DNA of 64,000 nt from Ottowia thiooxydans DSM 14619 (lineage in GTDB: Bacteria > Pseudomonadota > Gammaproteobacteria > Burkholderiales > Burkholderiaceae_C): NCBI RefSeq assembly GCF_000422885.1, contig NZ_AUGX01000001.1, positions 187,238 through 251,237 of the forward strand, read 5' to 3'. Numbering within the stretch: position 1 is the first letter of the stretch; every line of letters begins with the position of its first letter. A model generated the notes under the pieces. The model was not told the origin of the DNA. It saw nothing but the letters and a program-made list of their open reading frames with translations, and made no database searches. The position numbers and the translations under genes are program-made. Below, piece by piece: positions 1 through 64,000 of the stretch.

Positions 1-145
1 CGTTCTTCAGGCGCTCCATCGGCACATGGTGCGCCAGCGCGATGCGTTCGCGGGCATGCTCATCCGAGGCGCGGATGTCGACCAGGATCGCACCCTGGTT
101 CATGCGGTCGCGAGCGTCTTGGGGAGAAATGGATTTCAAAGACAT
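1..145 (-). CDS. Rhodanese-like protein, N-terminal part (runs off the window)
   Basis: The reverse strand from position 145 reads MSLKSISPQDARDRMNQGAI and continues with LVDIRASDEHARERIALAHHV. This is the usual opening of a rhodanese fold: a helix, then the beta strand ending in VDIR. The active-site cysteine loop lies beyond the window edge, so sulfurtransferase activity cannot be checked. It sits directly downstream of a BigR-type regulator on the same strand with a 22-bp gap and is probably co-transcribed with it. The setting among persulfide genes fits a role in moving sulfane sulfur. Family call is fairly safe; exact function is inference. Confidence 0.75.
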   Translation of the reverse strand, partial: MSLKSISPQDARDRMNQGAILVDIRASDEHARERIALAHHVPMERLKN

Positions 146-167
146 GGGTGTTGCTTTCTGGCTGAGG

Positions 168-479
168 TTATGGGCAGAAGATGTTCTTGAGCGTGGCGAT
201 GAGCTTGGCCACATCCGGGTTTTCGATGCGGTAGTGGAGGGTTTGCGACTCGCGCCGGAAGGTCACCAGCCCTTCGCCGCGCATCTTGGCCAAGTGCTGC
301 GACAAGGCGGACGGGCTCAGTGCCACCTTCTCGTGCAGCGCGCCCACCGTCATCTCCCCGTGTTCGATCAGCAGACAGAGCACGAGCAAACGGTTTTCAT
401 TGCCGACGGCGCGCAGCATGGCTGCAGCCTTGGCTGCGCCGTCTTGGAGGAACTGCTGGTCTTTCTTGCTCAGTGCCAT
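168..479 (-). CDS. ArsR-family regulator, BigR/SqrR-like
   Basis: This 103-residue winged-helix protein has the ArsR layout, with the recognition segment SPSALSQHLAKMRGEGLV at about residues 54-71 and the wing FRRESQTLHYRI after it. One cysteine lies in NRLLVLCLL and another in the C-terminal NIFCP. This two-cysteine spacing is that of BigR/SqrR, which sense sulfide or persulfide by forming a disulfide or polysulfide bridge and then release DNA. It is transcribed away from a persulfide dioxygenase fragment at 558, the arrangement known for bigR-blh. The target is probably the shared AT-rich gap. Sulfur sensing is inferred from cysteines and neighbours. Confidence 0.85.
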   Translation of the reverse strand: MALSKKDQQFLQDGAAKAAAMLRAVGNENRLLVLCLLIEHGEMTVGALHEKVALSPSALSQHLAKMRGEGLVTFRRESQTLHYRIENPDVAKLIATLKNIFCP

Positions 480-557
480 GGCTAGTAGTATTTAATGAAA
501 AGCTAATTTAGCATAAGCTAATAAACGTTCAAACAACATCCGACAAAAAGGCGCGCC
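480..557. promoter_or_regulatory. Divergent promoter/operator region between the BigR-like gene and the dioxygenase fragment
   Basis: This short AT-rich gap separates two divergent genes. It holds the inverted repeat TTAGC-ATAA-GCTAA at 508-521, next to a further AGCTAA copy at 501-506. An ArsR-type operator is expected here. It is much weaker and shorter than the palindrome in the intact module at 24332-24370. Confidence 0.5.
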
Positions 558-838
558 ATGCATTCTTCCGCCCAGACTCAGGCCTTCTTCGATGAGGCCA
601 CCAACACGGTGACGTATCTGGTGTCCGATCCCGCGACGCGGCAAGCCGCCGTGATCGACCCGGTGCTCGACTACGACCACCGCAGCGGAAAGGCCTCGAC
701 CCGTTCGGCCGACCGGGTTCTGGCAACCGCGCGCGAGCAGGATCTGGCGATTGCGTGGATACTGGAAACCCATGCCCATGCGGATCATCTGAGCGCCGCG
801 CCGTACCTGAAGCAGCGCACCGGCGCGCAGGTCGCCGT
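558..838 (+). pseudogene. Persulfide dioxygenase (Blh/ETHE1-like), N-terminal fragment
   Basis: The first ~92 residues match the metallo-beta-lactamase-fold persulfide dioxygenase encoded intact at 24398. They include AVIDPVLDYDHRSG and the metal-binding stretch WILETHAHADHLSAAPYL. Similarity stops after TGAQV near 831; the frame then runs on without resemblance to 1124. The missing part includes the later histidine and aspartate metal ligands, so it cannot be an active dioxygenase. The lost 3' part is replaced by the reversed, truncated 3' end of a SulP gene, giving a tail-to-tail joint. The start is ATG 558. Confidence 0.85.
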
Positions 839-1591
839 GACGGCCGCCACCGGTCCCGCCTTGGAGAGTGCGTCGGCCATGCTTGACCCGACGCCCTGTC
901 GACGCAGCCAGGGCTTGAGCCTGCTAGGCGACCACCACAGAAAAACCAGTGCCACCAGTCCGAGCAGCAACGTGGGGACATGGGTATGGGGCAGGCTGCG
1001 CCACAACGCGGGTAGCAATTCGGGCAGAGTGTCGCCCGAGGCTGTAACGCCTAGCACATGCTTGGCCTGGCCGAAGGCGATCAGCACGCCGGACGCCGAT
1101 ATGAAGCCGGAAATGACTGGGTGACTCAGGTAATTCGCCAGGAGTCCCAGTCGCAGCACACCCATCGCGGTCAGCATCAGACCCGAAAGCAAGGCCAGAA
1201 CCAATGCCACCTCCCAAGACGCTGCCGAACCTGCGGCAGCCACCTGGCCGATGGCTGCCCCCGTCATCAGTGATGTCACTGCGGCTGGCCCGATCGCCAG
1301 CGTTCGGCTACTACCGAAGAGCGCGTAGGCGAGCAGGGGCAGCATGCTGGCATACAGCCCCTCCTGAGGTGGCAGGTCGGCCAGCAGGGCGTAGGCCAGA
1401 CTTTGGGGAATCAGCATCAGCATCAGCATCAGCATCAGCATCAGCATCAGCATCAGCGTGACGATGCCGGCTGCCAACAGATCGCCTGAGAACTGGCTCC
1501 GGTCATAGCTGCTTGCCCACGACAGGATCGGGAGCCAGCGCCCGATTGAGAAGAATGGTTTTCTGGTGTTTCGCTGATCGTTGAGTCCCAT
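831..1591 (-). pseudogene. SulP-family anion transporter, N-terminal fragment
   Basis: The reverse frame begins at ATG 1591 and matches the first half of the SulP protein at 20873-22612. Shared landmarks are IPQSLAYALLADLPPQEGLYAS, LAIGPAAVTSLMT and LSHPVISGFISASGVLIA. Similarity ends at GPVAAVTAT near 831, about residue 253. The remaining membrane helices and the cytoplasmic STAS domain are gone, so the product should not transport sulfate or sulfite. Two features are odd: the sudden joint to the dioxygenase fragment, and a sevenfold Leu-Met repeat in the first helix. In the intact copy the same spot has a single Ile-Met. Confidence 0.85.
1411..1457. repeat. Hexanucleotide tandem repeat, TCAGCA x7.8
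   Basis: Seven complete TCAGCA units plus five bases lie inside the SulP fragment. On the coding (minus) strand they read CTGATG repeated, adding six extra Leu-Met pairs between GIVT and LIPQSLAY. The unit length is a multiple of three, so the frame is kept. It looks like replication slippage in a gene no longer under selection. Confidence 0.95.
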
Positions 1592-1661
1592 GCGTTGGCC
1601 CGATTTCAATATCTATATTTATAGTTTATACTTTTATATATCAATTGAATCAGCAACTCAC
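1592..1661. promoter_or_regulatory. AT-rich divergent gap between SulP fragment and second BigR-like gene
   Basis: Seventy bases of strikingly AT-rich sequence contain CTATA-TT-TATAG and neighbouring TATA-rich half sites. The position, between a transporter gene and a divergent ArsR-family gene, matches where a BigR-like operator and two promoters would lie. No precise -10/-35 pair was assigned. Confidence 0.45.
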
Positions 1662-1985
1662 ATGACGAGCAAGAAAAGCCATCTACAGACACCGGAACAG
1701 CTTCGCGAGCATGCGGGTAAGGCCTGCGCGTTGTTGAAGACGCTCGCCAATGAGGATCGGTTGTTGCTGCTATGCCAGATCGCGTCCGAGCGCCTCAACG
1801 TGGGCGAACTTGAAGCGATCACCGGCATTCGCCAGCCCACCTTGTCGCAGCAACTGGCCGTGCTGCGGCAGGAAAACTTGGTCGATACCGAGAAGGAGGG
1901 GAAGTTCGTTTATTACCGGCTGGCCAATGACAACGTCATGCGTGTCATGCGCACGCTCTGGGACATTTACTGCGCTCCGAAGTGA
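1662..1985 (+). CDS. ArsR-family regulator, BigR/SqrR-like (second copy)
   Basis: The 107-residue protein starts at ATG 1662 (MTSKKSHLQTPEQLREHAGK). It carries the winged helix with RQPTLSQQLAVLRQENLVDTE as recognition region, then KFVYYRL as wing. Cysteines occur in LLLLCQIAS and in the terminal DIYCAPK, again the BigR/SqrR pair. An in-frame extension upstream to 1581 is AT-rich low-complexity sequence and unlikely to be translated. The gene ends 13 bp before the flavoprotein gene, so both probably form one operon with the small genes after it. It is clearly different in sequence from the regulators at 168 and 23961. Confidence 0.85.
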   Translation: MTSKKSHLQTPEQLREHAGKACALLKTLANEDRLLLLCQIASERLNVGELEAITGIRQPTLSQQLAVLRQENLVDTEKEGKFVYYRLANDNVMRVMRTLWDIYCAPK

Positions 1986-1998
1986 AAGGGCTGAAACC

Positions 1999-3357
1999 AT
2001 GAAACACGACAAATACAAAGACATCTCCGAAAGCATCGATTTACCAAATGCCTTGAACCGTCGACGCGCCTTGCTGATGCTGGGCGCCGTGGGGACTGCG
2101 GGCACCTTGCTCCAGCCAGTCTCAGCCCGCGCAGCGGACAAAACAAAGACCAAGGCCCGCATCGTCATTGCGGGTGCTGGTGCGGCGGGCTTGACCACAG
2201 CGTCTCGTCTGGCCGCTTCGCTGGACGGCGCGAAGATCACCTTGATCGACGCGCGCAAGGAGCACCTCTACCAACCCGGCTTCACACTGGTGGGGGCGGG
2301 CATCAAGCCCGTGGGCTACGTGACCTCCACCACTGCGGAATATTTACCTGAGGGCGTGGAGCTGGTACAGGAGCGTGTGGCTGAGTTCGATCCGCAGGGC
2401 AATAGGGTCGTCACCGACAGCGGCGCGTCCTATCCCTACGACTTCCTCGTGGTCGCTACCGGCATGGTGCTGGAGTACAGCCTGATCGAAGGCATGGACG
2501 AGAAGCTGATTGGCCAAAACGGCATCGGCAGCATCTACCACAGCCCAGCGGGTGCCCAGGCCACCTGGCAGGCGATGTCAGCCTTTGCAGACAAGGGCGG
2601 CAGGGGTGTTTTTACACGCCCGTCCACCGAAATGAAATGCGCTGGAGCGCCACTCAAATACACATTCGTGACCGAAGATCACTTGACGCGGCGCGGCCAG
2701 CGCAGCAAGGCCGAGGTGGTCTACAACTCCAACAATAAGGTGTTGTTCAGCGTGCCCATCGTTTCAGAGAAGGTGCGCATGTTGTTCCAGGAACGTGGCA
2801 TCCAGGTCAACTATGAGCGCGTGCTCAAGGCCATCGACCCGGGCAAGCGCATCGCCACCTTCAGCACGCCTGGGGGCATGGAAGAACAAGGCTACGACTT
2901 CATCCACGTCATCCCGCCAATGCGCGCGCCCGAGGTCATCCGCAACAGTCCTTTGCCGTGGCAGACGGGTGCCTGGGCCGCCGAAGGCTGGATGGAAGTG
3001 GACAAGGGCACGCTGCGCCACGTGCGCTACCCCAACGTGTTCGGCGTGGGCGACATCGCGGGCGTCCCCAAGGGCAAGACCGCCGCCAGCGTGAAGTGGC
3101 AGGTGCCTGTGGCCGTGGACCACCTCCTGGCGGATATCGCGGGCAAGAACTCCGATGCGCTTTACACCGGCTACACCTCGTGCCCACTGATCACCCGGTT
3201 GGGCCAGGCGATGCTGGTGGAGTTCGATTACCAGAACAACCTGGTGCCGTCCTTCCCGGGCTTGATCGCGCCGCTCGAAGAGCTGTGGATCAGTTGGGTC
3301 ATGAAGACCATGGCCCTCAAGCCCACCTACATCAGCATGCTGCGCGGCAACGCATAA
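1999..3357 (+). CDS. Tat-exported FAD oxidoreductase, SQR/FccB-like
   Basis: This 452-residue flavoprotein probably oxidises sulfide or a related sulfane compound outside the cytoplasm. Residues 21-46 look like a twin-arginine signal (NRRRALLMLGAVGTAG...ARA). The dinucleotide fold motif IVIAGAGAAG follows at about 55-64, and VFGVGDIAG near residue 350 is the second FAD contact. Exactly two cysteines, Cys214 in KCAGAPLK and Cys395 in TSCPLIT, sit where SQR and FccB carry their redox disulfide. Known SQRs are mostly not Tat exported, so the FccB comparison may be closer. A homologue with the same cysteine pair lies at 35407. Substrate is inferred. Confidence 0.8.
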   Translation: MKHDKYKDISESIDLPNALNRRRALLMLGAVGTAGTLLQPVSARAADKTKTKARIVIAGAGAAGLTTASRLAASLDGAKITLIDARKEHLYQPGFTLVGAGIKPVGYVTSTTAEYLPEGVELVQERVAEFDPQGNRVVTDSGASYPYDFLVVATGMVLEYSLIEGMDEKLIGQNGIGSIYHSPAGAQATWQAMSAFADKGGRGVFTRPSTEMKCAGAPLKYTFVTEDHLTRRGQRSKAEVVYNSNNKVLFSVPIVSEKVRMLFQERGIQVNYERVLKAIDPGKRIATFSTPGGMEEQGYDFIHVIPPMRAPEVIRNSPLPWQTGAWAAEGWMEVDKGTLRHVRYPNVFGVGDIAGVPKGKTAASVKWQVPVAVDHLLADIAGKNSDALYTGYTSCPLITRLGQAMLVEFDYQNNLVPSFPGLIAPLEELWISWVMKTMALKPTYISMLRGNA

Positions 3358-3369
3358 GGAGTCTTGACC

Positions 3370-3747
3370 ATGAAAGAACTTGATCCACTCATCCTGCTGT
3401 CGGTGTTCCAGGAAATGCTCGGGGCGCTGCTCTGGCCGTTGGTTGCCATCATGGTGCTGGGCACGCTGGCGTTCATGCTCTTGCTGGTCCGGGAGCGCAA
3501 GATCGTGTCCCGAAGGTTCGTGCGTTCGCAAGCTTTGGGACTGATCGGTGGCGTCTTTGCGCTCATGCTGATGGCGAACGTGTCCTCTTCCGGTTTCACG
3601 GATGCCGGCGGCCCCGCCGACTGGCTCTTGATCGCGCTGGTGTTTGGCCTGGGCTTGGTCGGTGCTGCCATCGTCTTCTACACCATCGCGGGGTGGTGGG
3701 CGATCTGCCGGCACCCTGAAGCCCGATCAGTTGTACTTTCCCATTAA
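3370..3747 (+). CDS. Small membrane protein, DUF5368-like
   Basis: The 125-residue product has an N-terminal helix, a long hydrophobic segment (LLWPLVAIMVLGTLAFMLLLV), a basic loop RERKIVSRRFVRSQ, and two more membrane segments. I read it as a DUF5368-type inner-membrane protein. ATG 3370 follows an AAGGAG ribosome site at 3357-3362; an upstream TTG at 3364 is less likely. It starts 12 bp after the flavoprotein, and a similar protein follows the second flavoprotein at 36778. That repeated pairing suggests a membrane anchor or quinone-side partner for the oxidoreductase. This role is a hypothesis. Confidence 0.6.
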   Translation: MKELDPLILLSVFQEMLGALLWPLVAIMVLGTLAFMLLLVRERKIVSRRFVRSQALGLIGGVFALMLMANVSSSGFTDAGGPADWLLIALVFGLGLVGAAIVFYTIAGWWAICRHPEARSVVLSH

Positions 3748-3762
3748 CCAGGAGTCTTTGAA

Positions 3763-4125
3763 ATGACAAGCAACTATAGAGAACTTACGCACGAAATCAT
3801 GGGCAATCTGGCCCCACTTCACAAAGGGCTCCCCCAGGTGATGAAAGGCTTTGGCGACATGGGCAAAGCAGCCATGGCCGATGGTGCTTTGGACGCCAAG
3901 ACCAAGGAGTTGATCGCGCTGGCCGTGGGTGTGGCAGCACGCTGTGATGGCTGCATCGGGTTCCATACCAAGGCTTTGGTCAAGCTGGGTGCCTCCACCG
4001 CAGAGGTGAATGAAGCTCTCGGCGTGGCGATTTACATGGGGGGCGGGCCATCCGCGATGTACGCGGCCAATGCAGTGGCCGCCTTCAACGAGTTTTCTAC
4101 GGCAGCCGAGAAACCCGCACCGTAA
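3763..4125 (+). CDS. Carboxymuconolactone decarboxylase/AhpD-like protein
   Basis: The 120-residue protein contains the AhpD core: KTKELIALAVGVAARCDGCIGFHTKALVKLG. Cys61 and Cys64 form the CxxC pair, and His68 follows at the distance seen in AhpD-type thiol-disulfide peroxidase partners. The run AIYMGGGPSAMYAANAVAAFNEF near the C-terminus is typical of this small all-helical family. True carboxymuconolactone decarboxylases lack the CxxC, so a thiol redox role is more likely here. It lies 15 bp after the membrane protein gene in the same sulfur operon, where it may reduce disulfides or persulfides. The substrate is unknown. Confidence 0.8.
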   Translation: MTSNYRELTHEIMGNLAPLHKGLPQVMKGFGDMGKAAMADGALDAKTKELIALAVGVAARCDGCIGFHTKALVKLGASTAEVNEALGVAIYMGGGPSAMYAANAVAAFNEFSTAAEKPAP

Positions 4126-4184
4126 CTGCCGACGGCATGTTTTGGCATGCCCCGTTTATTACCAACCATCCACCGAGTACCAAC

Positions 4185-4556
4185 ATGCAACAGTCTGATT
4201 TCGTCACCACCCTCTTTGACGGCAAGGGCAATCCCAACAAGGTGACCGTAGCCTTCACGATGGCGCTCAATGCTCTGCTCAAGGGCCATACGGCCTGCAT
4301 CATCCTGATGGTCGAGGCGGTTGAGCTGGGAAGGCCAGATGCGGCAAACGGCATGGATATCGGTCCACCTTTCGAAGCCGTGGCCGATCTGCTGCAAAAG
4401 TACCTGGACAAAGGCGGGCGCATCGCCATTTGTAAGTCCTGCATGGTTCACAACGGCATGAGCGCCGAGCAGATGGATCCGCGCTTTGAGATCATTTCTG
4501 CGCCGGACGTTATCGACCTGCTGATGGGGGCCAATGGGTCGTTACAAATTGCTTGA
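4185..4556 (+). CDS. DsrE-like sulfur-relay protein
   Basis: The 123-residue cytoplasmic protein starts at ATG 4185 (MQQSDFVTTLFDGKGNPNKV). It shows a DsrE/DsrF-like alpha/beta layout, with VTVAFTMALNALLKGHTACIILMVEAVELG and later YLDKGGRIAICKSCMVHNGM. DsrE relatives carry sulfane sulfur on a conserved cysteine; the candidate here is the CKSC pair in this last segment. It is the last gene of the first sulfur operon, 59 bp after the AhpD-like gene. It differs from the exported DsrE-like protein at 38968, which has a signal peptide. Sulfur carrier function is inferred from family and context. Confidence 0.7.
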   Translation: MQQSDFVTTLFDGKGNPNKVTVAFTMALNALLKGHTACIILMVEAVELGRPDAANGMDIGPPFEAVADLLQKYLDKGGRIAICKSCMVHNGMSAEQMDPRFEIISAPDVIDLLMGANGSLQIA

Positions 4557-4646
4557 TGGCCGATAGGCTGCTTATCTCTTCTTTGTGCTGTAGGTAAGTA
4601 CTGTCACCGACTGCGAGTTCTCGTTTTAGGGACATGGTCTTGTAGA

Positions 4647-4679
4647 CCGGCGGGATTAGATGATCTAACCGACCGCCGG
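4647..4679. terminator. Hairpin between convergent cargo and ICE backbone genes
   Basis: The outer arms CCGGCGG (4647-4653) and CCGCCGG (4673-4679) enclose a perfect inner repeat TTAGAT-G-ATCTAA. The structure spans the relaxase stop codon and could end transcription from either side. There is no clear T-tract, so factor-independent termination is uncertain. Confidence 0.45.
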
Positions 4680-6629
4680 CCCACGTTGCCGTCCAACCTC
4701 CCACGACACCGCGGCTCCGCGCACCGTCGCCACCAGTGTCTGTCCCAGCCGGTGCTGAATCACTGGCTTCCACGGCACCAGTCGGAACCCCAACCCGTCA
4801 TCGAGCATGGCGAACCGCCCGCTGGCGAGCATCACACTGCGTCGGTAGACGCCTCTGACGCGCTCGCCATCGGCCGCCGGTCGATGCTGCAAGCCCGTCT
4901 CGGCCGCGATGGTCCGACCGGCAGTCGCAAGCTCCCGCCCGCGCAGCGTCGCCAGCAGTTTGCCAGCCAGGACCACGCGCTGCCCGTGTCGCTCGGCCAA
5001 GCCTTGCTGGATCAAGAAGTCCGAGCGCTGTTGCAACGCATCCTTGACTTCGCTGCCGAAGCCCAGATCGCCTACACCCTTGCCGTCGCAGATCAGTCGC
5101 TGGTCCAACCAAGTCGCGCCGATCACACGGGTTTGTTGCTCGATGGGTAGGTGCGAACGTAGTTCCACCGCCACATCACTCAGGCGCTGTGCGTCGTACT
5201 GACGGCCCTGCTCGGGCAGGTCATCCGGTACCCGCCAAACACCTTCCGCCATGCGCTCCACGATGCCGAGTCGGCGCAGTGCTTCTAGTCGCCGAACGTG
5301 GGTATCGACCACCTCGCGCGGCTCCGGTGTGGACTGTGATTGGGCAATCGTCAGATGATGATCAGTACGGTACAGACCATGGGCAGCCAGCGCGGTGATG
5401 GTCCTGTCCGTCTCACGCACGCTGGCCGAGCCTTTAACTTCGACCACTGCACCGATCGGGAACTGCTCCACTTCGGTCTTGGCTGGTAATGCCACGTAGT
5501 GCGCCTTACCGTCAATGCCATCGACCACCAGATAGCCCTTGTCGTGCAGCTCGTCGGCCAGGCCTTTGGCGGCCACACGGCCGATGATGGAGCGGCTGTC
5601 CTCGCCCGGCTGGAACACGGCCAGGTCGCGTTGCTGGTTGCCCATCGCCCGCTGCATCGTGCGGATGATGTCGCCACGCTCGCCCAGTGCCCGCAGAGTC
5701 TGTTCGGCGTCAACGTGGACCGCCCAGACGCCGGGACGTTCTTCAGTCGCCAGTCCCATGCGTTGAAGCCGCTGCAAACGGCCCACCAGCAACACACGCT
5801 GCTGTCGCAGCTTCGGATCGCCGGCTGGTTGATCGACATGGTTCAGCCCGTCCCGTGCCTCACGTTGTAGGGTGCGATCCAAGCTGGTCCAGCGTTCCTG
5901 ATCAACTTCGCGCACCAGCGTGCGCTGGATCTCCAGCTCCGTACGCGGCCCCAGCCATTCGGTGGATAGCTCGGCAGCGCGCTCGCGCATGCCGCGGGTG
6001 ATGTAGGCCTGCGAGATGATGAGGTCTTTGCCGGTGTCATCCTTGCCGCGTAGCACGATATGGGTATGCGGGTTGTCGGTGTTCCAGTGGTTCACCGCTA
6101 CCCAATCCAGGCGGCTGCCAAGGTCGGCCTCCATGCGGCCCATCAGGTGGCGGGTATAGGTGCGCAGGTCGTCGAGCTGTTCGGCATCCTCGGGCGAGAC
6201 AATAAGGCGAAACTGATGCCGATCTTCCCGGCCGCGCTCCTCGAAAGCAGGCAAGTCGGCGCGGTCGGTCATCGGTCCGTAGGCCTCGCTGGTGTCCTGC
6301 TCGCGGCCCACGCCTTCGCGCTCGATGTAGCGCAGGTGCGTGATGGTCGATCGCACACCTGCCTGCTTCAGGTAGACCAGCCGCACCTTGACCGTGACGC
6401 GCCTGGAACGTGCGGACAGCACCTGCCCGGTGAAGCGCGCTGCCACATGGCCGCGCCCCAGCCGCGAACCCGGCGTCTTGCCGCCCTTGCCACGCTGCCC
6501 GCCGGTGGCGTTGGAGGCCTTGGTGGTCTGGCGCAATACCTGCGAGACAAAGGCCTGGCCGCGCTGCTTTGGGGTGCCCGGTCGGATGCGGAAATGATCG
6601 TCACCGTCCGAGTTGCCACGCTTGCTCAT
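4665..6629 (-). CDS. rlxS: Relaxase with DUF3363 domain (Tn4371-type)
   Basis: The 654-residue protein starts MSKRGNSDGDDHFRIRPG at 6629. The N-terminal part is the relaxase: NHWNTDNPHTHIVLRGKDDTGKD carries the clustered histidines that hold the metal ion, with YIEREGVGREQ before it. The C-terminal half is DUF3363, ending WEVGRQRGPAVG as in Tn4371-family relaxases. It would nick the transfer origin and pilot the strand to the recipient through a type IV channel. In this ICE family accessory genes are typically placed after the relaxase gene, before traG/trb. The sulfur cluster at 1-4556 occupies exactly that slot, so traG/trb may lie to the left of the window. Confidence 0.85.
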   Translation of the reverse strand: MSKRGNSDGDDHFRIRPGTPKQRGQAFVSQVLRQTTKASNATGGQRGKGGKTPGSRLGRGHVAARFTGQVLSARSRRVTVKVRLVYLKQAGVRSTITHLRYIEREGVGREQDTSEAYGPMTDRADLPAFEERGREDRHQFRLIVSPEDAEQLDDLRTYTRHLMGRMEADLGSRLDWVAVNHWNTDNPHTHIVLRGKDDTGKDLIISQAYITRGMRERAAELSTEWLGPRTELEIQRTLVREVDQERWTSLDRTLQREARDGLNHVDQPAGDPKLRQQRVLLVGRLQRLQRMGLATEERPGVWAVHVDAEQTLRALGERGDIIRTMQRAMGNQQRDLAVFQPGEDSRSIIGRVAAKGLADELHDKGYLVVDGIDGKAHYVALPAKTEVEQFPIGAVVEVKGSASVRETDRTITALAAHGLYRTDHHLTIAQSQSTPEPREVVDTHVRRLEALRRLGIVERMAEGVWRVPDDLPEQGRQYDAQRLSDVAVELRSHLPIEQQTRVIGATWLDQRLICDGKGVGDLGFGSEVKDALQQRSDFLIQQGLAERHGQRVVLAGKLLATLRGRELATAGRTIAAETGLQHRPAADGERVRGVYRRSVMLASGRFAMLDDGLGFRLVPWKPVIQHRLGQTLVATVRGAAVSWEVGRQRGPAVG

Positions 6630-7134
6630 GGCGTTGCTCCAGCGAAAGCCATCGAATCACGGCGTGCCATGCACGCAGATTCTCCAATGCCCACAAGGCT
6701 TTGCCGACCCTCGCGGCACAGTGCCGCCCAAAGGCGCGTGCCGCGCCAACCCCACGTGCAGACTCGCTCATGGGCCGGCAGCGTGCCGGACCCTTCAATC
6801 TTGCCCTGCATCTTTTCCCGGCCTGACGACACGGGAATGCGATGCCCCGGCGGCGCTGCGCAGGGCCCAGCCTGCCGCGCGGCGAACGCCCGCCATGCCG
6901 CAGGCATGGAGCGTTCGGGGCAAGCGATCTGCACGGGGGAACGCACGACGCAGTACAACAGAGGGTGAGGTGCGAAGCGCGACGCGGGTGCGCTCGCGCT
7001 GCCCGCACTGCGACGCGGCGAGCGCATGCGCAGTGGCACGCCTGATAGCACGTCAATGACAAGCGACAGCGCGCCGGACGTGAGGTAGGCGAAGCGACGG
7101 TCAATGCGCCAGCGAGGCCGGCAGTCGGGCAAGG
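6630..7134. other. 505-bp gap, candidate oriT region
   Basis: No reading frame here resembles a protein I know, and several long overlapping frames on both strands look like GC-rich artefacts. The segment lies just upstream of the relaxase gene, a common place for oriT. It contains the strong hairpin at 6883-6917 and, at 7041-7052, a copy of the core CCTGATAGCACG found in the three iterons near repA. Confidence 0.4.
6883..6917. repeat. Strong two-part hairpin upstream of the relaxase gene
   Basis: Arms CGAACGC (6883-6889) and GCGTTCG (6911-6917) surround a second stem, CCATGCC (6893-6899) with GGCATGG (6903-6909), and a GCA loop. All 14 pairs are perfect, with a CCG/A bulge between stems. 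It may be part of oriT or a transcript end. Confidence 0.7.
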
Positions 7135-7698
7135 TCATGGTCGCTTCTCCAGGTGAATCGGCTGCGCCATGCCGATCACGGCGGATGCAGAAATCGGCCC
7201 GAAATAGCGGCTGTCGAACGACGCCGGATGGGTCGCGCTTAAAAGGAACAGCTCACCTTCGGCAAGCGGTCGGCACTGCGGCCACGACGGCAGCAGCCGT
7301 CCCATGCGGTCGGCAGGCAGCACGGCGGCCGCAGGCACGCCGTCTATCTGCACGACGCCGCCAACGATGCAGACGTGTTGTGGCGCGAGCGCGCTCACAC
7401 GTTTGAGCAGCGGGATGTGCGCCGGTAGGTAGCCGCGCTGCGCAGCGAGCGCGGCCACGTCTGTCGGAAGCCGGACCAGCACGATGCTGCCCACGGACAA
7501 AGGACGCGGCGGCGATTCGGCTGGCGCTATGCGATACCAGCCGACCGGCACACTGTCGGACGGGTTGTAGACGAAACGCGCCGCAGGCTGCACGGAGGAT
7601 GCCCAGGCCAGCGCAGCGAGGCTGCAGACAGACAGGGCCGCCAGCACGATGCGAGCACGCAGGCGTGAACGAGGCATGGTCGTCGTAGTGGCCGTCAT
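7135..7698 (-). CDS. traF: TraF-like S26 signal peptidase
   Basis: The 187-residue protein begins at ATG 7698 (MTATTTTMPRSRLRARIVLA), overlapping the upstream stop by ATGA. One N-terminal membrane anchor (IVLAALSVCSLAALAWA) is followed by the S26 motifs. The serine lies in NPSDSVPVGWYRI and the lysine in LLKRVSALAPQHVCI. In conjugative elements TraF trims or cyclises the pilin and matures it in the periplasmic side of the inner membrane. It is the last gene of an overlapping string DUF2840-RHH-ParA, typical of Tn4371-family ICEs. Confidence 0.85.
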   Translation of the reverse strand: MTATTTTMPRSRLRARIVLAALSVCSLAALAWASSVQPAARFVYNPSDSVPVGWYRIAPAESPPRPLSVGSIVLVRLPTDVAALAAQRGYLPAHIPLLKRVSALAPQHVCIVGGVVQIDGVPAAAVLPADRMGRLLPSWPQCRPLAEGELFLLSATHPASFDSRYFGPISASAVIGMAQPIHLEKRP

Positions 7699-8246
7699 TG
7701 CAGTGCCCTCCCGGCCAACCATGCGGTGTGCCGCTCGGTGGTGTAGTCGGGCAGCGGCAGGCCAGCCGCCAGACGGTTGCCCAGCGTACGCCAGTACGCG
7801 GGTGACACGTCGATGGTGGCGACGCCCAGAGCCTCGATGGCGTCGATCCTCGCCAGCGTGTCGTGCACCTTTTGCTCGCCCTCTGCGTGCAAAAGGATGC
7901 GTGCGCCGGGTTGCACACCAGGAATGCGCTGCACGGTATCCAATGGCGTGCAGGCCTGCATCACCATGAGCTGCCAGCGCGTAGTGCCGTAGTCGTTGGA
8001 CTCCCAGCGGATACGGCAGAGGATGGACGCCGGCAGGAACACCGCGCTGCGTCGCCAGCGGTCGAGCTGGAGGGTGTGCGCCGGGTTGCCAAAGCGCAGA
8101 TAGAGATTAATGCGCTGGCTCACGAAAGCGAGCGCCACGCGGGTCAGCGGCGTGTTGCTGGACTGCCTTGCGAGTGCGGAAAACGATGGCGAGGGCGATG
8201 GCGCAGCCGTGTCAGCGGCTGCTTGCACCTGGTTGTTTGCAGTCAT
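7695..8246 (-). CDS. DUF2840 family ICE protein
   Basis: The 183-residue protein matches the DUF2840 family by its core: LTRVALAFVSQRINLYLRFGNP, FLPASILCRIRWESNDYGTTRWQLMVMQA and HDTLARIDAIEALGVATIDVSPAYWRTLGNRLA. Its biochemical role is unknown. It is found in conjugative islands between the partition genes and traF. Here it overlaps both neighbours by four bases, which means tight translational coupling. No membrane segment or signal peptide is visible. A role linked to conjugation or element maintenance is inferred only from the fixed gene order. Confidence 0.8.
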   Translation of the reverse strand: MTANNQVQAAADTAAPSPSPSFSALARQSSNTPLTRVALAFVSQRINLYLRFGNPAHTLQLDRWRRSAVFLPASILCRIRWESNDYGTTRWQLMVMQACTPLDTVQRIPGVQPGARILLHAEGEQKVHDTLARIDAIEALGVATIDVSPAYWRTLGNRLAAGLPLPDYTTERHTAWLAGRALQ

Positions 8247-8503
8247 GGTGTCTTCTCCGGGAACTCCCGCTCCAGCAAGGCACGCAGCAACTCGGCCACC
8301 GTGCTGTTCTGTGTGAAGGCGGAAACTTTGATGCGAGCGCGCAGCGCGGGCGTTACGTCGAGGGTCAATCGAGCGGTGTACAGGTCACCCTTGTGGATGT
8401 CACTGCCGTCGCCCTGGCGAATCCACGCTTGCGCTTGCGGATTCGCCGGCGGACGAGCGCCGATGGGGATGCGCGAGGCGCTTTTTTTGGGCGCGCCGCT
8501 CAT
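8243..8503 (-). CDS. Small ribbon-helix-helix-like partner of ParA
   Basis: The 86-residue product has a basic, proline-rich N-terminus and then KGDLYTARLTLDVTPALRARIKVSAFTQNSTVAELLRALLEREF. The pattern is a beta strand followed by two helices, as in ribbon-helix-helix DNA-binding proteins. It overlaps parA upstream and the DUF2840 gene downstream by four bases each. In such a position it probably binds the centromere-like site and stimulates ParA, acting as the small ParB partner. No parS site was identified. The RHH fold is read from sequence pattern alone. Confidence 0.7.
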   Translation of the reverse strand: MSGAPKKSASRIPIGARPPANPQAQAWIRQGDGSDIHKGDLYTARLTLDVTPALRARIKVSAFTQNSTVAELLRALLEREFPEKTP

Positions 8504-9138
8504 GGTGACAACCGAAGCAGTTCATCGACCAGCGCGGCGATCTCGCGTGCGGCCGCGCCGTCCGGCGCCAGTTCGCGTGCCAGTCGGCCGGCGGCCACGC
8601 TGTCGGCAAAGACGATGCGCTGACGAACTTCGGCGCGCAGCGCGGGCAGGGGCTGATCGGCCAGCGAGCTGCGCGCCTCACGTCCGATCACCGTGGTGCT
8701 GACGCGCCGGTTGATGACGAAGGCCGCTGCCAGCTGCGGCCGAAAGACCTGCGCCTCGCGAATCAGCGCCACCATCTCGGCGCTGGCCCAGAGGTCGTAG
8801 GGACTGGGTTGGACTGGAATCAGTACGCAATCCGCAGCGAGTAGCGCGGAGCGCGCCAACGCTGCGATCCTGGGCGGGCCATCGATCACGACGTGATCGG
8901 CGCGCCTGGCGAGTTCAGGCGCCTCCTGGTGCAGGGTTTCCCTTGCCAAACCGACAGCGCTGAACAGCCGTGGCAATCCTTGCTGGCTGCGCCGCTGTGT
9001 CCAGTCCAGCGATGAACCCTGCGGGTCGGCATCCAGCAGGATGACCGATTGCCCCCGCATCGCCAGCTCACCGGCGATATGGGTGGCGAGCGTGGTTTTG
9101 CCAACCCCGCCTTTTTGATTGAGCAAGGCGACGATCAT
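8500..9138 (-). CDS. parA: ParA-family partition ATPase
   Basis: The 212-residue protein starts MIVALLNQKGGVGKTTLATH, which is the deviant Walker A motif KGGVGKTT of ParA/MinD ATPases. VILLDADPQGSSLDW follows as the A' motif and HVVIDGPPRI as Walker B. It is a short ParA without an N-terminal HTH, the type seen on integrative elements and small plasmids. It would segregate the element while it exists as an excised circle. It opens the operon parA-RHH-DUF2840-traF and lies 277 bp downstream of repA; the iterons lie in this gap. Confidence 0.9.
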   Translation of the reverse strand: MIVALLNQKGGVGKTTLATHIAGELAMRGQSVILLDADPQGSSLDWTQRRSQQGLPRLFSAVGLARETLHQEAPELARRADHVVIDGPPRIAALARSALLAADCVLIPVQPSPYDLWASAEMVALIREAQVFRPQLAAAFVINRRVSTTVIGREARSSLADQPLPALRAEVRQRIVFADSVAAGRLARELAPDGAAAREIAALVDELLRLSP

Positions 9139-9327
9139 GGCGTGGCCCTCCGATGTGGAAAGCCTGTCTTTTTCTGCCTGGCAAAACGTCTTGGGTTTTG
9201 ACTTCGGTTTTGGTTTTCAGCAGTTGTCCACCGAAACGGCGCGCTCCTACTAAAAGTTAGGTATTTGAAGTTAGGGGAGTTAAGGGGGGCCGAAACCCGC
9301 GCGGCTATTGGGTTTGCGGGCGGTTCG

Positions 9328-9391
9328 TACTCCTGATAGCACGACAGTCGTACTCCCGATAGCACGATACCCCTTACTCCTGATAGCACGA
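9328..9391. repeat. Three iterons, candidate replication origin of the element
   Basis: The 17-mer TACTCCTGATAGCACGA occurs at 9328-9344 and 9375-9391, with a one-base variant (TACTCCCGATAGCACGA) at 9351-9367. Spacing is 23 and 24 bp, about two helical turns. They lie between repA and parA, as iterons of RepA-driven origins do. Three AGTTAG/AGTTAA repeats and an AT-richer stretch are at 9255-9283. Confidence 0.75.
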
Positions 9392-9415
9392 GTCTATGCA
9401 CAGGCATTGCCGGAG

Positions 9416-10267
9416 TTATCCCCGTGCCGTATGCAGCACGGGACAGAAGGCAAGGATTTCCGCCTCGCCGGGCAATTGTTCGATGCTCAAGGTATAGCCC
9501 GGCAAGGACTGGCGTGCCACCAAAGCGCGCAGGTCGTAAGCGAAGTCCGAGAAGCGCGACGTGCTGCCCGACTTGCGATGCAGGTGCCGGAAGTCGAACT
9601 GCCAGCCGTATTCCTGCTTCCCGCCATGCTTGCGCACCAGCCGGTACAGCCAGCGCTCGATGCCGCCAGTGAGCTTGAAGTACGCCGGATCGATGGTGAG
9701 TACCAGTGCCGCATCCAGCACGCCCGCATAAAACCAGTCCGGCAGGATCAGCTCGATGCCCAGAGGTACACCATTGACGTCGGCCAGTTCCTTCCACTCG
9801 TTGATCCACGAGAAGCGATGCAGGCGCCTGCCTGTCGTTTCGCGGATCGACGTGGCAATCGTGGTCGATTGCAGGCGATCCAGGGCCGCCTTGAGGCGCT
9901 GGTAGTCGCGCAGCGACTTGCCGCGCCCGATGAAGCGCAGGATCTCGTAGGGCGTGGCGCGCATCAGCCGCGAGGGGCGCAGACCGGCATCCTTGGCTTC
10001 GACGATCTGGCTGGCTGCCCAGATCAGGATGTCGGCATCCCAGATCGTTGCGATGCCATGTTCGGCCGTACCCTCCACCCGCACGGTCACGCCACCGGAG
10101 CGGAAGTCGATCGGCGCAATACGCCGCGACTTCGCCAGGGAGAAGAAGGGATAGGCCATCAAGTCCTGGGCGTCGCGCGGTGCCATGTCGCCCGGCAGCG
10201 CGTGGAACAGGTCGAGCTGTTCGCGTTGCTGCATCGGCTGCACCTGCGGCAGCGATGGGCTGGACAT
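9416..10267 (-). CDS. repA: Replication initiator protein RepA
   Basis: The 283-residue protein is of the RepA type found in Tn4371-like ICEs and some broad-range plasmids. Recognisable parts are LMAYPFFSLAKSRRIAPIDF near the N-terminus, IWDADILIWAASQIVEAKDAG, TPYEILRFIGRGKSLRDYQRLK and WLYRLVRKHGGKQEYGWQF. The protein probably binds the iterons immediately after its stop codon and initiates replication of the excised element. The start at 10267 (MSSPSLPQVQPMQQ) is preferred, although MQQREQLDLF further on is possible. Its gene lies 26 bp after an AlpA-like HTH gene on the same strand. Confidence 0.85.
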   Translation of the reverse strand: MSSPSLPQVQPMQQREQLDLFHALPGDMAPRDAQDLMAYPFFSLAKSRRIAPIDFRSGGVTVRVEGTAEHGIATIWDADILIWAASQIVEAKDAGLRPSRLMRATPYEILRFIGRGKSLRDYQRLKAALDRLQSTTIATSIRETTGRRLHRFSWINEWKELADVNGVPLGIELILPDWFYAGVLDAALVLTIDPAYFKLTGGIERWLYRLVRKHGGKQEYGWQFDFRHLHRKSGSTSRFSDFAYDLRALVARQSLPGYTLSIEQLPGEAEILAFCPVLHTARG

Positions 10268-10293
10268 GACGATGGCTGCCGGCGCGTCGATGG

Positions 10294-10590
10294 TCAGCGG
10301 CGACCATGTTGACCATCGCGGCTGTCTCCCGAGTGGTGCTCGGCATATTCCGGGTCGGACGTGGCCTCAAAACTGCGAGCGTCCGCCCAGGTTTCCAGAT
10401 CGGCTACGGAATACATCACGCGCCGGCCGAACTTGCGAAAGCGTGGGCCACCGCCGATGACACGTTGCTTCTCCAGCGTGCGCGGCGAGAGACGCAAGAA
10501 GTCGGCGGCCTCATCGTTGGTGAGGTAACGGGCTGGCTGCGTGGTCGCGGGTGGGGGTGTGGCGGCGGGCCGCAAGGGAGCTGGTCTCAT
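10294..10590 (-). CDS. AlpA/MerR-like helix-turn-helix protein
   Basis: The 98-residue protein holds the excisionase-like HTH RYLTNDEAADFLRLSPRTLEKQRVIGGGPRFRKFGRRVMYSVADLETWADAR. The N-terminus is a proline- and alanine-rich tail. ATG 10590 is chosen because GGAGG lies eight bases upstream; another ATG at 10605 overlaps that ribosome site. Such proteins act as regulators of repA or as recombination directionality factors. The nearness to repA favours control of replication, but neither role can be decided from the sequence. Confidence 0.8.
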   Translation of the reverse strand: MRPAPLRPAATPPPATTQPARYLTNDEAADFLRLSPRTLEKQRVIGGGPRFRKFGRRVMYSVADLETWADARSFEATSDPEYAEHHSGDSRDGQHGRR

Positions 10591-10707
10591 GGTGTGAACC
10601 TCCATCGGTCAGGGTCGCCGGCCACAACAGCGCGACCGGATGGAGGCCAGTCTCAAGAAAGGGCGGCGTCCTGCTCAGGGATGTTTTGCAGCGAACGCAG
10701 AACGTCC

Positions 10708-11469
10708 CTAGTCCAGCGGCGGAAGCTGTGCCAGGCGGCGATATCCGCCACGCATCAGCTTCTTGCCCCGCTGTACCAGGCGGCGCACGCGGGCGCGCAG
10801 GTCGCCGTCCGCGTGCCAGTCGGTGGCCACTGCATCGGGGCCGTACAGCACATCGGCTACCGTGCGAAGGGACGCACCCGCCAGGGTGCCGTCGAGCGCC
10901 TGCAAGGTGTGCAGCTCCAGCAGCATGGTCTGGCTTGGGCGGCATTTCGTCGCCGCGACAGGTTCGACACGCGCTGCTGCCAGCTTGCCCAATTCGTCCG
11001 CCAACGCGCGATACCGGGCGCAGGGCGAATGGCAGGCGCGGAAGGCGTGGACGTAGGCCATGCCTTCATCCAGCGCCGGCGCGAGTGCCAGCCGCAGGCA
11101 ATAGCCCGGCAGACGGGCCACCAACAACAGGCGCCGGCCATCATGGATCAGTTGCTTGTAGCCTGGGATGCGCCAGAACTCAAAAGGCAAGGCATCGAGC
11201 GGTGGATCGACATCGGGGTAGAGCTGCACCACCGTGTCGTGGTCGGGGAACCAAGTCGGGTGTGCGGTCCGCGCATCCAGGCCAGGATCTTCCAGCAGGC
11301 GCAGACCCCAGAGCAGCGCGGTGTCGGGATGTCGGCAGCGGCGAAGCCAGTCGCGCCGATAGTCTGGGGCGCGCCGCAGGTATTCCCAGGCCAAGGCGGG
11401 GCCGTCCAAATGAAGAACATAGAGATACGCGGCGCTGGGATGCCACTGATCGGAAATTGCTTCTGCCAT
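10708..11469 (-). CDS. DUF2285/DUF6499 domain protein
   Basis: This 253-residue protein has the DUF6499-type opening (WHPSAAYLYVLHLDGPALAWEYLRRAPDYRRDWLRR) and a C-terminal DUF2285 region with VADVLYGPDAVATDWHADGDLRARVRRLVQRGKKLMRGGYRRL. Proteins of this layout are usual in Tn4371-like and related islands, next to the AlpA-like gene. They are suspected DNA-binding regulators. The C-terminal half is basic with helix-turn-helix-like spacing, but no experimental role is known to me. It is 117 bp upstream of the AlpA-like gene and on the same strand. Confidence 0.75.
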   Translation of the reverse strand: MAEAISDQWHPSAAYLYVLHLDGPALAWEYLRRAPDYRRDWLRRCRHPDTALLWGLRLLEDPGLDARTAHPTWFPDHDTVVQLYPDVDPPLDALPFEFWRIPGYKQLIHDGRRLLLVARLPGYCLRLALAPALDEGMAYVHAFRACHSPCARYRALADELGKLAAARVEPVAATKCRPSQTMLLELHTLQALDGTLAGASLRTVADVLYGPDAVATDWHADGDLRARVRRLVQRGKKLMRGGYRRLAQLPPLD

Positions 11470-11839
11470 GGAGATCCCCCTGTTGGACAGCAGGAACAGT
11501 CGCCACAGGCACCAGCATTTAGAAAGCTATGGAGTCATCGTCAAAACGATATGTGAGTTTCTGTAAGATGGCGATGTCAAGACCGATGGTCTCCGAAGCG
11601 TTGCTGGATTTGTCCGAATGCGACGGCTGCACAACCGATATTGCTGTGCAGCATCAACAACGGTGCCGCAAAGCGGGCCGAAGATCATGACCATTTGGGC
11701 CACCATTGCACCGATCGAGTGCAGAGTGCGGATTGATGCGAACAGGGTCTGAACTCAGACCGAAATAGACACAGTGCGCTGCCATTGGCCCAGCTTTACA
11801 GCGTTCGGATGACCCTCTGAAGCGGGCTATCGGGTTCGA
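11470..11839. other. 370-bp gap without a recognised gene
   Basis: Nothing coding was recognised. The segment presumably holds the promoter of the DUF2285 gene at its left edge. Frames that cross it belong to the out-of-frame extension of the frameshifted DUF2958 gene. Confidence 0.6.
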
Positions 11840-12197
11840 TCAGTCGATGATCGAACAATTGATTCGGGCCAGCCGCGTGTACTCCGATAGCGTGCGCTTC
11901 GCCGTGAAATACAGGTCGCGTTCGATGGGCAGCTTGAACGGCCCGACGATGGACGCCAGATCCGAAATCTTTACCGCTCCCAGTTCGGGCATGCCGATGC
12001 CAATGTCGCAGAGGCCGTAGGCCGTAGGCCGTATCACCATCTTCGGGGTCAAGCTCGGTAAGCAGCCAGGTTGCGTGCGCATCCGGCGTGAACAGCTTGA
12101 CGACGGGCTGCGGATCATGGTCGCCGCCTTCGGCTGTGATCCGGCCATTGGCCAGCAGTTGAGTGCGTTGTTCGTCGGTGAGGAGAGCTTGGATCAT
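11840..12197 (-). pseudogene. DUF2958 protein, frameshifted by a 7-bp duplication
   Basis: Reading from ATG 12197 gives MIQALLTDEQRTQLLANG, then PVVKLFTPDAHATWLLTELDPEDGDTAYGL. The family pattern then continues in another frame as CDIGIGMPELGAVKISDLASIVGPFKLPIERDLYFTAKRTLSEYTRLA to the stop at 11840. The break lies in three copies of CGGCCTA/C (12012-12033); removing one 7-bp unit restores a single ~119-residue frame. DUF2958 genes are standard cargo of these ICEs, with unknown function. The insertion probably inactivates the gene unless it is a sequencing error. Confidence 0.8.
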
Positions 12198-12445
12198 GGT
12201 TGCTACCTTTGAAGGGTTCGCTCCACGGCGGAGCGAGGCAACTGGGGCGCACGCGCAGAGCGCGGCCGTCATACCCCAACACGGTCCGGTGTGGGCCGGG
12301 GTTGACGTCAAGCGGCGTGCGCCAGGCTCGCGCACTTGTCCGCTGAGGGGTGAACCTGGAAAAAGCGGTGGTAGCCAGGATGCCCACAAAGCCGGCGATG
12401 CACGAAGCCGCATTGGTGGATGCACTGGGAACCTCAGATATGTGA

Positions 12446-12469
12446 TTGCGGATTTACGGAAATCCGCAA
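12446..12469. promoter_or_regulatory. Perfect 10-bp-arm palindrome upstream of the XRE gene
   Basis: TTGCGGATTT (12446-12455) and AAATCCGCAA (12460-12469) flank a 4-bp centre, ACGG. The site lies 178 bp before the XRE regulator gene, in an AT-richer island within GC-rich surroundings. A related GCAAATAC motif recurs at 12465 and 12503. It is a plausible operator for that regulator or a transcript-end hairpin. Confidence 0.5.
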
Positions 12470-12647
12470 ATACGTAGAGTTGGAAGTCAACGAACGCACG
12501 CAAATACAGAGATACGGAACCGGCTTTGGGTTTAAGCGGAGAAGCACAAGAAAGAATGAGAGCGTCACCCGACATGGTAGGTTGAAATCAAAGAATGAGT
12601 TAAAGATAACGTGGTTTTAATTGTGCTGCGAATCGACCCTTCTGTGT

Positions 12648-12938
12648 ATGCAGAAGCGATCAATCCAGCGTGGCCGACCGGCCGGCGCAACCACTTTCGA
12701 GGCCGAACCGGCACAAGCCTTCGGTGCGGCGGTGCGTGCGGCCAGAACAGAGCAAGGGGTTGCCCAGGAAACGTTGGCCTATCTGGCGGGCATCGAGCGC
12801 TCGCACATGGGGAAGATCGAACGCGGAGAACACATGCCCACGTTGGCGATCATCCTCAAGATCGCACGGGCGTTGGGTTGCAGTTCGGCCGATTTGATGA
12901 CGGCGACGGAAAGCCGGCTTGCGGCTGCCGAGTCGTAG
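12648..12938 (+). CDS. XRE-family HTH regulator
   Basis: The 96-residue protein starts at ATG 12648 (MQKRSIQRGRPAG). The HTH is FGAAVRAARTEQGVAQETLAYLAGIERSHMGKIERGEHMPTLAIILKIARALG, a clean Cro/C1-type domain. The recognition helix lies in ERSHMGKIERG. There is no extra sensing domain. It is one of the few forward-strand genes in the ICE backbone and is isolated from operons. It probably controls itself and nearby element genes, perhaps through the palindrome at 12446-12469. An earlier in-frame start at 12621 adds nine unlikely residues. Confidence 0.85.
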   Translation: MQKRSIQRGRPAGATTFEAEPAQAFGAAVRAARTEQGVAQETLAYLAGIERSHMGKIERGEHMPTLAIILKIARALGCSSADLMTATESRLAAAES

Positions 12939-12990
12939 CACTGCCGCCAGAGAACACCCCGCCACGGTGGGCGGGGGAACGGGTTGACGA

Positions 12991-13299
12991 TCAGTCGCCC
13001 TTGCTGCGCGACCAGATCAGGTTGTGCGTGCCGTCCTCTCCCTCGATCAGGCGGGCGTAGACCGTGGCAGGAAACGAAGGGTCGTCCAAACTGCACGACA
13101 CATAGGGCCGCTCGGCCTGGCTGACTTTCTTCCACGCCGCGCCGACTTCCAGCCCAGTCGCTGCCTGGATGCGGAAGTCGGGGGCGTTGTCGCTGGTCTT
13201 GTCGTTCGGGATGAACTTGACCTTGACGTTGAGCGTCAGGGTGCGAAGCGTGCCGGTGAAGCCGTCTTTGTCTGGGGTGAAGGTGCCGATGTTGGCCAT
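12991..13299 (-). CDS. DUF736 family protein
   Basis: The 102-residue product begins MANIGTFTPDKDGFTGTLRT and continues with LTLNVKVKFIPNDKTSDNAPDFRI, AAWKKVSQAERPYVSCSLDDPSFPATVYARLIEG. This is the DUF736 family, a small beta-rich single-domain protein abundant on conjugative plasmids and ICEs. Its role is unknown. ATG 13299 is preceded by GGAAACTTCAT-type spacing, with GAAAGGAAA as the ribosome site. The gene faces the XRE gene tail to tail. Family call is confident; function is not. Confidence 0.85.
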   Translation of the reverse strand: MANIGTFTPDKDGFTGTLRTLTLNVKVKFIPNDKTSDNAPDFRIQAATGLEVGAAWKKVSQAERPYVSCSLDDPSFPATVYARLIEGEDGTHNLIWSRSKGD

Positions 13300-14390
13300 G
13301 ATGAAGTTTCCTTTCGGGGTTGCAAGGTCGTGCCCATCGCGTCCTTGTTGTGATCCGTCCGGCGGGGGACGGGCTGGCTGCACCGCTTGCGGCCGCAACA
13401 TCGTGGAGGGCCGGGAGGCGCAAAGAATTTGCTGCGCGAGGAAGGCACACCGTGCCGGGGAAATTGTTTGCGACGGACGGTTGCAGCCATGAAGCACGAG
13501 GCGCAGCCGCGCCCCCGCCAGGATTCACAGCGAGACAAGGACGCCTTGGGCCGATTCGCCCCGAAAGGAGACTGGCCCGGCTCGGCATCCCCGCTGCACA
13601 GCTTCACCGGCTCGCACCCTGACGCGGGCAAGACCAACAACCCAACGACGGGCGAGAACGTCCCTGCCGCGCCCTGCGGCGCTATGTTTGAGGCGTGGTG
13701 TGGAAGCTCCATTGCAAGGCCGGGCGTTGTGTCAGTGAACCGTCCTTCGTGACGTGAGGGGCAAGAACCAACAGCGTTGAGGACGGCACGCATCTGCACA
13801 ACCTGCCGCAGCAAACCACGGCGTAACGCCCGCGCCTCGTCCATTGCGGCTGGGCACCTGCTTGGCCGATCCGGCGCTGCCGGTTCGGCTCTTTTGCAGG
13901 GGCGCCAAGTGCAACGCGGCGGGGATGGGCCTTGCTCCGATCCCTTGAAGGCAAGCGCCAGCGCGCAGCGCCGCAGGCGCGAAGGCGTGAGGGATTGAAG
14001 CCGAATGGCCGTGACGGCAAAGACGGCACGGGGCGCAGCCCGAAAGCCCGGCGGCGCATCGCGCCGACACGCCCAAGGCCAGCAGGGCATGTGGCGGCGC
14101 CGAGCAACACGCTGCCAGCATCTTGAATCAGCCCCATGACTACCGGGCGATCACCAGCGCGCCGACCACGCCCATGATGGGATCGACCCAGAGCATGGCA
14201 CTGGCTTTGCACGGGCCAGTGCTCGAAGGCATCGCGCATACAGCGATGCCTTCAACGCCGCCGCCCGAGCAGAAGCGAAGGCGGCGGCAGTGTGGTTTGG
14301 GCTTCAATACCGGGCGCGGCCACTGCCGCGCCCGGATTTTTGAATCCACCGGCCGGAGGGCACCACGCCCATGGGCCGGTGCTGGCCGCC
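13300..14390. other. 1.1-kb gap, GC-rich, with structured repeat
   Basis: No frame here looks like a real protein on either strand. Codon-like periodicity is absent, and the overlapping frames are typical of high-GC noncoding DNA. The notable part is the repeat at 13845-13942, which recurs at 17973-18056, and a tail at 13981-14070 that loosely resembles 18886-18976. Confidence 0.6.
13845..13942 (+). repeat. Structured noncoding repeat, copy A
   Basis: The copy contains a hairpin at 13865-13889: GCCGA-T-CCGGC, loop GCT, GCCGG-T-TCGGC. It is followed by TTGCAGGGGC, CCAA and GCGGCGGGGATGGGCC, all shared with copy B at 17973. In copy B the inner stem is CAGGC/GCCTG instead of CCGGC/GCCGG, so pairing is kept while the bases change. 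It could be a small RNA, a regulatory leader or a protein-binding DNA hairpin. Confidence 0.6.
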
Positions 14391-14570
14391 TTACTCCTTC
14401 GTCTCGATGATCCACCACACGGCACGCGGCAAAGCGTGGCCTGTGATGGGATGAATGTCGGTCAGGTCGGCGCGGGCCGTCCAGCCGGAAGGCGGACGGT
14501 AGCCGCGCACATCACCCTTACCGTGCCAGCAGCGGGCGCGCACAGTGCCGGGCGCATAGATAGCCGCCAT
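14391..14570 (-). CDS. Small hypothetical ICE protein
   Basis: A 59-residue frame from ATG 14570 reads MAAIYAPGTVRARCWHGKGD, then VRGYRPPSGWTARADLTDIHPITGHALPRAVWWIIETKE. It has a normal protein-like composition and lies 90 bp downstream of the ParB-like gene, on the same strand. I cannot assign a family. The tryptophan- and histidine-containing core suggests a compact single domain. A longer in-frame start at 14636 is less likely because its first residues overlap GC-rich sequence without a good ribosome site. Moderate confidence that it is expressed. Confidence 0.5.
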   Translation of the reverse strand: MAAIYAPGTVRARCWHGKGDVRGYRPPSGWTARADLTDIHPITGHALPRAVWWIIETKE

Positions 14571-14660
14571 CTCATGCTCATGGGGCTGGTGGCGGGCATG
14601 GTCTGGCTCCTTGCAGGCCAGCGCCCCGGCTTGCACTGGGGCGCTGTTCTGCGATGAGGG

Positions 14661-16691
14661 TCAAGCGGCCAATGCCTCGGCCGCTCTATCTGCCGCTGCG
14701 GCGGAATCCGGTTCTGCATCTGCTGCCGCGTCCTCCTGCGCCACCTCTTGCAGGCCTTTGGCCTTGAAAAGGACAGGCATCCAGCCCGTCCCCTTGGCCA
14801 GCCGCTCGGCTTCGCTGGCAAGGTCTGCCTTCTTGAGCTTCGCCAGTCGGTTGACGTGGTCCGGTGCGAACTCGCCCACGGCATCCAGAATCACGACTTT
14901 GGACACGTGCTTGAAGTAGCCTTCGGCGGTCGGTTTCCACCATGCGGCCATGTCCAGCCCCATGGCCTGCGCCAGTTTCTCGCCGGGCTGGTGCAGCGTG
15001 GCGCGGGGCGTCACTGCGTCCACCGTGGATGTCACGCATACCGCCAGCAGCTTGACCAGTTCGCCTTGCTCCATTGCCAGCAGTACGGCGAACAGTTCGG
15101 CGCTGTTCTCGGGCAGCTTCTCGCCCCATGCCTGCTGCAGTTCACGCAACGCCACGGCGGCGGGAGACTCCGGCCAGTCCGGGGCCACGCCTTCCAGCCT
15201 GTCCTGCACAGTCAGGCGCACGCCCAGCGGCAGATCGTGGCCGTAGCCGTCCTGCAAGACGGTTTGCACCATGCCATGCACCAGCGCGGCCAGCGCCACC
15301 TGCGGATGCCGGGCCATCTCGATTTGTAGCGCCGCCGTGCGGTGGGCGCTCAGGCGTTTGGCCAGCCGGTCGGACAAGTTGACGGCCTTGGGCTGCTCGG
15401 CAGCCTCGCCTTCAACATCGTTCTCGGCTTCGCCTTCCGCGTTGCCAAAACCTTGGCGCAGCTTTTCCAAGGTGCGCAGCGCCTTGGCCCCGGCCTCGCG
15501 CAGCAGTCCGCGATGAATCACTGCCTCCCCGTTGCGGTCGATGGTGACGATGGCCCCGGCGGCTGCGCGGGCGTTCGCGTTGTAGTCCATCAAGCCATCT
15601 TCCAGCGCCTGCAACTGCTGGCCCAGGCACTCGCCTTCCTCCTGCAAGACTTCGGCCTTGTCCTCGTCGTCGGCTTCCAGCGCGGCATCCACGGCCTCGC
15701 CAATGGCCTGCACCTTGGCTTCCAGCTTCTCGATGTGCTGCGCCTCGCGTTTGCTCGGCGTGCGCTGTTCCCTCGGTGCGCGCTGGAAGGCTTGCAGATC
15801 GGCATAGGTCATGGCGGGCGTGGCGTCCACCCATGCCCAGCCCTCGGCGCGGACGGCGGCGGCGTGGCTTCCCAGCTTCTCGCGCACCAGTGTTTCTAGC
15901 AGTGCGGTATCGGTCACATACACGCCCGCATCGCCTTCCGCAAACAGGTCACGGCGGATGCCGCCGCCTGCGGCTTCGTAGGTATCCAGCCCCACAAAGC
16001 GCACCAGCGCATGGGATGCCCCAATCTCGCGCTCGGTCAGGCGCTCGCGCAATGCGGTCGGGTTGCGCTGCCACTGCGGCGCATCGTAGAACGCGCTTTC
16101 CTGCGCGGCGTGGCCGTCGGTGATGGCAAGGGCCATCAACTGATCGAGCGTCACGGCATCGGCGCGATAGTCGGCCATCAGCCGGGGCGACACGTTGGCG
16201 AGCTTGAGACGGCGCTGCACCACCAGCGGCGTGACGGCGAAGTCTGCGGCAATGTCTTCGATGGAGCGACCCTCCGCGATCAAGGCGGCGAAGGCCTCGA
16301 ACTGGTCGGCGGGGTGCATGGCTTCGCGCTGCACGTTCTCGGTCAGGCTCACGGTGCGGGCGGACGCATCGGCCACCAGCAGGCAAGGCACCTGCCAATC
16401 CTTCGCAATGCGGCGCTTCTTCGCCAGCAGCTTCAAAGCTGCCAGGCGACGGCCACCGGCCACCACTTCGTAATGCTCGCCATCGCTGGCAAGAATCACA
16501 GTCAGGTTTTGCAGCAGACCCACGCGCTCGATGCTCGATGCCAGCGGGTCGATGGATTGGCCCGCGCTCTTGCGCACGTTGCGGCGCGAGGGGCGAAGCT
16601 GCGACAGCGGCACCAGCAGCATGTTCTGCGCGGGCTGCGCCGGGATGACGGCATGCAGGGCTTGGGCTTCTTGATGGGTAACGGCGTTCAT
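14661..16691 (-). CDS. ParB/Srx nuclease-domain protein of ICE
   Basis: The 676-residue protein starts at ATG 16691 (MNAVTHQEAQALHAVIPAQP). Its ParB domain is clear: LVPLSQLRPSRRNVRKSAGQ, YEVVAGGRRLAALKLLA and TVSLTENVQREAMHPADQFEAF, then the HTH IEDIAADFAVTPLVVQRRLKLANVSPRL. A glutamate-rich coiled-coil-like stretch (KREAQHIEKLEAKVQAIGEAVDAALEADDEDK) follows, and a long C-terminal domain is unassigned. At this length it resembles the ParB-like proteins of Tn4371/ICEclc-type islands rather than a chromosomal ParB. It probably binds element DNA; a nuclease role is possible. It is downstream of DUF932 by 83 bp. Confidence 0.85.
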   Translation of the reverse strand: MNAVTHQEAQALHAVIPAQPAQNMLLVPLSQLRPSRRNVRKSAGQSIDPLASSIERVGLLQNLTVILASDGEHYEVVAGGRRLAALKLLAKKRRIAKDWQVPCLLVADASARTVSLTENVQREAMHPADQFEAFAALIAEGRSIEDIAADFAVTPLVVQRRLKLANVSPRLMADYRADAVTLDQLMALAITDGHAAQESAFYDAPQWQRNPTALRERLTEREIGASHALVRFVGLDTYEAAGGGIRRDLFAEGDAGVYVTDTALLETLVREKLGSHAAAVRAEGWAWVDATPAMTYADLQAFQRAPREQRTPSKREAQHIEKLEAKVQAIGEAVDAALEADDEDKAEVLQEEGECLGQQLQALEDGLMDYNANARAAAGAIVTIDRNGEAVIHRGLLREAGAKALRTLEKLRQGFGNAEGEAENDVEGEAAEQPKAVNLSDRLAKRLSAHRTAALQIEMARHPQVALAALVHGMVQTVLQDGYGHDLPLGVRLTVQDRLEGVAPDWPESPAAVALRELQQAWGEKLPENSAELFAVLLAMEQGELVKLLAVCVTSTVDAVTPRATLHQPGEKLAQAMGLDMAAWWKPTAEGYFKHVSKVVILDAVGEFAPDHVNRLAKLKKADLASEAERLAKGTGWMPVLFKAKGLQEVAQEDAAADAEPDSAAAADRAAEALAA

Positions 16692-16774
16692 GGTGTAGCT
16701 CCTATCGGTATAAAAAAGAAAAGCAACGAAAAACAAGGGCAGAAATGGAGGGGCCTGCGCCCCTCCGGGGGAAA

Positions 16775-17602
16775 TCAGGCTTTCAACTGGCGCATGCCAT
16801 CGGCCAGCAGCCACAGGGCGCGGTTCAAACGCAGGTTGGTGTCGATGCCTTGCACCGGGCGGGTGCTCTGGCGGCGTCCATTGGCGGCGCGGCCAGTTAA
16901 ACCGCCCTTGATGAGGTTTTCTTGCGTGCGGTTGAACACGCTCCAGAGGTCGGGGCAGTGGTCATCGATGCGGCGCGGCATCAGGATTTGGGTTTCCGTG
17001 ATGGGCGCGGGCTTGTCCGGGTCGTCGTACTTGAGCGATAGCGCGGCACGGGCGAAAACCTCCGATTCCCCGGCATCCAGCGTGATGGCCTGCATGGCTT
17101 CGCGGGACTCCAGCGCACGGTCGAAACCGTGCAGAACCTCATATGCACCATCGATCACTTGTCCGGCCACGTCGCCCTTGTGGGGCACACGCACATCCGC
17201 CACGGTGTCGCCGCAGACCAGCCCGTTCTTGCAAACAAAGCGGAACATGCCAGCCAATAATTGATAGCTGCTTGTCCCGTCATGCGAGTTCAGCAGAATG
17301 ATTTCGTTGGCCTCGGCCGCGTTGATCTGGCCCGCGTGGCGCAGCCTGACCATGTGCTTGGTGTGTTCGCGTTTGCCTTCATCGCGCACGCGGGTCTGCG
17401 TCACCATGAAGGGCTGGAAGCCTTCTTTCCGTAGCTCGTTCAGCACGGTGGCAGTGGGGATATAGGCATACCGCTGAGAACGGCTTTCGTGGGGAGCGTC
17501 CGCGAAGATGGACGGGGCCACCGTGCGGATTTGGTCATCCGACAGCGGATGTTCGCTGCGCAGGACGAGGGAACGGGAAGCGAAACGTGATGCGAGTTGC
17601 AT
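16775..17602 (-). CDS. DUF932 domain protein
   Basis: The 275-residue protein is of the DUF932 (phage/plasmid-like) family. Landmarks are PSIFADAPHESRSQRYAYIPTATVLNELRKEGFQPFMVTQTRVRD, HMVRLRHAG, NSHDGTSSYQLLAGMFRFVCKNGLVCGD and the C-terminal TNLRLNRALWLLADGMRQL. These proteins are common on phages and conjugative elements and have no known activity. The gene lies upstream of the ParB-like gene on the same strand, separated by 83 bp, as in related ICEs. Start MQLASRF at 17602 agrees with homologues I remember. Confidence 0.85.
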   Translation of the reverse strand: MQLASRFASRSLVLRSEHPLSDDQIRTVAPSIFADAPHESRSQRYAYIPTATVLNELRKEGFQPFMVTQTRVRDEGKREHTKHMVRLRHAGQINAAEANEIILLNSHDGTSSYQLLAGMFRFVCKNGLVCGDTVADVRVPHKGDVAGQVIDGAYEVLHGFDRALESREAMQAITLDAGESEVFARAALSLKYDDPDKPAPITETQILMPRRIDDHCPDLWSVFNRTQENLIKGGLTGRAANGRRQSTRPVQGIDTNLRLNRALWLLADGMRQLKA

Positions 17603-18117
17603 GATCTTTCTCCAAAGGTTGCTGCTGTGGTTTCAAAGCTGACCGGATTCCAAGATTCGGAGCCCGTTGTGGCTTTGGTTGGTTCGGCGCAGTGACCTGG
17701 GCCGGTCCCTGTTTGCCGCCGTCTTTCCTTAGTTCATCGCCCGCGAAAAACCGGGCCAGCGAGGGACGGGCCGTCAAGGAAGAAGCGCAGGGTTGGTGCG
17801 GCCCGCAGCCGAAGGCGAGGACACGGCCCTGCGCGCCTTGACGGCCAGGCACTGCGGGCTACGGTCGCGGGAGAAAGCGATGAACTTGGGGAAAGACGAA
17901 CAGCGGCCGAAGGGCAAGGGGATGCGCCGAAACCAACGCCGCGCGGCGAGCGCCCCCACGTGCCGACGGCACGTCTGGCTGGATGGCGGTTGGCCGATCA
18001 GGCAAAGCCTGTTCGGCGGCATTGCAGGGGCTCCAAACGCAGTGCGGCGGGGATGGGCCGAATGGCCGATCGCCCGGAGTCAGGACACGCGCGCAGCGCG
18101 CACGGTCTGGGAGAAAA
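17603..18117. other. 515-bp gap between DUF932 and radC
   Basis: No gene was recognised. It contains copy B of the structured repeat (17973-18056) and runs into the radC terminator. Presumed promoter for the DUF932-ParB unit lies near its left end. Confidence 0.6.
17973..18056 (+). repeat. Structured noncoding repeat, copy B
   Basis: The hairpin at 17993-18017 is GCCGA-T-CAGGC, loop AAA, GCCTG-T-TCGGC. TTGCAGGGGC, CCAA and GCGGCGGGGATGGGCC follow as in copy A. The loop and inner stem differ from copy A but the pairing and the T-T mismatch are preserved, a compensatory change that supports a folded RNA or DNA hairpin. Confidence 0.6.
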
Positions 18118-18142
18118 AGCAAAGGGCCGTAGGCCCTTTGCT
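18118..18142 (-). terminator. Rho-independent terminator of radC
   Basis: AGCAAAGGGCC (18118-18128), loop of 3, and GGCCCTTTGCT (18132-18142) form an 11-bp perfect stem. On the minus strand it follows the radC stop directly and is itself followed by TTTTTCTCCC. Confidence 0.9.
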
Positions 18143-18649
18143 TCACAGCAGCCCGCGTTCAGCGAAGCTCACCACGTCGTTGCCGGCGACGATTAGGTGA
18201 TCCAGCACCCGGACATCGACCAGACTCAGCGCCGTCTTCAGCGTGGAGGTGAGCACCTCATCGGCCCGCGACGGCTCGGCGACACCCGAGGGATGGTTAT
18301 GGCAAAAAATCGCCGCCGCAGCATTGAGCGCCAGCGACTCCTTGACCACCTCGCGCGGATAGACAGATGCTTGACTCACCGTGCCCCGGAACAACTCGAC
18401 ATATTCGATCAGGCGGTTCTGCGCATCGAGCATCAGCACCGCGAACACCTCGTGCTCCAGCGCACCCAGCTTGACCCGCAAGAAGTCCCGCACCGCCTGC
18501 GGCGACGTCAGCACCTCACGCCCGCGCAGTTGCGCACCCAGCAGCCGCTGCGCGGCCTGCAGCACCTCGTCCGCGTTCGCCGGACGGTACTCACCCGCGA
18601 CATCGCGAACGAGAAGGGACGATTCGATGGAAAGAGAAAGCTGCGACAT
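18143..18649 (-). CDS. radC: RadC-like JAB-domain protein
   Basis: The 168-residue protein starts at ATG 18649 ([16 protein letters not shown]), after a GGAG ribosome site. The JAB/MPN metal motif is [14 protein letters not shown], preceded by [40 protein letters not shown]. Unlike chromosomal RadC it lacks the N-terminal helix-hairpin-helix domain, which is typical of the short RadC versions on ICEs and prophages. The JAB fold suggests a metal-dependent hydrolase; the popular label 'DNA repair protein' is not well supported. It stands alone, ended by its own terminator. Confidence 0.88.
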
Positions 18650-19089
18650 GGTCTGCTCCGGTCTGTAGCGGGCGGAATTGCCCGAGACCGGCCCCAACAC
18701 GCTGCAGCGCAGGTGTCAGGGTTCGCAGACGGCCGCCAGGACGCAAGCGACCAACCGCAGGGCAGTGCGCGCAGACCTTGACAGCGAGAACAGCGTGGTA
18801 CGTTGAAGGGAACAGCAAGTCCACCCCACCACCTCAATGCACCATCCTGGGGCAAGCGCAGCGCGCAGGTCGTGAACGAAGAGAAGGCCGGAGGCGTCAG
18901 GGATCAAAGCCGAACGGCCGCGACTCGACACGAGGCGTGGGGCAACGCCCGCGAGCCCGACGGCGCTATCGCGCAGGGACGTCATAATGTTTCTGTTTGC
19001 AACAGAGAATATTGCAGTGAACAAACCCGGCGTTCAGATGCTGAGTCAGCCCAAAAGGGAAAGCTACAGTGACAACTGGAGGAGACTCA
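18650..19089. other. 440-bp gap, GC-rich noncoding
   Basis: No gene recognised. The part at 18886-18976 (GGCGTCAGGGATCAAAGCCG, then GGCCG and CCCGA-GGCGCTATCGCGCAGGG) resembles 13981-14070 and may be another member of the noncoding repeat family. The promoter of the ATPase pseudogene should lie at the right end. Confidence 0.5.
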
Positions 19090-19770
19090 ATGTCGATACT
19101 GCAGGAAATACTGGGCTGGACCCAAGGACTGTCCCCATGGCAAAGCGATGCCGTGGCACGCTTGCTGGCCAAACTGACGCTGACGACCGAATACCTGGAT
19201 GATCTATACGCGTTGCTCAAGATGGCACATGGCATTTCCGATCCGAAGGACCGCAAGCCTAAGCCCCTCACGGCCGACCAGATTCCTGCGCCGGTCAAGG
19301 TGACGACGCACGTCGAACTGCGGGCCATGAAGAACCTGCGGCACGTCAATGCGATTGCCGATAACCAGCACCTGCCGTTCAGTGCAGCCGGAATGACGGT
19401 CATTTACGGCGACAACGGTTCAGGCAAATCGGGATATTCGCGCGTGCTCAAGCGCGCCTGCCGCACCCGAGATCAGATGGAAGCGATCCACCCGAACGCC
19501 CACCTCCCCACAGGCAAGGCCGGAATGGCCTAAGCCGCCTTCGAGATTGCAGTGGATGGCGTCGCGCAGGATGTGCAATGGACCCACGGAAAGGCGGCTC
19601 CCGCCGCGCTGTCATCGTTCGCGATCTTCGACTCGCGCTGCGCGCGGGCCTATCTCGACAGTGAGGACGACTTTTCCTATGTGCCCTATGGGCTCGATGT
19701 TTTCGAGGGACTTGCGAAGGTCTGCAAGCAGTTGAAGACCTTGATCGAGACGGAGCATGCGCAGTCGCTG
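19090..19770 (+). pseudogene. AAA-family ATPase fragment with in-frame stop
   Basis: From ATG 19090, after GGAGG, the frame reads MSILQEILGWTQGLSPWQSD, then MTVIYGDNGSGKSGYSRVLKRACRTR with Walker A GDNGSGKS. The frame hits TAA at 19531 but resumes at once with AAFEIAVDGVAQDVQWTHG and SFAIFDSRCARAYL. Similarity seems to stop near 19770, where an unrelated tail begins. The layout resembles the long SMC-like ATPases of phage-defence type (for example RloC/PrrC relatives), but the C-terminal effector is absent, so the type cannot be named. A nonsense change plus a 3' deletion make it non-functional. Confidence 0.75.
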
Positions 19771-19967
19771 TGTGAGGTGCTTAGTCTGGGTAAGCGGTGC
19801 GAAGCTGATCGAAGGTTGAAGTGGTAGAAAGTACTTACAGATCAGTAGGTTAGCGAAGTTTTGCGAAATCTTCGAAAACTGATCTGTGTACCTGTACTGT
19901 ACTGCGCCGTAGAAGGCGAGTCACCCCGAGTGGATTTTTTCGGACTAATGTCCATAGAATTTGGCTC

Positions 19968-20626
19968 ATGAGCAGTTTGAGCGTCACGCCGGTCGTTTTT
20001 GCGCATCTTGAGCCCTTGGACGGCTTGGTGCTACCCCTTCACCTGTCCGGAGAGAGTGGCCGCAATCGGGCCCAGGGTATGCCCTAGGTCGCAGCCAATG
20101 ACGATCGCTCTGCGGTTTTGGCTTGGCTGGCGCGCTACAAGCATTCACCGGCCACATTGGCCAGCTATCGAAAAGAAGCGGAAAGGCTGCTGCTTTGGTG
20201 TGTGCACCAGCATGGAAAGGCCCTGTCCGATTTGACCCACGAGGATTTCCTGGCCTATGAAGCCTTTCTGGAAGATCCGCAACCGGCTGAACGCTGGGTC
20301 ATGGAGGTCGCACAGAAGGCGCGGAGGTCCTCATCCCACTGGCGCCCTTTCGCTAAGCCGCTGGACCGGCAGAGCCAGCGCCAGGCGCTGTCGATCCTCA
20401 ACAGTCTCTTTAACTGGCTGGTTCAAGCCGGGTATCTTGCGTGCAATCCCCTTGCTTTGCGGCGCCGCAAGTCCGTGGCGCGACCCGCCAAGACCAGCAG
20501 GTTTCTGCCTCACGAACACTGGGCGCAAGTGCGTGCGACGATTGAAGCCCTGACCATCGGTACGCCTCTGGCTGCCCTTCAAGTGGCCCGATGCCGGTGG
20601 CTTTTCTCCCTTTTCTACATCGTGAT
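19968..20626 (+). pseudogene. Tyrosine site-specific integrase, decayed N-terminal part
   Basis: From ATG 19968 the frame is MSSLSVTPVVFAHLEPLDGL, then LHLSGESGRNRAQGMP, a TAG at 20085, and at once VAANDDRSAVLAWLARYKHSPATLASYRKEAERLLLW. The latter is the SAM-like core-binding domain of phage-type integrases, continuing to RWLFSLFYI near 20626. The catalytic domain with Arg-His-Arg-Tyr is entirely missing. The stop replaces what is probably a CAG glutamine codon. This was likely an integrase of an earlier or linked element; it cannot act now. Confidence 0.8.
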
Positions 20627-20872
20627 CAAGAGGATGAGGCCAAATGCCAATCCCAAGCGGGTGCCAATTTTGAGGTGGTTCATAGTGTATTTTTATAAAT
20701 GGCTTATTGATGCAGCTACGCGGCTTTGCTCATGGCACCGCCAGCATCGTTTCTTTTCTAGTCAATCGAGTGCTAGATACAGGGTTTAAAGAACACAGCA
20801 ACGCGCACGTATCAAGTCCTGTCGTGACATAGGGGTCGCTGGTTAGATCGGATGGATGCAACATGGGTGCAA

Positions 20873-22612
20873 TCAGGCGATCACTTCGGGCGCCAGTTCA
20901 AAGATAGCTTGATAGTGGGAAAGGAACACCTGCCCGCTGAGGCCATTCAGAAACTCGGTTTTTCTCAAACGGTCCATCACAGGGCCCTTGACTTCTGAGA
21001 GATGAAGCCGCACGCCAGCCCCGCGTAAGCGCAGATCGATAGCTTCCAAGCTTTCCAGTGCACTCGCATCAATATCGTTGATGGCCGAGCACTGCAATAT
21101 CACGTGCCCCAACCCGTGGCGGCTTGCAACGGCGCTATTGATGCGGTCTTCCAGCGCGCGTGAGTTGGCGAAGTACAGGCTTTCGTCCACCCGCAGGCTC
21201 AGCACCCGTGGGCTCACCGCCACTGCATGGCGCTGCACATTGCGAAAATGCTCGGTGCCGACGACAAGACCCACCTCGGCCATATGCGGGCGACTGGTGC
21301 GGTAGAGGTAGAGCGCCAGGGACACTCCTACCCCCACAATCAGCCCGGTCTCAACGCCCACAGTGAGGGTGGCCACCAGCGTGGCCACAACTGCAGAAAA
21401 GTCGGACTTCGCGTAGTTCCAAGTCTTGCGCAGGATGCTGAAATCCACCAGTGAGAGTACCGCCACCACGATGGTGGCGGCCAACGTGGCCTGTGGCAGG
21501 TAGTACAGTGCGGGCGTAAGGAACAGCGAGGCCAGTGTGATACCGGCCGCGGTGAACACACCCGCGGCGGGTGTTTGCGCCCCGGCGTCAAAATTAACTA
21601 CCGAGCGTGCAAAGCCACCCGTGACCGGAAAGCCTCCGGTTAACGCCGCCGAGAGGTTGCTCGATCCGAGCGCCACCAGTTCCTGGTCGGGCTCGATGCG
21701 CTGGCGCCGTTTGGCCGCCAGCGTCTGCCCGACCGATACCGACTCCACAAAGCCGACCACGCTGATGAGCAGTGCCGGCACTAGCAGCGCCTGCCACAGA
21801 CCCAGATCCCACAGAGGCAGCGTGAACGGCGGCAAACCCTGGGGCACGGCGCCCACGATCTTCACGCCTTGAACTTGCCAGTCCAGCGCCCAGGTGAGCA
21901 GCGTTGTCACGGCGATGGCAGCCACCGGCCCAGTCTTGGCCACCACGTCGGCCGCGCGCGGCTTCATGCCCAGTCGCTGCAGCAAGGGTTTGAGACCGCT
22001 GCGCACCCAGAACAAAAACGCGACGGTTGCAGCTCCAATGGCCAGGGTCAGCACATGCACCTGGCCGAGCTGTGACATCAAGGACAGGCTCAGATCCAGG
22101 AAATTGTGCCCTTCGGCGCTCACACCCATCAACGTCCTGAGCTGGCTGGCCGCGATCAGGATGCCCGATGCCGAAATGAAGCCTGAGATGACCGGGTGGC
22201 TGAGGAAGTTGGCAAGAAAGCCAAGACGTAGCAACCCCATGGACAGCAGCAGCAGGCCCGAAAGAAAAGCCAGCGTGATGGCTACTGCCCAGTATTCGGG
22301 TGTACCAGCCGGGGCGTGGTGTCCAATGGCAGCAGCTGTCATGAGCGAGACTACCGCCACCGGCCCCACCGCAAGTACGCGGCTGGTGCCGAACACCGCA
22401 TATAGCAGTAGCGGCGCTACGCTGGCGTAAAGACCCACCTCGGGCGGCAAGCCCGCGAGCATGGCGTAGGCGAGGCTCTGAGGGATCAACATGATGGTGA
22501 CGATGAGTGCCGCCACGCCATCACTCACCAGAGCCTCGCGGTTGTACGCTCGACCCCATTGCAACACAGGCAGTGAAGGCAACACGCGGCGCCAGGATGG
22601 CATTGTGATCAT
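20873..22612 (-). CDS. SulP-family anion permease with STAS domain
   Basis: This 579-residue transporter has about 10-12 membrane helices. SulP signatures include IMLIPQSLAYAMLAGLPPEVGLYAS, LAVGPVAVVSLMTA, FLSHPVISGFISASGILIA and ALGSSNLSAALTGGFPVTGGFARS. A STAS domain follows (HVILQCSAINDIDASALESLEAI) near the C-terminus. It moves sulfate, sulfite or a related anion across the inner membrane; direction and substrate are not shown by sequence. It is the last gene of the BigR-controlled leftward operon starting at 24281, so sulfite or thiosulfate export after persulfide oxidation is a reasonable guess. It is the intact counterpart of the fragment at 831-1591. Confidence 0.9.
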   Translation of the reverse strand: MITMPSWRRVLPSLPVLQWGRAYNREALVSDGVAALIVTIMLIPQSLAYAMLAGLPPEVGLYASVAPLLLYAVFGTSRVLAVGPVAVVSLMTAAAIGHHAPAGTPEYWAVAITLAFLSGLLLLSMGLLRLGFLANFLSHPVISGFISASGILIAASQLRTLMGVSAEGHNFLDLSLSLMSQLGQVHVLTLAIGAATVAFLFWVRSGLKPLLQRLGMKPRAADVVAKTGPVAAIAVTTLLTWALDWQVQGVKIVGAVPQGLPPFTLPLWDLGLWQALLVPALLISVVGFVESVSVGQTLAAKRRQRIEPDQELVALGSSNLSAALTGGFPVTGGFARSVVNFDAGAQTPAAGVFTAAGITLASLFLTPALYYLPQATLAATIVVAVLSLVDFSILRKTWNYAKSDFSAVVATLVATLTVGVETGLIVGVGVSLALYLYRTSRPHMAEVGLVVGTEHFRNVQRHAVAVSPRVLSLRVDESLYFANSRALEDRINSAVASRHGLGHVILQCSAINDIDASALESLEAIDLRLRGAGVRLHLSEVKGPVMDRLRKTEFLNGLSGQVFLSHYQAIFELAPEVIA

Positions 22613-22640
22613 GGAAAGATACCTGTGCAGGCGTTAAACA

Positions 22641-23072
22641 TCATGATTTCGATGGCGGCACGGGTGGCACCAAACTGGTCAGGTTGAATCCGGCCTGGGC
22701 GGCCCGCTGTACGAGATCTGGCCAGGGTTTCGAACCCACTTGAGAAAGCGCCCAAAGCAAGGCTGATCGCGTACCGCTGCGGCAGTAGGCCAGTACAGGG
22801 CCAGGTAACTGTTTCAGCAAGTCACCAAAATCGCGTCCGTCCTGCGCGCGAACGCTACCCGACACTACGGGCAGATAGGCCAGCTTCAGTCCGGCTGCGT
22901 GTGCAGCCGTCGCAATATCCTGTGAGCTGAACTGCCCTGGGCTTTCACCATCTGGACGGTTGCAGACTAGAGATTTGAAGCCGGCGGCAGCAATCGCCTG
23001 AAGGTCGTCTGGAGAGATTTGCCCGGTGACCGACAAGGTTTCGGAGAGAGGTACGGCGTTGAAAGGGGTCAC
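22641..23072 (-). CDS. DUF442 (TIGR01244) phosphatase-like sulfur protein
   Basis: The 143-residue protein resembles the DUF442 domain that in some bacteria is fused to Blh. Its dual-specificity-phosphatase fold is seen in NAVPLSETLSVTGQISPDDLQAIAAAGFKSLVCNRPDGE and the loop VLAYCRSGTRSALLWAL, where CRSGTRS gives cysteine and arginine in the CxxxxxR pattern. In this context it more likely handles a persulfide than a phosphate. A GTG start at 23072 is chosen: it lies one base after the upstream stop, with GGGAG placed correctly before it. A longer frame to 23153 overlaps the previous gene. Confidence 0.8.
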   Translation of the reverse strand: MTPFNAVPLSETLSVTGQISPDDLQAIAAAGFKSLVCNRPDGESPGQFSSQDIATAAHAAGLKLAYLPVVSGSVRAQDGRDFGDLLKQLPGPVLAYCRSGTRSALLWALSQVGSKPWPDLVQRAAQAGFNLTSLVPPVPPSKS

Positions 23073-23073
23073 C

Positions 23074-23508
23074 TCATGCTCCCATACGTCGACGCGAGCC
23101 TGCGCGCTCGGCGATTTCAAAAATTGCCATGCCGAAGAGCATGGCCGCCACAAAAACCGCAGCCTTCAGCTCGCCCGAGGCCATTGACACGATACCCGGA
23201 CCAGGGCAAAAACCTGCCAGACCCCAGCCCGCGCCAAAAGTCAGGCCGCCGATAAGCAGGCGTTTGTCGATCTGCGTTGACTTCGGTAGGTGCAGGGCAC
23301 CGCCCATGAAGTTGGTGGTTCGCTTGCGCGCCAGCGCAAAGGCGAAGAAGCCCACGGCAATCGCGCCACCCATGACGAAGGCCAACGAAGGGTCCCAGAT
23401 GCCGAATAGGTCGAGGAAGCCCAGCACTTTTGCCGGGTCGGTCATGCCGGAGAGCAGCAGGCCCAGGCCGAACAGTAGGCCCACAAAGAACTCGGTGATG
23501 CGGTGCAT
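23074..23508 (-). CDS. YeeE/YedE family membrane protein (DUF6691-like, PmpB-like)
   Basis: The 144-residue protein has four membrane segments. It includes FVGLLFGLGLLLSGMTDPAKVLGFLD, AFVMGGAIAVGFFAFAL and the signature GAGWGLAGFCPGPGIVSMA. The GxCPGP loop with its cysteine is the substrate path in YeeE-type sulfur transporters, where thiosulfate or persulfide sulfur is passed along cysteines. It is co-encoded with another YeeE/YedE half protein 11 bp upstream; the two probably assemble as a pair, as PmpA/PmpB in BigR operons. Which sulfur species it imports is unknown. Confidence 0.85.
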   Translation of the reverse strand: MHRITEFFVGLLFGLGLLLSGMTDPAKVLGFLDLFGIWDPSLAFVMGGAIAVGFFAFALARKRTTNFMGGALHLPKSTQIDKRLLIGGLTFGAGWGLAGFCPGPGIVSMASGELKAAVFVAAMLFGMAIFEIAERAGSRRRMGA

Positions 23509-23519
23509 GTAGATGCTCC

Positions 23520-23957
23520 TTACAGAACGTGGCGAACCACGAATACCATGGCGAAACCCGCACCCATGAACGCGAGTGTGGCCACCAGTGAGCGGGGCGA
23601 CAGGCGCGAAAGACCGCAGACGCCGTGTCCGCTGGTGCAGCCCGAGCCGTAGCGTGTGCCCAGACCTACCAGAAGCCCGGCTCCCACGATGGTGGCGAAA
23701 CCGGCGTCGATGCGTGGCGCCTGCACAAAGTCGGCAGGCGCCAGCAAGCCGTACACGAGCGGTGCGGCCAGCATGCCCAGCAGGAAGGCGATTCGCCAGC
23801 CGACGTCTCCCAGCTTAGGTGGTAACAGGCCACCCAGGATGCCGCTGATGCCTAGCACCCGGCCATTGACCAGGATGAAGAAGGCCGAGGCTACGCCCAG
23901 CAGGATGCCGCCGGACAGCGAAGCCCAGGGTGTGAAATTGGTCCAATCAATCGTCAT
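23520..23957 (-). CDS. YeeE/YedE family membrane protein (PmpA-like)
   Basis: This 145-residue membrane protein carries the other half of the YeeE/YedE architecture: SLSGGILLGVASAFFILVNGRVLGISGILGG, then GLGTRYGSGCTSGHGVCGLSRLSPRSLVATLAFMGAGFA. The GxGCTSGHGVCG loop with two cysteines is diagnostic for the sulfur-transfer channel. It starts three bases after the end of the bigR-like gene, and the partner gene follows at 23508. The three are clearly one operon. In Xylella and Agrobacterium such genes are regulated by BigR with blh; the same is likely here. Confidence 0.85.
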   Translation of the reverse strand: MTIDWTNFTPWASLSGGILLGVASAFFILVNGRVLGISGILGGLLPPKLGDVGWRIAFLLGMLAAPLVYGLLAPADFVQAPRIDAGFATIVGAGLLVGLGTRYGSGCTSGHGVCGLSRLSPRSLVATLAFMGAGFAMVFVVRHVL

Positions 23958-23960
23958 GGC

Positions 23961-24281
23961 TCACTCCGATTCGCAAACACAAAATTGCTCGTACAGCACC
24001 TGAATCACTGCTAGCGCTTTGGGACTGGTCAATGCATAGTGAATAGTTTTGCCTTCACGGCGGGTGCTCACCAGCTCCTCATCACGCAACACGGTTAGTT
24101 GCTGCGACAAAGTAGGCTGCGCGATGCCCAACAAATCTTCAAGCTCACCAACTCTACGTTCCCCTTGTGAGAGCTGGCACAGGATGAGTAGCCGGTCAGG
24201 GTTAGCCAGCACCTTCATCATTCGGCAGGCCCGGTCCGCGGCCAACTGCATTTGTTCCAGGTCCATCACGGAGTTCTTCAT
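23961..24281 (-). CDS. bigR: BigR-like ArsR-family persulfide-responsive repressor
   Basis: The 106-residue regulator contains KVLANPDRLLILCQLSQGERRVGELEDLLGIAQPTLSQQLTVLRDEELVSTRREGKTIHYAL, the complete winged helix. Cysteine in LLILCQL and the pair in EQFCVCESE near the C-terminus match the BigR/SqrR sensing cysteines. It is divergent from a persulfide dioxygenase across a perfect palindrome (24332-24370). It also heads the pmpAB-DUF442-sulP operon. It most likely represses both arms until persulfide modifies its cysteines. An upstream in-frame extension is not evident; MKNSVMD at 24281 is the natural start. Confidence 0.88.
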   Translation of the reverse strand: MKNSVMDLEQMQLAADRACRMMKVLANPDRLLILCQLSQGERRVGELEDLLGIAQPTLSQQLTVLRDEELVSTRREGKTIHYALTSPKALAVIQVLYEQFCVCESE

Positions 24282-24331
24282 CGGTACTTCTTCCAGGGGT
24301 GTGGCGGCCTACAACTTTCCATACGACAGAA

Positions 24332-24370
24332 ATAATATATTGACAAATAAACTATTTGTCAATATATTAT
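24332..24370. promoter_or_regulatory. Perfect palindrome with mirror-image sigma-70-like promoters
   Basis: ATAATATATTGACAAATA (24332-24349), centre AAC, then the exact inverse TATTTGTCAATATATTAT (24353-24370). On the plus strand TTGACA at 24340-24345 and TATATT at 24363-24368 are 17 bp apart. The symmetric minus-strand pair is TTGACA at 24362-24357 and TATATT at 24339-24334. One bound repressor would therefore shut both the bigR and the dioxygenase promoters. Confidence 0.85.
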
Positions 24371-24397
24371 CTTTAGCTTATTTGAAAGGAGCCGCCC

Positions 24398-25282
24398 ATG
24401 ACAACCGCACCGACATCAACCCCTCAGCCTCATGTGCATGGAATGTTCGACCCCGCTACATGGACGGTGTCTTATGTTGTGCACAACGGCCCTGGCAGCG
24501 AAGCAGCGATCATCGATTCAGTGCTCGACTACGACCCGAAGTCGGGCCGCACAGCGCACACCTCTGCTGACAAGGTGATCGAATATGTGCACACCCATCA
24601 GCTCAAGGTGCGATGGATCCTAGAAACTCACGCACACGCTGATCACCTTTCGGCCGCACCGTACTTGCGGGCCCATCTCGGCGGCCAAATCGGCATTGGA
24701 GGCAACATCACTGCAGTTCAAAAGGTGTTCAAGGGCGTTTTCAACCTGGAGCCGAGTTTCAAACAGGATGGCTCGCAGTTCGACCATCTTTTCCAGGAGG
24801 GAGAAAGCATCCCATTGGGCATGTTGTCTGGTGAGGTGATGTTCGTGCCAGGTCACACGCCAGCCTGTGCTGCCTATCGCTTTGGTGAAGCGGTGTTTGT
24901 GGGCGACACCCTCTTCATGCCAGACGTGGGCACTGCGCGTTGCGACTTCCCCGGCGGCGACGCCCGCGCGCTTTACGCGTCCACCCGCAAGCTGCTGAGC
25001 CTGCCACCAGAAACACGACTCTTCATGTGCCACGACTACCCTCCCAGCGACCGACCGGTGGCTTTCGATACGACGGTGGCGGAACAGCGAGCCAAAAACA
25101 TCCACGTGCATGATGGCGTGAGCGAAGACGAATTCGTGACCATGCGCACGAAGCGCGATGCCACTCTGGAGATGCCCACCTTGATCCTTCCATCGGTTCA
25201 AGTGAACATCCGCGCTGGCGAGCTGCCGCCCAAAGAAGACAACGGCGTCGCGTATCTGAAGATCCCCTTGAACGCACTTTGA
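24398..25282 (+). CDS. Persulfide dioxygenase (Blh/ETHE1-like metallo-hydrolase)
   Basis: The 294-residue protein oxidises glutathione persulfide to sulfite in this family. The metal motif HAHADH is at residues 78-83, after VRWILET. Further ligands lie in VMFVPGHTPACAAYRFGE, VFVGDTLFMPDVGTARCDFPGGDA and MCHDYPP. ATG 24398 has AAAGGAG eight bases upstream. It starts the rightward arm of the divergent BigR-controlled module. The stand-alone DUF442 gene on the other arm completes the two halves found fused in some Blh proteins. The fragment at 558 is a relative. Confidence 0.9.
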   Translation: MTTAPTSTPQPHVHGMFDPATWTVSYVVHNGPGSEAAIIDSVLDYDPKSGRTAHTSADKVIEYVHTHQLKVRWILETHAHADHLSAAPYLRAHLGGQIGIGGNITAVQKVFKGVFNLEPSFKQDGSQFDHLFQEGESIPLGMLSGEVMFVPGHTPACAAYRFGEAVFVGDTLFMPDVGTARCDFPGGDARALYASTRKLLSLPPETRLFMCHDYPPSDRPVAFDTTVAEQRAKNIHVHDGVSEDEFVTMRTKRDATLEMPTLILPSVQVNIRAGELPPKEDNGVAYLKIPLNAL

Positions 25283-25335
25283 TCAAGTGCGCCCATGGCT
25301 ATTTAGCCATCCATTTTTACTTTTGGAGAATTACC

Positions 25336-25527
25336 ATGACCAAGAACGTCGGCGGCATTGACCGCACATTGCGCATCCTCATCGGGCTGGCCTTGATTGC
25401 GGGTGCGGCTACCAACACCATCGGCATGTGGGGCTACCTGGGTGTCGTGCCCTTACTCACTGGCCTGATCGGCTGGTGTCCACCCTATGCCATCTTCGGC
25501 TTTAACACCTGCTCCCTGAAGAAGTGA
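25336..25527 (+). CDS. DUF2892 small membrane protein
   Basis: The 63-residue protein reads MTKNVGGIDRTLRILIGLAL with two membrane segments (IGLALIAGAATNTIGMWGYLGVVPLLTGLIGWCPPYAIFGF) and a C-terminal NTCSLKK. This is the DUF2892 family, often fused to or beside rhodaneses and sulfide genes. The pattern GWCPPY...NTC leaves two cysteines near the membrane surface, which may matter for sulfur transfer. GGAGA lies upstream of ATG 25336. It follows the dioxygenase by 53 bp and is probably co-transcribed with it. Exact role unknown. Confidence 0.85.
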   Translation: MTKNVGGIDRTLRILIGLALIAGAATNTIGMWGYLGVVPLLTGLIGWCPPYAIFGFNTCSLKK

Positions 25528-25611
25528 GTTGTAAGGAGGGCTGAGTCCGATCTGCCCATCAGGGTGAACGCCCCTTGAGCACATTCGCCCAAACTTATCG
25601 AAATTACCCGC

Positions 25612-26062
25612 ATGACTACAGTATCCGTTTCGCACCAACAGCAGGCCGACTACCGTTTTGAGATCCGATTTGGTGAAGGCATTTCTAGCCTGATTGCCGA
25701 CGAGCCCGCACCGCTAGGTAAGGGGGGGTGGCCCGTCTCCTGCGCAGTTGCTGTGTGCCGCGGTGGGCAACTGTCTGAGCGACTCACTTCTTTTTGCGCT
25801 GCGCAAGTTCAAGCAGGCACCCGAACCGCTGCGCTGCGAGGTGACGGCCGAGGTGGGGCGCAACCCCGAAGGAAGGCTGCGTATTCTGAGTATCCACTCC
25901 ACTATCACCCTTGGGGTAGTGGCGAATTCGCTGGAGCACTTGGAGCGGGCTTTGACGCAATTCGAGGAGTTTTGCACCGTCACCCAAAGCGTGCGCCAGG
26001 CTGTCCCGGTGCGGGTCACGGTGATCGATGCTGCCGGCCACACCCTGCGCGATCAATCCTGA
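25612..26062 (+). pseudogene. OsmC-family protein interrupted by a G7-tract frameshift
   Basis: The first frame from ATG 25612 (MTTVSVSHQQQADYRFEIRF) is good to GISSLIADEPAPLGKGG at about 25727. The family then continues in another frame as PSPAQLLCAAVGNCLSDSLLFALRKFKQAPEPLRCEVTAEVGRN to 26062. A run of seven G at 25722-25728 has one more G than needed; with six the text reads GKGGGPSPAQLL in one frame. The OsmC cysteines in LLCAAVGNC and TQFEEFCTV are both present. OsmC proteins destroy organic peroxides and can act on persulfides. The gene is broken as written, though a homopolymer sequencing error is possible. Confidence 0.75.
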
Positions 26063-26071
26063 GCTGGCGCC

Positions 26072-26530
26072 ATGAAAATCAAGGCCCTCCTTGTCGAAAG
26101 CTTCCGCTCTGGGACTATCGCCTCCGTGGCCATCGTTCCGCTGAGTCCGATCTTCAAAGCGGCGGGCCTGCGCATCGGCCACTACGGCCCGAAATTCGCG
26201 GGGCTGTACGTCAGCGCCCCCCAACCCTGGTTACTTTTTGTGCAACACCTAGTCATCGGCTGGGTTTCAGCGCTGCCTTTGCTCCTCGTCTTTCTGGCCA
26301 CCCAAGCCGGACGATGGCCAGTAATGACCGGTGCTGCGTATGGGGCGGCTTACTATGTGGCGATCAACTCGCTGGCATTGCCGATCTATTTCAACGACCC
26401 GCTTCCCTGGCAACTTGGAGCCTCCACCGTGCTACCCAGCCTTATCGGCCATGTGATCTTCGGCGCGGTGATCGGCCGAACATCACGGCATTTTGTGACC
26501 CGTACCAACCCGCGACGGGTTGTGATGTGA
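26072..26530 (+). CDS. Small integral membrane protein
   Basis: The 152-residue product has an amphipathic start (MKIKALLVESFRSGTIASVA) and about four hydrophobic segments, including LLFVQHLVIGWVSALPLLLVFLA and VLPSLIGHVIFGAVIGRTSR. I do not recognise a family with certainty; YagU-like membrane proteins are a distant possibility. It starts nine bases after the OsmC stop and lies 25 bp before a hydrolase gene, so it is part of the rightward operon. No cysteine-rich motif or metal site is visible. Function unknown. Confidence 0.6.
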   Translation: MKIKALLVESFRSGTIASVAIVPLSPIFKAAGLRIGHYGPKFAGLYVSAPQPWLLFVQHLVIGWVSALPLLLVFLATQAGRWPVMTGAAYGAAYYVAINSLALPIYFNDPLPWQLGASTVLPSLIGHVIFGAVIGRTSRHFVTRTNPRRVVM

Positions 26531-26555
26531 GGCAGGTCGATTTGACCGGGCGCCC

Positions 26556-27470
26556 ATGACCGCGGTGCTTGGGGCAGCGGCCACGCTGGGCGGCGTCTGG
26601 GCACTTCGCAAGTTGGCCCACAGAGGCATCGTGCGCGGGTTGCGCGCGCCGCGAGTGCCTCATGAGCCCTTGGACGATGCATTTGGCTTGACCTCGGATC
26701 GTGTTCGGCAAGTCCATGTCCCAACTGCGGGTGGCAAACACCTGGCCGCCTGGTTGGTGTCACCACCGCAAACCGTAGCGGCGCCAGCACCTGCAGTGCT
26801 GGTTATGCACGGCTGGGGCGCCAACGCCTCCATGATGGGACCCGTGGTGCCACCGCTGCACGCCGCCGGATTTGCTGTGTTGCTGCTGGACGCCCGGTGC
26901 CATGGGCACAGCGACGATGAGACGTTCACATCGATGCCGCGCTTCGCCGAAGACATTGCCGCTGGTCTCGCATGGCTCAAGCACCAACCCAACATCGCCG
27001 CTGACCGCGTAGCGCTGCTGGGCCACTCGGTTGGAGCGGCTGCAGCGTTGCTGCATGCCGCACGTCACCATGACGTCGGCGCTGTGGTCAGCCTGTCTGC
27101 GTTTGCCCATCCCGCCGAGGTGATGCGCCGCTTCATGGCAGATAAGCAGATCCCATATGGACTGCTTGGCTGGTATGTGATGCGGCATGTGCAGCGGGTC
27201 ATCGGCGTCACTTTTGACGAGATTGCTCCATTGGGAACGTTGCCTGCCGTGCGCTGTCCAATCCTCTTGGTGCATGGTCTGCGGGACCGCACCGTTCCGG
27301 TGGATGATGCTTACCGTCTGCTGGCAACATCCAGCAATGCGCGTCTGCTGCTGGTGGAAGGAGACCACGACCTGCGCGAAGCCATGGCACCCCACGTGCA
27401 CGCCCTGGTGAGCTTTCTGCATCGCGCAATTGAAACGGCCACCTCCGCTCCGAGAACCGGAGCCGACTGA
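26556..27470 (+). CDS. Alpha/beta hydrolase
   Basis: The 304-residue protein has an N-terminal hydrophobic stretch and then the hydrolase core. APAVLVMHGWGANASMM supplies the oxyanion strand, LLGHSVGAAAALLHA gives the nucleophile elbow GHSVG, CPILLVHGLRDRTVPVDDAYRL carries the aspartate, and VEGDHDL the final histidine. All triad positions are thus visible. It is of the serine aminopeptidase S33/lysophospholipase-like group. The substrate is unknown. The gene lies inside the operon that follows the persulfide dioxygenase, where thioesters might be targets, but that is speculation. Confidence 0.8.
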   Translation: MTAVLGAAATLGGVWALRKLAHRGIVRGLRAPRVPHEPLDDAFGLTSDRVRQVHVPTAGGKHLAAWLVSPPQTVAAPAPAVLVMHGWGANASMMGPVVPPLHAAGFAVLLLDARCHGHSDDETFTSMPRFAEDIAAGLAWLKHQPNIAADRVALLGHSVGAAAALLHAARHHDVGAVVSLSAFAHPAEVMRRFMADKQIPYGLLGWYVMRHVQRVIGVTFDEIAPLGTLPAVRCPILLVHGLRDRTVPVDDAYRLLATSSNARLLLVEGDHDLREAMAPHVHALVSFLHRAIETATSAPRTGAD

Positions 27471-27474
27471 ATCC

Positions 27475-28305
27475 ATGCTGTCTTTGTCCCTAGGCCCAAT
27501 TGCCCTGCCTCTGGCGTCCGTTCTTCTGTTGATCGCGATCTGGGGGAGCTCGTGGCTGGCCAGTCGCCTGGCTCGCCAGGGCGCGGACAAGGTACCGGGA
27601 GAACAGGCGGGACGCACGGTTACCCACGCGGCGCTGTTAGGTCTGGTGGCGGCGCGGCTGGCCTACCTCGTGTGGCACGCGGATGCATATCTTGCATCGC
27701 CGTGGGCGGCATTCGATCTGCGCGATGGTGGATGGAGTGCGCCGGCAGGGCTGGTGGCTGGGGTGGCGTGGCTGGCATGGCGCGGCTCGGTCACGCCTTG
27801 GCTGCGCAGGCCGCTGGCGGTGAGCAGCACAGCGGGTGTCGCTTTCTGGTGGCTGGCAACCCTGGCCAGCGGGCTGGCCGGTACCCACAGCCTGCCCCCC
27901 GTTCAACTGGTTCGGATCGAGGATGCACGGGTGCTCAGCCTCACCGAGGCTGCGCGCGGGCGTCCAGTGGTGGTCAACCTGTGGGCCAGCTGGTGCGGTC
28001 CTTGCCGGGCGGAAATGCCGATGCTGGCGGCCGCTCAGCAGCGAGAACCCACGGTGGCCTTTCTTTTCGTTAACCAGGGCGAATCGCCCGCCACCGTGCA
28101 AAGCTTCCTGCACCAACAAGGTTTCACCCTGCGCGAGGTGCTGCTGGACAGCGGGTCCTCGCTCGGACAAGCCATCGCATCACGCGGTCTGCCCATCACG
28201 CTCTTCTTTGATGCCAAGGGCAGACAAGTCGATGCACATTTCGGCATCCTCAACCCCGCCGCGCTGGAGAGTCGCCTGCGCCAACTACGAACCGCCCCCA
28301 GATGA
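27475..28305 (+). CDS. TlpA-family thioredoxin with an N-terminal membrane domain
   Basis: The first ~135 residues are membrane-spanning. They contain AARLAYLVWHADAYLASPWAAFDLRDGGW, which resembles part of a prolipoprotein diacylglyceryl transferase (Lgt) domain. The rest is a TlpA-like thioredoxin fold facing the periplasm: VVVNLWASWCGPCRAEMPML with Cys174 and Cys177, LFVNQGES, and the cis-proline loop RGLPITLFFD. It likely reduces or transfers disulfides outside the cytoplasm. The start ATG 27475 lies four bases after the hydrolase stop. Such Lgt-like/TlpA fusions occur in some beta-proteobacteria; no lipid transferase activity should be assumed. Confidence 0.8.
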   Translation: MLSLSLGPIALPLASVLLLIAIWGSSWLASRLARQGADKVPGEQAGRTVTHAALLGLVAARLAYLVWHADAYLASPWAAFDLRDGGWSAPAGLVAGVAWLAWRGSVTPWLRRPLAVSSTAGVAFWWLATLASGLAGTHSLPPVQLVRIEDARVLSLTEAARGRPVVVNLWASWCGPCRAEMPMLAAAQQREPTVAFLFVNQGESPATVQSFLHQQGFTLREVLLDSGSSLGQAIASRGLPITLFFDAKGRQVDAHFGILNPAALESRLRQLRTAPR

Positions 28306-28958
28306 GCACCCCCACCCAGAACATGACCTCGAAAAACACCCCAGCGTTCAGCGATCCAGCCAACACCTGGAATCAGCGTTTCGCCGCACCCGGCTTCCTG
28401 TTCGGCGCCGAGCCCAATGGATGGTTGCGCGAGCATGCCCACGTCTGGTCACCAGGCGAGCAGGTTCTGTGCGTGGCCGATGGCGAAGGTCGCAACAGTG
28501 TCTGGTTGGCGGAACAAGGGTTGAAGGTTGATGCATTCGACATCGCGGCAACCGGCGTGGCCAAAGCCCGGGAACTCGCGGCGCAGCGGGGCGTGACGGT
28601 CAACTTCGCAGTGGCCGACTGTGATGCCTACGCCTGGCCAGACGCTGCCCTCGACGGGGTTGCGGCCATCTTCGTGCAGTTTGCCGATCCGGACTTGCGC
28701 GCGCGCCTGTTTGCCAGCATGGTGCGCTCCCTGAAACCCGGCGGATGGCTCGTGCTGCAGGGCTACACCCCCCGGCAGCTTGACTACCGCACAGGGGGGC
28801 CGCCCTTGGTGTCGCACCTCTACACAGAATCCTTGTTGCGGGAAGCCTTTAGCGAGCTCGACATTGACACCTTGCGCGAATACGAAGCCGAGCTGGCCGA
28901 GGGCAGCGGTCACCATGGCCGCTCTGCGCTGATCGGCATGGTCGCGCGTCGCCTGTGA
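28302..28958 (+). CDS. Class I SAM-dependent methyltransferase (TehB-like)
   Basis: The 218-residue protein overlaps the TlpA gene by ATGA. The methyltransferase motifs are EQVLCVADGEGRNSVWLAEQG (SAM-binding motif I, with D-G-E-G-R-N), VDAFDIAATGVAKARELA, and VAAIFVQFADPDLRARLF. FLFGAEPNGWLREHA near the start is typical of the TehB/thiol methyltransferase-like group. Such enzymes may methylate thiols, sulfide, tellurite or selenite. In a persulfide operon methylation of a sulfur compound is plausible, but not demonstrated. Coding quality and coupling are good. Confidence 0.8.
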   Translation: MSTPTQNMTSKNTPAFSDPANTWNQRFAAPGFLFGAEPNGWLREHAHVWSPGEQVLCVADGEGRNSVWLAEQGLKVDAFDIAATGVAKARELAAQRGVTVNFAVADCDAYAWPDAALDGVAAIFVQFADPDLRARLFASMVRSLKPGGWLVLQGYTPRQLDYRTGGPPLVSHLYTESLLREAFSELDIDTLREYEAELAEGSGHHGRSALIGMVARRL

Positions 28959-28973
28959 AAACGGGGGGTCGAC

Positions 28974-29438
28974 ATGAGCGATAACGGTGTGCAACGCACG
29001 CTGGGCAGCGTCCTGGTGGCCTTGCAATTCGGGTTGATCGTGCTGCTGGCGTGGCTGGGATTGCCTTCATTCTTGTCGGACCAGGCGCCTGCTGGTGCCT
29101 GGGTTACCTCAGTCGCAGGCGCGTTTGTGGGGATCTGGGCAGTGTCAACCAACCGGCCGGGCAACTTCAACATCAGGCCTGTACCGCGCGCCGGAGCGCG
29201 ACTGGTCCAGCAGGGCCCCTACCGGTGGATCCGCCACCCGATGTACACCGCGGTGATGGCGTGTGGCATTGCAGCCGCATGGGCCAACACAACCTGGCTG
29301 GCCTGGCTGGCCCTCGGTGCGCTGGTTGCCGTGCTGGTCAGCAAGGCTGTGCTGGAGGAGCGCTGGATGCTTATGGCGCACCCGGGCTATGCGGCCTACC
29401 GACGGGACACGTGCTGGTTTCTGCCGTGGATCGCCTAG
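28974..29438 (+). CDS. Isoprenylcysteine methyltransferase-like membrane protein
   Basis: The 154-residue protein has four to five membrane helices and the ICMT signature at its end: GPYRWIRHPMYTAVMACGIAAAWA and LEERWMLMAHPGYAAYRRDT. The RHPMY and EER motifs bind SAM and methyl acceptor in this family. Bacterial members such as MddA methylate hydrogen sulfide or methanethiol to methylated sulfides. That would fit the sulfur setting and the preceding TehB-like gene, but other isoprenoid- or thiol-type acceptors are possible. It starts 15 bp after the previous gene. Confidence 0.75.
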   Translation: MSDNGVQRTLGSVLVALQFGLIVLLAWLGLPSFLSDQAPAGAWVTSVAGAFVGIWAVSTNRPGNFNIRPVPRAGARLVQQGPYRWIRHPMYTAVMACGIAAAWANTTWLAWLALGALVAVLVSKAVLEERWMLMAHPGYAAYRRDTCWFLPWIA

Positions 29439-29517
29439 CCTCGCGGTATGGCGTCCGGCCAACAGCGATACGTCTACACGCCTCGAACCTTGTCCAAGCC
29501 TCAGTTTCACATCAACC

Positions 29518-30231
29518 ATGATCCCCATTCATACCCAATCCGCCTGGCGCGGCACCTCCGACTGCAGGTCGTGTGCAGTGCGTGAGGTCGCCCTGTTCTC
29601 CAACCTCAACGAGGAGGACTTTGCCCTCATCCACGCGCCCATTGATGACATGGCGTACCGGGCGCACCAGGTGCTGTTCAACGAGGGGGACGCAGCGGGT
29701 GGCATCTTCACATTGCGCTCCGGCATGCTCAAACTGTCCCGAATCACAGGTGACGGGCGCCGACGCATCCTGCGCTTGCTGCGTCCGGGCGATGTGGTCG
29801 GCCTGGAGGCGCTGACCACCGGCCGCTACGACAGCGAGGCGGCCGCGCTGACTGATGTGACGCTGTGCCGCATTCCAACCGAGGTGGTGCACAAGCTGAA
29901 TCTGAACTCGCCGCGCATGCACGCAGGCCTGCTCGACAAGTGGCAGAAGGCGCTGCGAGAAGCCGACGACTGGCTGGCCTCGATCAACTTCGGCACCGCG
30001 CAACAGCGGGTCTGCCAGTTCATCCTCAAGATGCGCCACACCACCGATCCGGCCTTCGTCACGCTGTTCTCGCGCGAGGACATGGGCGCCATGATGGACC
30101 TGAAACAGGAGACGGTGAGTCGCGAAATTTCTGCGTTGGTGAAAGCAGGTGCCTTGCAGCCAGTGGACAAACTGGGCCGTCTGTACCGCATCATGGACGA
30201 ATCGCTGCTGCAACCCGGCTCCAACCTTTGA
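29518..30231 (+). CDS. Crp/Fnr-family transcriptional regulator
   Basis: The 237-residue regulator starts MIPIHTQSAWRGTSDCRSCA. A cyclic-nucleotide-type beta barrel follows (YRAHQVLFNEGDAAGGIFTLRSGMLKLSRITGDGRRRILRLLRPGDVVG) and then the Crp HTH (LFSREDMGAMMDLKQETVSREISALVKAGAL). The N-terminal CRSC pair recalls Fnr-like proteins, but a full four-cysteine [4Fe-4S] set is not seen. It may respond to redox or sulfur conditions and regulate this cluster or the nearby bd oxidase. It ends 153 bp before the peroxiredoxin gene. Confidence 0.85.
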   Translation: MIPIHTQSAWRGTSDCRSCAVREVALFSNLNEEDFALIHAPIDDMAYRAHQVLFNEGDAAGGIFTLRSGMLKLSRITGDGRRRILRLLRPGDVVGLEALTTGRYDSEAAALTDVTLCRIPTEVVHKLNLNSPRMHAGLLDKWQKALREADDWLASINFGTAQQRVCQFILKMRHTTDPAFVTLFSREDMGAMMDLKQETVSREISALVKAGALQPVDKLGRLYRIMDESLLQPGSNL

Positions 30232-30384
30232 AGCGCAGCCGCCTGAGGCTATTAGCGTCATAGGATATGACAAACGCCGCCATGATCCATGTCATGAGCG
30301 GTGTTCCGTGGTGGGTCGACACTGAACCCATCGAACAGCCAACCGCTGTTCGGTTCATTGTTCAACCTTCCAACGGAGTCCCTC

Positions 30385-31029
30385 ATGGAAAACGCATCAA
30401 ACTCAAGCTTTCCCCGCCTTAACGAAGCCGCACCGGCGTTCAAAGCCAACACGACCCACGGCGAGCGCAGCCTGGACGACTACAAAGGCACGTGGCTGAT
30501 CCTGTTCTCGCACCCAGCTGACTTCACGCCCGTGTGTACCACCGAGTTCATCGCCTTCGCCAAGGCTTCAGACACCTTCAAGAGCATGAACTGCGAACTG
30601 CTGGGTCTGTCTATCGACAGCATTTACTCGCACTTGGCCTGGATGCAAAGCATCAAGACTAGCTTCGGCGTGGAGATTCCCTTCCCCATCATTGACGACA
30701 TCAAGATGGATGTGGCACGTGCCTACGGGATGATCCACCCGGGCGCGGCGGACACCCAAGCTGTGCGCGCCACATTCTTCATCGACCCCGAAGGCAAGCT
30801 GCGCGCCATGGTGTATTACCCCATGAGCAATGGCCGCTCAATCGACGAATTCGTGCGCCTTCTGACCGCCATGCAGACCAGCGACGCCCACAAGATCGCC
30901 ACCCCCGAAGGCTGGACGCCGGGCTGCGATGTCATCGTGCCGCCACCCAAGACACCGGCCGCTATCGAAGCGCGCAAGGGCGAGGGCTACGCCATGAAAG
31001 ACTGGTACTTCTCGACCCGTAAGCTCTGA
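30385..31029 (+). CDS. 1-Cys peroxiredoxin (Prx6 type)
   Basis: The 214-residue protein contains SHPADFTPVCTTEFIAFAK, with the peroxidatic Cys51 in the PxxxTxxC motif. The long C-terminal domain (GWTPGCDVIVPPPKTPAAIEARKGEGYAMKDWYFSTRKL) is that of the Prx6/AhpC2 group. It reduces hydrogen peroxide and organic peroxides, and may act on persulfides. ATG 30385 is chosen after an ACGGAG site; an in-frame extension to 30301 looks untranslated. It lies alone with the regulator upstream and a convergent sigma-54 activator gene downstream. Confidence 0.88.
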   Translation: MENASNSSFPRLNEAAPAFKANTTHGERSLDDYKGTWLILFSHPADFTPVCTTEFIAFAKASDTFKSMNCELLGLSIDSIYSHLAWMQSIKTSFGVEIPFPIIDDIKMDVARAYGMIHPGAADTQAVRATFFIDPEGKLRAMVYYPMSNGRSIDEFVRLLTAMQTSDAHKIATPEGWTPGCDVIVPPPKTPAAIEARKGEGYAMKDWYFSTRKL

Positions 31030-31053
31030 ACCTGGCAGCCCGGGTTCCGTGCT

Positions 31054-32463
31054 TCAAGCCGCGTCAGGGGCGTCACCGATCTCGCGAAGCTTGCGGTAGA
31101 GAGACCGCTCGCTAATTCCGAGTTTTTCCGCCAGTTCGGCGCGGCTGCCGCGGTGGGCCTTGAGTTGGGCCTGCAGGGCGGCACGCTCGACGCTTCGCAA
31201 TGAAGACTCCGCGCCGGATGCTGTGGCCTCCGGCGCTTCTGCGTGTTGCAATGCCACCGGCGAAGGCCTCGCGTCGGTACCCAGTGCGCGCTCCACATGC
31301 ACTGGCTCGATACTGTGGCCGTCGGCCAGCAAGGCGGCGCGCTCCAGAACATTGCGCAGCTCACGCACATTGCCCGGGAACGGATAGCGCTGGAGCAAGG
31401 CCAGCGTATCTGCAGACAGGCTCAGACGCCGTTGCGGCGCCACCCGCTCCAGCAGCGCTGCCGCCAGCAGCGCAATGTCGTCTCCCCGTTCCCGCAGCGC
31501 CGGCAGGGCAATGGGGAATGTGCTGAGCCGGTAATACAGGTCTTCGCGGAAGCGCCCGTCGGTCACCATGGCCTTGAGGTCGCGGTGTGTGGCCGAGACC
31601 ACGCGCACATCGGTGCGCCTCAGCTCGTTGCTGCCAACGCGGCGGTAGGTGCCGCTCTCCAGCAGGCGTAACAGCTTAACTTGCATGGCCAGCGGAATGT
31701 CGCCTACTTCATCCAGAAACAAAGTACCGCCACTGGCGGCTTCCACCAACCCGGGCTTGCTGGTATTGGCACCAGTGAAGGCGCCTCGTTCGTGGCCGAA
31801 CAGTTCACTCTCGAACAGGGTCTCGGGCAGGCTCGCGCAGTCCACCACCACCAGCGGGTGGGTTGCGCGCGGGCTGGCATCGTGCACAGCCTGGGCTACC
31901 AACTCCTTGCCGGTGCCCGACTCTCCGAGCAGCAGCACGCTGGCCTGCGACGGCCCAACCCGAGCCACCAGCTCCAGCATGCGCTGGAAGGCCGGCGAAC
32001 GGCCCACCAGTCCCTGCCGCACGGGCTGACCCTGGGCCACGCGCAAGGGCTCCATCTTCTCCACGAAATATGCCTGTTCACCCGTGGCATCCAGCAGTGG
32101 CACCAGCTCGATGTTCACGTACGACTCGCCCTGGGGCGTGTGGTGCAGGTGCAGCACGCGTTCGCGCTGGCCCGACTCGCGCGCACGCGCCAGAGGGCAG
32201 CTTTCACCCGCCTGGTCACACGGCACGCTGAAGTGGTGGGATACCTCGTAGCAAGTGCGCCCGACCACCGAGGCGCGCGGGCTGAACTGGCTACGGTAGG
32301 CCGCATTGGCGGCCAGGATACGGTACTGGCGGTCCAGCAGGATGTGTGGCTCGGCCAGGCTTTCCAGGTACGAGAGCAGTTCGGGCAACACGTGGGCCAT
32401 CGGGTGGGTCTTTCGGAACATTGCACTGGATTCCAGCGGGAACCTGCGGTCAATCGCTGCCAA
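31054..32463 (-). CDS. PAS-AAA+-Fis sigma-54-dependent activator
   Basis: The 469-residue protein has a PAS domain first (EPHILLDRQYRILAANAAYRSQFS...CYEVSHHFSVPCDQAGESCPLARA). The AAA+ domain follows with LLLGESGTGKELVAQAVH (Walker A), FGHERGAFTGANTSKPG (the GAFTGA loop that contacts sigma-54) and GGTLFLDEVGDIPL (Walker B). A Fis-type HTH ends it (AELAEKLGISERSLYRKLREIG). It is divergent from cydAB, which has a sigma-54 promoter, so it very probably activates that operon. The PAS cysteines may sense redox, NO or sulfide. The start could also be MFRKTHPMAH, 14 residues in. Confidence 0.9.
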   Translation of the reverse strand: MAAIDRRFPLESSAMFRKTHPMAHVLPELLSYLESLAEPHILLDRQYRILAANAAYRSQFSPRASVVGRTCYEVSHHFSVPCDQAGESCPLARARESGQRERVLHLHHTPQGESYVNIELVPLLDATGEQAYFVEKMEPLRVAQGQPVRQGLVGRSPAFQRMLELVARVGPSQASVLLLGESGTGKELVAQAVHDASPRATHPLVVVDCASLPETLFESELFGHERGAFTGANTSKPGLVEAASGGTLFLDEVGDIPLAMQVKLLRLLESGTYRRVGSNELRRTDVRVVSATHRDLKAMVTDGRFREDLYYRLSTFPIALPALRERGDDIALLAAALLERVAPQRRLSLSADTLALLQRYPFPGNVRELRNVLERAALLADGHSIEPVHVERALGTDARPSPVALQHAEAPEATASGAESSLRSVERAALQAQLKAHRGSRAELAEKLGISERSLYRKLREIGDAPDAA

Positions 32464-32469
32464 GTTGAT

Positions 32470-32529
32470 CTGCCATTTTGGCAGGCAACTGACTGCTTTG
32501 GCAGAAAAAAACCGGCTGCGTCTTGGCAG
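32470..32529. promoter_or_regulatory. Upstream activator sites, three TTGGCAG repeats
   Basis: The palindrome CTGCCATTTTGGCAG (32470-32484) is followed by CTGC-TTTG-GCAG (32493-32504) and CTGC-N6-GCAG (32516-32529). The shared TTGGCAG ends at 32484, 32504 and 32529, spaced 20 and 25 bp. They lie about 75-120 bp upstream of the -24/-12 promoter, the normal place for sigma-54 activator binding. Confidence 0.75.
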
Positions 32530-32588
32530 TCGGGCTGCCTATCACGCCGGGAGCTTTGAATTCGTTAAGTTTTTTATACCTGCGCCTG

Positions 32589-32605
32589 TTGGCACGGCTC
32601 TTGAT
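32589..32605 (+). promoter_or_regulatory. Sigma-54 (-24/-12) promoter of cydAB
   Basis: TTGGCACGGCTCTTGAT matches the consensus TGGCACG-N4-TTGCW in all -24 bases and in the TTG of the -12 element, with A instead of C at the next base. It is 45 bp before the cydA start, downstream of the activator repeats. Confidence 0.85.
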
Positions 32606-32649
32606 AAGTGAAAGGCGTCTGCCACTTCACCGATTCAAGGAAACACCCG

Positions 32650-34062
32650 ATGTCTGACCTGCCCGACGCACTCCTGTTGGCGCGCATCCAGTTTGCGTTC
32701 ACGGTGAGTTTCCACTTCCTGTTTCCCGCTATCACCATCGGCCTAGCGAGTTACCTCGCGGTGCTCGAAGGCCTGTGGCTTAAGACCGGTCGCGAAGACT
32801 ACATGAACCTGTTCCGCTACTGGATCAAGATCTTCGCGCTGGTGTTTGCAATGGGCGTGGTCTCGGGCATCGTCATGTCCTACCAGTTCGGCACCAACTG
32901 GGCGGTGTTCTCCGACAAGGCCGGACCGATCATCGGCCCGCTGATGGCCTACGAGGTGCTGACCGCCTTCTTCCTCGAAGCCGGTTTCCTGGGTGTGATG
33001 TTGTTCGGCATGAACCGCGTGGGCAAGAAGCTGCACTTCACCGCCACGCTGATGGTCGCCCTGGGCACTTTCGTATCGGCGTTCTGGATCCTCTCGGTCA
33101 ACAGCTGGATGCAGACCCCGGCGGGCTACGCGATCAACGCCAACGGGCAGTTCATCTCCGCTGGCAGCTGGCTGGCCATCATCTTCAACCCCAGCTTTCC
33201 CTACCGACTGGTCCACACCCTATCCGCCGCCTACCTGACCACCGCATTCCTCGTGGGCGCGGTCGGCGCCTGGCACCTGCTGAAAGACCGCGGCAATCCG
33301 CGCGCCCGCCTCATGTTCTCCATGGCTATGTGGATGGCAGCCATCGTGGCACCACTGCAGATCTTTCTGGGTGACTTGCACGGGCTCAATACGCTCGAGC
33401 ACCAGCCGGTCAAGGTGATGGCCATGGAAGGCCACTACCAGAGCCACCCGGAAGGCGCACCCCTGATCCTGTTCGGCATTCCCAACAGCGCCGAAGGCCG
33501 GGTCGACTACGCGGTGCAGATTCCAAAGCTGTCCTCGCTAATCCTCAAGCACGACCTCAACGCGCCCATGCAGGGTCTGGACACCGTGCCGGTGGCCGAC
33601 CATCCGCCGGTGGGCATGGTGTTTTGGGCGTTTCGCATCATGGTCGGCCTGGGCTTCCTGATGGCCGGGCTCGGTATGCTCAGTCTGTGGGCCCGTGCCC
33701 GCGGCCGCCTGTACGAATGGAAGTGGCTGCACCGTTTTGCGCTGGCCATGGGCCCCTCGGGGTTGGTGGCGGTGCTCGCGGGCTGGATCACTACTGAGGT
33801 GGGCCGCCAGCCCTGGACCATACAGGGTCTGATGCGCACGGCCGAGTCGGCTTCACCTCTGGCAGCACCGGCCGTGGCAGCTTCGCTGGTGGCCTTTGTG
33901 GTCGTGTACTTCGCGGTCTTCGGCGCCGGCGTCCTCTACATCCTGAAGCTGATGGCCAAGCCGCCGGTGGTACACGAGTCGGCACCGCCCAATATCCCCG
34001 CGCGCGCCGCTGGCACCACGCCCGCCGTAGCGCTGCACCCCGATGCCCTGGCCAACGAATAA
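32650..34062 (+). CDS. cydA: Cytochrome bd-type quinol oxidase subunit I (CIO type)
   Basis: The 470-residue subunit has about nine membrane helices. ARIQFAFTVSFHFLFPAITIGLA carries the haem histidine near the N-terminus, SYQFGTNWAVFSDKAGPIIGPLMAYEVLTAFFLEAGFLGVMLFG the conserved glutamates, and DLHGLNTLEHQPVKVMAMEGHY the quinol-site region. The Q-loop is short, as in the cyanide-insensitive oxidases. It forms, with CydB, an oxygen reductase that takes electrons from quinol. This class is generally resistant to cyanide and sulfide. ATG 32650 follows CAAGGAAA. Regulation by sigma-54 is unusual for this operon. Confidence 0.92.
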   Translation: MSDLPDALLLARIQFAFTVSFHFLFPAITIGLASYLAVLEGLWLKTGREDYMNLFRYWIKIFALVFAMGVVSGIVMSYQFGTNWAVFSDKAGPIIGPLMAYEVLTAFFLEAGFLGVMLFGMNRVGKKLHFTATLMVALGTFVSAFWILSVNSWMQTPAGYAINANGQFISAGSWLAIIFNPSFPYRLVHTLSAAYLTTAFLVGAVGAWHLLKDRGNPRARLMFSMAMWMAAIVAPLQIFLGDLHGLNTLEHQPVKVMAMEGHYQSHPEGAPLILFGIPNSAEGRVDYAVQIPKLSSLILKHDLNAPMQGLDTVPVADHPPVGMVFWAFRIMVGLGFLMAGLGMLSLWARARGRLYEWKWLHRFALAMGPSGLVAVLAGWITTEVGRQPWTIQGLMRTAESASPLAAPAVAASLVAFVVVYFAVFGAGVLYILKLMAKPPVVHESAPPNIPARAAGTTPAVALHPDALANE

Positions 34063-34072
34063 GGGGAACCGT

Positions 34073-35077
34073 ATGAACATCGACCTGACCATCATCTGGG
34101 CCCTCATCATTGTGGTGGCCGTCTTCATCTACGTGGTACTCGACGGTTTCGACCTCGGCATCGGCATCCTGTTCAACACCTTCAAGGTAGGCCATGACCG
34201 CGATACCGCTATGAACAGCATCGCACCGGTCTGGGACGGCAACGAGACCTGGCTGGTGATGGGCGGCGGCGGGTTGCTGGCTGCCTTTCCGCTGGCCTAC
34301 GGCCTGATCTTTTCCGCCCTGTACGCGCCCATCATCGCCATGCTGTTGGCCCTGGTGTTCCGCGGTGTAGCCTTCGAGTTCCGGTGGCGAGATCCGGGTC
34401 ATCAAAAATTCTGGGATTTAGCCTTCACCGGTGGATCGTTTTTGGCCGCGTTCTCGCAGGGAGTCATCCTCGGCGCGCTGCTGCAAGGTGTGTCCATCAG
34501 CGGACGATCCTATGCGGGTGGCTGGTGGGACTGGCTCACGCCCTTCACACTGCTCACCGGCTTGAGTCTTGTGGTGGCATACGCGCTGTTGGGTTCGACG
34601 TGGCTGGTGATGAAGGCGGAGGGTTCACTGCAACGCCAGGCCAGATCCATGGCTTGGTGGCTGGGCGGCGCTACGCTGGCAGCTATCGTGGCGGTCAGCA
34701 TAGCAACCTTGTTCCTGAGCGCCGACTATTTCAGTAAATGGCTCAACTTGCCCAACTTGTTTTGGGTGGCGCCCGTGCCGTTGATGGTTGCACTGGCCAG
34801 CGTGGCCTTTGTCCGCAGCCTCAAGGCCGGCCATGAGACCGCGCCCTTCCTACTCACGTTGGGAGTTTTCCTGCTGAGCTTCGTGGGCCTGTGCATTAGT
34901 GTGTTCCCGTATGTCATTCCCGGAGCCGTCACCATCTGGGAAGCCGCCACCGACCGCAGCAGCCAGGTCTTCATGCTTTGGGGCACGGCCTTCGTGCTGC
35001 CCATGATCCTGGGCTATACCGCCTGGTCCTACTGGGTGTTCCGCGGCAAGGTCAACTCAGACGGGTACCACGCATGA
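34073..35077 (+). CDS. cydB: Cytochrome bd-type quinol oxidase subunit II
   Basis: The 334-residue membrane protein starts at ATG 34073 after AAGGGGAAC and reads MNIDLTIIWALIIVVAVFIY. CydB signatures are VLDGFDLGIGILF, WDGNETWLVMGGGGLLAAFPLAYG and FRGVAFEFRWRD. Eight or so helices follow, ending in AWSYWVFRGKV. It pairs with CydA to form the oxidase core. The gene begins ten bases after cydA and overlaps the next small gene by ATGA. This implies tightly coupled translation of the three subunits. Confidence 0.92.
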   Translation: MNIDLTIIWALIIVVAVFIYVVLDGFDLGIGILFNTFKVGHDRDTAMNSIAPVWDGNETWLVMGGGGLLAAFPLAYGLIFSALYAPIIAMLLALVFRGVAFEFRWRDPGHQKFWDLAFTGGSFLAAFSQGVILGALLQGVSISGRSYAGGWWDWLTPFTLLTGLSLVVAYALLGSTWLVMKAEGSLQRQARSMAWWLGGATLAAIVAVSIATLFLSADYFSKWLNLPNLFWVAPVPLMVALASVAFVRSLKAGHETAPFLLTLGVFLLSFVGLCISVFPYVIPGAVTIWEAATDRSSQVFMLWGTAFVLPMILGYTAWSYWVFRGKVNSDGYHA

Positions 35078-35238
35078 AGATTCCTCTTCTGCGCTGGCCC
35101 AACATCCCTTCGGCAAGCTCCGATGAGCCTTTGCCACCTCTTTGGCGCCGCCTGCTCTGGATGGCGGGCATCTGGCTCGCGAGCATTTCAGTACTGACCG
35201 CAGTAGCCATGGTGCTGCGGTGGGTGCTGAAAACCTAA
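35074..35238 (+). CDS. DUF2474 family small subunit of bd oxidase
   Basis: The 54-residue protein reads MKIPLLRWPNIPSASSDEPL then PPLWRRLLWMAGIWLASISVLTAVAMVLRWVLKT. It has one membrane helix after a basic turn, the pattern of the DUF2474/CydX-like accessory subunit of CIO-type oxidases. It overlaps cydB by four bases. Small subunits of this kind stabilise the haems in the enzyme. The size falls below that of many automatic gene calls, but the position and pattern are convincing. Confidence 0.75.
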   Translation: MKIPLLRWPNIPSASSDEPLPPLWRRLLWMAGIWLASISVLTAVAMVLRWVLKT

Positions 35239-35244
35239 ATTGGC

Positions 35245-35284
35245 TTGGCAAAGACAAGCTTCGAGCTTGCGCCAAACCCTTTTG
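35245..35284 (+). terminator. Candidate terminator of the cydAB operon
   Basis: TTGGC (35245-35249) pairs with GCCAA (35271-35275), enclosing CAAGCT-TCG-AGCTTG (35255-35269). CCCTTTT follows the stem. It lies just after the DUF2474 stop codon. Confidence 0.6.
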
Positions 35285-35300
35285 TCGTCAACCACCCTAA

Positions 35301-35397
35301 CTATTGCTCCGGCCCTGTGAACTTTGAAGTTTTCCTCTTCACCTATCCTGTGACAGAGCAACGAAAAAGTGATGACTTCACAGGGCCGGATCAATAG
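35301..35397. mobile_element. 97-bp terminal-inverted-repeat element, copy 1 (MITE-like)
   Basis: The ends are CTATTGC-TCCGGCCCTGTGAA and the inverse of CTATTGA-TCCGGCCCTGTGAA, so 20 of 21 end bases pair. The same 97 bp occur again at 41181-41277 in the same orientation without a visible difference. No long reading frame fits inside. No clear target duplication was found. Its right end (AATAGGAGAC) supplies the ribosome site for the gene at 35407. Confidence 0.85.
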
Positions 35398-35406
35398 GAG
35401 ACAAAA

Positions 35407-36738
35407 ATGATGAACACTCAGTATGCTGCGTACACGAATTCGACACGTAGGCGCTGGCTGCAGGCTCTGGCTTCTACGCCACTCGTTCCGACATTGACTG
35501 CCCCGGCTTTGGCTGATGTGGCCACAAAAACAAAAGCCCATATCGTGATAGCTGGCAGCGGTCTGGGCGGCATCGCAGTCGCCAACAGGCTGTCTAAGCT
35601 GCTTGACGGTGCAAAGATCACCATCATCGACCGCAAAGAAGAACACAACTACCAGCCTGGATACACCCTGGTTGCGTCGGGTGTTTGGCCTGTGTCTAAG
35701 GTGCGCGACAGAAATGCAGACTTCCTGCCCGCTGGCATCGAATGGGTGAAAGACATGGTTGCCAGTTTTGATCCTGCGGCAAACACCGTTAGTACCGTGA
35801 GCGGGCAACGCATTCGCTACGATTTCCTGGTGGTTGGCATCGGCGTTTATTTGGACTACGCCCAGATAACCGGGATGGATATATCAGCCATCGGACGCGA
35901 AGGTCTGACCAGCGTCTACCCGAGCCCAGAGGCTGCACAGGCCACATGGGCGACCATGCAAGCGTTCGCCGCCAAAGGGGGCAACGCGGTAATGACGCTG
36001 CCTTCTACGCCACTCAAATGTGCAGGTGCGCCCCTGAAAATGACTTTCATGCTGCGGGATCGACTGTTCAAGGCGGGCACCTTGGGGACATCCAAGATCC
36101 GTTTTGAGTCAGCGCTGGGCAACGTGTTTGGGGTTAAGGCGGTCAACGACAACGTCCTCGGACGCTGGCGTGACCTGGGAATCGACGTGGATTTCTCTCG
36201 CAAGCTCACCGCTATCGACATCGGTGCACGTCGCGCCACCTTTGCTTTCCCCGATGGGCAGACGCAGGAGATGCCTTATGACTTTATCCATGTGGTGCCC
36301 CCTACACGCGCTCCAGATGCCGTAAAGAACAGCGAGCTGGCATGGAAGGATGGCCCGTTTGCCACAGGTGGCTGGTTGGAAGTGGACAAACGCACCCTCC
36401 AGCACCGCCGGTTTCCTAACGTGTTCGGCATCGGCGATATCAATGGCACGCCACGCGGTAAGACCGCCGCCACGGTAAAGAAGAGTGCCCCACTGGTGGC
36501 GCACAACTTGGTGGAAGTGATTGCTGGGCGCGTAGCCAACGAGAACTTTGACGGCTACACCTCTTGCCCGCTAATCACGCGCGAGGGCTCTGCCATGCTG
36601 ATCGAGTTCGACTACGAGGGCAACCTCACCCCTACGCTACCAATGATCGAACCGCTACAGGACAGTTTTTTCGCATGGCTGATGAAGGTTCGCATGCTCA
36701 AACCAGCATACATATCCGTACTAAAGGGCCGGGTCTGA
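35407..36738 (+). CDS. Tat-exported FAD oxidoreductase, SQR/FccB-like (second copy)
   Basis: This 443-residue flavoprotein is a homologue of the one at 1999. It has a twin-arginine-type signal (STRRRWLQALASTPLVPTLTAPALA), the FAD motif HIVIAGSGLGGIAVANRL, VVGIGVYLDYAQI, and VFGIGDINGTPRGKTAATVKK near the end. Cys205 in KCAGAPLK and Cys387 in TSCPLIT again form the only conserved cysteine pair, placed as in SQR. It likely oxidises sulfide or a polysulfide in the periplasm. The start (ATG 35407 or 35410) uses AGGAGA, which is the border of the 97-bp element. Confidence 0.8.
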   Translation: MMNTQYAAYTNSTRRRWLQALASTPLVPTLTAPALADVATKTKAHIVIAGSGLGGIAVANRLSKLLDGAKITIIDRKEEHNYQPGYTLVASGVWPVSKVRDRNADFLPAGIEWVKDMVASFDPAANTVSTVSGQRIRYDFLVVGIGVYLDYAQITGMDISAIGREGLTSVYPSPEAAQATWATMQAFAAKGGNAVMTLPSTPLKCAGAPLKMTFMLRDRLFKAGTLGTSKIRFESALGNVFGVKAVNDNVLGRWRDLGIDVDFSRKLTAIDIGARRATFAFPDGQTQEMPYDFIHVVPPTRAPDAVKNSELAWKDGPFATGGWLEVDKRTLQHRRFPNVFGIGDINGTPRGKTAATVKKSAPLVAHNLVEVIAGRVANENFDGYTSCPLITREGSAMLIEFDYEGNLTPTLPMIEPLQDSFFAWLMKVRMLKPAYISVLKGRV

Positions 36739-36777
36739 AGCCCTGGTACTGGAACCAACAACTCAAGGATACAAACC

Positions 36778-37122
36778 ATGTATGAACTCTGGCTGATGCT
36801 GAATATTCTCTGGGAAGTTGCCTTAAGCGTCTGGCCCATGTTGCTAGCAGCATCATTGTTGTGGCTGGTGTTAATGGGCATCACGTTGCGATCCGCTGGT
36901 GCCCGATGGAGCGCTAGCTTGCCGTCAGCATTCCTGATTGGGTGCATTGCCGCCTTCGCAGCGTTTCTTTTGCTTCCACAAGCACTGAGCTCTACGCTGT
37001 CCGACCTAGGCTATTGGGTGGACTGGGTCACGTTGATTGGGTTGGCTATGGCCGTAGGCGGCGCTGTCGCCGCATATGCCTTGCCATTACTAACCATACG
37101 CCGCGAGCTCGGCCATAGATGA
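36778..37122 (+). CDS. Small membrane protein, DUF5368-like (second copy)
   Basis: The 114-residue product has three to four membrane segments: NILWEVALSVWPMLLAASLLWLVLMG, SAFLIGCIAAFAAFLLLPQAL and DWVTLIGLAMAVGGAVAAYALPLL. It is similar in size, helix layout and basic loop to the protein at 3370. Both directly follow an SQR-like flavoprotein. The repeated pair supports a common complex, maybe a membrane anchor that passes electrons to quinone. No haem- or metal-binding histidines are visible, so a direct electron carrier role is not supported. GGATAC lies upstream as a weak ribosome site. Confidence 0.55.
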   Translation: MYELWLMLNILWEVALSVWPMLLAASLLWLVLMGITLRSAGARWSASLPSAFLIGCIAAFAAFLLLPQALSSTLSDLGYWVDWVTLIGLAMAVGGAVAAYALPLLTIRRELGHR

Positions 37123-37174
37123 GTCGAGTTATCGCACATCCAGCAATTTTGACGGCTGCGACCTAACCTACGTT

Positions 37175-37846
37175 ATGTACTTTCGAATACTCCCTGACGA
37201 GACCGATGGTGCAATGAGCTATCTGCTTGCCGATCTTGACACTCGCGAGTGCGTTCTGCTGGATCCACGCGGCACAGATGTACCCCTGCTCAGAGCCATG
37301 CTGCAAGAACACCAGTTGCATTTGTGCTGGTTGCTGCGTACTCACGAGCATGACGCACTCCTTCCAGGTGAGTCCGCTGCATTAGACGCGCTTGGCGCGA
37401 AACGCATGCAAAAGGTGCTATCGGTCGAGGCAAGCGACAAGATAGCTTGTGAAACGAGTGCGCTGATGTTTGGCAACGAACTGCTGAGAGTCATGTCCAC
37501 TCCGGGTCACACTGAGGGCTGCGTGAGCTACTTGTGGCGCGATCGGCTGTTCTGCGGCGATCTGCTGACGGTGGATGCTTGCCCACACCAACCGAGACCA
37601 GCTCTGCCCGAAGCCTTATGGGACAGCGCGACCCGCCATGTATTCACCCTGCCTGGTGAGACCTTGCTTTTCTACGGCCACGCCAAGCAGGGCCGCGTCG
37701 TGTCGAACGTGCTGGAGCAGCGACGCTGGCACCCCTGGCTTGGCAATACCACGCGCGATGAGTTTCTTGCGCGCGTGCGCACCCCCAAAAATGAAGCCAA
37801 TGCATCGTCAATGCGCGACGCTACGCTGTCCACTTACACCCTATGA
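37175..37846 (+). CDS. Metallo-beta-lactamase-fold protein with altered metal motif
   Basis: The 223-residue protein resembles small persulfide dioxygenase-like hydrolases: MSYLLADLDTRECVLLDPRG, then the metal-site strand and STPGHTEGCVSYLWRDRLFCGDLLTVDACPHQ, and LLFYGHAKQG. The usual HxHxDH motif, however, reads HEHDAL at residues 57-62. The first two histidines are kept; the Asp and last His are lost. His112 and Asp129 remain. Iron in ETHE1-like enzymes is held by the first His, the middle His and the Asp, so iron binding is still possible, while a two-metal site is not. It overlaps the haemoglobin gene by ATGA. Confidence 0.7.
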   Translation: MYFRILPDETDGAMSYLLADLDTRECVLLDPRGTDVPLLRAMLQEHQLHLCWLLRTHEHDALLPGESAALDALGAKRMQKVLSVEASDKIACETSALMFGNELLRVMSTPGHTEGCVSYLWRDRLFCGDLLTVDACPHQPRPALPEALWDSATRHVFTLPGETLLFYGHAKQGRVVSNVLEQRRWHPWLGNTTRDEFLARVRTPKNEANASSMRDATLSTYTL

Positions 37847-38292
37847 CAACCTTTTGCGGCTCTGCCGACACCATTACAGCCAACATCGTTCCCGACAGCG
37901 TTTATACGCGCCTTGGTGGTGCGCCGGCGATCCGAAGATTGGTAGACCGTTTCTACGAATTGATGGACGAGTTGCCCGAAGCGTATGCCGTGCGCCAGCT
38001 TCATCCGAGCAGCCTGTCAGGCAGCGTCGACAGGCTGTTCAAGTACCTCAGCGGATGGTTCGGCGGTCCACCCTTGTACGAGCGGGAGCGCGGTCATCTC
38101 CGGCTGCGCAAGCGCCATTCGCCCTATGCCATCAACGCGGCAGTGCGTGACGAATGGCTGTTGTGCATGCAACTGGCGCTGGCCGAACAGGTGGATGACC
38201 TAGCCTTGCGAACATCCATCGAGCGAGTGTTTTCCAGTATGGCCGATCACCTGATCGACACGGACTACTTCATCAAAGGATGCCCGCGATGA
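37843..38292 (+). CDS. Group II truncated haemoglobin
   Basis: The 149-residue protein is a trHbII-type globin: SVYTRLGGAPAIRRLVDRFYELMDELPEAY, LFKYLSGWFGGPPLYERERGHLRLRKRHSPYAINAAVRDEWLLCM. His92 in KRHSPYAI is the proximal haem ligand, and the tryptophan in RDEWL corresponds to the G8 tryptophan of group II/III globins. These bind oxygen, NO or sulfide. Translation is coupled to the altered hydrolase gene before it. In a sulfur cluster it may bind sulfide or deliver oxygen to an oxygenase; neither is shown. The gene has normal length for the family. Confidence 0.85.
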   Translation: MTTFCGSADTITANIVPDSVYTRLGGAPAIRRLVDRFYELMDELPEAYAVRQLHPSSLSGSVDRLFKYLSGWFGGPPLYERERGHLRLRKRHSPYAINAAVRDEWLLCMQLALAEQVDDLALRTSIERVFSSMADHLIDTDYFIKGCPR

Positions 38293-38329
38293 CTGACCAT
38301 CACCTGACCAATCTCCTGGAGTGAGCACC

Positions 38330-38875
38330 ATGAACGCGGCATCCCAGAGTCCGCTCCGGCGGCTATTGCGCGCACTCAGATCCTATGCGGTGCTTAGCTC
38401 CGTACTGCTGTCGCTGCACGGAACGCTAGCGGCAGCGCCACTTTCAGTGGGATCTGTACTTCCCACATTGACGCTCAAAGATCAGCACGATAAACGAGTG
38501 GTTATTCCTTCTGATACCCAGTGGGTGCTATTCGCCAGTGAAAAGTCGGTGAGCGACATGGTCAGCGCCGTCTTGTCGACTCAACCGGTCAACGTAGTGG
38601 ATGGCATGCGACTGATATACCTTGCTGATATCAGCGGAATGCCTGCACTTGTCACAAGCATGTTTGCGCTTCCCAAGCTTCGATCACTTCCTTTCTCGAT
38701 CGCCCTGGTGCGAGATGCCAATGAAGTGACCCAGATCGCCGATCTACCCCGCCAGCCAGGTGCCGCCACCTTGCTACGACTTGAATATGGCCGCATTACG
38801 CGCCTCGATGCGGTACGCAATTCCACCGAACTTCGCTTGGCGTTGGGGCTTCCCGCAGCGATTCAGGCACCTTGA
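38330..38875 (+). CDS. Exported thioredoxin-fold-like protein without cysteines
   Basis: The 181-residue protein has an N-terminal signal (RSYAVLSSVLLSLHGTLAAAP). The mature part begins SVGSVLPTLTLKDQHDKRVVIPSDTQWVLFASEKSVSDMV, the opening of a peroxiredoxin/thioredoxin fold. LPFSIALVRDANEVTQIADLP and GAATLLRLEYGRITRL follow. The active-site cysteine expected after the second strand is absent. It may act as a binding protein rather than a redox enzyme. It is in the third sulfur operon, 38 bp after the globin gene. ATG 38330 with CTGGAG upstream is chosen as start. Function unknown. Confidence 0.6.
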   Translation: MNAASQSPLRRLLRALRSYAVLSSVLLSLHGTLAAAPLSVGSVLPTLTLKDQHDKRVVIPSDTQWVLFASEKSVSDMVSAVLSTQPVNVVDGMRLIYLADISGMPALVTSMFALPKLRSLPFSIALVRDANEVTQIADLPRQPGAATLLRLEYGRITRLDAVRNSTELRLALGLPAAIQAP

Positions 38876-38967
38876 AATCAGCTTCACGAGCCCGCACCAC
38901 GCCGTTGAATTCGCACTTCGTCTCTTTTTTCCCGCGATTTTTTTCCAACCCACTGGAGTTACACACC

Positions 38968-39381
38968 ATGAAGAAGTCTTTCCTGATCACCACCATCCTT
39001 ATGTCAACAGCTCTCGTGGCGCAGGCCGACGAGTTGTTTGTGTCCATACATTCGGGCGCAGCCATGGCACAGGGCGCAGGTCTCGTCCTTGCCGGACAAG
39101 CGCTAGAACAGAAGGTCGACGTGCGCGTGCTGCTGTGTGACGCAGCCGGTGACATCGCTGTCAATGGCCAGACCATGCCCAGCCTCAAACCGCGCAACGT
39201 CACACCGCAACAAATGCTTCAAGGCTTAATCAAAGCCGGAGCTAAGGTAGAGGTGTGTGCGCTTTACTTGCCAAACACGGGTCGTCAGCCCGCCGACTTG
39301 CTCACAGGTGTGACCCCAGCAAAACCCGCCGAAGTCGCTGCCCATCTCCTCAAACCCGGCGTGCGAACCCTTGCTTTCTGA
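38968..39381 (+). CDS. Exported DsrE-like protein
   Basis: The 137-residue product has a signal peptide (MKKSFLITTILMSTALVAQA). The mature part is DsrE-like: DELFVSIHSGAAMAQGAGLVLAGQALEQKVDVRVLLCDAAGD, then PQQMLQGLIKAGAKVEVCALYLPNTG and ADLLTGVTPAKPAEVAAHLL. Cysteines in VLLCDAA and KVEVCALYL are candidates for holding sulfur. A periplasmic sulfur carrier beside a periplasmic flavoprotein would form a sensible sulfide-to-carrier route. ATG 38968 has TGGAG upstream; the in-frame region before it is untranslated by appearance. Confidence 0.75.
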   Translation: MKKSFLITTILMSTALVAQADELFVSIHSGAAMAQGAGLVLAGQALEQKVDVRVLLCDAAGDIAVNGQTMPSLKPRNVTPQQMLQGLIKAGAKVEVCALYLPNTGRQPADLLTGVTPAKPAEVAAHLLKPGVRTLAF

Positions 39382-39486
39382 AAGCGAATCGAGAGGAGTC
39401 GTTTGACTGATCCCCTTCGGGGCTGCGTTCAGTGCTTTTACACGATCCACACTTTGTCCGTCTCAACCTAGTCTTATTGCAAACCT

Positions 39487-39867
39487 ATGAAAACAGCACA
39501 CGATCTCGTCCTCGCAGCGAAGGCTCAATGCACCGAGGTAGCCGTCGAGCATGCTCCAGATGCTCTTCGCTCAGTTGAAGTAATCATCGACGTTCGTGAG
39601 GCGGATGAATACGCAGCGGGGCATTTGGCCGGATCCATCAACATTCCGCGGGGTTTGCTCGAGTTCAAGTTGTCAGGGACACCGGAATTGGAGCGACGAG
39701 ACATTAGCGCATTGCTGTACTGCAAGACGGGCGGACGTTCCGCGCTTGCCGCAGCCACCATGCAAAGCATGGGATACCTTCATGTAGTTTCAATGGCAGG
39801 TGGCTACGACGCCTGGGTTACGGGGGATGGTGCGGTTATTAAGGCGTCTCAGCCGACTTTTGACTGA
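39487..39867 (+). CDS. Rhodanese-like sulfurtransferase
   Basis: The 126-residue single-domain protein shows VEVIIDVREADEYAAGHLAGSINIPRGLLEFKL and the active-site loop LLYCKTGGRSALAA with Cys79. No signal peptide is seen, so it should be cytoplasmic. It moves sulfane sulfur from a donor to a thiol acceptor. It closes the third sulfur cluster, 105 bp after the exported DsrE-like gene; a small CCCC-TTC-GGGG hairpin lies in the gap. Immediately after it an IS66 remnant begins, which may have cut away more cluster genes. Confidence 0.88.
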   Translation: MKTAHDLVLAAKAQCTEVAVEHAPDALRSVEVIIDVREADEYAAGHLAGSINIPRGLLEFKLSGTPELERRDISALLYCKTGGRSALAAATMQSMGYLHVVSMAGGYDAWVTGDGAVIKASQPTFD

Positions 39868-39869
39868 TA

Positions 39870-40019
39870 AGTTCGCAAGGCGCGCTTGTTGGCGAACAAG
39901 TAGGCATGGTGGGGATGAGCGGCACCGAACACGGTGACGACACGGGCCAGGGCCGTGTCGGTGTCGGCGCGCATGTCCAGCGGGGCCGTGGCCAGCCAGG
40001 CGGCGTCGATGCGGATCAT
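39870..40019 (-). pseudogene. tnpB: IS66 TnpB, truncated
   Basis: From ATG 40019 the frame reads [20 protein letters not shown], then DTALARVVTVFGAAHPHHAYLFANKRA, which is the standard start of IS66 TnpB. It then changes to an unrelated LRTYQSKVG before a stop at 39849. About two thirds of the protein (normally ~115 residues) is missing. It cannot support transposition. Confidence 0.85.
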
Positions 40020-40440
40020 CGCAAGAGCTCGCGCAGAATTGCCCCGCATTGCGATAGCGGGCATTGCAGGCGCACCAGCAATTCGCCGCGCTGAATCTGC
40101 AGATCAACCTCGGGCAAGGACTGCTCGCCAGCAGGCTCAGCCTGCCTGGCAGGGAGCGCTGCTGGAATGAATGGGACAGTCAAAGGCACGAATGCGGGCG
40201 GTACCGCTGCTTGCCGCTCTCGCTGTTCACGGATCCAGCGGTGCACCATGTTCGAGTGCAGGCCGTGCGCCAGGGCCACGCCGCCTACGCTGGTGCCAGG
40301 CTGGGCGCAGCGGCCCAGCACCTCTGCCTTGAATTGCTTGCTGTACTCACGCCGCCGTGGGCGGTCTTGATTCAAAGAATTTTCCATCGTCTCCACGATC
40401 CTCCATCGTGGGGACGATGCCCGCTTCAAGCGGTGCATTC
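39878..40440 (-). mobile_element. IS66-family insertion sequence remnant
   Basis: The remnant holds an intact tnpA and the first part of tnpB on the minus strand, overlapping by ATGA in the usual IS66 way. The large tnpC transposase gene is absent. The break lies near 39878, ten bases after the rhodanese stop. The outer end beyond 40387 was not matched to a terminal repeat, so 40440 is approximate. Confidence 0.75.
40016..40387 (-). CDS. tnpA: IS66 TnpA accessory protein
   Basis: The 123-residue protein starts at ATG 40387 with [20 protein letters not shown], then [44 protein letters not shown]. This is the HTH-containing accessory protein of IS66-family elements; the HTH lies about residues 20-50. 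The C-terminal half ([29 protein letters not shown]) is also typical. It is full length, but with tnpB cut and tnpC absent it is probably a passenger. The four-base overlap with tnpB is preserved. Confidence 0.85.
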
Positions 40441-40511
40441 AAGATGAGATCGCCAGCTGCATACAATCAACACTGCGAACTAAAGGGATTGATGTGAGCC
40501 ACGGATTGAAT

Positions 40512-41150
40512 TCACCAAGCGCCTGAAACCGCGCTGTTGTTCAATTTGATCCGAGTCACTTCCCCCAAGTCGTTTTGCATTCGCAACTCGGGAAGAATCG
40601 ATTTCGGTGGTCTCCGGTACCAGTGTAGGCAGACGTTGACGAGATCTGCCCCGGCAGGCTTCTTCAGAAACGATTGCCGAAGGTTGACGGTCAGTTCGGG
40701 GTTCGGCACCAGGTGGAAATCACCTTCTTGATCCAGATGCTCATGGCTGGAAGCCATATCGGCCCACTTCTTCTGAAACATGCGCCGCGGTGCGATGAAC
40801 GGGTGGCCGGCGGACGTGCAGGCTTCCGGGAATATTGGCGCCATGAAATCGATTACATATCCATCGCACTGTATCCACGCGTGAAACGACGTGTCCGAGC
40901 TTTGAACCTGTCCTTCTGTCAATGTGGCGAAAGAGATGACATTCCGCTGTTGTTCGTTGACGAGGAAGAATGCCGCACTGGCGAGCTGCACGGCATCCTT
41001 CTTGTAGAACTCGCGCAGGATGGCAGCGCCCGCGATGCTGAAGAACATGCACGCATGGGCCGTATGCGCATCAACGCTGTCCAGGACCGATCTGATGACC
41101 GCATGAATGCGCAGATAGTCGAGCAGCGGAATGAGTGGTTTCGTCGTCAT
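40512..41150 (-). CDS. DUF2026-like hypothetical protein
   Basis: The 212-residue protein starts MTTKPLIPLLDYLRIHAVIR and includes SVDAHTAHACMFFSIAGAAILREFY, ASAAFFLVNE, FHAWIQCDGYVIDFMAPIFPEA and QKKWADMASSHEHLDQEGDFHLVPNPELT. The cysteine in HACMFF followed later by FHAWIQCDGYVIDFMAP recalls the Cys-His-Asp order of transglutaminase/NlpC-like folds. I read it as DUF2026, a family of unknown function often found next to mobile elements. It sits alone between an IS66 remnant and a 97-bp repeat. The catalytic reading is inference. Confidence 0.6.
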   Translation of the reverse strand: MTTKPLIPLLDYLRIHAVIRSVLDSVDAHTAHACMFFSIAGAAILREFYKKDAVQLASAAFFLVNEQQRNVISFATLTEGQVQSSDTSFHAWIQCDGYVIDFMAPIFPEACTSAGHPFIAPRRMFQKKWADMASSHEHLDQEGDFHLVPNPELTVNLRQSFLKKPAGADLVNVCLHWYRRPPKSILPELRMQNDLGEVTRIKLNNSAVSGAW

Positions 41151-41180
41151 CGGATTTTTTCGGGGAGCGTCGTCGCCTAG

Positions 41181-41277
41181 CTATTGCTCCGGCCCTGTGA
41201 ACTTTGAAGTTTTCCTCTTCACCTATCCTGTGACAGAGCAACGAAAAAGTGATGACTTCACAGGGCCGGATCAATAG
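41181..41277. mobile_element. 97-bp terminal-inverted-repeat element, copy 2 (MITE-like)
   Basis: Sequence and orientation are the same as copy 1 at 35301-35397. Flanking bases differ (GCCTAG before, GCGACG after), without a clear target duplication. Its right edge reaches into the integrase gene: that reading frame ends with TAT TGA encoded by the element, so the integrase C-terminus is redefined by it. Confidence 0.85.
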
Positions 41278-42614
41278 GCGACGACCGAGGCCGGCAACGG
41301 CCCGGCTTTGACGTTTGGGCGCGAAGCGGCTCGCGCAGAACGAGCGCGGGTGTGGCGCGGCTTGGATTTGGTCGTGTCCGTGAGAGTCAAGGGAGCGGCT
41401 GAGGCGCATTCATTTTTGGGGGCTGCGCATTCCCTGCGTAATTGGTCCAGACGGTCCGCCCATTCTTGAAGCATCGCGCGCCGCTCATCTTGGTAGGCAT
41501 GGCGGTTGTAGGCCGCACGCACGGCATTCGCTGGCACGTGCGCGAGGCAGTGTTCGATCACGTCGATGTTGCCGCCGAGGCTGTTGAAGTGGGTGCTGAA
41601 CGACGCGCGCATACCGTGCGGAGTTCCTTCCCCGCTGAAACCCAGTCGCTCCATCAAGGCGTTCAGGCTGCGATTGGCCATTGGCCGATGCGGGTCCACG
41701 CGGTTGGGGAACAGGTGTTCCCTGTTTGCGGGCACAAGCTCACGCAAACGAGTGAGCAGCGCAACTGCCTGTGTAGACAGCGGTATCCAGTGGGCTCGCT
41801 TGGCCTTCATTCGCTCGGCAGGAATCTCCCATTGCGCGCCTTTCAGATTCACTTCATCCCATCGGCCCTCGATGACTTCGGCTTTGCGGCAGGCGGTCAG
41901 AAGCACCAGCAGCATCGCGATGCGCGTTTCCTCGTTAATCCTGCCGCTGCCATCCAGCGTCCGCAGAAAGACGCCGATCTGCCTTTCGGACAGGGCGGGG
42001 TGGTTGGTCTGGGTGCGCTTCTTCATCACGCGCACGGGTGGCACCGGATTGTTCTCGATCAGTCCTGAATCGATGGCGTACTCGAAGATGCCCCATAAGT
42101 GATTGCGCAGGTTGCGTGCGACCTCCGGCGCGCGTTGCTCGACCACCTTCAACTGCGCGGTCAGTTCGAGCCGCGTGATGCTGCCGATCGCTCGATTCTT
42201 CAGTTTCGGCAGCAAGTCATTGTTGATCTCGCGGTTGCGCTGCTTCACCGTAGACGCTCGCAGGTCTGCCGACGTCGCTGTATTCCAGTCCGACACGATG
42301 GCAGAGAACGTTCCCTTGACTCGTTCCAACTGCTCTTGCGCTTGTGAGATCTCCTTGTCTTGCTGCGCCTGCAAGGGGGTGGTGCCTTGGGCTACCAACT
42401 GCCGTGCCTCTGCATGGAGTCCACGGGCGTCCGCCAAGCTGACTTCCGGAAAGGCGCCCAGTGCGCGTTTACCTTCGATGCCATTGATACGGAACTTGTA
42501 GCGCCACAGCTTCGAGCCATTGGGCTGGACGAGCAGGTAGAGCCCGCCGCTATCCGCAAGCTTGTAGGGGCGCTCCTGGGGCTTGGCTGTCTTGATCTTG
42601 ACGGTAGTGAGCAT
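41271..42614 (-). CDS. int: P4-type tyrosine integrase
   Basis: From ATG 42614 (MLTTVKIKTAKPQERPYKLA) the 447-residue protein has the DUF4102 arm-binding domain (LYLLVQPNGSKLWRYKFRINGIEGKRALGAFPEVSLADAR), then the core. Catalytic residues are visible: Arg in LLTACRKAEVIEGRWDEV, His-x-x-Arg in PHGMRASFSTHF, and Tyr in AAYNRHAYQDERRAMLQEWA. It would integrate and excise an island by site-specific recombination. Its last codons come from the 97-bp element, so a few original residues may be lost beyond the catalytic tyrosine. No adjacent tRNA was found, so the att site is unknown. Confidence 0.88.
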   Translation of the reverse strand: MLTTVKIKTAKPQERPYKLADSGGLYLLVQPNGSKLWRYKFRINGIEGKRALGAFPEVSLADARGLHAEARQLVAQGTTPLQAQQDKEISQAQEQLERVKGTFSAIVSDWNTATSADLRASTVKQRNREINNDLLPKLKNRAIGSITRLELTAQLKVVEQRAPEVARNLRNHLWGIFEYAIDSGLIENNPVPPVRVMKKRTQTNHPALSERQIGVFLRTLDGSGRINEETRIAMLLVLLTACRKAEVIEGRWDEVNLKGAQWEIPAERMKAKRAHWIPLSTQAVALLTRLRELVPANREHLFPNRVDPHRPMANRSLNALMERLGFSGEGTPHGMRASFSTHFNSLGGNIDVIEHCLAHVPANAVRAAYNRHAYQDERRAMLQEWADRLDQLRRECAAPKNECASAAPLTLTDTTKSKPRHTRARSARAASRPNVKAGPLPASVVAY

Positions 42615-43102
42615 TGGGGGCCTTCTGGTTGGCGAGGCCCCCAATGAGGCCCCCAAATGGTCGCGCTGTCAAGAAAAACCCTTAGATCGCTTGAGACGTT
42701 GATGGATGGTAACTCATTGCCACTATTGAGATTTTCGTGACTTCTGAGAACTTGTGAGATCGCATGAAACACCAATGCATACTTCAGGTGGTTATACGCA
42801 TATGACTACTATTCTATTGATATGCAGGGACATTCAGATATTAGTTACACGTGGTACGCGGAAGTGACGCTTTTATCCACCAACGTGAATGAAACCCGCC
42901 GTTGTAGGCGTGCTGAAACCACGTTGGATTTTTCCGCGGTACGGTGGGATGGCTATAGCCAAATGGAATAGTAGAGCTGTTTATTTGAATTGGCCCTAAA
43001 AGGGACTGCGACCTAAGATTCGTGGCGTCACCTAACTCCTGTGAGGCGCATCCTGCCTCCGGGGTGGGTAGACGAATCCACGAATGAAAAAAGGAGGACT
43101 TT
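42615..43102. other. 488-bp gap between integrase and lyase-like gene
   Basis: No gene recognised. Next to the integrase start lie repeated GAGGCCCCCAA motifs (42628-42655, tgGGGGCC and aGGCCCCCA), possible integrase-binding or operator sites. The right end has AAAGGAGG as ribosome site for the gene at 43103. No tRNA-like end or att repeat could be picked out by eye. Confidence 0.5.
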
Positions 43103-43657
43103 ATGGCTGACTTGACGGCGGGTGTCACACTCGCGATCCCGGAAAAAGGCGATGTTCTACCGACAGGGCCGCATAAACCCAAGCTCATGGCTGCAGTGGC
43201 CGGTTTGTTGGATTTCATTGGTCAAAGGCCACTTGACGCCGCGCTTGAGAAAGACCTCAACGATAGTTATGGTGCGCAAACTGACGCTTATGCTGAACTG
43301 CTCACGTTGCTGCGAGCTGGCATTGAAGAGGGCTGGGCCTGCTACGCGGAGATAGATGGACCAGACTACCGCCGCGGAAGACTTGCCAAAGACGGGCCGG
43401 CAACTCATGGGTTCAGTGTGGAAACTGGCATGCTCAAGAACGTCCTGGGCAACTACCATCGTCATCCGCTGGGTGAGATCAACATGATCGGCCCTGTGGA
43501 TGCCACTGCCAAATTTTGTGGTCACGGGGCAGGATGGAAAGTGTTCGGCCCGGACAGCCGACACTACCCGACTGTCACGGGAGGTAAGGTAACCATGCTG
43601 TTTTTCCTGCCTGGCGGACAAATCGAATATATGCCGGCTCCGGTGGCGGCATCCTGA
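43103..43657 (+). CDS. PnbB-like (DUF4863) lyase
   Basis: The 184-residue protein belongs, by its pattern, to the family of 4-hydroxylaminobenzoate lyase PnbB. Key parts are WACYAEIDGPDYRRGRLAKDGPATHGFSVETG, LGNYHRHPLGEINMIGPVDATAKFCGHGAGWKVFGPDSRHYPTVTGGKVTMLFFLPGGQIEY. The HRHPLGEINM stretch with two His and a Glu looks like a cupin-type metal site. PnbB turns 4-hydroxylaminobenzoate into protocatechuate and ammonia. The reductase PnbA is not in the window, so the real substrate may differ. Strong AAAGGAGG ribosome site. Confidence 0.6.
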   Translation: MADLTAGVTLAIPEKGDVLPTGPHKPKLMAAVAGLLDFIGQRPLDAALEKDLNDSYGAQTDAYAELLTLLRAGIEEGWACYAEIDGPDYRRGRLAKDGPATHGFSVETGMLKNVLGNYHRHPLGEINMIGPVDATAKFCGHGAGWKVFGPDSRHYPTVTGGKVTMLFFLPGGQIEYMPAPVAAS

Positions 43658-44146
43658 TACGTTGGGCCTTGGCCGCTCGGGGCGCACTGTTCGATCTCTA
43701 ACCCGCCGATCCAACCAGAGTCGAAAGGTGCTGCGCAGCCAGGGCGTTCCAGCGTGGGATAGCTCAATTACCTTGGTTCAATTGCAAACCAGCTATATTG
43801 GAGCCATCAGAGAGCTAAAAATTGAGAGAAGTTAGCCTGCGGTCATAACTTCCCAAGCCCTTTATTGATTGGGCATTTGTACGCGAGAGACATGTGCTGA
43901 CCCTATTCCTGCGCTGAATGCACCAGGACCTGCTTCCGTCGACCTGTACCGGCCGATGGTCTGGGGTTGTGAGTCACCTGCGGCGTTCATCTTGGGTCGC
44001 AGGTTTTGCTCCCTCTTGTTGCCTTCAATCGATGCTTGCCTGATCGAGTCCACGGGCTCAAAAATTGCTTTGTGAAATCTGGGTCCCGGAACATCCTTGT
44101 GGTGTTGCGGGTTACGATTTTTTCAGTCCAATGTTGGCTTTCTACC
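43658..44146. other. 489-bp gap, no gene recognised
   Basis: This relatively AT-rich segment separates the lyase-like gene from a LysR gene. Short frames on both strands have no protein-like pattern. It must hold the LysR promoter. A possible cause of its length is a translated start of the LysR gene further upstream than chosen here. Confidence 0.5.
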
Positions 44147-45088
44147 TTGAACCTCCAGCAGCTAAGAATCTTTGTTGCCACAGCCAGATCGGGCCATTTG
44201 AGCAAGGCCGCTGAGCGGCTGTTCCTTAGCCAGCCGGCAGCCAGTGCTCAGATCAAAGGTATCGAGCAAGAGCTTGAGTTGGCGCTGTTTACTCGGCACC
44301 ATTCCGGGCTTGAGCTGACGGAGGCAGGAAGAAAGTTGTTGCCACGAGCAGAGAATCTTCTGCTTGATGTAGACGCGTTCAAGGCACAAGCAAGAACCTT
44401 GACGGGGCGCATTTCAGGAAAGCTGCGTATAGGCTCGGCTTCAGACCCTGAACGTGTGCGGATGGGCGGGGTTCTATCAGAATTTGTTCTCCAACATCCG
44501 CTCATTCAGGTGAGCGTTCAACAACGTAGCTCCGCCAGTTGTTATGCTGGCTTGTGCACCGGAGAGCTGGATGCATGCTTTGCCCTGCAATTGGCAGTTG
44601 ATGATTCTGTGACCGTGAGGCACCTGCGGGAAGTCAATTACGTCGTCTGCGCGGGCAAGTCGTTCGAGTCTGATATCAGCGACTGGAGTTTGGCCGAGAG
44701 TGCTGCGGCCCCCTGGATATTGCCGCCTATCGGGGGGGCGCATGACCGGATGCTTCAGGAGCTTTTTTCGAACCACCGGCTGGATCTGAATCCTGCCGCG
44801 CGTGTCGACAATGAGCACTTGACCAGGCACTGCGTTGTGAAAGGCGTGGGATTGGGTCTTTTGAATCAAGAGCAGGCCGAGCTTGATGTGAAAAGTGGTT
44901 TGATCTCCGTGGCCAAGGATCAACGCGTGACGACTCGCCTGTCGTTCGCACATCTGTCGCAGCGCCGTGGTGATCCCATCATTGGCGCTTTGTTAGAAAC
45001 CGTAGAGAGCGTGTGGAACCCTGGAAGGAATCCACTTTCCTCGACGGAGTCAGCTCTGTCTGAGCTGGCTAGCGGGCTTTCCATCTAG
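44147..45088 (+). CDS. LysR-family regulator
   Basis: The protein begins LNLQQLRIFVATARSGHLSKAAERLFLSQPAASAQIKGIEQELELALFTRHHSG, a clean LysR winged HTH in the first 60 residues. The periplasmic-binding-like effector domain follows (SGKLRIGSASDPERVRMGGVLSEFVLQHPLIQVSVQQRSSASCYAGLCTGELDACFAL). TTG 44147 fits the usual start position (MNLQQLRIF-type); no ATG in frame is close, and the frame stays open further upstream. The length from there is 313 residues, normal for the family. It may control the PnbB-like gene upstream; the effector is unknown. Confidence 0.82.
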   Translation: MNLQQLRIFVATARSGHLSKAAERLFLSQPAASAQIKGIEQELELALFTRHHSGLELTEAGRKLLPRAENLLLDVDAFKAQARTLTGRISGKLRIGSASDPERVRMGGVLSEFVLQHPLIQVSVQQRSSASCYAGLCTGELDACFALQLAVDDSVTVRHLREVNYVVCAGKSFESDISDWSLAESAAAPWILPPIGGAHDRMLQELFSNHRLDLNPAARVDNEHLTRHCVVKGVGLGLLNQEQAELDVKSGLISVAKDQRVTTRLSFAHLSQRRGDPIIGALLETVESVWNPGRNPLSSTESALSELASGLSI

Positions 45089-45608
45089 GCCTATCCCAAT
45101 CATTGGGCGCGAGCGCCTGGCTCGCCAGAGCGCCAGGCTTCGTGACCAGAAGCTCAGTGGTTTCTGAACAATGAGGGCTACGCAGCCGTGAAGTGGCAAT
45201 TCAACCACCGTAAGCGGCAATCGCTCTGCGTGCCGATAGCCTCTGCTTGATCTGCGGGCCGCACGACCCGGCATTACCTACGACCCTCTTGGACGAGTGG
45301 CACTTGCAAAACACGCCCCGAACTGAGCGGTAGTGCACGCCGGTGGCTGCGATCCGCGTGCGGAATCTGCGACCTCCATGCCGCATCGGTCATTCCATCA
45401 GTCGATTGGATGTCCCCCTTAAAAAATGGCGATTGGACTGGCGAAGCACCCCTACCTATATTCCGTGTAACGACCTCGAACACACGATGACAAGCAAAAC
45501 GGAATACCGGATCAAAGCGTCTGCGAAAGCGTGGTGAGCGTGCTTTGCCGTTCGCCAACCTGGGTTTCCGGAGTGAGATTTTCCTTGATGAACACAAGGG
45601 GTTGGTGA
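45089..45608. other. 520-bp gap between two LysR genes
   Basis: A GCCTGGC/GCCAGGC inverted repeat at about 45115-45138 after the first LysR gene may end its transcript. The remaining sequence shows no credible gene; reverse-strand frames have a low-complexity arginine-rich composition. Remnant of a deleted gene is possible but not shown. Confidence 0.45.
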
Positions 45609-46685
45609 ATGGATTTGACCGTCCCGGATCGCCAAACGGAATTAAAAAAAAGCCCGATAGATATGACCCCGTTCCCGCTCACACAAGTTTCACTAAACAG
45701 AAAGCTGAAGTTCAGCCAACTGATGATCTTCGACTTCGTGTTGAAGACAGGATCATTTGTGGGGGCCGCGAACTCGATGGGCGTAACGCAGCCGTCGGTC
45801 ACCAAAACAATACACGAGTTGGAGGTGTTCTTTGGGACGTCGCTATTTCAGCGCTCAAATCGTGGCGCTGTCCCAACTGAATTCGCCACGATGCTGGGGC
45901 GGCATGCAAAGGGGCTGCTCGCCGATGCCAGACATCTGACTGACGAAGTGAATTCGTTTCGAACCGGTGAAGCGGGGAGCGTGATCGTTGGAACGTTGAT
46001 AGCCGGTGCTGCGAAATTGCTTCCGTTGGCGATCTCACGTTTCCGCAGCGAATACCCGAACGTTTCCTTGGTGATCCGGGAGGGAACGAGTGCTTCACTC
46101 TTTCCCGCTGTTTCCTTGGGAGAGGTGGATATCGTCGTCGGCCGATTGCCGGAGAAAGGCATCCCGTTGGCCAAGTCCTTTTCTTTGACGCACGAGGTAC
46201 TTGTCAACGAGACCTTCTGCTTCGTGGTGGGAAATCACCATCGGCTGGCGGGCAAGAGAAATGTTCAGCTCAAGGACCTCATCTCTGATGAGTGGATATT
46301 GCCTCTTAAAGAGTCCCCGTTCTCGACTTCGGTAGAAAAGCTGTTCCATGACTCCGGCCTGAAGCTGCCTTCCCGTCACATACGCTCGCTGTCCCTCATG
46401 ACCAACGTGGGGCTCCTTATGGAGACAGATATGGTGGCTCTGCTGCCTCGCGCCGCTGCGCTGCAGTTTGCTAATCGAAGCCTGCTCACTGTTCTTGAAC
46501 TGTCGGCATCGGTGGATTTCGGCCCCGTGGGGTATTCCGTAAGAGCCGATAAAGCGCTACAGCCAGCTTGCCTGAAATTCATCCAATGCCTGCGAGAAAT
46601 CTCGGGTCGATTAGCCGAAGGTGGATTGAGTACTGGTCCTCATTCCAGCAGGACTCCTGCCGCCCTTTCTCCCGCGATTGCTTAA
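45609..46685 (+). CDS. LysR-family regulator
   Basis: The 358-residue frame has an N-terminal extension and then LNRKLKFSQLMIFDFVLKTGSFVGAANSMGVTQPSVTKTIHELEVFFGTSLFQRSNRGAVPTEF, the LysR HTH. The effector domain (GSVIVGTLIAGAAKLLPLAISRFRSEYPNVSLVIREGTSASLFPAVSLGEVDIVVGRLP) belongs to the GbpR/pca-type regulators of aromatic catabolism. The start may be ATG 45609 or ATG 45663; the latter gives a more usual length. It lies 25 bp before the oxidoreductase gene, so it may be co-transcribed with it. Confidence 0.85.
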   Translation: MDLTVPDRQTELKKSPIDMTPFPLTQVSLNRKLKFSQLMIFDFVLKTGSFVGAANSMGVTQPSVTKTIHELEVFFGTSLFQRSNRGAVPTEFATMLGRHAKGLLADARHLTDEVNSFRTGEAGSVIVGTLIAGAAKLLPLAISRFRSEYPNVSLVIREGTSASLFPAVSLGEVDIVVGRLPEKGIPLAKSFSLTHEVLVNETFCFVVGNHHRLAGKRNVQLKDLISDEWILPLKESPFSTSVEKLFHDSGLKLPSRHIRSLSLMTNVGLLMETDMVALLPRAAALQFANRSLLTVLELSASVDFGPVGYSVRADKALQPACLKFIQCLREISGRLAEGGLSTGPHSSRTPAALSPAIA

Positions 46686-46710
46686 CCTGATCCGTAACCC
46701 GTAAAGATCA

Positions 46711-47676
46711 ATGTCTACTTCTTTGATAAAAACTCTCGTCCACCAGATCCGCAGAGAAGCGGAGGGTGTTGTTAGCGTTGAATTGCGTCCTGCCGGAAAC
46801 GACGCCAGTCTTCCCCGGTTCTCCGCAGGGGCGCACATTGACTTGCATCTGCCCAACGGAATCACGAGAAGCTATTCCCTATGCAATGACCAGAACGAAA
46901 GCCATCGGTATGTCGTAGCGGTGGCCAACGACAGAAGTAGCCGAGGCGGATCTAGCTATATCAACAATAACTTGCTGCCTGGCACGGAGCTGACTATTTC
47001 GCCTCCCCGAAATAACTTCAGACTCAATGAAGCGGCGGAAAGCTTCGTTCTTGTAGCCGGAGGGATTGGTGTCACGCCGCTGTACTCGATGTTGCGGCGT
47101 CTGGTTGAGTTGGAAAAGCAAGTGACCTTCATCTACTGCGCGCGTTCTCGCAAGGAGGCAGCTTTCGCTCCCGAGATTGCCGCACTGGTTCGAGGCAAGG
47201 TTGAAGTGCTATGGCACTTTGATGATGAAGTTGGTAGCACCCCTGCGCTGGAGAAATTGTTGGCGAACCGTGATTCCCAAGGCCATCTCTATTGCTGTGG
47301 ACCAAGCCCTATGTTGGATTCGTTTTTGCTCCGCTGTGGGGAGCTGGGATACCTCAACGCAGCCATTGAACGATTCGCAGCCACGCACACCAACGAGCCA
47401 GGTGCAAGCCGCGCCTTTCAACTGGAACTGCGGCGGTCCGGAAAGACCCTTGATGTGCCGGAAGGAAAGACCGTGCTTCGCGTGATGCTGGATGCAGGCG
47501 TTGATGTGGATTTCGGATGCGAAGAGGGCGTTTGCGGAGCTTGCGAAACACGCGTTTTTGAAGGCGATATAGACCATCGCGATGATCTGCTTAGCAAAGA
47601 AGAAAAGGCGAGCAACAAGACCATGCTGATCTGCGTCTCTGGTTGCAAGTCAGAAAGGCTCGTATTGGACCTATGA
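46711..47676 (+). CDS. PDR/VanB-type oxygenase reductase
   Basis: The 321-residue protein has three parts. An FMN-binding barrel includes AHIDLHLPNGITRSYSLCND (RSYSL flavin motif). An NAD domain includes FVLVAGGIGVTPLYSMLRRL and LYCCGPSPMLD. A C-terminal plant-type [2Fe-2S] domain includes DFGCEEGVCGACETRV and a last cysteine in TMLICVSGCK. Such reductases pass electrons from NADH to a Rieske oxygenase in aromatic breakdown. No oxygenase gene lies nearby, so its partner is elsewhere or lost. Confidence 0.88.
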   Translation: MSTSLIKTLVHQIRREAEGVVSVELRPAGNDASLPRFSAGAHIDLHLPNGITRSYSLCNDQNESHRYVVAVANDRSSRGGSSYINNNLLPGTELTISPPRNNFRLNEAAESFVLVAGGIGVTPLYSMLRRLVELEKQVTFIYCARSRKEAAFAPEIAALVRGKVEVLWHFDDEVGSTPALEKLLANRDSQGHLYCCGPSPMLDSFLLRCGELGYLNAAIERFAATHTNEPGASRAFQLELRRSGKTLDVPEGKTVLRVMLDAGVDVDFGCEEGVCGACETRVFEGDIDHRDDLLSKEEKASNKTMLICVSGCKSERLVLDL

Positions 47677-47793
47677 ATCAGTTTTTCGGCGCTCATCACC
47701 CGCAAGCACTCGTTGACGACGAATAAGAGAGCCGGTGATCAGACCAGGTGTTTAGTAACTATTACCCCCGATTTTTCAGCAAGGAGATATCCA

Positions 47794-48231
47794 ATGAGTG
47801 CAGTTCCAGAAATCAAGTCGCAGAAAGCAATGAACACAGTAGTTCGTACTGAAGAGTGCGAATGGGAGCCCTGGGCGACCTACGCCACCGGCGCCCCAAT
47901 GCCAGAAGGCCCCTATGGCGGATGGATGAAGGTCCTGCGCCGTCCGTCTCCTGAATTTCCAGGCTGGACATTCTTGTTCAAGTGGGTTCACGGCTGGCCC
48001 GGAAAGACGGTGAAGCACGTGGCGCTTGTTCCAGGTGATGGTGATGAGCACATTTACATGCTGAACCACACCCCCGGAGATTTACCTTACGCCAACATGG
48101 AGGGTACCTATACCTACCGCGCTCCGAATGCAAAACACGGCGGCAATTTCAGCAAGGACTTCATGGCCTTGATCTGGTATTCAGGCAGTCCGGACATCAT
48201 CACCTCGCACAGCTTTGTGGATCAAGATTAA
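47794..48231 (+). CDS. Cupin-like hypothetical protein
   Basis: The 145-residue product begins MSAVPEIKSQKAMNTVVRTE and continues EECEWEPWATYATGAPMPEGPYGGWMKVLRRPSPEFPGWTFLFKWVHGWPGKTVKHVALVPGDGDEHIYML. A jelly-roll-like order of short strands with charged turns suggests a cupin, but the usual two His-rich motifs are not complete. A strong ribosome site (AAGGAG) is present before ATG 47794. It follows the reductase gene by 117 bp. It could act on the same aromatic substrate. I do not recognise a specific family. Confidence 0.55.
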   Translation: MSAVPEIKSQKAMNTVVRTEECEWEPWATYATGAPMPEGPYGGWMKVLRRPSPEFPGWTFLFKWVHGWPGKTVKHVALVPGDGDEHIYMLNHTPGDLPYANMEGTYTYRAPNAKHGGNFSKDFMALIWYSGSPDIITSHSFVDQD

Positions 48232-48332
48232 GGTCTTCTTAGGCGGTCCTGCATCATGTCAGGACCGCTGCGCGCGGAAGATCTCAGGACATCTGGCGAC
48301 ACGGTCGAAAACTGGTTGTTAATCGCATAGGC

Positions 48333-49061
48333 GTGGTGTCAGGGATGATGTTCTTTCCAACATCAGTAGCCAGTGAATACTCGGCACATCACTGCTGGAG
48401 TTTGATTCACGTTTTAGAGGGCGTGCTGGTGATACGCGCAAAGGACTGCGTGCTCTTGGCACCACCAGGGTATGCAGCGGTCATACCGGCCGGGACCGTC
48501 TTCCAGAGTCAATTGAGCGTGGGTTCTAAAATTTCCTCAGTGCAACTCGAGGTGAGCCCAGGGAAAATCTCCGTAGCTCACGGCCACGTTGTCAAGCTCA
48601 GCTCATTGGGTATTGAATTGATAGCGTCTCTTGCCTCAATGTCTCAAACCGCGAAGACGAGTGAGCGCTTCAAACTTCTAACGGAACTCACCATCGACGA
48701 AGTTGAACGTCAGCCCTTGGCGCGACTGCACCTCCCAATACCCCTGGACCCGATACTCGCACAGACGTGCTTGGAAATGATTCTGGGTTTCAGCTCTTCA
48801 GGTGGCACCGGGAGCTCGGAACCGAAAAGCCGACCTACCCGGGCATGGGTTAAAGCATTCAAGAGTGAAACCAGCCTGAGCTACTCCGCATGGCGGCGTC
48901 AAGCCGGCCTTGTGATGAGCGTGCCCCGGATCGTTGCAGGCCATTCAATTGGCCAGGTTGCAATGGAACAGGGCTACCGGTCGATAAGCGCCTTCTCTGC
49001 GAGCTTCCGAAAACTTGTAGGCGTTCCCCCAAGTTTGATTTTCAGAGCCCCAACAAACTGA
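48333..49061 (+). CDS. AraC-family regulator
   Basis: The 242-residue protein has a cupin-like sensing half (HHCWSLIHVLEGVLVIRAKDCVLLAPPGYAAVIPAGTVFQSQ) and a C-terminal AraC HTH pair. The latter is AWVKAFKSETSLSYSAWRRQAGLVMSVPRIVAGHSIGQVAMEQGYRSISAFSASFRKLVGVPPS. The second HTH with GYRSISAFSASFRKLVGVPP is well preserved. The GTG start at 48333 is uncertain, and ATG 48345 or 48348 are alternatives; the sensing domain may thus be slightly short. It probably controls the genes before it or the divergent Bug-cupin-hydrolase group after it. Confidence 0.8.
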   Translation: MVSGMMFFPTSVASEYSAHHCWSLIHVLEGVLVIRAKDCVLLAPPGYAAVIPAGTVFQSQLSVGSKISSVQLEVSPGKISVAHGHVVKLSSLGIELIASLASMSQTAKTSERFKLLTELTIDEVERQPLARLHLPIPLDPILAQTCLEMILGFSSSGGTGSSEPKSRPTRAWVKAFKSETSLSYSAWRRQAGLVMSVPRIVAGHSIGQVAMEQGYRSISAFSASFRKLVGVPPSLIFRAPTN

Positions 49062-49127
49062 TCGCCGTTTGGGGGCTTGCTTTCAGCATTCGCCGAAAGC
49101 AAGCCCCGAACGGCTTCGATGAGTGAA

Positions 49128-50099
49128 TCAGTCGATTTTTATCTTTGCAGTTTTGAACAACTCGCTCATGCGACCTGACTCATCTTTTAGAACGTTCGCC
49201 AGCTCAACAGAACCAGCCCCTGACGGGGTCATCCCCAAACCCTGCAGCTGCTTCTGAACGTCTGGACGCCTGATGACATTCCCCAGCTCAGAGCTGATGC
49301 GAGCAATGACTTCGTCAGGTATACCGCTTCGACCCAGTACGGCGATGGTCACGGAATAGTCGTAGCTTGCGATCGTCTCGCCAAGTGCGGGTATTCCTGG
49401 TGTTGTAGCGGAACGTTTCCCGGTGCTGACCGCAAGGAGTTTGACCTGACCGGATTTTGCGAACCCGGCGACATTGGAATGGGCTGTAAAAACCATGTCT
49501 ACTTGTCCCGCCACCAGCGCAGTCACAGAAGGTGCACTACCTTTGTAAGGGATATGCGTCATTGGAAGCTTCAAGGAGATGCCCATGGCTTCGCCGGCCA
49601 AGTGATGGATGGTCCCCTGCCCAGATGAGCCGTAACTGACGCCGCCAGGTTTTGCCTTGGCGTAAGCTGCGAATTCGTCAAAGCTTGTTGCCGGAGTCTG
49701 CTGGTTGATCGCCAAGTACAGGGGCGAGTTTCCGACGAGGGATACTGGGACCAGATCTTTCTTGGGATCAAACGACAAGGATCTTGGAAGCAAGGGCCCC
49801 ACAGTCAGCATGGCTGTGTCAGTCAGCAAGAATGTGTACCCGTCAGCTGGTGAGGTCAGAAGGGATGCCGCGGCCACGCTACCCATGGCACCAGGCTTGT
49901 TATCGACCGTGACTGACTGATTGATGTTTTCCCCGAGGCGCTGGGCAAGAATTCGGGCCACTACATCCGGAAGACCTCCTGGTGTGTAGGGAACGATGAA
50001 ACGGATCGGACGGTTTGGATAGGACTGCGCTTGGGCATTCCATGAAACCAGGCACGCAGCTACCAGGGCAAGTGAACGAAAAAGAGGCTTCGAAGACAT
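49128..50099 (-). CDS. Bug-family solute-binding protein
   Basis: The 323-residue protein has a signal peptide (PLFRSLALVAACLVSWNAQAQ) and the Bug signatures SYPNRPIRFIVPYTPGGLPDVVARILAQRL, VTVDNKPGAMGSVAAASLL and YGSSGQGTIHHLAGEAM. Bug receptors bind carboxylates, aromatic acids or small amides in the periplasm for tripartite tricarboxylate (TTT) transport. No TctA/TctB membrane genes are near, as is usual in beta-proteobacteria with many orphan Bug proteins. It is followed on the same strand by nothing; a cupin gene lies 61 bp upstream, and they may be one operon. Confidence 0.88.
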   Translation of the reverse strand: MSSKPLFRSLALVAACLVSWNAQAQSYPNRPIRFIVPYTPGGLPDVVARILAQRLGENINQSVTVDNKPGAMGSVAAASLLTSPADGYTFLLTDTAMLTVGPLLPRSLSFDPKKDLVPVSLVGNSPLYLAINQQTPATSFDEFAAYAKAKPGGVSYGSSGQGTIHHLAGEAMGISLKLPMTHIPYKGSAPSVTALVAGQVDMVFTAHSNVAGFAKSGQVKLLAVSTGKRSATTPGIPALGETIASYDYSVTIAVLGRSGIPDEVIARISSELGNVIRRPDVQKQLQGLGMTPSGAGSVELANVLKDESGRMSELFKTAKIKID

Positions 50100-50160
50100 G
50101 GTGAATTCCAGTGAGTTTGAGAAGAGATTCCCCAGGGAATCGCCGACCTTGTAGTGACGT

Positions 50161-50520
50161 TCAAGCGCGGGTGCGAGGTGGGTCGTACACGGCGATGATC
50201 TTCATGTCCGTACCGCCCAGGTTCCGCAAAGAGTGCTTCATCCCGGCCTTGACTTTTGCGTAGCTGCCCGGGCTGACCTGCCACGTCTGACCATCAATCA
50301 TGAGCTCACCGGTGCCCTCGACAAACCAGAGAAGGTGATTCCATTTCTCGATATGAACCACTGAGTGGTCATCGGGTCCGAGGCGGACGTACTCGCAGCT
50401 GAATGCACTTGTGTAGCTTGGGTCGTCCCCAACGATTTTTATGAACTCAAACCCTCTTGCGCCTGGGAGCTCAGTCTCGTCGCGCCATGTGTGGTCATTT
50501 ACGTTGTGAACCAAATCCAT
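50161..50520 (-). CDS. Single-domain cupin protein
   Basis: The 119-residue protein reads MDLVHNVNDHTWRDETELPG, then YVRLGPDDHSVVHIEKWNHLLWFVEGTGELMIDGQTWQVSPGSYAKVKAGMKHSLRNLGG. The cupin motif 1 (H-x-x-K-W-N-H...EG-G) and motif 2 (PGSYAKVKAGMKHSLRN) are recognisable, with histidines suited to hold a metal. It could be a small isomerase or dioxygenase for an aromatic or keto acid. Between a hydrolase and a Bug receptor on the same strand, it likely serves the same catabolic unit. Substrate unknown. Confidence 0.75.
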   Translation of the reverse strand: MDLVHNVNDHTWRDETELPGARGFEFIKIVGDDPSYTSAFSCEYVRLGPDDHSVVHIEKWNHLLWFVEGTGELMIDGQTWQVSPGSYAKVKAGMKHSLRNLGGTDMKIIAVYDPPRTRA

Positions 50521-50812
50521 CGAGTTTCTCCTGATCGTTTACTGGACATACGTGGGATGAGGGCAATGTAAAGGTGGGCATTAACAGGGTCAAATTGCAA
50601 ATTTGGAGTCTCGGCATTGATTTGTGTGATGACCCTGTGAATGCACCATGAGGGGATGGCCATGGGCGAGGAGCACCTTCAAACGGTGCATGATTGCCAG
50701 TGCAATGCCTAGCAATGGTGCATGTAAAAAAGGGCCGCTAGTACTAGCGACCCAATCCACGCCTATGCAGTGTTGAGCTCCCTATGGGGAGACTGGAGAG
50801 TCCATGGAGTGC

Positions 50813-51856
50813 TCAGGACCAGCCACCCTTGCCGGTTTCCAGCCAACTGACGATGCCGTTGGCCAACTGGTTGCTGTTACTCTCGAGCATCATCATGTGG
50901 CCGTTACCAACGACTCCATGCTGCCGGAGTTCAACGAAATCAGCTTTGGCGCCATTCTGATTGAGCCAGTCCACGATGGGCTTGTCGACCGCAACGGTGT
51001 GATCGGCGTCATCGGTGCCCATTACAAGGGCAACCTTCTTACCCTTGTAATGTGTGAAGTCCTTCACCACAGGTGCGCTGCCGGCGAAATTGACACGCTC
51101 CAGCAGGAGGCGCTGCGGAATGACCGTCAATGTGGCCAGATAGGCGTTCACATACTCCTGCGGAAACCGTGTGCTGGTTCCGATGAGTTTTTTCTTCGCC
51201 CATCCGGCTTCTGCAACGAACGCTTGTTTACGGCTGAGTTTCAGCGAGGGGGCTCCCGGAAGGAAACGCACTTCCACATGTTCGGGTGTTTCAGAGATGA
51301 ATTCGATAGGTGCGCTGATGTTGCCAGGACCGCCGGGTGCAATCGCCACAAGGGATGCAATGCGATCTCCGTAAAGCTCCAGCAGCTTCCAGCCAAACGG
51401 ACCCGACATGGAGTGCGTCATGACCACGGCGGGACGATCGAGCGATTTCAAAATATTCCCCAAGCCTCGAACCACCATTTCCCCGGTGAGATCTTCAAAA
51501 GGGACGTACCCACTGCGCCCGGTCCCGGCCCAATCCGGGACGATGACTTTGTAGCCTTTCGCCGCGAATGCATAGGCCCAACCAGGGCGGCCATCTGCGG
51601 TGGTCATGTAGCAGGAGCCGGTGTGCGCTCCACCATGGATCATGATGACAGGGGGCTTATTGGATGGCGTTGTTGGCTCGATTACCTCGTAGTAAGTCGA
51701 AGGATCGCTCACGAAGCCGGTGCTGTGGCGGACATTGAGAGGCTTAACCTTCGCTGCATTCGTTGCCGCTCCTGCTGTGGATGGCAAACAGGCGGCTGCC
51801 GCAGCAGAGGCAGTGGCAAGAAAAACTCTGCGGGACGATTTCGAGCTCATGGTCAT
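50813..51856 (-). CDS. Exported alpha/beta hydrolase
   Basis: The 347-residue protein carries a twin-arginine-type signal (SKSSRRVFLATASAAAAACLPSTAGA). The hydrolase parts are PPVIMIHGGAHTGSCYMTT, VIVPDWAGTGRSG, VVMTHSMSGPFGWKLL with nucleophile Ser in HSMSG, VALVMGTDDADHTV with the acid residue, and a late GNGHMMMLES with the histidine. It resembles esterases acting on small esters or lactones in the periplasm. ATG 51856 has AGGAG at proper spacing. It is 292 bp upstream of the cupin gene on the same strand; that gap holds no recognised gene. Confidence 0.82.
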   Translation of the reverse strand: MTMSSKSSRRVFLATASAAAAACLPSTAGAATNAAKVKPLNVRHSTGFVSDPSTYYEVIEPTTPSNKPPVIMIHGGAHTGSCYMTTADGRPGWAYAFAAKGYKVIVPDWAGTGRSGYVPFEDLTGEMVVRGLGNILKSLDRPAVVMTHSMSGPFGWKLLELYGDRIASLVAIAPGGPGNISAPIEFISETPEHVEVRFLPGAPSLKLSRKQAFVAEAGWAKKKLIGTSTRFPQEYVNAYLATLTVIPQRLLLERVNFAGSAPVVKDFTHYKGKKVALVMGTDDADHTVAVDKPIVDWLNQNGAKADFVELRQHGVVGNGHMMMLESNSNQLANGIVSWLETGKGGWS

Positions 51857-52167
51857 CTAAAAACTCCTGTCGGTTTTTTTGTTTGGTCCCCGTGAGGCGA
51901 CCCGTCGACGTGACGTGGCGCCAATGTATGGCTGCGGTTTTGTACGGTCAAATCTCAAATTCTGAGGTCCGTCATTCACTTGCTGGATGTCTCAACGCGT
52001 TCACTCGGAGTGCTCTACTTTGGTTGGAGACGTTCCTGGAGTTAAATATTTCAGGACTGCTGCACTGCACAGGCGCAACTTATGATGTTGGAAGCTTGCC
52101 GCCGATACCGGGAACGGCGACCATCAATATCCAGAGAAGCAGCTACAACATGACCGGTGATCATTCA
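51857..52167. other. 311-bp divergent gap
   Basis: The segment separates the leftward hydrolase gene from the rightward small-protein genes and should contain promoters for both. A continuous forward frame crosses it but has no protein-like pattern before 52168. No clear operator was seen. Confidence 0.5.
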
Positions 52168-52710
52168 ATGCGAACATTTTTCTCCAGCGTCATTCTTTGC
52201 CTGATAACCACCTTTGCGCACGGAGCTGAAGGCGAGGAATTGCGTTCGTTCACGAACGTGAATGTCGGTAAAGTCAGCTTGACGGCGCCCAAAGATTGGA
52301 AGCCTGTCGAGCGCCATCGCATCAATTTTGGAACCACCTTCTACCGCCTCCAGCCACCCACAGCAGGTGAGTTCGATTTCGAAATCCTGGTCAACGATCT
52401 CGCCCACATGGAGATGGAAGCGCTGATCGACAAGGATCTGGAGCTCTACATTCAGAGCAACATGGCCCGCGCGGCACCGCAATCGGTCGAAGGCAAGGTA
52501 AGTGCTGTTCGCTTTGGCCGGCAGCGTGATGGTGCTTATGCACGCCTGACAGATAAGACTCCAAAGCCAGGGGAGTTCACGCTGTATACCCAAGGCGTGC
52601 GCTTGCAGGGCAAAAAGGTCGTGTTGTTCACGCTCTATTCGAATGACAAAGATGGTGCGGTTCTACAGAAAGCCTTGTCTATTGTCGACAGCCTGAAGTT
52701 CGAACAGTGA
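52168..52710 (+). CDS. Exported protein of unknown function (DcrB-like pattern)
   Basis: The 180-residue product starts MRTFFSSVILCLITTFAHGA, a typical signal peptide. The mature protein includes VGKVSLTAPKDWKPVERHRINFGTTFYRLQPPTAGEFDFEILVND, ALIDKDLELYIQ and VLFTLYSNDKDGAVLQKALSIVDSLKF. The order of strands ending in 'ALSIVDSLKF' recalls the DcrB/PsbP-like fold, in which the last helix is similar. ATG 52150 is an alternative start. It overlaps the next gene (GTGA) and likely shares an operon with it. Function unknown. Confidence 0.6.
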   Translation: MRTFFSSVILCLITTFAHGAEGEELRSFTNVNVGKVSLTAPKDWKPVERHRINFGTTFYRLQPPTAGEFDFEILVNDLAHMEMEALIDKDLELYIQSNMARAAPQSVEGKVSAVRFGRQRDGAYARLTDKTPKPGEFTLYTQGVRLQGKKVVLFTLYSNDKDGAVLQKALSIVDSLKFEQ

Positions 52711-53057
52711 AGCTTGCGTTTGATTCCCGGTCAACCTTCATCGCAGGGGTGCTTGCGTTGCTGTTCTTTCTTGCTGCAAGCGCACTTTCAGCCACGCGAA
52801 TTGGTATAGCAGGTGTTTGTTTGATCAGTTTCGTACTGGGCTGGCTCATGAACCCGTCGTTTGCCGTTTACTTGGGCGGAATCTTTGCCGCCTTCGGAGT
52901 TGCTAGCGGGATTGGACTGTTGTTCGGTGAATCTGTGTCATCCGCCATGGTCATAGTGCCAATTTTTGCCGGGCTGTTGCTTTTATATGCCGGGGTGGCA
53001 TTTTTTGTTGGTCGATTCACCGCCATGTTTTGGTACCGTACAAGCAAGAAGGATTGA
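52707..53057 (+). CDS. Small polytopic membrane protein
   Basis: The 116-residue frame begins with GTG 52707, which overlaps the TGA of the gene before (GTGA). Almost the entire protein is membrane-embedded: FIAGVLALLFFLAASALSATRIGIAGVCLISFVLGWLM, VYLGGIFAAFGVASGIGLLFG and MVIVPIFAGLLLLYAGVAFFVG. It has four helices, a short basic C-terminus, and no charged motif hinting at a substrate. I do not recognise a family. The coupling suggests that it works with the secreted protein encoded upstream. Confidence 0.6.
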   Translation: MKLAFDSRSTFIAGVLALLFFLAASALSATRIGIAGVCLISFVLGWLMNPSFAVYLGGIFAAFGVASGIGLLFGESVSSAMVIVPIFAGLLLLYAGVAFFVGRFTAMFWYRTSKKD

Positions 53058-53116
53058 ACGGTTTGGTTTAGGGCGTGTTAACACTTCCTAGTTTGGTGAA
53101 TTTCAAGGATTGCGAT

Positions 53117-53737
53117 ATGAGATTGCTTGCGGCGTCAGCCATTTCGGTTTTGTTGGTGACGGCAGGGGCAGCCTATGCCGATTGCGTCACCGAGTTCACG
53201 GAGGCGAACAAAACCAAGCTTGAAGCCGGCCCATATCGCTTGATCATGCGCAACCAGACTACGAACGAGGTTGGCGGAAAAAAATATGCCGGAAAGCCAA
53301 CCAGCCAGACTTATGAATTCGCTCCGCCTGACGCGGTTCATCTGAACGACAAGTCACCGCTCGGCGATACGGAAGCGATCTACATGGGCAAGACAGGATG
53401 GACGAAAGAGAAGGGCGACTGGAAATCCGTTCCGGCCGCTGAAATGAGCACCTTGATCGAGCGTGGCCTGTACGGGACGTATTTCAACGCCCCCAAGCCC
53501 AATAGCCTGGTTTGCCATGGCGTGTCCGTTAACAGCGGTTTGAGGGTGCGCTCCTATAGCTACGCCATCCCCGTCGAAGATATCGTTCCGCGCGAACTGG
53601 CCATCACAGCCTATTTCAGTGCCGACTCCGGGCTTCCGCTTGCGGCTGTGGTTGAGACCATGGTCGTCAAAACCTTTCATCGCACAGAGATGGCGGTTGA
53701 GTTCGATCGCGCCATCAAGATCCAGCGCCCCAACTAG
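53117..53737 (+). CDS. Exported hypothetical protein
   Basis: The 206-residue product starts at ATG 53117 with MRLLAASAISVLLVTAGAAY and a likely cleavage after AYA. The mature part has two cysteines, in DCVTEFTEANKTKLEAG and LVCHGVSVNSG, that may form a disulfide. GPYRLIMRNQTTNEVGGKKYAG and TEAIYMGKTGWTKEKGDWKSVPAAEMSTLIERGLYGTYF suggest a beta-rich lipid- or protein-binding fold like LolA/LppX-type proteins, but this is a guess. It is 59 bp downstream of the membrane protein gene. Confidence 0.65.
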   Translation: MRLLAASAISVLLVTAGAAYADCVTEFTEANKTKLEAGPYRLIMRNQTTNEVGGKKYAGKPTSQTYEFAPPDAVHLNDKSPLGDTEAIYMGKTGWTKEKGDWKSVPAAEMSTLIERGLYGTYFNAPKPNSLVCHGVSVNSGLRVRSYSYAIPVEDIVPRELAITAYFSADSGLPLAAVVETMVVKTFHRTEMAVEFDRAIKIQRPN

Positions 53738-53773
53738 CACTGCTGAGGGGGTCTCCGGCTATCAAGAGTCTGT

Positions 53774-54094
53774 ATGCAAATTACATGCAAATCTTGCAAT
53801 GAACGTTTCACGGCGGATATCGATCAGGAACGCTTTGTTGAGGAGTCACGCGCCAAGGGAATGAAGCTACTCATGCTGAACTGCAATCGGTGCGGGCTCA
53901 CATTTCCATTTCGGTTTGAGGCTCAGAATGGGCCCGCTGCAAGTGAAGCGAATTACAGATGTCCCACGGCGGCATGCGCTGGCTACGCCGTGAGGATAAG
54001 TGATGTGACCGATTTCGAGTATGGATGCGGAGAGTGCGGAGTCGTATGGGCTACGCAAGCCGACCTCGATCGAAGCATTCGCCAGGCCACTTAA
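53774..54094 (+). CDS. Zinc-ribbon protein with three CxxC knuckles
   Basis: The 106-residue protein contains ITCKSCNERFTA, LNCNRCGLTFPF, YRCPTAACAGYAV and FEYGCGECGVVW. The CxxC pairs could build two zinc ribbons; no DNA-binding helix is apparent. This kind of small protein may be a redox or nucleic-acid adaptor. It is in the same direction as the neighbours, 36 bp after the exported protein. I cannot name a family. ATG 53774 is supported by the position of the first CxxC right behind it. Confidence 0.6.
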   Translation: MQITCKSCNERFTADIDQERFVEESRAKGMKLLMLNCNRCGLTFPFRFEAQNGPAASEANYRCPTAACAGYAVRISDVTDFEYGCGECGVVWATQADLDRSIRQAT

Positions 54095-54151
54095 AATTTC
54101 CACCTGTCATTGCCGAGTTCGCTCGTTGATGTAATAGACGTACACACAAGA

Positions 54152-54532
54152 ATGTTCGAGTTCATCTTCCAAATCATCGGGGAAATACTTATCCAGGCAA
54201 TTGGTGAAGCGCTTTTCGAACTTGGGCTTCACTCTTTGGCAGAGCCGTTTCGCAAACCGCCCAACCCATGGTTAGCTGCGCTGGGGTATGCATTGTTTGG
54301 AGCGGCTGCGGGTGGAATAAGTGTTGCGTTGTTCCCATCCCATTTCGTGGTCGGCGAGACTTTGCGTCTGGTGAACCTTGTGGTTACGCCGGTCGTTGTG
54401 GGGTTGCTCATGTGCCTCATGGGTGCTTGGCGGGCAAAACGAGGGCAGGCCGTGCTGCGTATAGACCGGTTCAGCTACGGGTTCCTTTTTGCATTTTTTC
54501 TGGCGCTGGTTCGGTTTGGGTTTGCCAAATGA
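54152..54532 (+). CDS. Small membrane protein
   Basis: The 126-residue protein starts at ATG 54152 (MFEFIFQIIGEILIQAIGEA). It has an amphipathic N-terminal stretch and two to three membrane segments: WLAALGYALFGAAAGGISVALF, LVNLVVTPVVVGLLMCLMGAW and YGFLFAFFLALVRFGFA. A TTG start at 54110 would add 14 residues. It lies 57 bp after the zinc-ribbon gene. There is no signature of a known family and no conserved charged residue set. Function unknown. Confidence 0.6.
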   Translation: MFEFIFQIIGEILIQAIGEALFELGLHSLAEPFRKPPNPWLAALGYALFGAAAGGISVALFPSHFVVGETLRLVNLVVTPVVVGLLMCLMGAWRAKRGQAVLRIDRFSYGFLFAFFLALVRFGFAK

Positions 54533-54640
54533 AGGCAAGCTGCTCAAGCTGGGTTGCGGAACGCGTCGACGACATTTCTCGCTAACCCTCTCCTTGAGTG
54601 GAAGGTCTCAAGCCGCCACTCATATCGAAGACCAGGCCTC

Positions 54641-55183
54641 ATGGAGTCCGCCATTCCAGCCAACCAAGTTCACGAATTTGCGTCTCGCGTTCTCAAGGTT
54701 AACCACGCAGGTGAAAACGGGGCTGTCAACATCTACGCGGGGCAAATTTTCTTCGCCCGAATCACAGCGCCGAAGATGGTTGCAGAATTGGTCGAGTTCA
54801 AGTCACATGAAGAGAGACACCGTGCGGTCTTCTGGGCGGAACTTCAGCGGCGTCACCAACCTCGATGCCGCAGCTATTTGCTTTGCGGCATTGGCGGCTT
54901 CACGCTCGGCTTGGTCACGGGAGCCTTTGGTCGTAGAGCCATTGCCGCAACCACGGTGGCAGTTGAGCGAGTGGTTCTTTGTCACCTTGAGCAACAGCTC
55001 GATCAGTTAGCTGGGAAAGACGAAGCGGCGGTCAAGGCCATCGAGTCAATTGTTGAGGAGGAACGGCAGCACCACGATCAGTCGGCTTCTCACATTGCAA
55101 CTGGCCAATTCTGGCCAAGGGTCCTATCACCCATAGTTACAGCATCCACGGAGGCGGTGATATGGATTGGCATGCGCGCCTGA
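54641..55183 (+). CDS. COQ7-like diiron protein
   Basis: The 180-residue product shows the demethoxyubiquinone hydroxylase pattern: RVLKVNHAGENGAVNIYAGQIFFA, LVEFKSHEERHRAVFWAELQRR, and IVEEERQHHDQSASH. The glutamates and ExxH pairs (ENGAV, EERH, EERQHH) are the diiron ligands, so a complete site is present. CoqF/Coq7 adds the hydroxyl to demethoxyubiquinone. This copy may be a divergent paralogue used in another pathway, because its neighbours are not ubiquinone genes. ATG 54641 is chosen since upstream frame is unlike the family. Confidence 0.75.
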   Translation: MESAIPANQVHEFASRVLKVNHAGENGAVNIYAGQIFFARITAPKMVAELVEFKSHEERHRAVFWAELQRRHQPRCRSYLLCGIGGFTLGLVTGAFGRRAIAATTVAVERVVLCHLEQQLDQLAGKDEAAVKAIESIVEEERQHHDQSASHIATGQFWPRVLSPIVTASTEAVIWIGMRA

Positions 55184-55311
55184 GGTACTGACCCAGAGCG
55201 CTGCATGGCGTGGCGGGTGCCTGTAGCAAGGCCATTTCTCGCTGAAGAGAATTTGCACGGGATATCCAGGATAATCCTGGGGAAATAATTTGGGCTTCGC
55301 TTGGAGTTTTT

Positions 55312-57516
55312 ATGGAAATCAAGGTCAATTTTCTCGATAAGCTCCGGCTAGAAGCTAAGTTCGATGACTTCACAGTGGTGGCTGATCAGCCGATTCGCTA
55401 TAAGGGTGATGGCTCGGCGCCAGGACCGTTTGATTATTTTCTGGCTTCTTCAGCTTTGTGTGCGGCTTATTTTGTGAAGCTGTATTGCGCAACTAGAAAT
55501 ATTCCAACAGAAAATATTCGGCTATCGCAAAACAATATTGTTGACCCTGAAGACAGGTATCAGCAAATATTCAAAATTCAGGTGGAGTTGCCGGAAGATA
55601 TATCTGCGAAAGATCGTCAAGGAATATTGCGCTCCATTGAGCGCTGCACGGTCAAGAAGGTTGTGCAGGCCGGGCCTGAGTTTGTCATTGAAGAAGTTAA
55701 AAATCTGGATGCAGATGCCCAGGCGCTCCTGACGTTGAATCCGGATTCTGATGCGAGTACCTATATAGCCGGCAAGGATCTGCCATTGGAGCAGACCATT
55801 GCCAACATGTCAGGAGTGTTGGCGGGCTTGGGCATCAAGATAGAGATTGCATCGTGGCGCAACATTATTCCTAATGTGTGGTCCCTGCATATCCGTGATG
55901 CGCATTCGCCCATGTGTTTCACCAACGGCAAGGGTTCCACAAAGGAAAGCGCGCTGGCCTCGGCCTTGGGTGAGTACATCGAACGGCTCAGTTGCAACCA
56001 TTTCTATGCAGGTCAGTTTTGGGGTGAAGACATCGCGGCAGCACCCTTTGTGCACTACCCCAACGAGCGCTGGTTCAAGCCCGGTCCTGAAGATGCATTA
56101 CCAGCAGAAATTCTCGACGAATACTGCCTGGAGATTTTTAACCCTGATGATGAGTTGCGCGCCTCGCACCTCTACGACACCAATTCAGGTAACGTGAAGC
56201 GCGGCATATGTTCGCTGCCGTTTGTGCGTCATTCAGACGGCCAGACCGTCTACTTTCCGACCAATCTTGTTGAAAACCTCTATGTCAGCAACGGCATGAG
56301 CGCAGGCAATACGCTGGCTGAAGCTCAGGTGCAATGCCTGTCCGAGATCTTTGAGCGTGCGGTCAAGCGGGACATTCTGAACTCTGAAATGGCTCTGCCC
56401 GATGTGCCAGAACAGGTGTTGGCAAGATACCCCGGCATTCTGGCCGGCATCAAGGGCCTGGAAGAGCAGGGCTTTCCCGTGCTGGTGAAGGATGCGTCAT
56501 TGGGTGGGAAGTACCCCGTGATGTGCGTCACCTTGATGAATCCTCGCACTGGCGGAGTATTTGCCTCTTTTGGGGCTCATCCCAAGCTGGAGGTCGCACT
56601 GGAACGCAGTCTTACGGAGTTGCTGCAAGGTCGTAGCTTTGAGGGGTTGAACGATTTGCCACGGCCCACCTTCAACAGCAACGCCGTAACTGAGCCCAAC
56701 AACTTCGTTGAACACTTCATTGATTCCAGCGGCATAGTCTCCTGGCGTTTCTTCAGCGCCAAGTCTGATTTCTATTTTGTGGATTGGGATTTTTCCGGAA
56801 AAGGCGAAAGCTCGAATGCTGACGAAGCTGCTGGCTTGTTCGGCATTCTTGATGAAATGGGGAAAACCGCGTACATGGCCGTGTATGACCAGCTGGGCGC
56901 AACGGCCTGCAGGATCTTGGTTCCGGGTTATTCAGAAGTCTATCCAGTGGAAGATCTGGTCTGGGATAACACCAACAAGGCTTTGCTATTTCGTGATGAC
57001 ATCCTGAATTTGCACCGCCTCAAAAACCCTGGTTTGAAGTCGCTACTTAAGCGGCTGGAGAACAATGAGTTGGATGATTATGGAGACATAGCCACACTGA
57101 TTGGCATTGAGTTTGACGAGAACACGCCCTGGGGCCAATTGACAGTTCTGGAGCTGAAACTGCTGATTAATCTGGTGTTGAAGCGATTTGAAGAAGCGCA
57201 AGAACTTGTCGAAGCTTTCCTGCAGTACAACGACAACACGGTCGAGCGCGGCTTGTTTTATCAAGCCCTGAATGCTGTTCTGGAAGTGCAACTGGATGAT
57301 GGCCTGGAACTGGACGATTACGAGGTCAACTTTCGGAGGATGTTCGGCAACCCGTGCATGGACGCAGTGCTGGGTTCGGTAGCTGGGTCCGTGCGCTTCT
57401 TCGGGCTCACACCAACCAGCACGAAGCTGGAGGGCCTCGACAGGCATCACCGCTTGATGGATAGCTATAAGAAGCTGCACGCGGCACGGGCTCGCGCTGT
57501 AGCTGTATCCGGCTAG
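55312..57516 (+). CDS. OsmC-YcaO fusion protein
   Basis: The 734-residue protein begins with an OsmC-like domain (MEIKVNFLDKLRLEAKFDDF, then APGPFDYFLASSALCAAYFVKLYCATRNIPTENIRLSQ, with two cysteines). The YcaO domain starts near residue 160: IASWRNIIPNVWSLHIRDAHSPMCFTNGKGSTKESALASALGEYIERLSCNHFY, and NTLAEAQVQCLSEIFERAVKRDIL. The EYIER and EIFER motifs bind ATP and magnesium. E. coli YcaO helps RimO to methylthiolate ribosomal protein S12. OsmC-YcaO fusions are recorded in various proteobacteria. Fusion to an OsmC domain suggests that it manages a sulfur donor. Confidence 0.88.
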   Translation: MEIKVNFLDKLRLEAKFDDFTVVADQPIRYKGDGSAPGPFDYFLASSALCAAYFVKLYCATRNIPTENIRLSQNNIVDPEDRYQQIFKIQVELPEDISAKDRQGILRSIERCTVKKVVQAGPEFVIEEVKNLDADAQALLTLNPDSDASTYIAGKDLPLEQTIANMSGVLAGLGIKIEIASWRNIIPNVWSLHIRDAHSPMCFTNGKGSTKESALASALGEYIERLSCNHFYAGQFWGEDIAAAPFVHYPNERWFKPGPEDALPAEILDEYCLEIFNPDDELRASHLYDTNSGNVKRGICSLPFVRHSDGQTVYFPTNLVENLYVSNGMSAGNTLAEAQVQCLSEIFERAVKRDILNSEMALPDVPEQVLARYPGILAGIKGLEEQGFPVLVKDASLGGKYPVMCVTLMNPRTGGVFASFGAHPKLEVALERSLTELLQGRSFEGLNDLPRPTFNSNAVTEPNNFVEHFIDSSGIVSWRFFSAKSDFYFVDWDFSGKGESSNADEAAGLFGILDEMGKTAYMAVYDQLGATACRILVPGYSEVYPVEDLVWDNTNKALLFRDDILNLHRLKNPGLKSLLKRLENNELDDYGDIATLIGIEFDENTPWGQLTVLELKLLINLVLKRFEEAQELVEAFLQYNDNTVERGLFYQALNAVLEVQLDDGLELDDYEVNFRRMFGNPCMDAVLGSVAGSVRFFGLTPTSTKLEGLDRHHRLMDSYKKLHAARARAVAVSG

Positions 57517-57543
57517 TCAGACGCCAGTCAAACATCCATCTTG

Positions 57544-58830
57544 ATGATGAATGCTTTAAGGTTTTTGCGCATCTTCCGGGTGCTGATCGTTGTTTGCGGC
57601 TCCATGATGGCCGGGATGTCTCCCCCCGCCGTTTGGGCTAACGATACGCAGGCTGCATCGTCCCCAAATCCCGAGCGCCTGCTTTCCGGCGAACGGCGTG
57701 GTCCGAGTCCAGTTGGCACGTTTGAGGCGCTGTGGGTCAATGAGGGCATTGACGATCCAAGCACCTTGATATCGGGTGATGCCCGCAAGCTGATGGTTCA
57801 GGTTTGGTATCCCGCAACTGCTCCAGAAAATCCGCGCAGAGCGCCTTACGCGATCAGTCCCCAGCTTTATGCTCCTGAGCACTGGGTGCACAAGCTGGCG
57901 CATGTGCGAACGCAAGCTTTTCTGGAGGCCCCGCTGGTTGGTGGCACTGAACGTTTACCGGTTTTGATCTACAACCACGGAGGTGCTCATACGCATTTCA
58001 GCGCGACTTTTCAGACAGAGTTTCTCGCCAGCCACGGCTACGTCGTGGTGTCCATTGGGCACTCTGGTGCCAACGCCATTCGCCGCTTTCCCGATGGATC
58101 ATCGTATGTGAATGACGGCAAGAAATGGGCTGGCAGAGTGCCAGAAGGCGAAACGCTCTCTCGCCGAGAGCAGCTTGAAAAAATGTTGGCTACGGCCGAT
58201 GTCAGCCTGTACGTGAACGACATCAGCTTTGTGCTTGATCGTTTGACTCAGCTCGACAAAGACCCTGGCAGCCGTTTTCACGGTCGCCTGGATCTTGACC
58301 GAGTGGGTTCTTTGGGCTGGTCGCTTGGTGGCTTCACTTCCCTGCAAGCCTCTCGGGATGAACGCCGTATCAAGGCTGCGGCAAACCTTGACGGTTGGCC
58401 GCACGGGTTGCTGGGTCCGAAGGGCGTGGTCACTTTGGGCAGCAATCGGCCGGTTCTTCTGATGTTTGCCGGAGAAAGGCAAGTATCGCAAGGGAAGGGC
58501 ACGAACGTCGAAGCGGACGCCGCCCGAGTCGAGATGAGCCATGCGGCCAACTTGCATTATTGGACCATGCTGCAAAGAAGCACCGCAGACTGGTATCACA
58601 TCACCATTGACCGCACTGATCACGGCAGCTTTTCCGACACCAGCCTATTCAAGCCGCACGATCCGCACATGCTGAATCCGCGCACGGCACACGGCATCAT
58701 CAATGCCTACGTGCTGGAGTTTCTCGATCAGTACGTCAAGGGCAAAGCGGGTGATGCCCCGCTGTTGACGGGCAAGATGACCTACCCGGAGGCCGCTGTG
58801 TTGCGGCGAAAGCCGGCCAAAGCTCCGTAA
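57544..58830 (+). CDS. Exported alpha/beta hydrolase (dienelactone/PAF-AH-like)
   Basis: The ~428-residue protein has a signal-like N-terminus (LRFLRIFRVLIVVCGSMMAGMSPPAVWA). The core shows RKLMVQVWYPATAPENPRRAPYA, LPVLIYNHGGAHTHFSATFQTEFLASHGYVVVSIGHSG, the nucleophile elbow SLGWSLGGFTSLQ, and a late DRTDHGSFSDTS with the histidine. This is the plasma-PAF-acetylhydrolase/dienelactone hydrolase-like group. Its substrate is likely an ester in the periplasm. The start is ATG 57544 or 57547. It is on the same strand 27 bp after the OsmC-YcaO gene, but no functional link is evident. Confidence 0.8.
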   Translation: MMNALRFLRIFRVLIVVCGSMMAGMSPPAVWANDTQAASSPNPERLLSGERRGPSPVGTFEALWVNEGIDDPSTLISGDARKLMVQVWYPATAPENPRRAPYAISPQLYAPEHWVHKLAHVRTQAFLEAPLVGGTERLPVLIYNHGGAHTHFSATFQTEFLASHGYVVVSIGHSGANAIRRFPDGSSYVNDGKKWAGRVPEGETLSRREQLEKMLATADVSLYVNDISFVLDRLTQLDKDPGSRFHGRLDLDRVGSLGWSLGGFTSLQASRDERRIKAAANLDGWPHGLLGPKGVVTLGSNRPVLLMFAGERQVSQGKGTNVEADAARVEMSHAANLHYWTMLQRSTADWYHITIDRTDHGSFSDTSLFKPHDPHMLNPRTAHGIINAYVLEFLDQYVKGKAGDAPLLTGKMTYPEAAVLRRKPAKAP

Positions 58831-58952
58831 CTCTGCCAATAAACCCAAATCAAAGCCCGGCCTGCCAAGGCGCATTAGGTTTGAGCTTGGTGTTGTGAGA
58901 GGGGCCGCCGCGGGGGGGCCGCTCATCTGAAGCTTCTAGCTCCTCGGTCCAA

Positions 58953-59930
58953 TCAGTTCACGTTGATGTTGCGCTGTTTGACTACAGCACTCCACTTCGC
59001 CATTTCCTTTTGAATCAACTCGGAAAACTGTGCTGTGGAAATTCCTGAGCCGCCAACAAACCCATCGTTTTTCATGCGCTCCTGGACTGCGGGGGCATTC
59101 AGTGCGGCAACCACCTCAGCGCGCAAGCGATCAACCACCGCTTTTGGTGTGCCAGCAGGTGCAAACAGTCCAAACCATGTGTTGGCTTCGAAGCCCGGCA
59201 AGGTCTGGTTTATCAATGGAACGTTGGGCAGGGAATCGATTGGCGTTGTGCCGCCAAGGCCCAGCGCTTTGAGCTTGCCGGCCTTGATCATTGCTAGGTA
59301 GGTTGGCGTGGTACCGAATGACAGCATGACGTTCCCGGCCACCAGGTCGTTGTTGCCGACGCCCGCTCCCTTATAGGGAATTAGCTGGAGGTCGATGTTT
59401 GCGGCTTGTTCAAGCAGTGCCGCCGCCAAATGGGACATCTGGCCTCCTGAGATAGCCACAGGGATGGTTCCTGGCTTTTGCTTGGCCAAATCAATCAGTT
59501 CCTTCACATTGTTCGCCGGCAGCGAAGGGTGAGCCACCAACAGGTTGGGAGAGCTGGCAAGGATGGTCACAGGAACAAAGTCTTTCACCGGATCGAATGG
59601 AACTTTGTATATCGAGGGGTTGATGACAAAGCCGTTGTTGATCATCAACAAGGTGTAGCCGTCTGGTGAGGCTTTGGCAACCGCTTCGCTGCCGATCAGG
59701 CCGCCAGCGCCAGGGCGGTTATCAACGACGATAGAAGTCTTCATTGATTGCGACATCTGATGGGCCACTGTGCGGGCTATCGCATCAGAGCCGCCGCCTG
59801 GGGGTACCGGCACGATGAGACGAATGGGCTTGCTGGGGTACTGGTCTGTTTGCGCATGCGCGGCAAAACTTACCAGTGATAGGGCTGCGGCCACAGCGGT
59901 GAACGCTCTACGGATCAAGGGGCGGGTCAT
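58953..59930 (-). CDS. Bug-family solute-binding protein
   Basis: The 325-residue receptor has a signal peptide (RRAFTAVAAALSLVSFAAHAQ) and the motifs QYPSKPIRLIVPVPPGGGSDAIARTVAHQM, IVVDNRPGAGGLIGSEAVAKASPDGYTLLM and IPVAISGGQMSHLAAALLEQA. It probably binds a carboxylate for TTT-type uptake. It lies 34 bp after an aconitase gene on the same strand, likely in one operon with it. In this setting, a tricarboxylate such as citrate, cis-aconitate or a related acid is a fair guess as ligand. A membrane transporter pair is not encoded here. Confidence 0.88.
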   Translation of the reverse strand: MTRPLIRRAFTAVAAALSLVSFAAHAQTDQYPSKPIRLIVPVPPGGGSDAIARTVAHQMSQSMKTSIVVDNRPGAGGLIGSEAVAKASPDGYTLLMINNGFVINPSIYKVPFDPVKDFVPVTILASSPNLLVAHPSLPANNVKELIDLAKQKPGTIPVAISGGQMSHLAAALLEQAANIDLQLIPYKGAGVGNNDLVAGNVMLSFGTTPTYLAMIKAGKLKALGLGGTTPIDSLPNVPLINQTLPGFEANTWFGLFAPAGTPKAVVDRLRAEVVAALNAPAVQERMKNDGFVGGSGISTAQFSELIQKEMAKWSAVVKQRNINVN

Positions 59931-59964
59931 TGTTGTCTCCTGTTGGTATAGGTGCTAGATGAGA

Positions 59965-62739
59965 TCAGCGTTGCTGTCGTGAGAACATTTGTCGCAGCAC
60001 GTAGGGTGTGATGCCTCCGTGCAGGTAGTACGAAACCTCAATGGGGGTGTCCAGACGAAGCACCAGCGGAGCAGAGGCTGTTCGGCCGTCTTCGTATCGG
60101 ATGTTAAGCAGCGCGGCTTGGCGCGGGCTCAGGCTTTCCAAGCCAAGCAGGTCAAATGTCTCGTTGCCGGTCAGCCCGAGGGATTCGGCGCTGTGCCCTT
60201 CTGCGAACTCCAACGGCATCACGCCCATCAACACCAGGTTCAGCCGATGGATACGTTCAAAGCTGCTCACAATGACGGCTGCTACGTGCAGCAGTTTGGT
60301 GCCCTTGGCTGCCCAATCTCGCGCAGACCCGGTGCCATATTCCTGGCCGCCAAACACGAACGCTGGAGTACCACTCTCGTGGTAGGCCATCGCGGCGTCA
60401 AAGATGGAGGTCACGGAGCGCGTTGGTTGCAGCACCGTGTAGCCGCCTTCCTGGAACGATCCATCAGCCCGTCGCGGTACGACCAGGTTCTTTATGCGAG
60501 CGTGGGCGAACGTCCCCCGAATCATGACCTCATGATTGCCTCTGCGCGCTCCGTATCCGTTGAAATCATGCTGCGTGATTCCCAGGGATTGCAGGTAAGT
60601 GCCCGCTGCTGAAGCGGAAGGGATTGAGCCCGCCGGACTGATATGGTCCGTGGTCAGCGAATGACCAAAGATGCCGAGTGCGCGCGCACCGGCAAGTGGT
60701 GCACGCTTGGGAGGTTCGGTATCGAAGTCATCGAAGAATGGTGGTCGTACGATGTAGTGGGATTCTGGCCATTGGTAAATGTCCCCCTCGGGAGCTTTAA
60801 TGTCAGCCCATGGCCCAACCTTCTCGGCAGTGAGTGTGTAGGCGTCGAGGAACATCTCCGGTGAGACCATTGAGCGAATCACCCGGTCAATCTCCTCGTC
60901 GCTGGGCCAAAGCTCGCGCAAATACACAGGTTTACCAGTGGGCGAGTGCGCAACCGGCTGAGTGGTCAGGTCGATGTCCATGCGCCCGGCAAGTGCGAAC
61001 GCAACAACCAGAGGAGGTGAAGCCAAATAGTTGGCTCGAATACTTGCGTGGATACGGCCTTCAAAATTCCGATTTCCGGAGAGAACAGAGCACGCGACGA
61101 TGTCGTTATCTGCGACAAACGTCTCGATTGACGCAGGCAGGGGGCCCGAGTTTCCAATGCAGGTCGTGCATCCATAAGCAACCACAGCGAAACCCAGTTT
61201 CTCCAACGATGCAAGAAGCTTGGCCTTCTCCAGTAGCGCTGTGACGACCCGCGATCCCGGAGCCATTGACGTCTTGACATGCTTGGGAACATTCAAGCCG
61301 AGTGAGGTTGCATTTCGGGCGAGCAAACCTGCGGCCACCATCACTGTCAGGTTGGATGTGTTGGTGCAGGAGGTGATTGCCGCGAGCAGCAGATCTCCAT
61401 GATGAAGTTCGGGTGCCCCATCGGGCAATATCCTCGATGAGCTCGCCGATTCCACCCAGCCTTTGGGGCGGTTACCGGCGGGGAGGGGGTTAAGTTCTTG
61501 CAAAAATGCAGCGAACCCTTCTGGCAACCTGCTCAGCTCGATCCGGTCCTGGGGGCGGCGAGGACCTGCAACGCTGGGCACGACCGCGCTCAAGTCGATA
61601 CGCACTACCCGTGTGTAGTCGATCTGTTCGGCGGACGGAATACCGAGCAAGCCTTGTTGCATCAAGTAGGCCTGCACATGTTCAGTAGCGCGCCCGGTGT
61701 CCGCGTAGTAGCTAAGGGTTTTTTCGTCCGGGGGAAAGAAGCCTATGAATGCACCGTACTCTGGCGCCATGTTGGCGATGGTGGCACGTGTAGGCACTGA
61801 CAGCCCAGCGGCTCCCTTTCCAATGAATTCGACGAAGTCACCAACCACTTTCTCCTTGCGAAGCCTCTCGGTGATCGCCAGGACCGCATCGGTGGATGTG
61901 ACTCCAGGGCGCAACTCGCCGCAGAGCTCCACGCCGACCACGTTGGGTGTCAGCAGGAAGATGGGTTGGCCGAGCATGCCTGCTTCGGCCTCAATACCGC
62001 CGACGCCCCAGCCCAGGATGCCCAGGCCGTTGATCATGGTGGTGTGTGAGTCGGGGCAGACGACGGAGTCAGGGTGATAGATGCCATTGGTGCAAGAGAC
62101 TCCTGTGGCGAGACGTTCCAGGTTGACTTGATGGCAGATGCCAATTCCTGGCGCGACCACGTTGACTCCGCGAAACGCACGCTCGCCCCACTTCAAGAAC
62201 ATGAAGCGCTCGGCATTGCGCTCGAATTCAGTGGACATGTTGAGTGCCAGCGCCTGCTTGTTGCCCTGGTGATCAACTTGCACCGAATGGTCTACGACCA
62301 GGTCCACAGGAACCTGCGGCTCTATAAGCGAGGCAGGCCAACCGTTGGCCTGAGCGGTATCCCGCATGGCTGCCAAATCTGCGATCAACGGAACGCCGTT
62401 GAGATCCTGCAACAAGATCCTTGCCGGGACAAACGGTAGCTCTTGGGTTCGCGCGCCAGTGGGTGTCCAGCCACACAACGCACGGACATGCTCGGGAAGC
62501 ACACGAATGCCGTCGCAGTGGCGTAGCATGGTCTCAAGCAGCATTCGAAGTGACACCGGCAAGCGTTCAATATGGCCCAGCCCCTGGTCCTGAAGCGCTG
62601 CCAGGAGATGCATCTGACCTCCGGGCTCGGTTCCGGGGACCGAGAGCGGCCGAAGTGTGTTGAACGGGTCTACGAGCCGTTCGAGAGGACTCGTGGGTAG
62701 TTTTTGTTGGGTAGTCACACTACGAGAATAGTCCTCCAC
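59965..62739 (-). CDS. acnA: AcnA-type aconitate hydratase
   Basis: The 924-residue protein has the full AcnA layout. Iron-sulfur ligands appear in VVCPDSHTTMINGLGILGWGVGGIEAEAG (with CPDSHT), ITSCTNTSNLTVMVAAGLLA and YGCTTCIGNSGPL. The swivel domain ends with FVFGGQEYGTGSARDWAAKGTKLLHVAAVIVSSFERIHRLNLVLMGVMPLEF. It interconverts citrate and isocitrate or uses a related tricarboxylate. Because it sits with a Bug receptor and LysR genes, it may be a catabolic paralogue instead of the housekeeping enzyme. A minor difference at the N-terminus supports divergence. Start ATG 62739. Confidence 0.9.
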   Translation of the reverse strand: MEDYSRSVTTQQKLPTSPLERLVDPFNTLRPLSVPGTEPGGQMHLLAALQDQGLGHIERLPVSLRMLLETMLRHCDGIRVLPEHVRALCGWTPTGARTQELPFVPARILLQDLNGVPLIADLAAMRDTAQANGWPASLIEPQVPVDLVVDHSVQVDHQGNKQALALNMSTEFERNAERFMFLKWGERAFRGVNVVAPGIGICHQVNLERLATGVSCTNGIYHPDSVVCPDSHTTMINGLGILGWGVGGIEAEAGMLGQPIFLLTPNVVGVELCGELRPGVTSTDAVLAITERLRKEKVVGDFVEFIGKGAAGLSVPTRATIANMAPEYGAFIGFFPPDEKTLSYYADTGRATEHVQAYLMQQGLLGIPSAEQIDYTRVVRIDLSAVVPSVAGPRRPQDRIELSRLPEGFAAFLQELNPLPAGNRPKGWVESASSSRILPDGAPELHHGDLLLAAITSCTNTSNLTVMVAAGLLARNATSLGLNVPKHVKTSMAPGSRVVTALLEKAKLLASLEKLGFAVVAYGCTTCIGNSGPLPASIETFVADNDIVACSVLSGNRNFEGRIHASIRANYLASPPLVVAFALAGRMDIDLTTQPVAHSPTGKPVYLRELWPSDEEIDRVIRSMVSPEMFLDAYTLTAEKVGPWADIKAPEGDIYQWPESHYIVRPPFFDDFDTEPPKRAPLAGARALGIFGHSLTTDHISPAGSIPSASAAGTYLQSLGITQHDFNGYGARRGNHEVMIRGTFAHARIKNLVVPRRADGSFQEGGYTVLQPTRSVTSIFDAAMAYHESGTPAFVFGGQEYGTGSARDWAAKGTKLLHVAAVIVSSFERIHRLNLVLMGVMPLEFAEGHSAESLGLTGNETFDLLGLESLSPRQAALLNIRYEDGRTASAPLVLRLDTPIEVSYYLHGGITPYVLRQMFSRQQR

Positions 62740-62794
62740 TCAAAGGAAATCTATTACGAATATTTGGGGTGATACTAAAGAAAAATTATGGATT

Positions 62795-63676
62795 TCAGCG
62801 TTTGGTCAGCTTTCTCAGCTCCACCAAAAAGTCCTCTGTGGCGCGCGATCGCACCTGACCGTAGGGCGTCACGGCAACCACCACGAGTTGCTGCTTCGGA
62901 CGCAGGGGGCGCGCAACCAGTCCGGCCGGGCGCATGGCAGCAAAGTAAAACGGCTCGACAATCCCAATGCCGGCGCCGCACTGCACCAATCGAATAGCGG
63001 TTAGCGTCTGCCCAACCTGCACGCCGATGTTGGGTACATGGCCCGAGCCGGAAAAGAGACGGTCTACCTTGCCGCGCAGGTTGTCCTGCGGGTCGTAGGT
63101 AACCAAGGATTCATGGGCCAAATCGGCAGGTGAAATCGTCTTTTTGCTTGCGAGGGGGTGCGCTTCAGGGAGCACACACATGAGCTCACCGGTAGTCACC
63201 TGTTCCACTTCTACCCCGTCGTGAGCCACCGGGCCATAGCAGACACCCACATCGAACTCGCGCGCAGCTACTCGGGCAATGAGTTCTGGAGTTTGGAGGG
63301 CTTGAAGCGTCACACAGACTTCAGGGCTTGCGCTTCGAATATGTGCGATGGCGTTCACCAGATGGCCCGTAGCCAGTGCCAATGTGCCTGCAACGGCAAG
63401 TTCGCCGCTTCGACCAGACGCCAGCGCCTTCGCGCGACGCGTGACGTGCTCGACACCGAGAAACACGGCGCGGATATCGGGAAACAAGCGCTCCACCTCA
63501 GGTGTGGGTTTCAGGCGTCCTCCAGCTCTTACGAACAGCGCGACGCCGAGCTGCGCTTCGCAATGCTGAAGTATGGTGCTGACCGAAGGCTGGGACACGT
63601 GCAGCAGCCTGGCTGCTTGCGTGATGGATCCCGTCTGGAGGATCGCGTGGAGAACTTCAAGTTGTCGGAGCTTCAT
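62795..63676 (-). CDS. LysR-family regulator
   Basis: The 293-residue protein starts MKLRQLEVLHAILQTGSITQ, followed by AARLLHVSQPSVSTILQHCEAQLGVALFVRAGGRLKPTPEVERLF, the LysR HTH. The effector domain includes SGELAVAGTLALATGHLVNAIAHIRSASPEVCVTLQALQTPELIARVAAREFDVGVCYG. It is upstream of acnA on the same strand with 55 bp between, and may regulate the acnA-bug unit. Family length and order are normal. The inducer is unknown; a tricarboxylate would fit the neighbours. Confidence 0.9.
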   Translation of the reverse strand: MKLRQLEVLHAILQTGSITQAARLLHVSQPSVSTILQHCEAQLGVALFVRAGGRLKPTPEVERLFPDIRAVFLGVEHVTRRAKALASGRSGELAVAGTLALATGHLVNAIAHIRSASPEVCVTLQALQTPELIARVAAREFDVGVCYGPVAHDGVEVEQVTTGELMCVLPEAHPLASKKTISPADLAHESLVTYDPQDNLRGKVDRLFSGSGHVPNIGVQVGQTLTAIRLVQCGAGIGIVEPFYFAAMRPAGLVARPLRPKQQLVVVAVTPYGQVRSRATEDFLVELRKLTKR

Positions 63677-63719
63677 AAGTTGCGGTTAGTTCGAGGATGA
63701 GGCCAAAACACTGAACGCT

Positions 63720-64000
63720 TCATGAAATCTCGTCTTGTTTGTTGAACAACTCGTGCATCGTTTCGCGAAACCATTTGCTCGCCGCATCATCGTGGAAGCG
63801 CTTATGCCAGTGCTGCCGTAAGCGAAACGTCGGTGACTTGAACGGCAGTGGATGTACTTCCAAGTCCTGCGACTTGTGGAAGAGCTGAACCACTTCCCGG
63901 GGCACGATAGCAATAAGGTCGGTTTGCGAAACAATCTCAAGAAGGCTCATGAAGCGCGAGACCTTGAGCGGAACGTAACGCTCAAGCTTGCGTTCCGCCA
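63720..64000 (-). CDS. LysR-family regulator, C-terminal part (runs off the window)
   Basis: The reverse frame enters at the window edge with AERKLERYVPLKVSRFMSLLEIVSQTDLIAIVPREVVQLFHKSQDLEVHPLPFKSPTFRLRQHWHKRFHDDAASKWFRETMHELF and stops at 63720. The pattern VPREVV...HPLPF...LRQHWHKRFHDDAASKWFRE is the end of a LysR effector domain (NodD/LinR type). The DNA-binding half is outside. It is on the same strand as the LysR gene at 62795, with 43 bp between. Two LysR genes in tandem suggest separate targets. Confidence 0.85.
   Translation of the reverse strand, partial: AERKLERYVPLKVSRFMSLLEIVSQTDLIAIVPREVVQLFHKSQDLEVHPLPFKSPTFRLRQHWHKRFHDDAASKWFRETMHELFNKQDEIS

Follow-up and report, generated by a model that had tools for sequence, protein, structure and literature searches.

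A Tat-signal flavoprotein of the sulfide:quinone oxidoreductase class and its DUF5368-type membrane companion: a proposed two-subunit periplasmic enzyme

Introduction

Sulfide:quinone oxidoreductases (SQRs) are described as monotopic enzymes made of one protein each (PMC9666304). What is a small membrane protein doing directly behind an SQR-like gene whose product begins with a twin-arginine (Tat) signal, and why does this arrangement occur twice within one stretch of DNA? The stretch, hereafter the window, comprises 64,000 nucleotides of contig NZ_AUGX01000001.1 (positions 187,238 to 251,237) of Ottowia thiooxydans DSM 14619, whose genome assembly amounts to 7.05 Mb in 78 contigs. An original prediction, made from the letters of the window, proposed that such a pair could be an undescribed two-component periplasmic sulfide or polysulfide dehydrogenase that passes electrons to quinone. 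In an open-licence literature search, DUF5368, the family to which the companion was likened, was named in no paper; by title and abstract, no description of a Tat-exported SQR with a membrane partner was found in that literature, which covers neither subscription papers nor preprints.

Results

Two diverged copies of one gene pair

The window carries one gene pair in two diverged copies, A and B, with all frames open, each consisting of a Tat-signal flavoprotein and a membrane protein of about 115-125 residues. The predicted recurrence of the pair in the same order, at 1999/3370 and 35407/36778, is thus borne out. Copy A encodes a flavoprotein of 452 residues (1999..3357, forward strand), with its twin-arginine signal within residues 1-46 (1999-2136, same strand), and a companion of 125 residues (3370..3747, forward); copy B encodes a flavoprotein of 443 residues (35407..36738, forward) and a companion of 114 residues (36778..37122, forward). 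The SQR stop and the companion start are separated by 12 bases in pair A and 39 in pair B. The two flavoproteins share about 51% identity over 431 columns; the companions give a weak BLASTP match (E 0.002) and are 24% identical in a separate comparison. No tRNA, and no RNA family at its gathering score, was found within the window.

Sequence and fold place the flavoproteins in the type II SQR class

Similarity searches placed human SQOR closest to the flavoprotein in both sequence and fold, ahead of type I SQR, type V SQR and flavocytochrome c. In phmmer, copy A scored 259 bits with human SQOR, 77 with the flavin subunit of flavocytochrome c and 75 with Aquifex SQR. A fold search with a model of pair A as a read-through fusion likewise returned human SQOR (Z 52.4, rmsd 1.8 Å, 396 residues aligned), followed by Acidithiobacillus SQR (Z 41.0) and the flavocytochrome c flavin subunit (Z 40.6). 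The FAD motifs are present, as in type II SQRs. Each flavoprotein contains exactly two Cys residues, Cys214/Cys395 in copy A and Cys205/Cys387 in copy B, precisely the shared pair that had been pointed out beforehand; they align with the KCAGAP and YTSCPL motifs of human SQOR, i.e. with the catalytic positions. Both catalytic Cys are kept in all 79 rows of the A-type alignment (from which the truncated L024 and L026 were omitted), in 8/8 B-type rows (omitting L019, the SQR of which is broken at the N-terminus) and in 46/46 cytosolic type II SQRs; L022 was judged to be a spurious P0004 match. Judged by sequence and modeled fold, the flavoproteins are members of the type II SQR class, in keeping with the SQR-like nature ascribed to them at the outset. 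Their substrate is probably hydrogen sulfide, although sequence cannot tell sulfide from polysulfide.

Membership in the flavocytochrome c family was considered and rejected: FCSD_central reached 17.7 bits in copy B (cut-off 27) and was not among the matches of copy A. The fold, too, speaks against an FccB-type flavin subunit (Z 40.6 against 52.4 for SQOR), and the partner is a DUF5368 protein in place of a cytochrome c subunit.

A Tat-type export signal

Both window flavoproteins start with a twin-arginine motif, followed, as read by eye, by a hydrophobic stretch and an AxA-like site. A scripted search of the related loci (the best 80 of 406; the set is described below) recognized a twin-arginine pattern in 76; among the four loci that it missed, L024 and L026 are truncated by a contig end. 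The Tat-type signal of the original prediction is therefore a general feature of these loci, which points to export of the flavoprotein by the Tat system and hence to a periplasmic site. One TatC match was found in the window's genome, and on an Acinetobacter haemolyticus plasmid, tatABC lies about 2.1 kb past the SQR/companion pair.

The companion is a three-helix membrane protein lacking conserved Cys and His

The Pfam profile PF17336 (DUF5368) matches the copy A companion at 137.7 bits and the copy B companion at 22.9 bits, just under the cut-off of 25. The label "DUF5368-like," originally given to both, hence needs splitting: the copy A protein is a true DUF5368 member, and the copy B protein is DUF5368-like only. 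The latter is regarded as a diverged relative because it shares position, length, helix pattern and loop motif.

The AlphaFold2 model of the copy A companion (mean pLDDT 86.0, pTM 0.68) contains long predicted helices at residues 6-42, 47-71 and 82-114. Six conserved residues (S74, D78, G80, G81, P82 and D84) lie in or beside the loop between helices 2 and 3, and others (E15, W22, R41, G98 and Y104) lie away from it. The 1-2 loop and its flanks are basic, with 4.1 K/R vs 1.3 D/E per row. According to the positive-inside rule, basic loops stay on the cytoplasmic side; the conserved 2-3 loop is thus predicted to be periplasmic, on the same side as the flavoprotein.

Across 82 companion rows, no column holds Cys or His in more than 30% of rows (any Cys occurs in 6 rows and any His in 32). 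This makes electron transfer through haem or sulfur transfer through thiols unlikely; a cytochrome or thiol-relay role was rejected on these grounds, and, as first supposed, the companion bears no mark of a c-type cytochrome. Foldseek returned 34 matches for the companion model, none at E <= 0.001; VIA-align gave a best Z of 6.2, to small respiratory-complex subunits, a value within the tool's range for common arrangements; and the companion sequence profile reached a best E of 0.17 against the PDB. The read-through fusion model of pair A (pLDDT 86.8, pTM 0.83) is compatible with a defined arrangement of the two proteins without proving it, as the fusion alone forces closeness.

How tight is the pairing?

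Genome contigs were scanned with DUF5368 proteins, yielding 406 relatives, of which the best 80 were analyzed; this choice favors close relatives, and the 80 loci come nearly all from Alphaproteobacteria, with a few from Gammaproteobacteria. All 80 of these best loci have a Tat-SQR homolog directly upstream on the same strand, and the gap between SQR and companion is 10-15 bases in 71 of them, with a maximum of 146.

An even sample of 198 genomes from one Rhodobacterales family, with the first 8 candidates scored per genome, allowed the pairing to be counted in both directions. DUF5368 over the cut-off occurs in 38 genomes, and the same 38 carry an SQR at 644-746 bits; the two are adjacent in 38/38, whichever gene is taken as the starting point. 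The gaps between matches are 13-25 bases in 36 pairs, then 112 and 425. No orphan DUF5368 over the cut-off was found among the 198 genomes; in one further genome, G712, the sole match falls below the cut-off and is interrupted by a stop.

The same 198 genomes contain other SQRs, with 49 matches at 292-345 bits among the first 8 candidates per genome. From these, 46 entered the tail comparison below and are called cytosolic because an export signal was not seen; three of the 46 were scanned with Pfam, two showing an N-terminal BLH_phosphatase (DUF442) domain and one lacking it. A companion control covered 43 of the 46, in regions reaching at least 455 bases downstream. The DUF5368 profile, which recovers 80/80 of the pairs, matched in 0/43 of these regions, even at a threshold of 1 per 1000 frames. 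The three cytosolic regions outside the control also hold an exported pair, and gave the expected companion plus one 6-bit match only. Conversely, 0/38 of the DUF5368 genes over the cut-off lie beside a cytosolic SQR.

Wider samples gave a similar result. In a 398-genome phylum sample (first 4 candidates per genome), 10 genomes encode an SQR that scores above 600 bits, and nine of these genomes also have DUF5368 over the cut-off; in the tenth, G629, a diverged protein of the three-helix type lies directly downstream of the SQR and scores 25-28 bits with the profile (28.0 bits for both G629 and G313 in one scan, 25.0 and 24.2 in a second). Among 60 relatives, 10 genomes carry an SQR of the exported class, one of them partial, and a companion is present in 10/10. 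These companions are of B type or related to it in nine genomes and of A type in one (G305); the window's genome likewise has copy A. A B-type companion directly behind a B-type SQR was found in 7 congeners and one order-level genome.

On plasmids, SQRs at 55% identity or more were found in 22 records, 20 of them with a listed DUF5368 match, and the SQR is adjacent in 20/20 of the latter. A companion missing from the match list was found on closer look on a Pseudorhodobacter turbinis plasmid. An SQR paralog on Paracoccus versutus pBEN has no companion by profile; in this paralog, the second catalytic Cys is missing too, as is the usual C-terminal end. At 46% identity, three further plasmid records appeared (Salinivibrio twice, Acinetobacter haemolyticus once). 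The Acinetobacter plasmid and one from Salinivibrio were examined, and both encode a Tat-SQR followed by a hydrophobic protein of 110-113 residues annotated as "hypothetical," scoring 12.0 bits (Salinivibrio) and 14.7-16.3 bits (Acinetobacter) with the profile. In assigning these two proteins to the companions, position, length and helix pattern weigh as much as score; on this reading, Pfam DUF5368 probably covers only part of the companion family. Plasmid annotations call the enzymes "FAD/NAD(P)-binding oxidoreductase" or similar and the diverged companions "hypothetical protein," and most of the seven annotated plasmid loci have few or zero sulfur genes in their flanks.

The original prediction had asked for a genome survey and would have been refuted had the pairing been missing elsewhere. 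Instead, with 80/80 among the best 80 of 406, 38/38 in the family sample and 20/20 on plasmids, the SQR-companion pairing is, by these counts, nearly obligate.

The exported flavoproteins have lost their C-terminal tail

Exported SQRs end 2 residues past an MLRG-type motif in 80/80 cases (best 80 of 406 relatives), in contrast to 10-19 residues past this motif in 46/46 cytosolic type II SQRs. Moreover, 30 positions are invariant among the exported SQRs without being so among the cytosolic ones, and 16 of the 30 fall within residues 346-445 (hypergeometric P 4e-4, with columns treated as independent). The fusion model shows one C-terminal helix in the flavoprotein, at residues 385-403.

Most SQRs possess a C-terminal domain with two amphipathic helices, which holds the quinone site and supposedly binds the membrane (PMC9666304). 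The exported flavoproteins depart from the type II trait of a self-sufficient monotopic protein with two such helices; the exported enzyme is therefore better described as a variant of type II SQR than as a plain member. The missing last stretch is probably the part that helps cytosolic type II SQRs to sit on the membrane. As reported in PMC9666304, a type III SQR became soluble and inactive when truncated, whereas a type VI SQR with its terminal helix deleted still appeared in the membrane fraction; thus, the link between tail and membrane is not a simple rule.

Regulators, cytochrome bd and sulfur genes in the neighborhood

Pair A is preceded by an ArsR-family regulator of the BigR/SqrR type (1662..1985, forward strand), located 13 bases upstream of the SQR gene, which matches BigR (3pqj) at 73.8 bits and aligns with it at both sensor Cys positions. 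The next PDB matches of this regulator are the ArsR-family entries 13ct/6o8k-6o8o, which we take to be SqrR. BigR is a sensor of sulfide and polysulfide in which Cys42 and Cys108 play a role (PMC5823870). Downstream of pair A lie genes for a carboxymuconolactone decarboxylase-family protein (3763..4125, forward; PF02627) and a DsrE-family protein (4137..4556, forward; PF02635); by reading of the translation, a DsrE-like gene likewise follows the A-type pair of G305.

Copy B is preceded by cydA, cydB and a DUF2474 gene, encoding cytochrome bd-type oxidase subunit I (32608..34062, forward; PF01654, 552 bits), subunit II (34043..35077, forward; PF02322, 329 bits) and a small protein overlapping the end of cydB (35074..35238, forward; PF10617, 32.9 bits, cut-off 26.6). 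Divergent from this row is a gene for a sigma-54 activator with a PAS domain, FisR-like by architecture (31054..32463, reverse strand); FisR controls sulfide genes in Acinetobacter (PMC7315123). Behind the pair follow a metallo-beta-lactamase-fold protein (37175..37846, forward; PF00753, 23.8 bits, cut-off 22.7), possibly, on this weak match, related to persulfide dioxygenase; a DsrE-like protein whose N-terminus, by reading, resembles a signal (38962..39381, forward; PF02635, 17.1 bits, cut-off 22.7); and a rhodanese domain protein (39487..39867, forward; PF00581). The DsrE-like protein is a candidate acceptor of sulfane sulfur, and a similar gene occurs near 8 of the best 80 of 406 pairs.

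A link to a quinol oxidase recurs, with cydAB upstream on the same strand in 23/80 loci (best 80 of 406) in addition to copy B; the A. haemolyticus plasmid has the row cydAB, SQR, companion. In the other 57 of these 80 loci, cydAB is absent from view, some of them having short flanks, and it was not found near the B-type pair in the regions from five congeners and one order-level genome (L218-L223). The cyd genes near these pairs are about 29-38% identical to those of the window. On the SQR tree, cydAB linkage requires at least 17 state changes (with short upstream flanks scored as "no cydAB"), indicating repeated gain or loss of the link. Genes for SLAC1-type anion channels, three of them confirmed with Pfam, lie downstream of the pair in 32/80 loci (best 80 of 406); these channels may move sulfur anions.

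Discussion

A proposed docking subunit and its rivals

We consider it reasonably likely that the pair constitutes a two-subunit periplasmic sulfide:quinone oxidoreductase, in which the three-helix protein provides membrane docking and access to quinone. The flavoprotein would fold with FAD in the cytoplasm, undergo Tat export and, once on the periplasmic face of the inner membrane, use its Cys pair to oxidize H2S. There, the DUF5368-type protein would replace the lost tail, docking the flavoprotein on the outer leaflet, and would form or border the path of ubiquinone to FAD; electrons would enter the quinone pool and, in units linked to cydAB, continue to sulfide-insensitive cytochrome bd. The sulfane sulfur might end up as periplasmic polysulfide or be handed to a carrier such as the DsrE-like protein with the signal-like N-terminus. 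The docking role is suggested by the tail loss, the class-specific positions within 346-445, the three helices and the conserved loop predicted to face the periplasm, and quinone as the acceptor by the recurrent cydAB linkage, including that of copy B and the Acinetobacter plasmid. The pairing counts also speak for the model, as does the pBEN paralog, in which companion and second catalytic Cys are both missing. On this view, the companion probably keeps the enzyme at the membrane and aids electron transfer to quinone. Some observations run against the model: the flavoprotein's own C-terminal helix could bind the membrane alone, the type VI SQR stayed in the membrane fraction after its helix deletion, conserved companion residues also lie off the predicted periplasmic loop, and the companion has no clear fold match. 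The 57 loci in which cydAB was not found and the scarcity of sulfur genes around most annotated plasmid pairs weigh on the same side.

Among the alternatives, the one that survives best, yet which we regard as unlikely, is that the companion assists assembly or export, through Tat quality control, FAD retention or membrane insertion of the flavoprotein, without being a working subunit. Dedicated partners are encoded beside the genes of many Tat substrates. Such a factor would suit a small, fast-varying protein (24% identity between A and B, against about 50% for the flavoproteins) with no conserved Cys or His, but the conserved loop is predicted to be periplasmic, and the tail loss better fits a docking subunit; the Tat redox chaperones known so far are, for the most part, soluble proteins of the cytoplasm.

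It is less probable still that the companion serves as a small channel or exporter for the product, be it polysulfide, sulfite or HS-. The SLAC1-type genes seen downstream in 32 loci (best 80 of 406) do suggest that anion traffic matters; SLAC1, however, could already perform the transport where present, three helices are few for a pore unless it is oligomeric, and a periplasmic enzyme needs no exporter for its product.

We give similarly little credence to a flavoprotein substrate other than sulfide, such as polysulfide, an organic persulfide or selenide. The best NCBIfam model is indeed the type III SQR selenoprotein family, though at 208.9 bits, far below its cut-off of 525, and in the periplasm the enzyme would be out of reach of glutathione and other cytosolic acceptors. 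The Cys pair and the fold, however, are those of human SQOR, and a BigR-type regulator and cytochrome bd stand in the gene context. Finally, neighbors in an operon need not touch, but a mere conserved operon of two independently acting proteins is hard to credit in view of adjacency in 38/38 both ways, zero orphan DUF5368 genes over the cut-off in 198 genomes and other neighbors that vary.

Returning to the two-subunit enzyme, a broader proposal can be advanced, if only tentatively. DUF5368 and its diverged relatives may represent the first integral-membrane quinone subunit of an SQR, on which the exported flavoprotein became dependent after shedding its own membrane tail; together with cytochrome bd, the pair may form a portable, periplasm-facing short circuit from sulfide to oxygen, spread by plasmids and mobile islands and, once, with its own tatABC. 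An exported SQR this widespread, and so seldom without a membrane partner, would establish a new enzyme architecture among SQRs and a function for DUF5368. It would suggest that many Alphaproteobacteria oxidize sulfide in the periplasm, among them Rhodovulum species and Paracoccus denitrificans PD1222, whose pair is PDEN_RS23370 (flavoprotein) and PDEN_RS23375 (DUF5368), and would allow more precise annotation of these enzymes and of their diverged companions.

Comparison with known systems

Like type I SQR (Acidithiobacillus, Aquifex) and the SQR of Rhodobacter capsulatus, the pair would transfer electrons from sulfide to quinone at the membrane. To our knowledge, neither a Tat signal nor a partner is known for the R. 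capsulatus enzyme. Some of that SQR may be periplasmic (PMC9995734). Type I SQR consists of one monotopic protein that brings its own membrane helices (PMC9666304), as opposed to the two-protein unit described here. A shortened C-terminal domain with one helix is shared with type VI SQR (Thiocapsa SqrF), whereas an exported form and a partner, as found here, are not mentioned in what PMC9666304 sets out on SqrF.

Type II SQRs, comprising human SQOR and the bacterial cytosolic enzymes, agree with the exported flavoproteins in fold, FAD motifs, the two catalytic Cys and one C-terminal helix. The exported form is set apart from them by its Tat signal, a tail of 2 vs 10-19 residues and a seemingly obligate three-helix companion; the N-terminal BLH_phosphatase/DUF442 domain, often present in cytosolic type II SQRs of Rhodobacterales, is absent from it. 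Flavocytochrome c sulfide dehydrogenase (FccAB/SoxEF) is an exported two-subunit sulfide flavoenzyme, with a c-type cytochrome as partner and cytochrome c as acceptor. The pair described here resembles it as a putative exported two-protein sulfide flavoenzyme, but is distinguished by its helical membrane partner, in which neither Cys nor His is conserved, and by a flavoprotein nearer to SQOR.

Genomic surroundings of the two pairs

Pair A, a Tat-signal type II sulfide:quinone oxidoreductase (SQR)-class flavoprotein with its DUF5368 companion, has beside it, within 4665-8246 (minus strand), a gene encoding a relaxase with DUF3363 according to Pfam and a putative TraF-type signal peptidase gene (7135-7722, minus strand), assigned by reading only. 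Together, these genes suggest that pair A may be carried on a mobilizable island. A scan of 28 other genomes from the same genus found an SQR of this class in seven, all with companions resembling that of the second pair (pair B). Upstream of pair A, a metallo-beta-lactamase-fold gene (plus strand) and a SulP permease gene (minus strand), both within 558-1609, each give only a partial Pfam family match and overlap at 785-1124; they look like two truncated genes joined by a deletion. The SulP reading frame contains eight perfect copies of the 6-base repeat ATCAGC (1410-1457), encoding an alternating Leu-Met run.

Behind pair B, a bacterial-type globin gene (37843-38292; PF01152) overlaps the end of a metallo-beta-lactamase-fold gene. 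Near the B-type pairs of five congeners and one order-level genome (L218-L223), cydAB was not found; a carboxymuconolactone decarboxylase-like gene lies upstream of the pair in five of these six regions.

Plasmid-borne relatives

On Paracoccus versutus pBEN (L233), a Tat-signal SQR paralogue lacks the second catalytic Cys, and a profile search returned no companion match for it. Judged from its sequence, this paralogue is a natural example of altered or lost function. Acinetobacter haemolyticus plasmid p4 (L231) carries tatA, tatB, and tatC near a cydAB-SQR-companion set, with an IS4-like element between the two groups; this locus is a mobile unit, possibly with its own export machine aboard.
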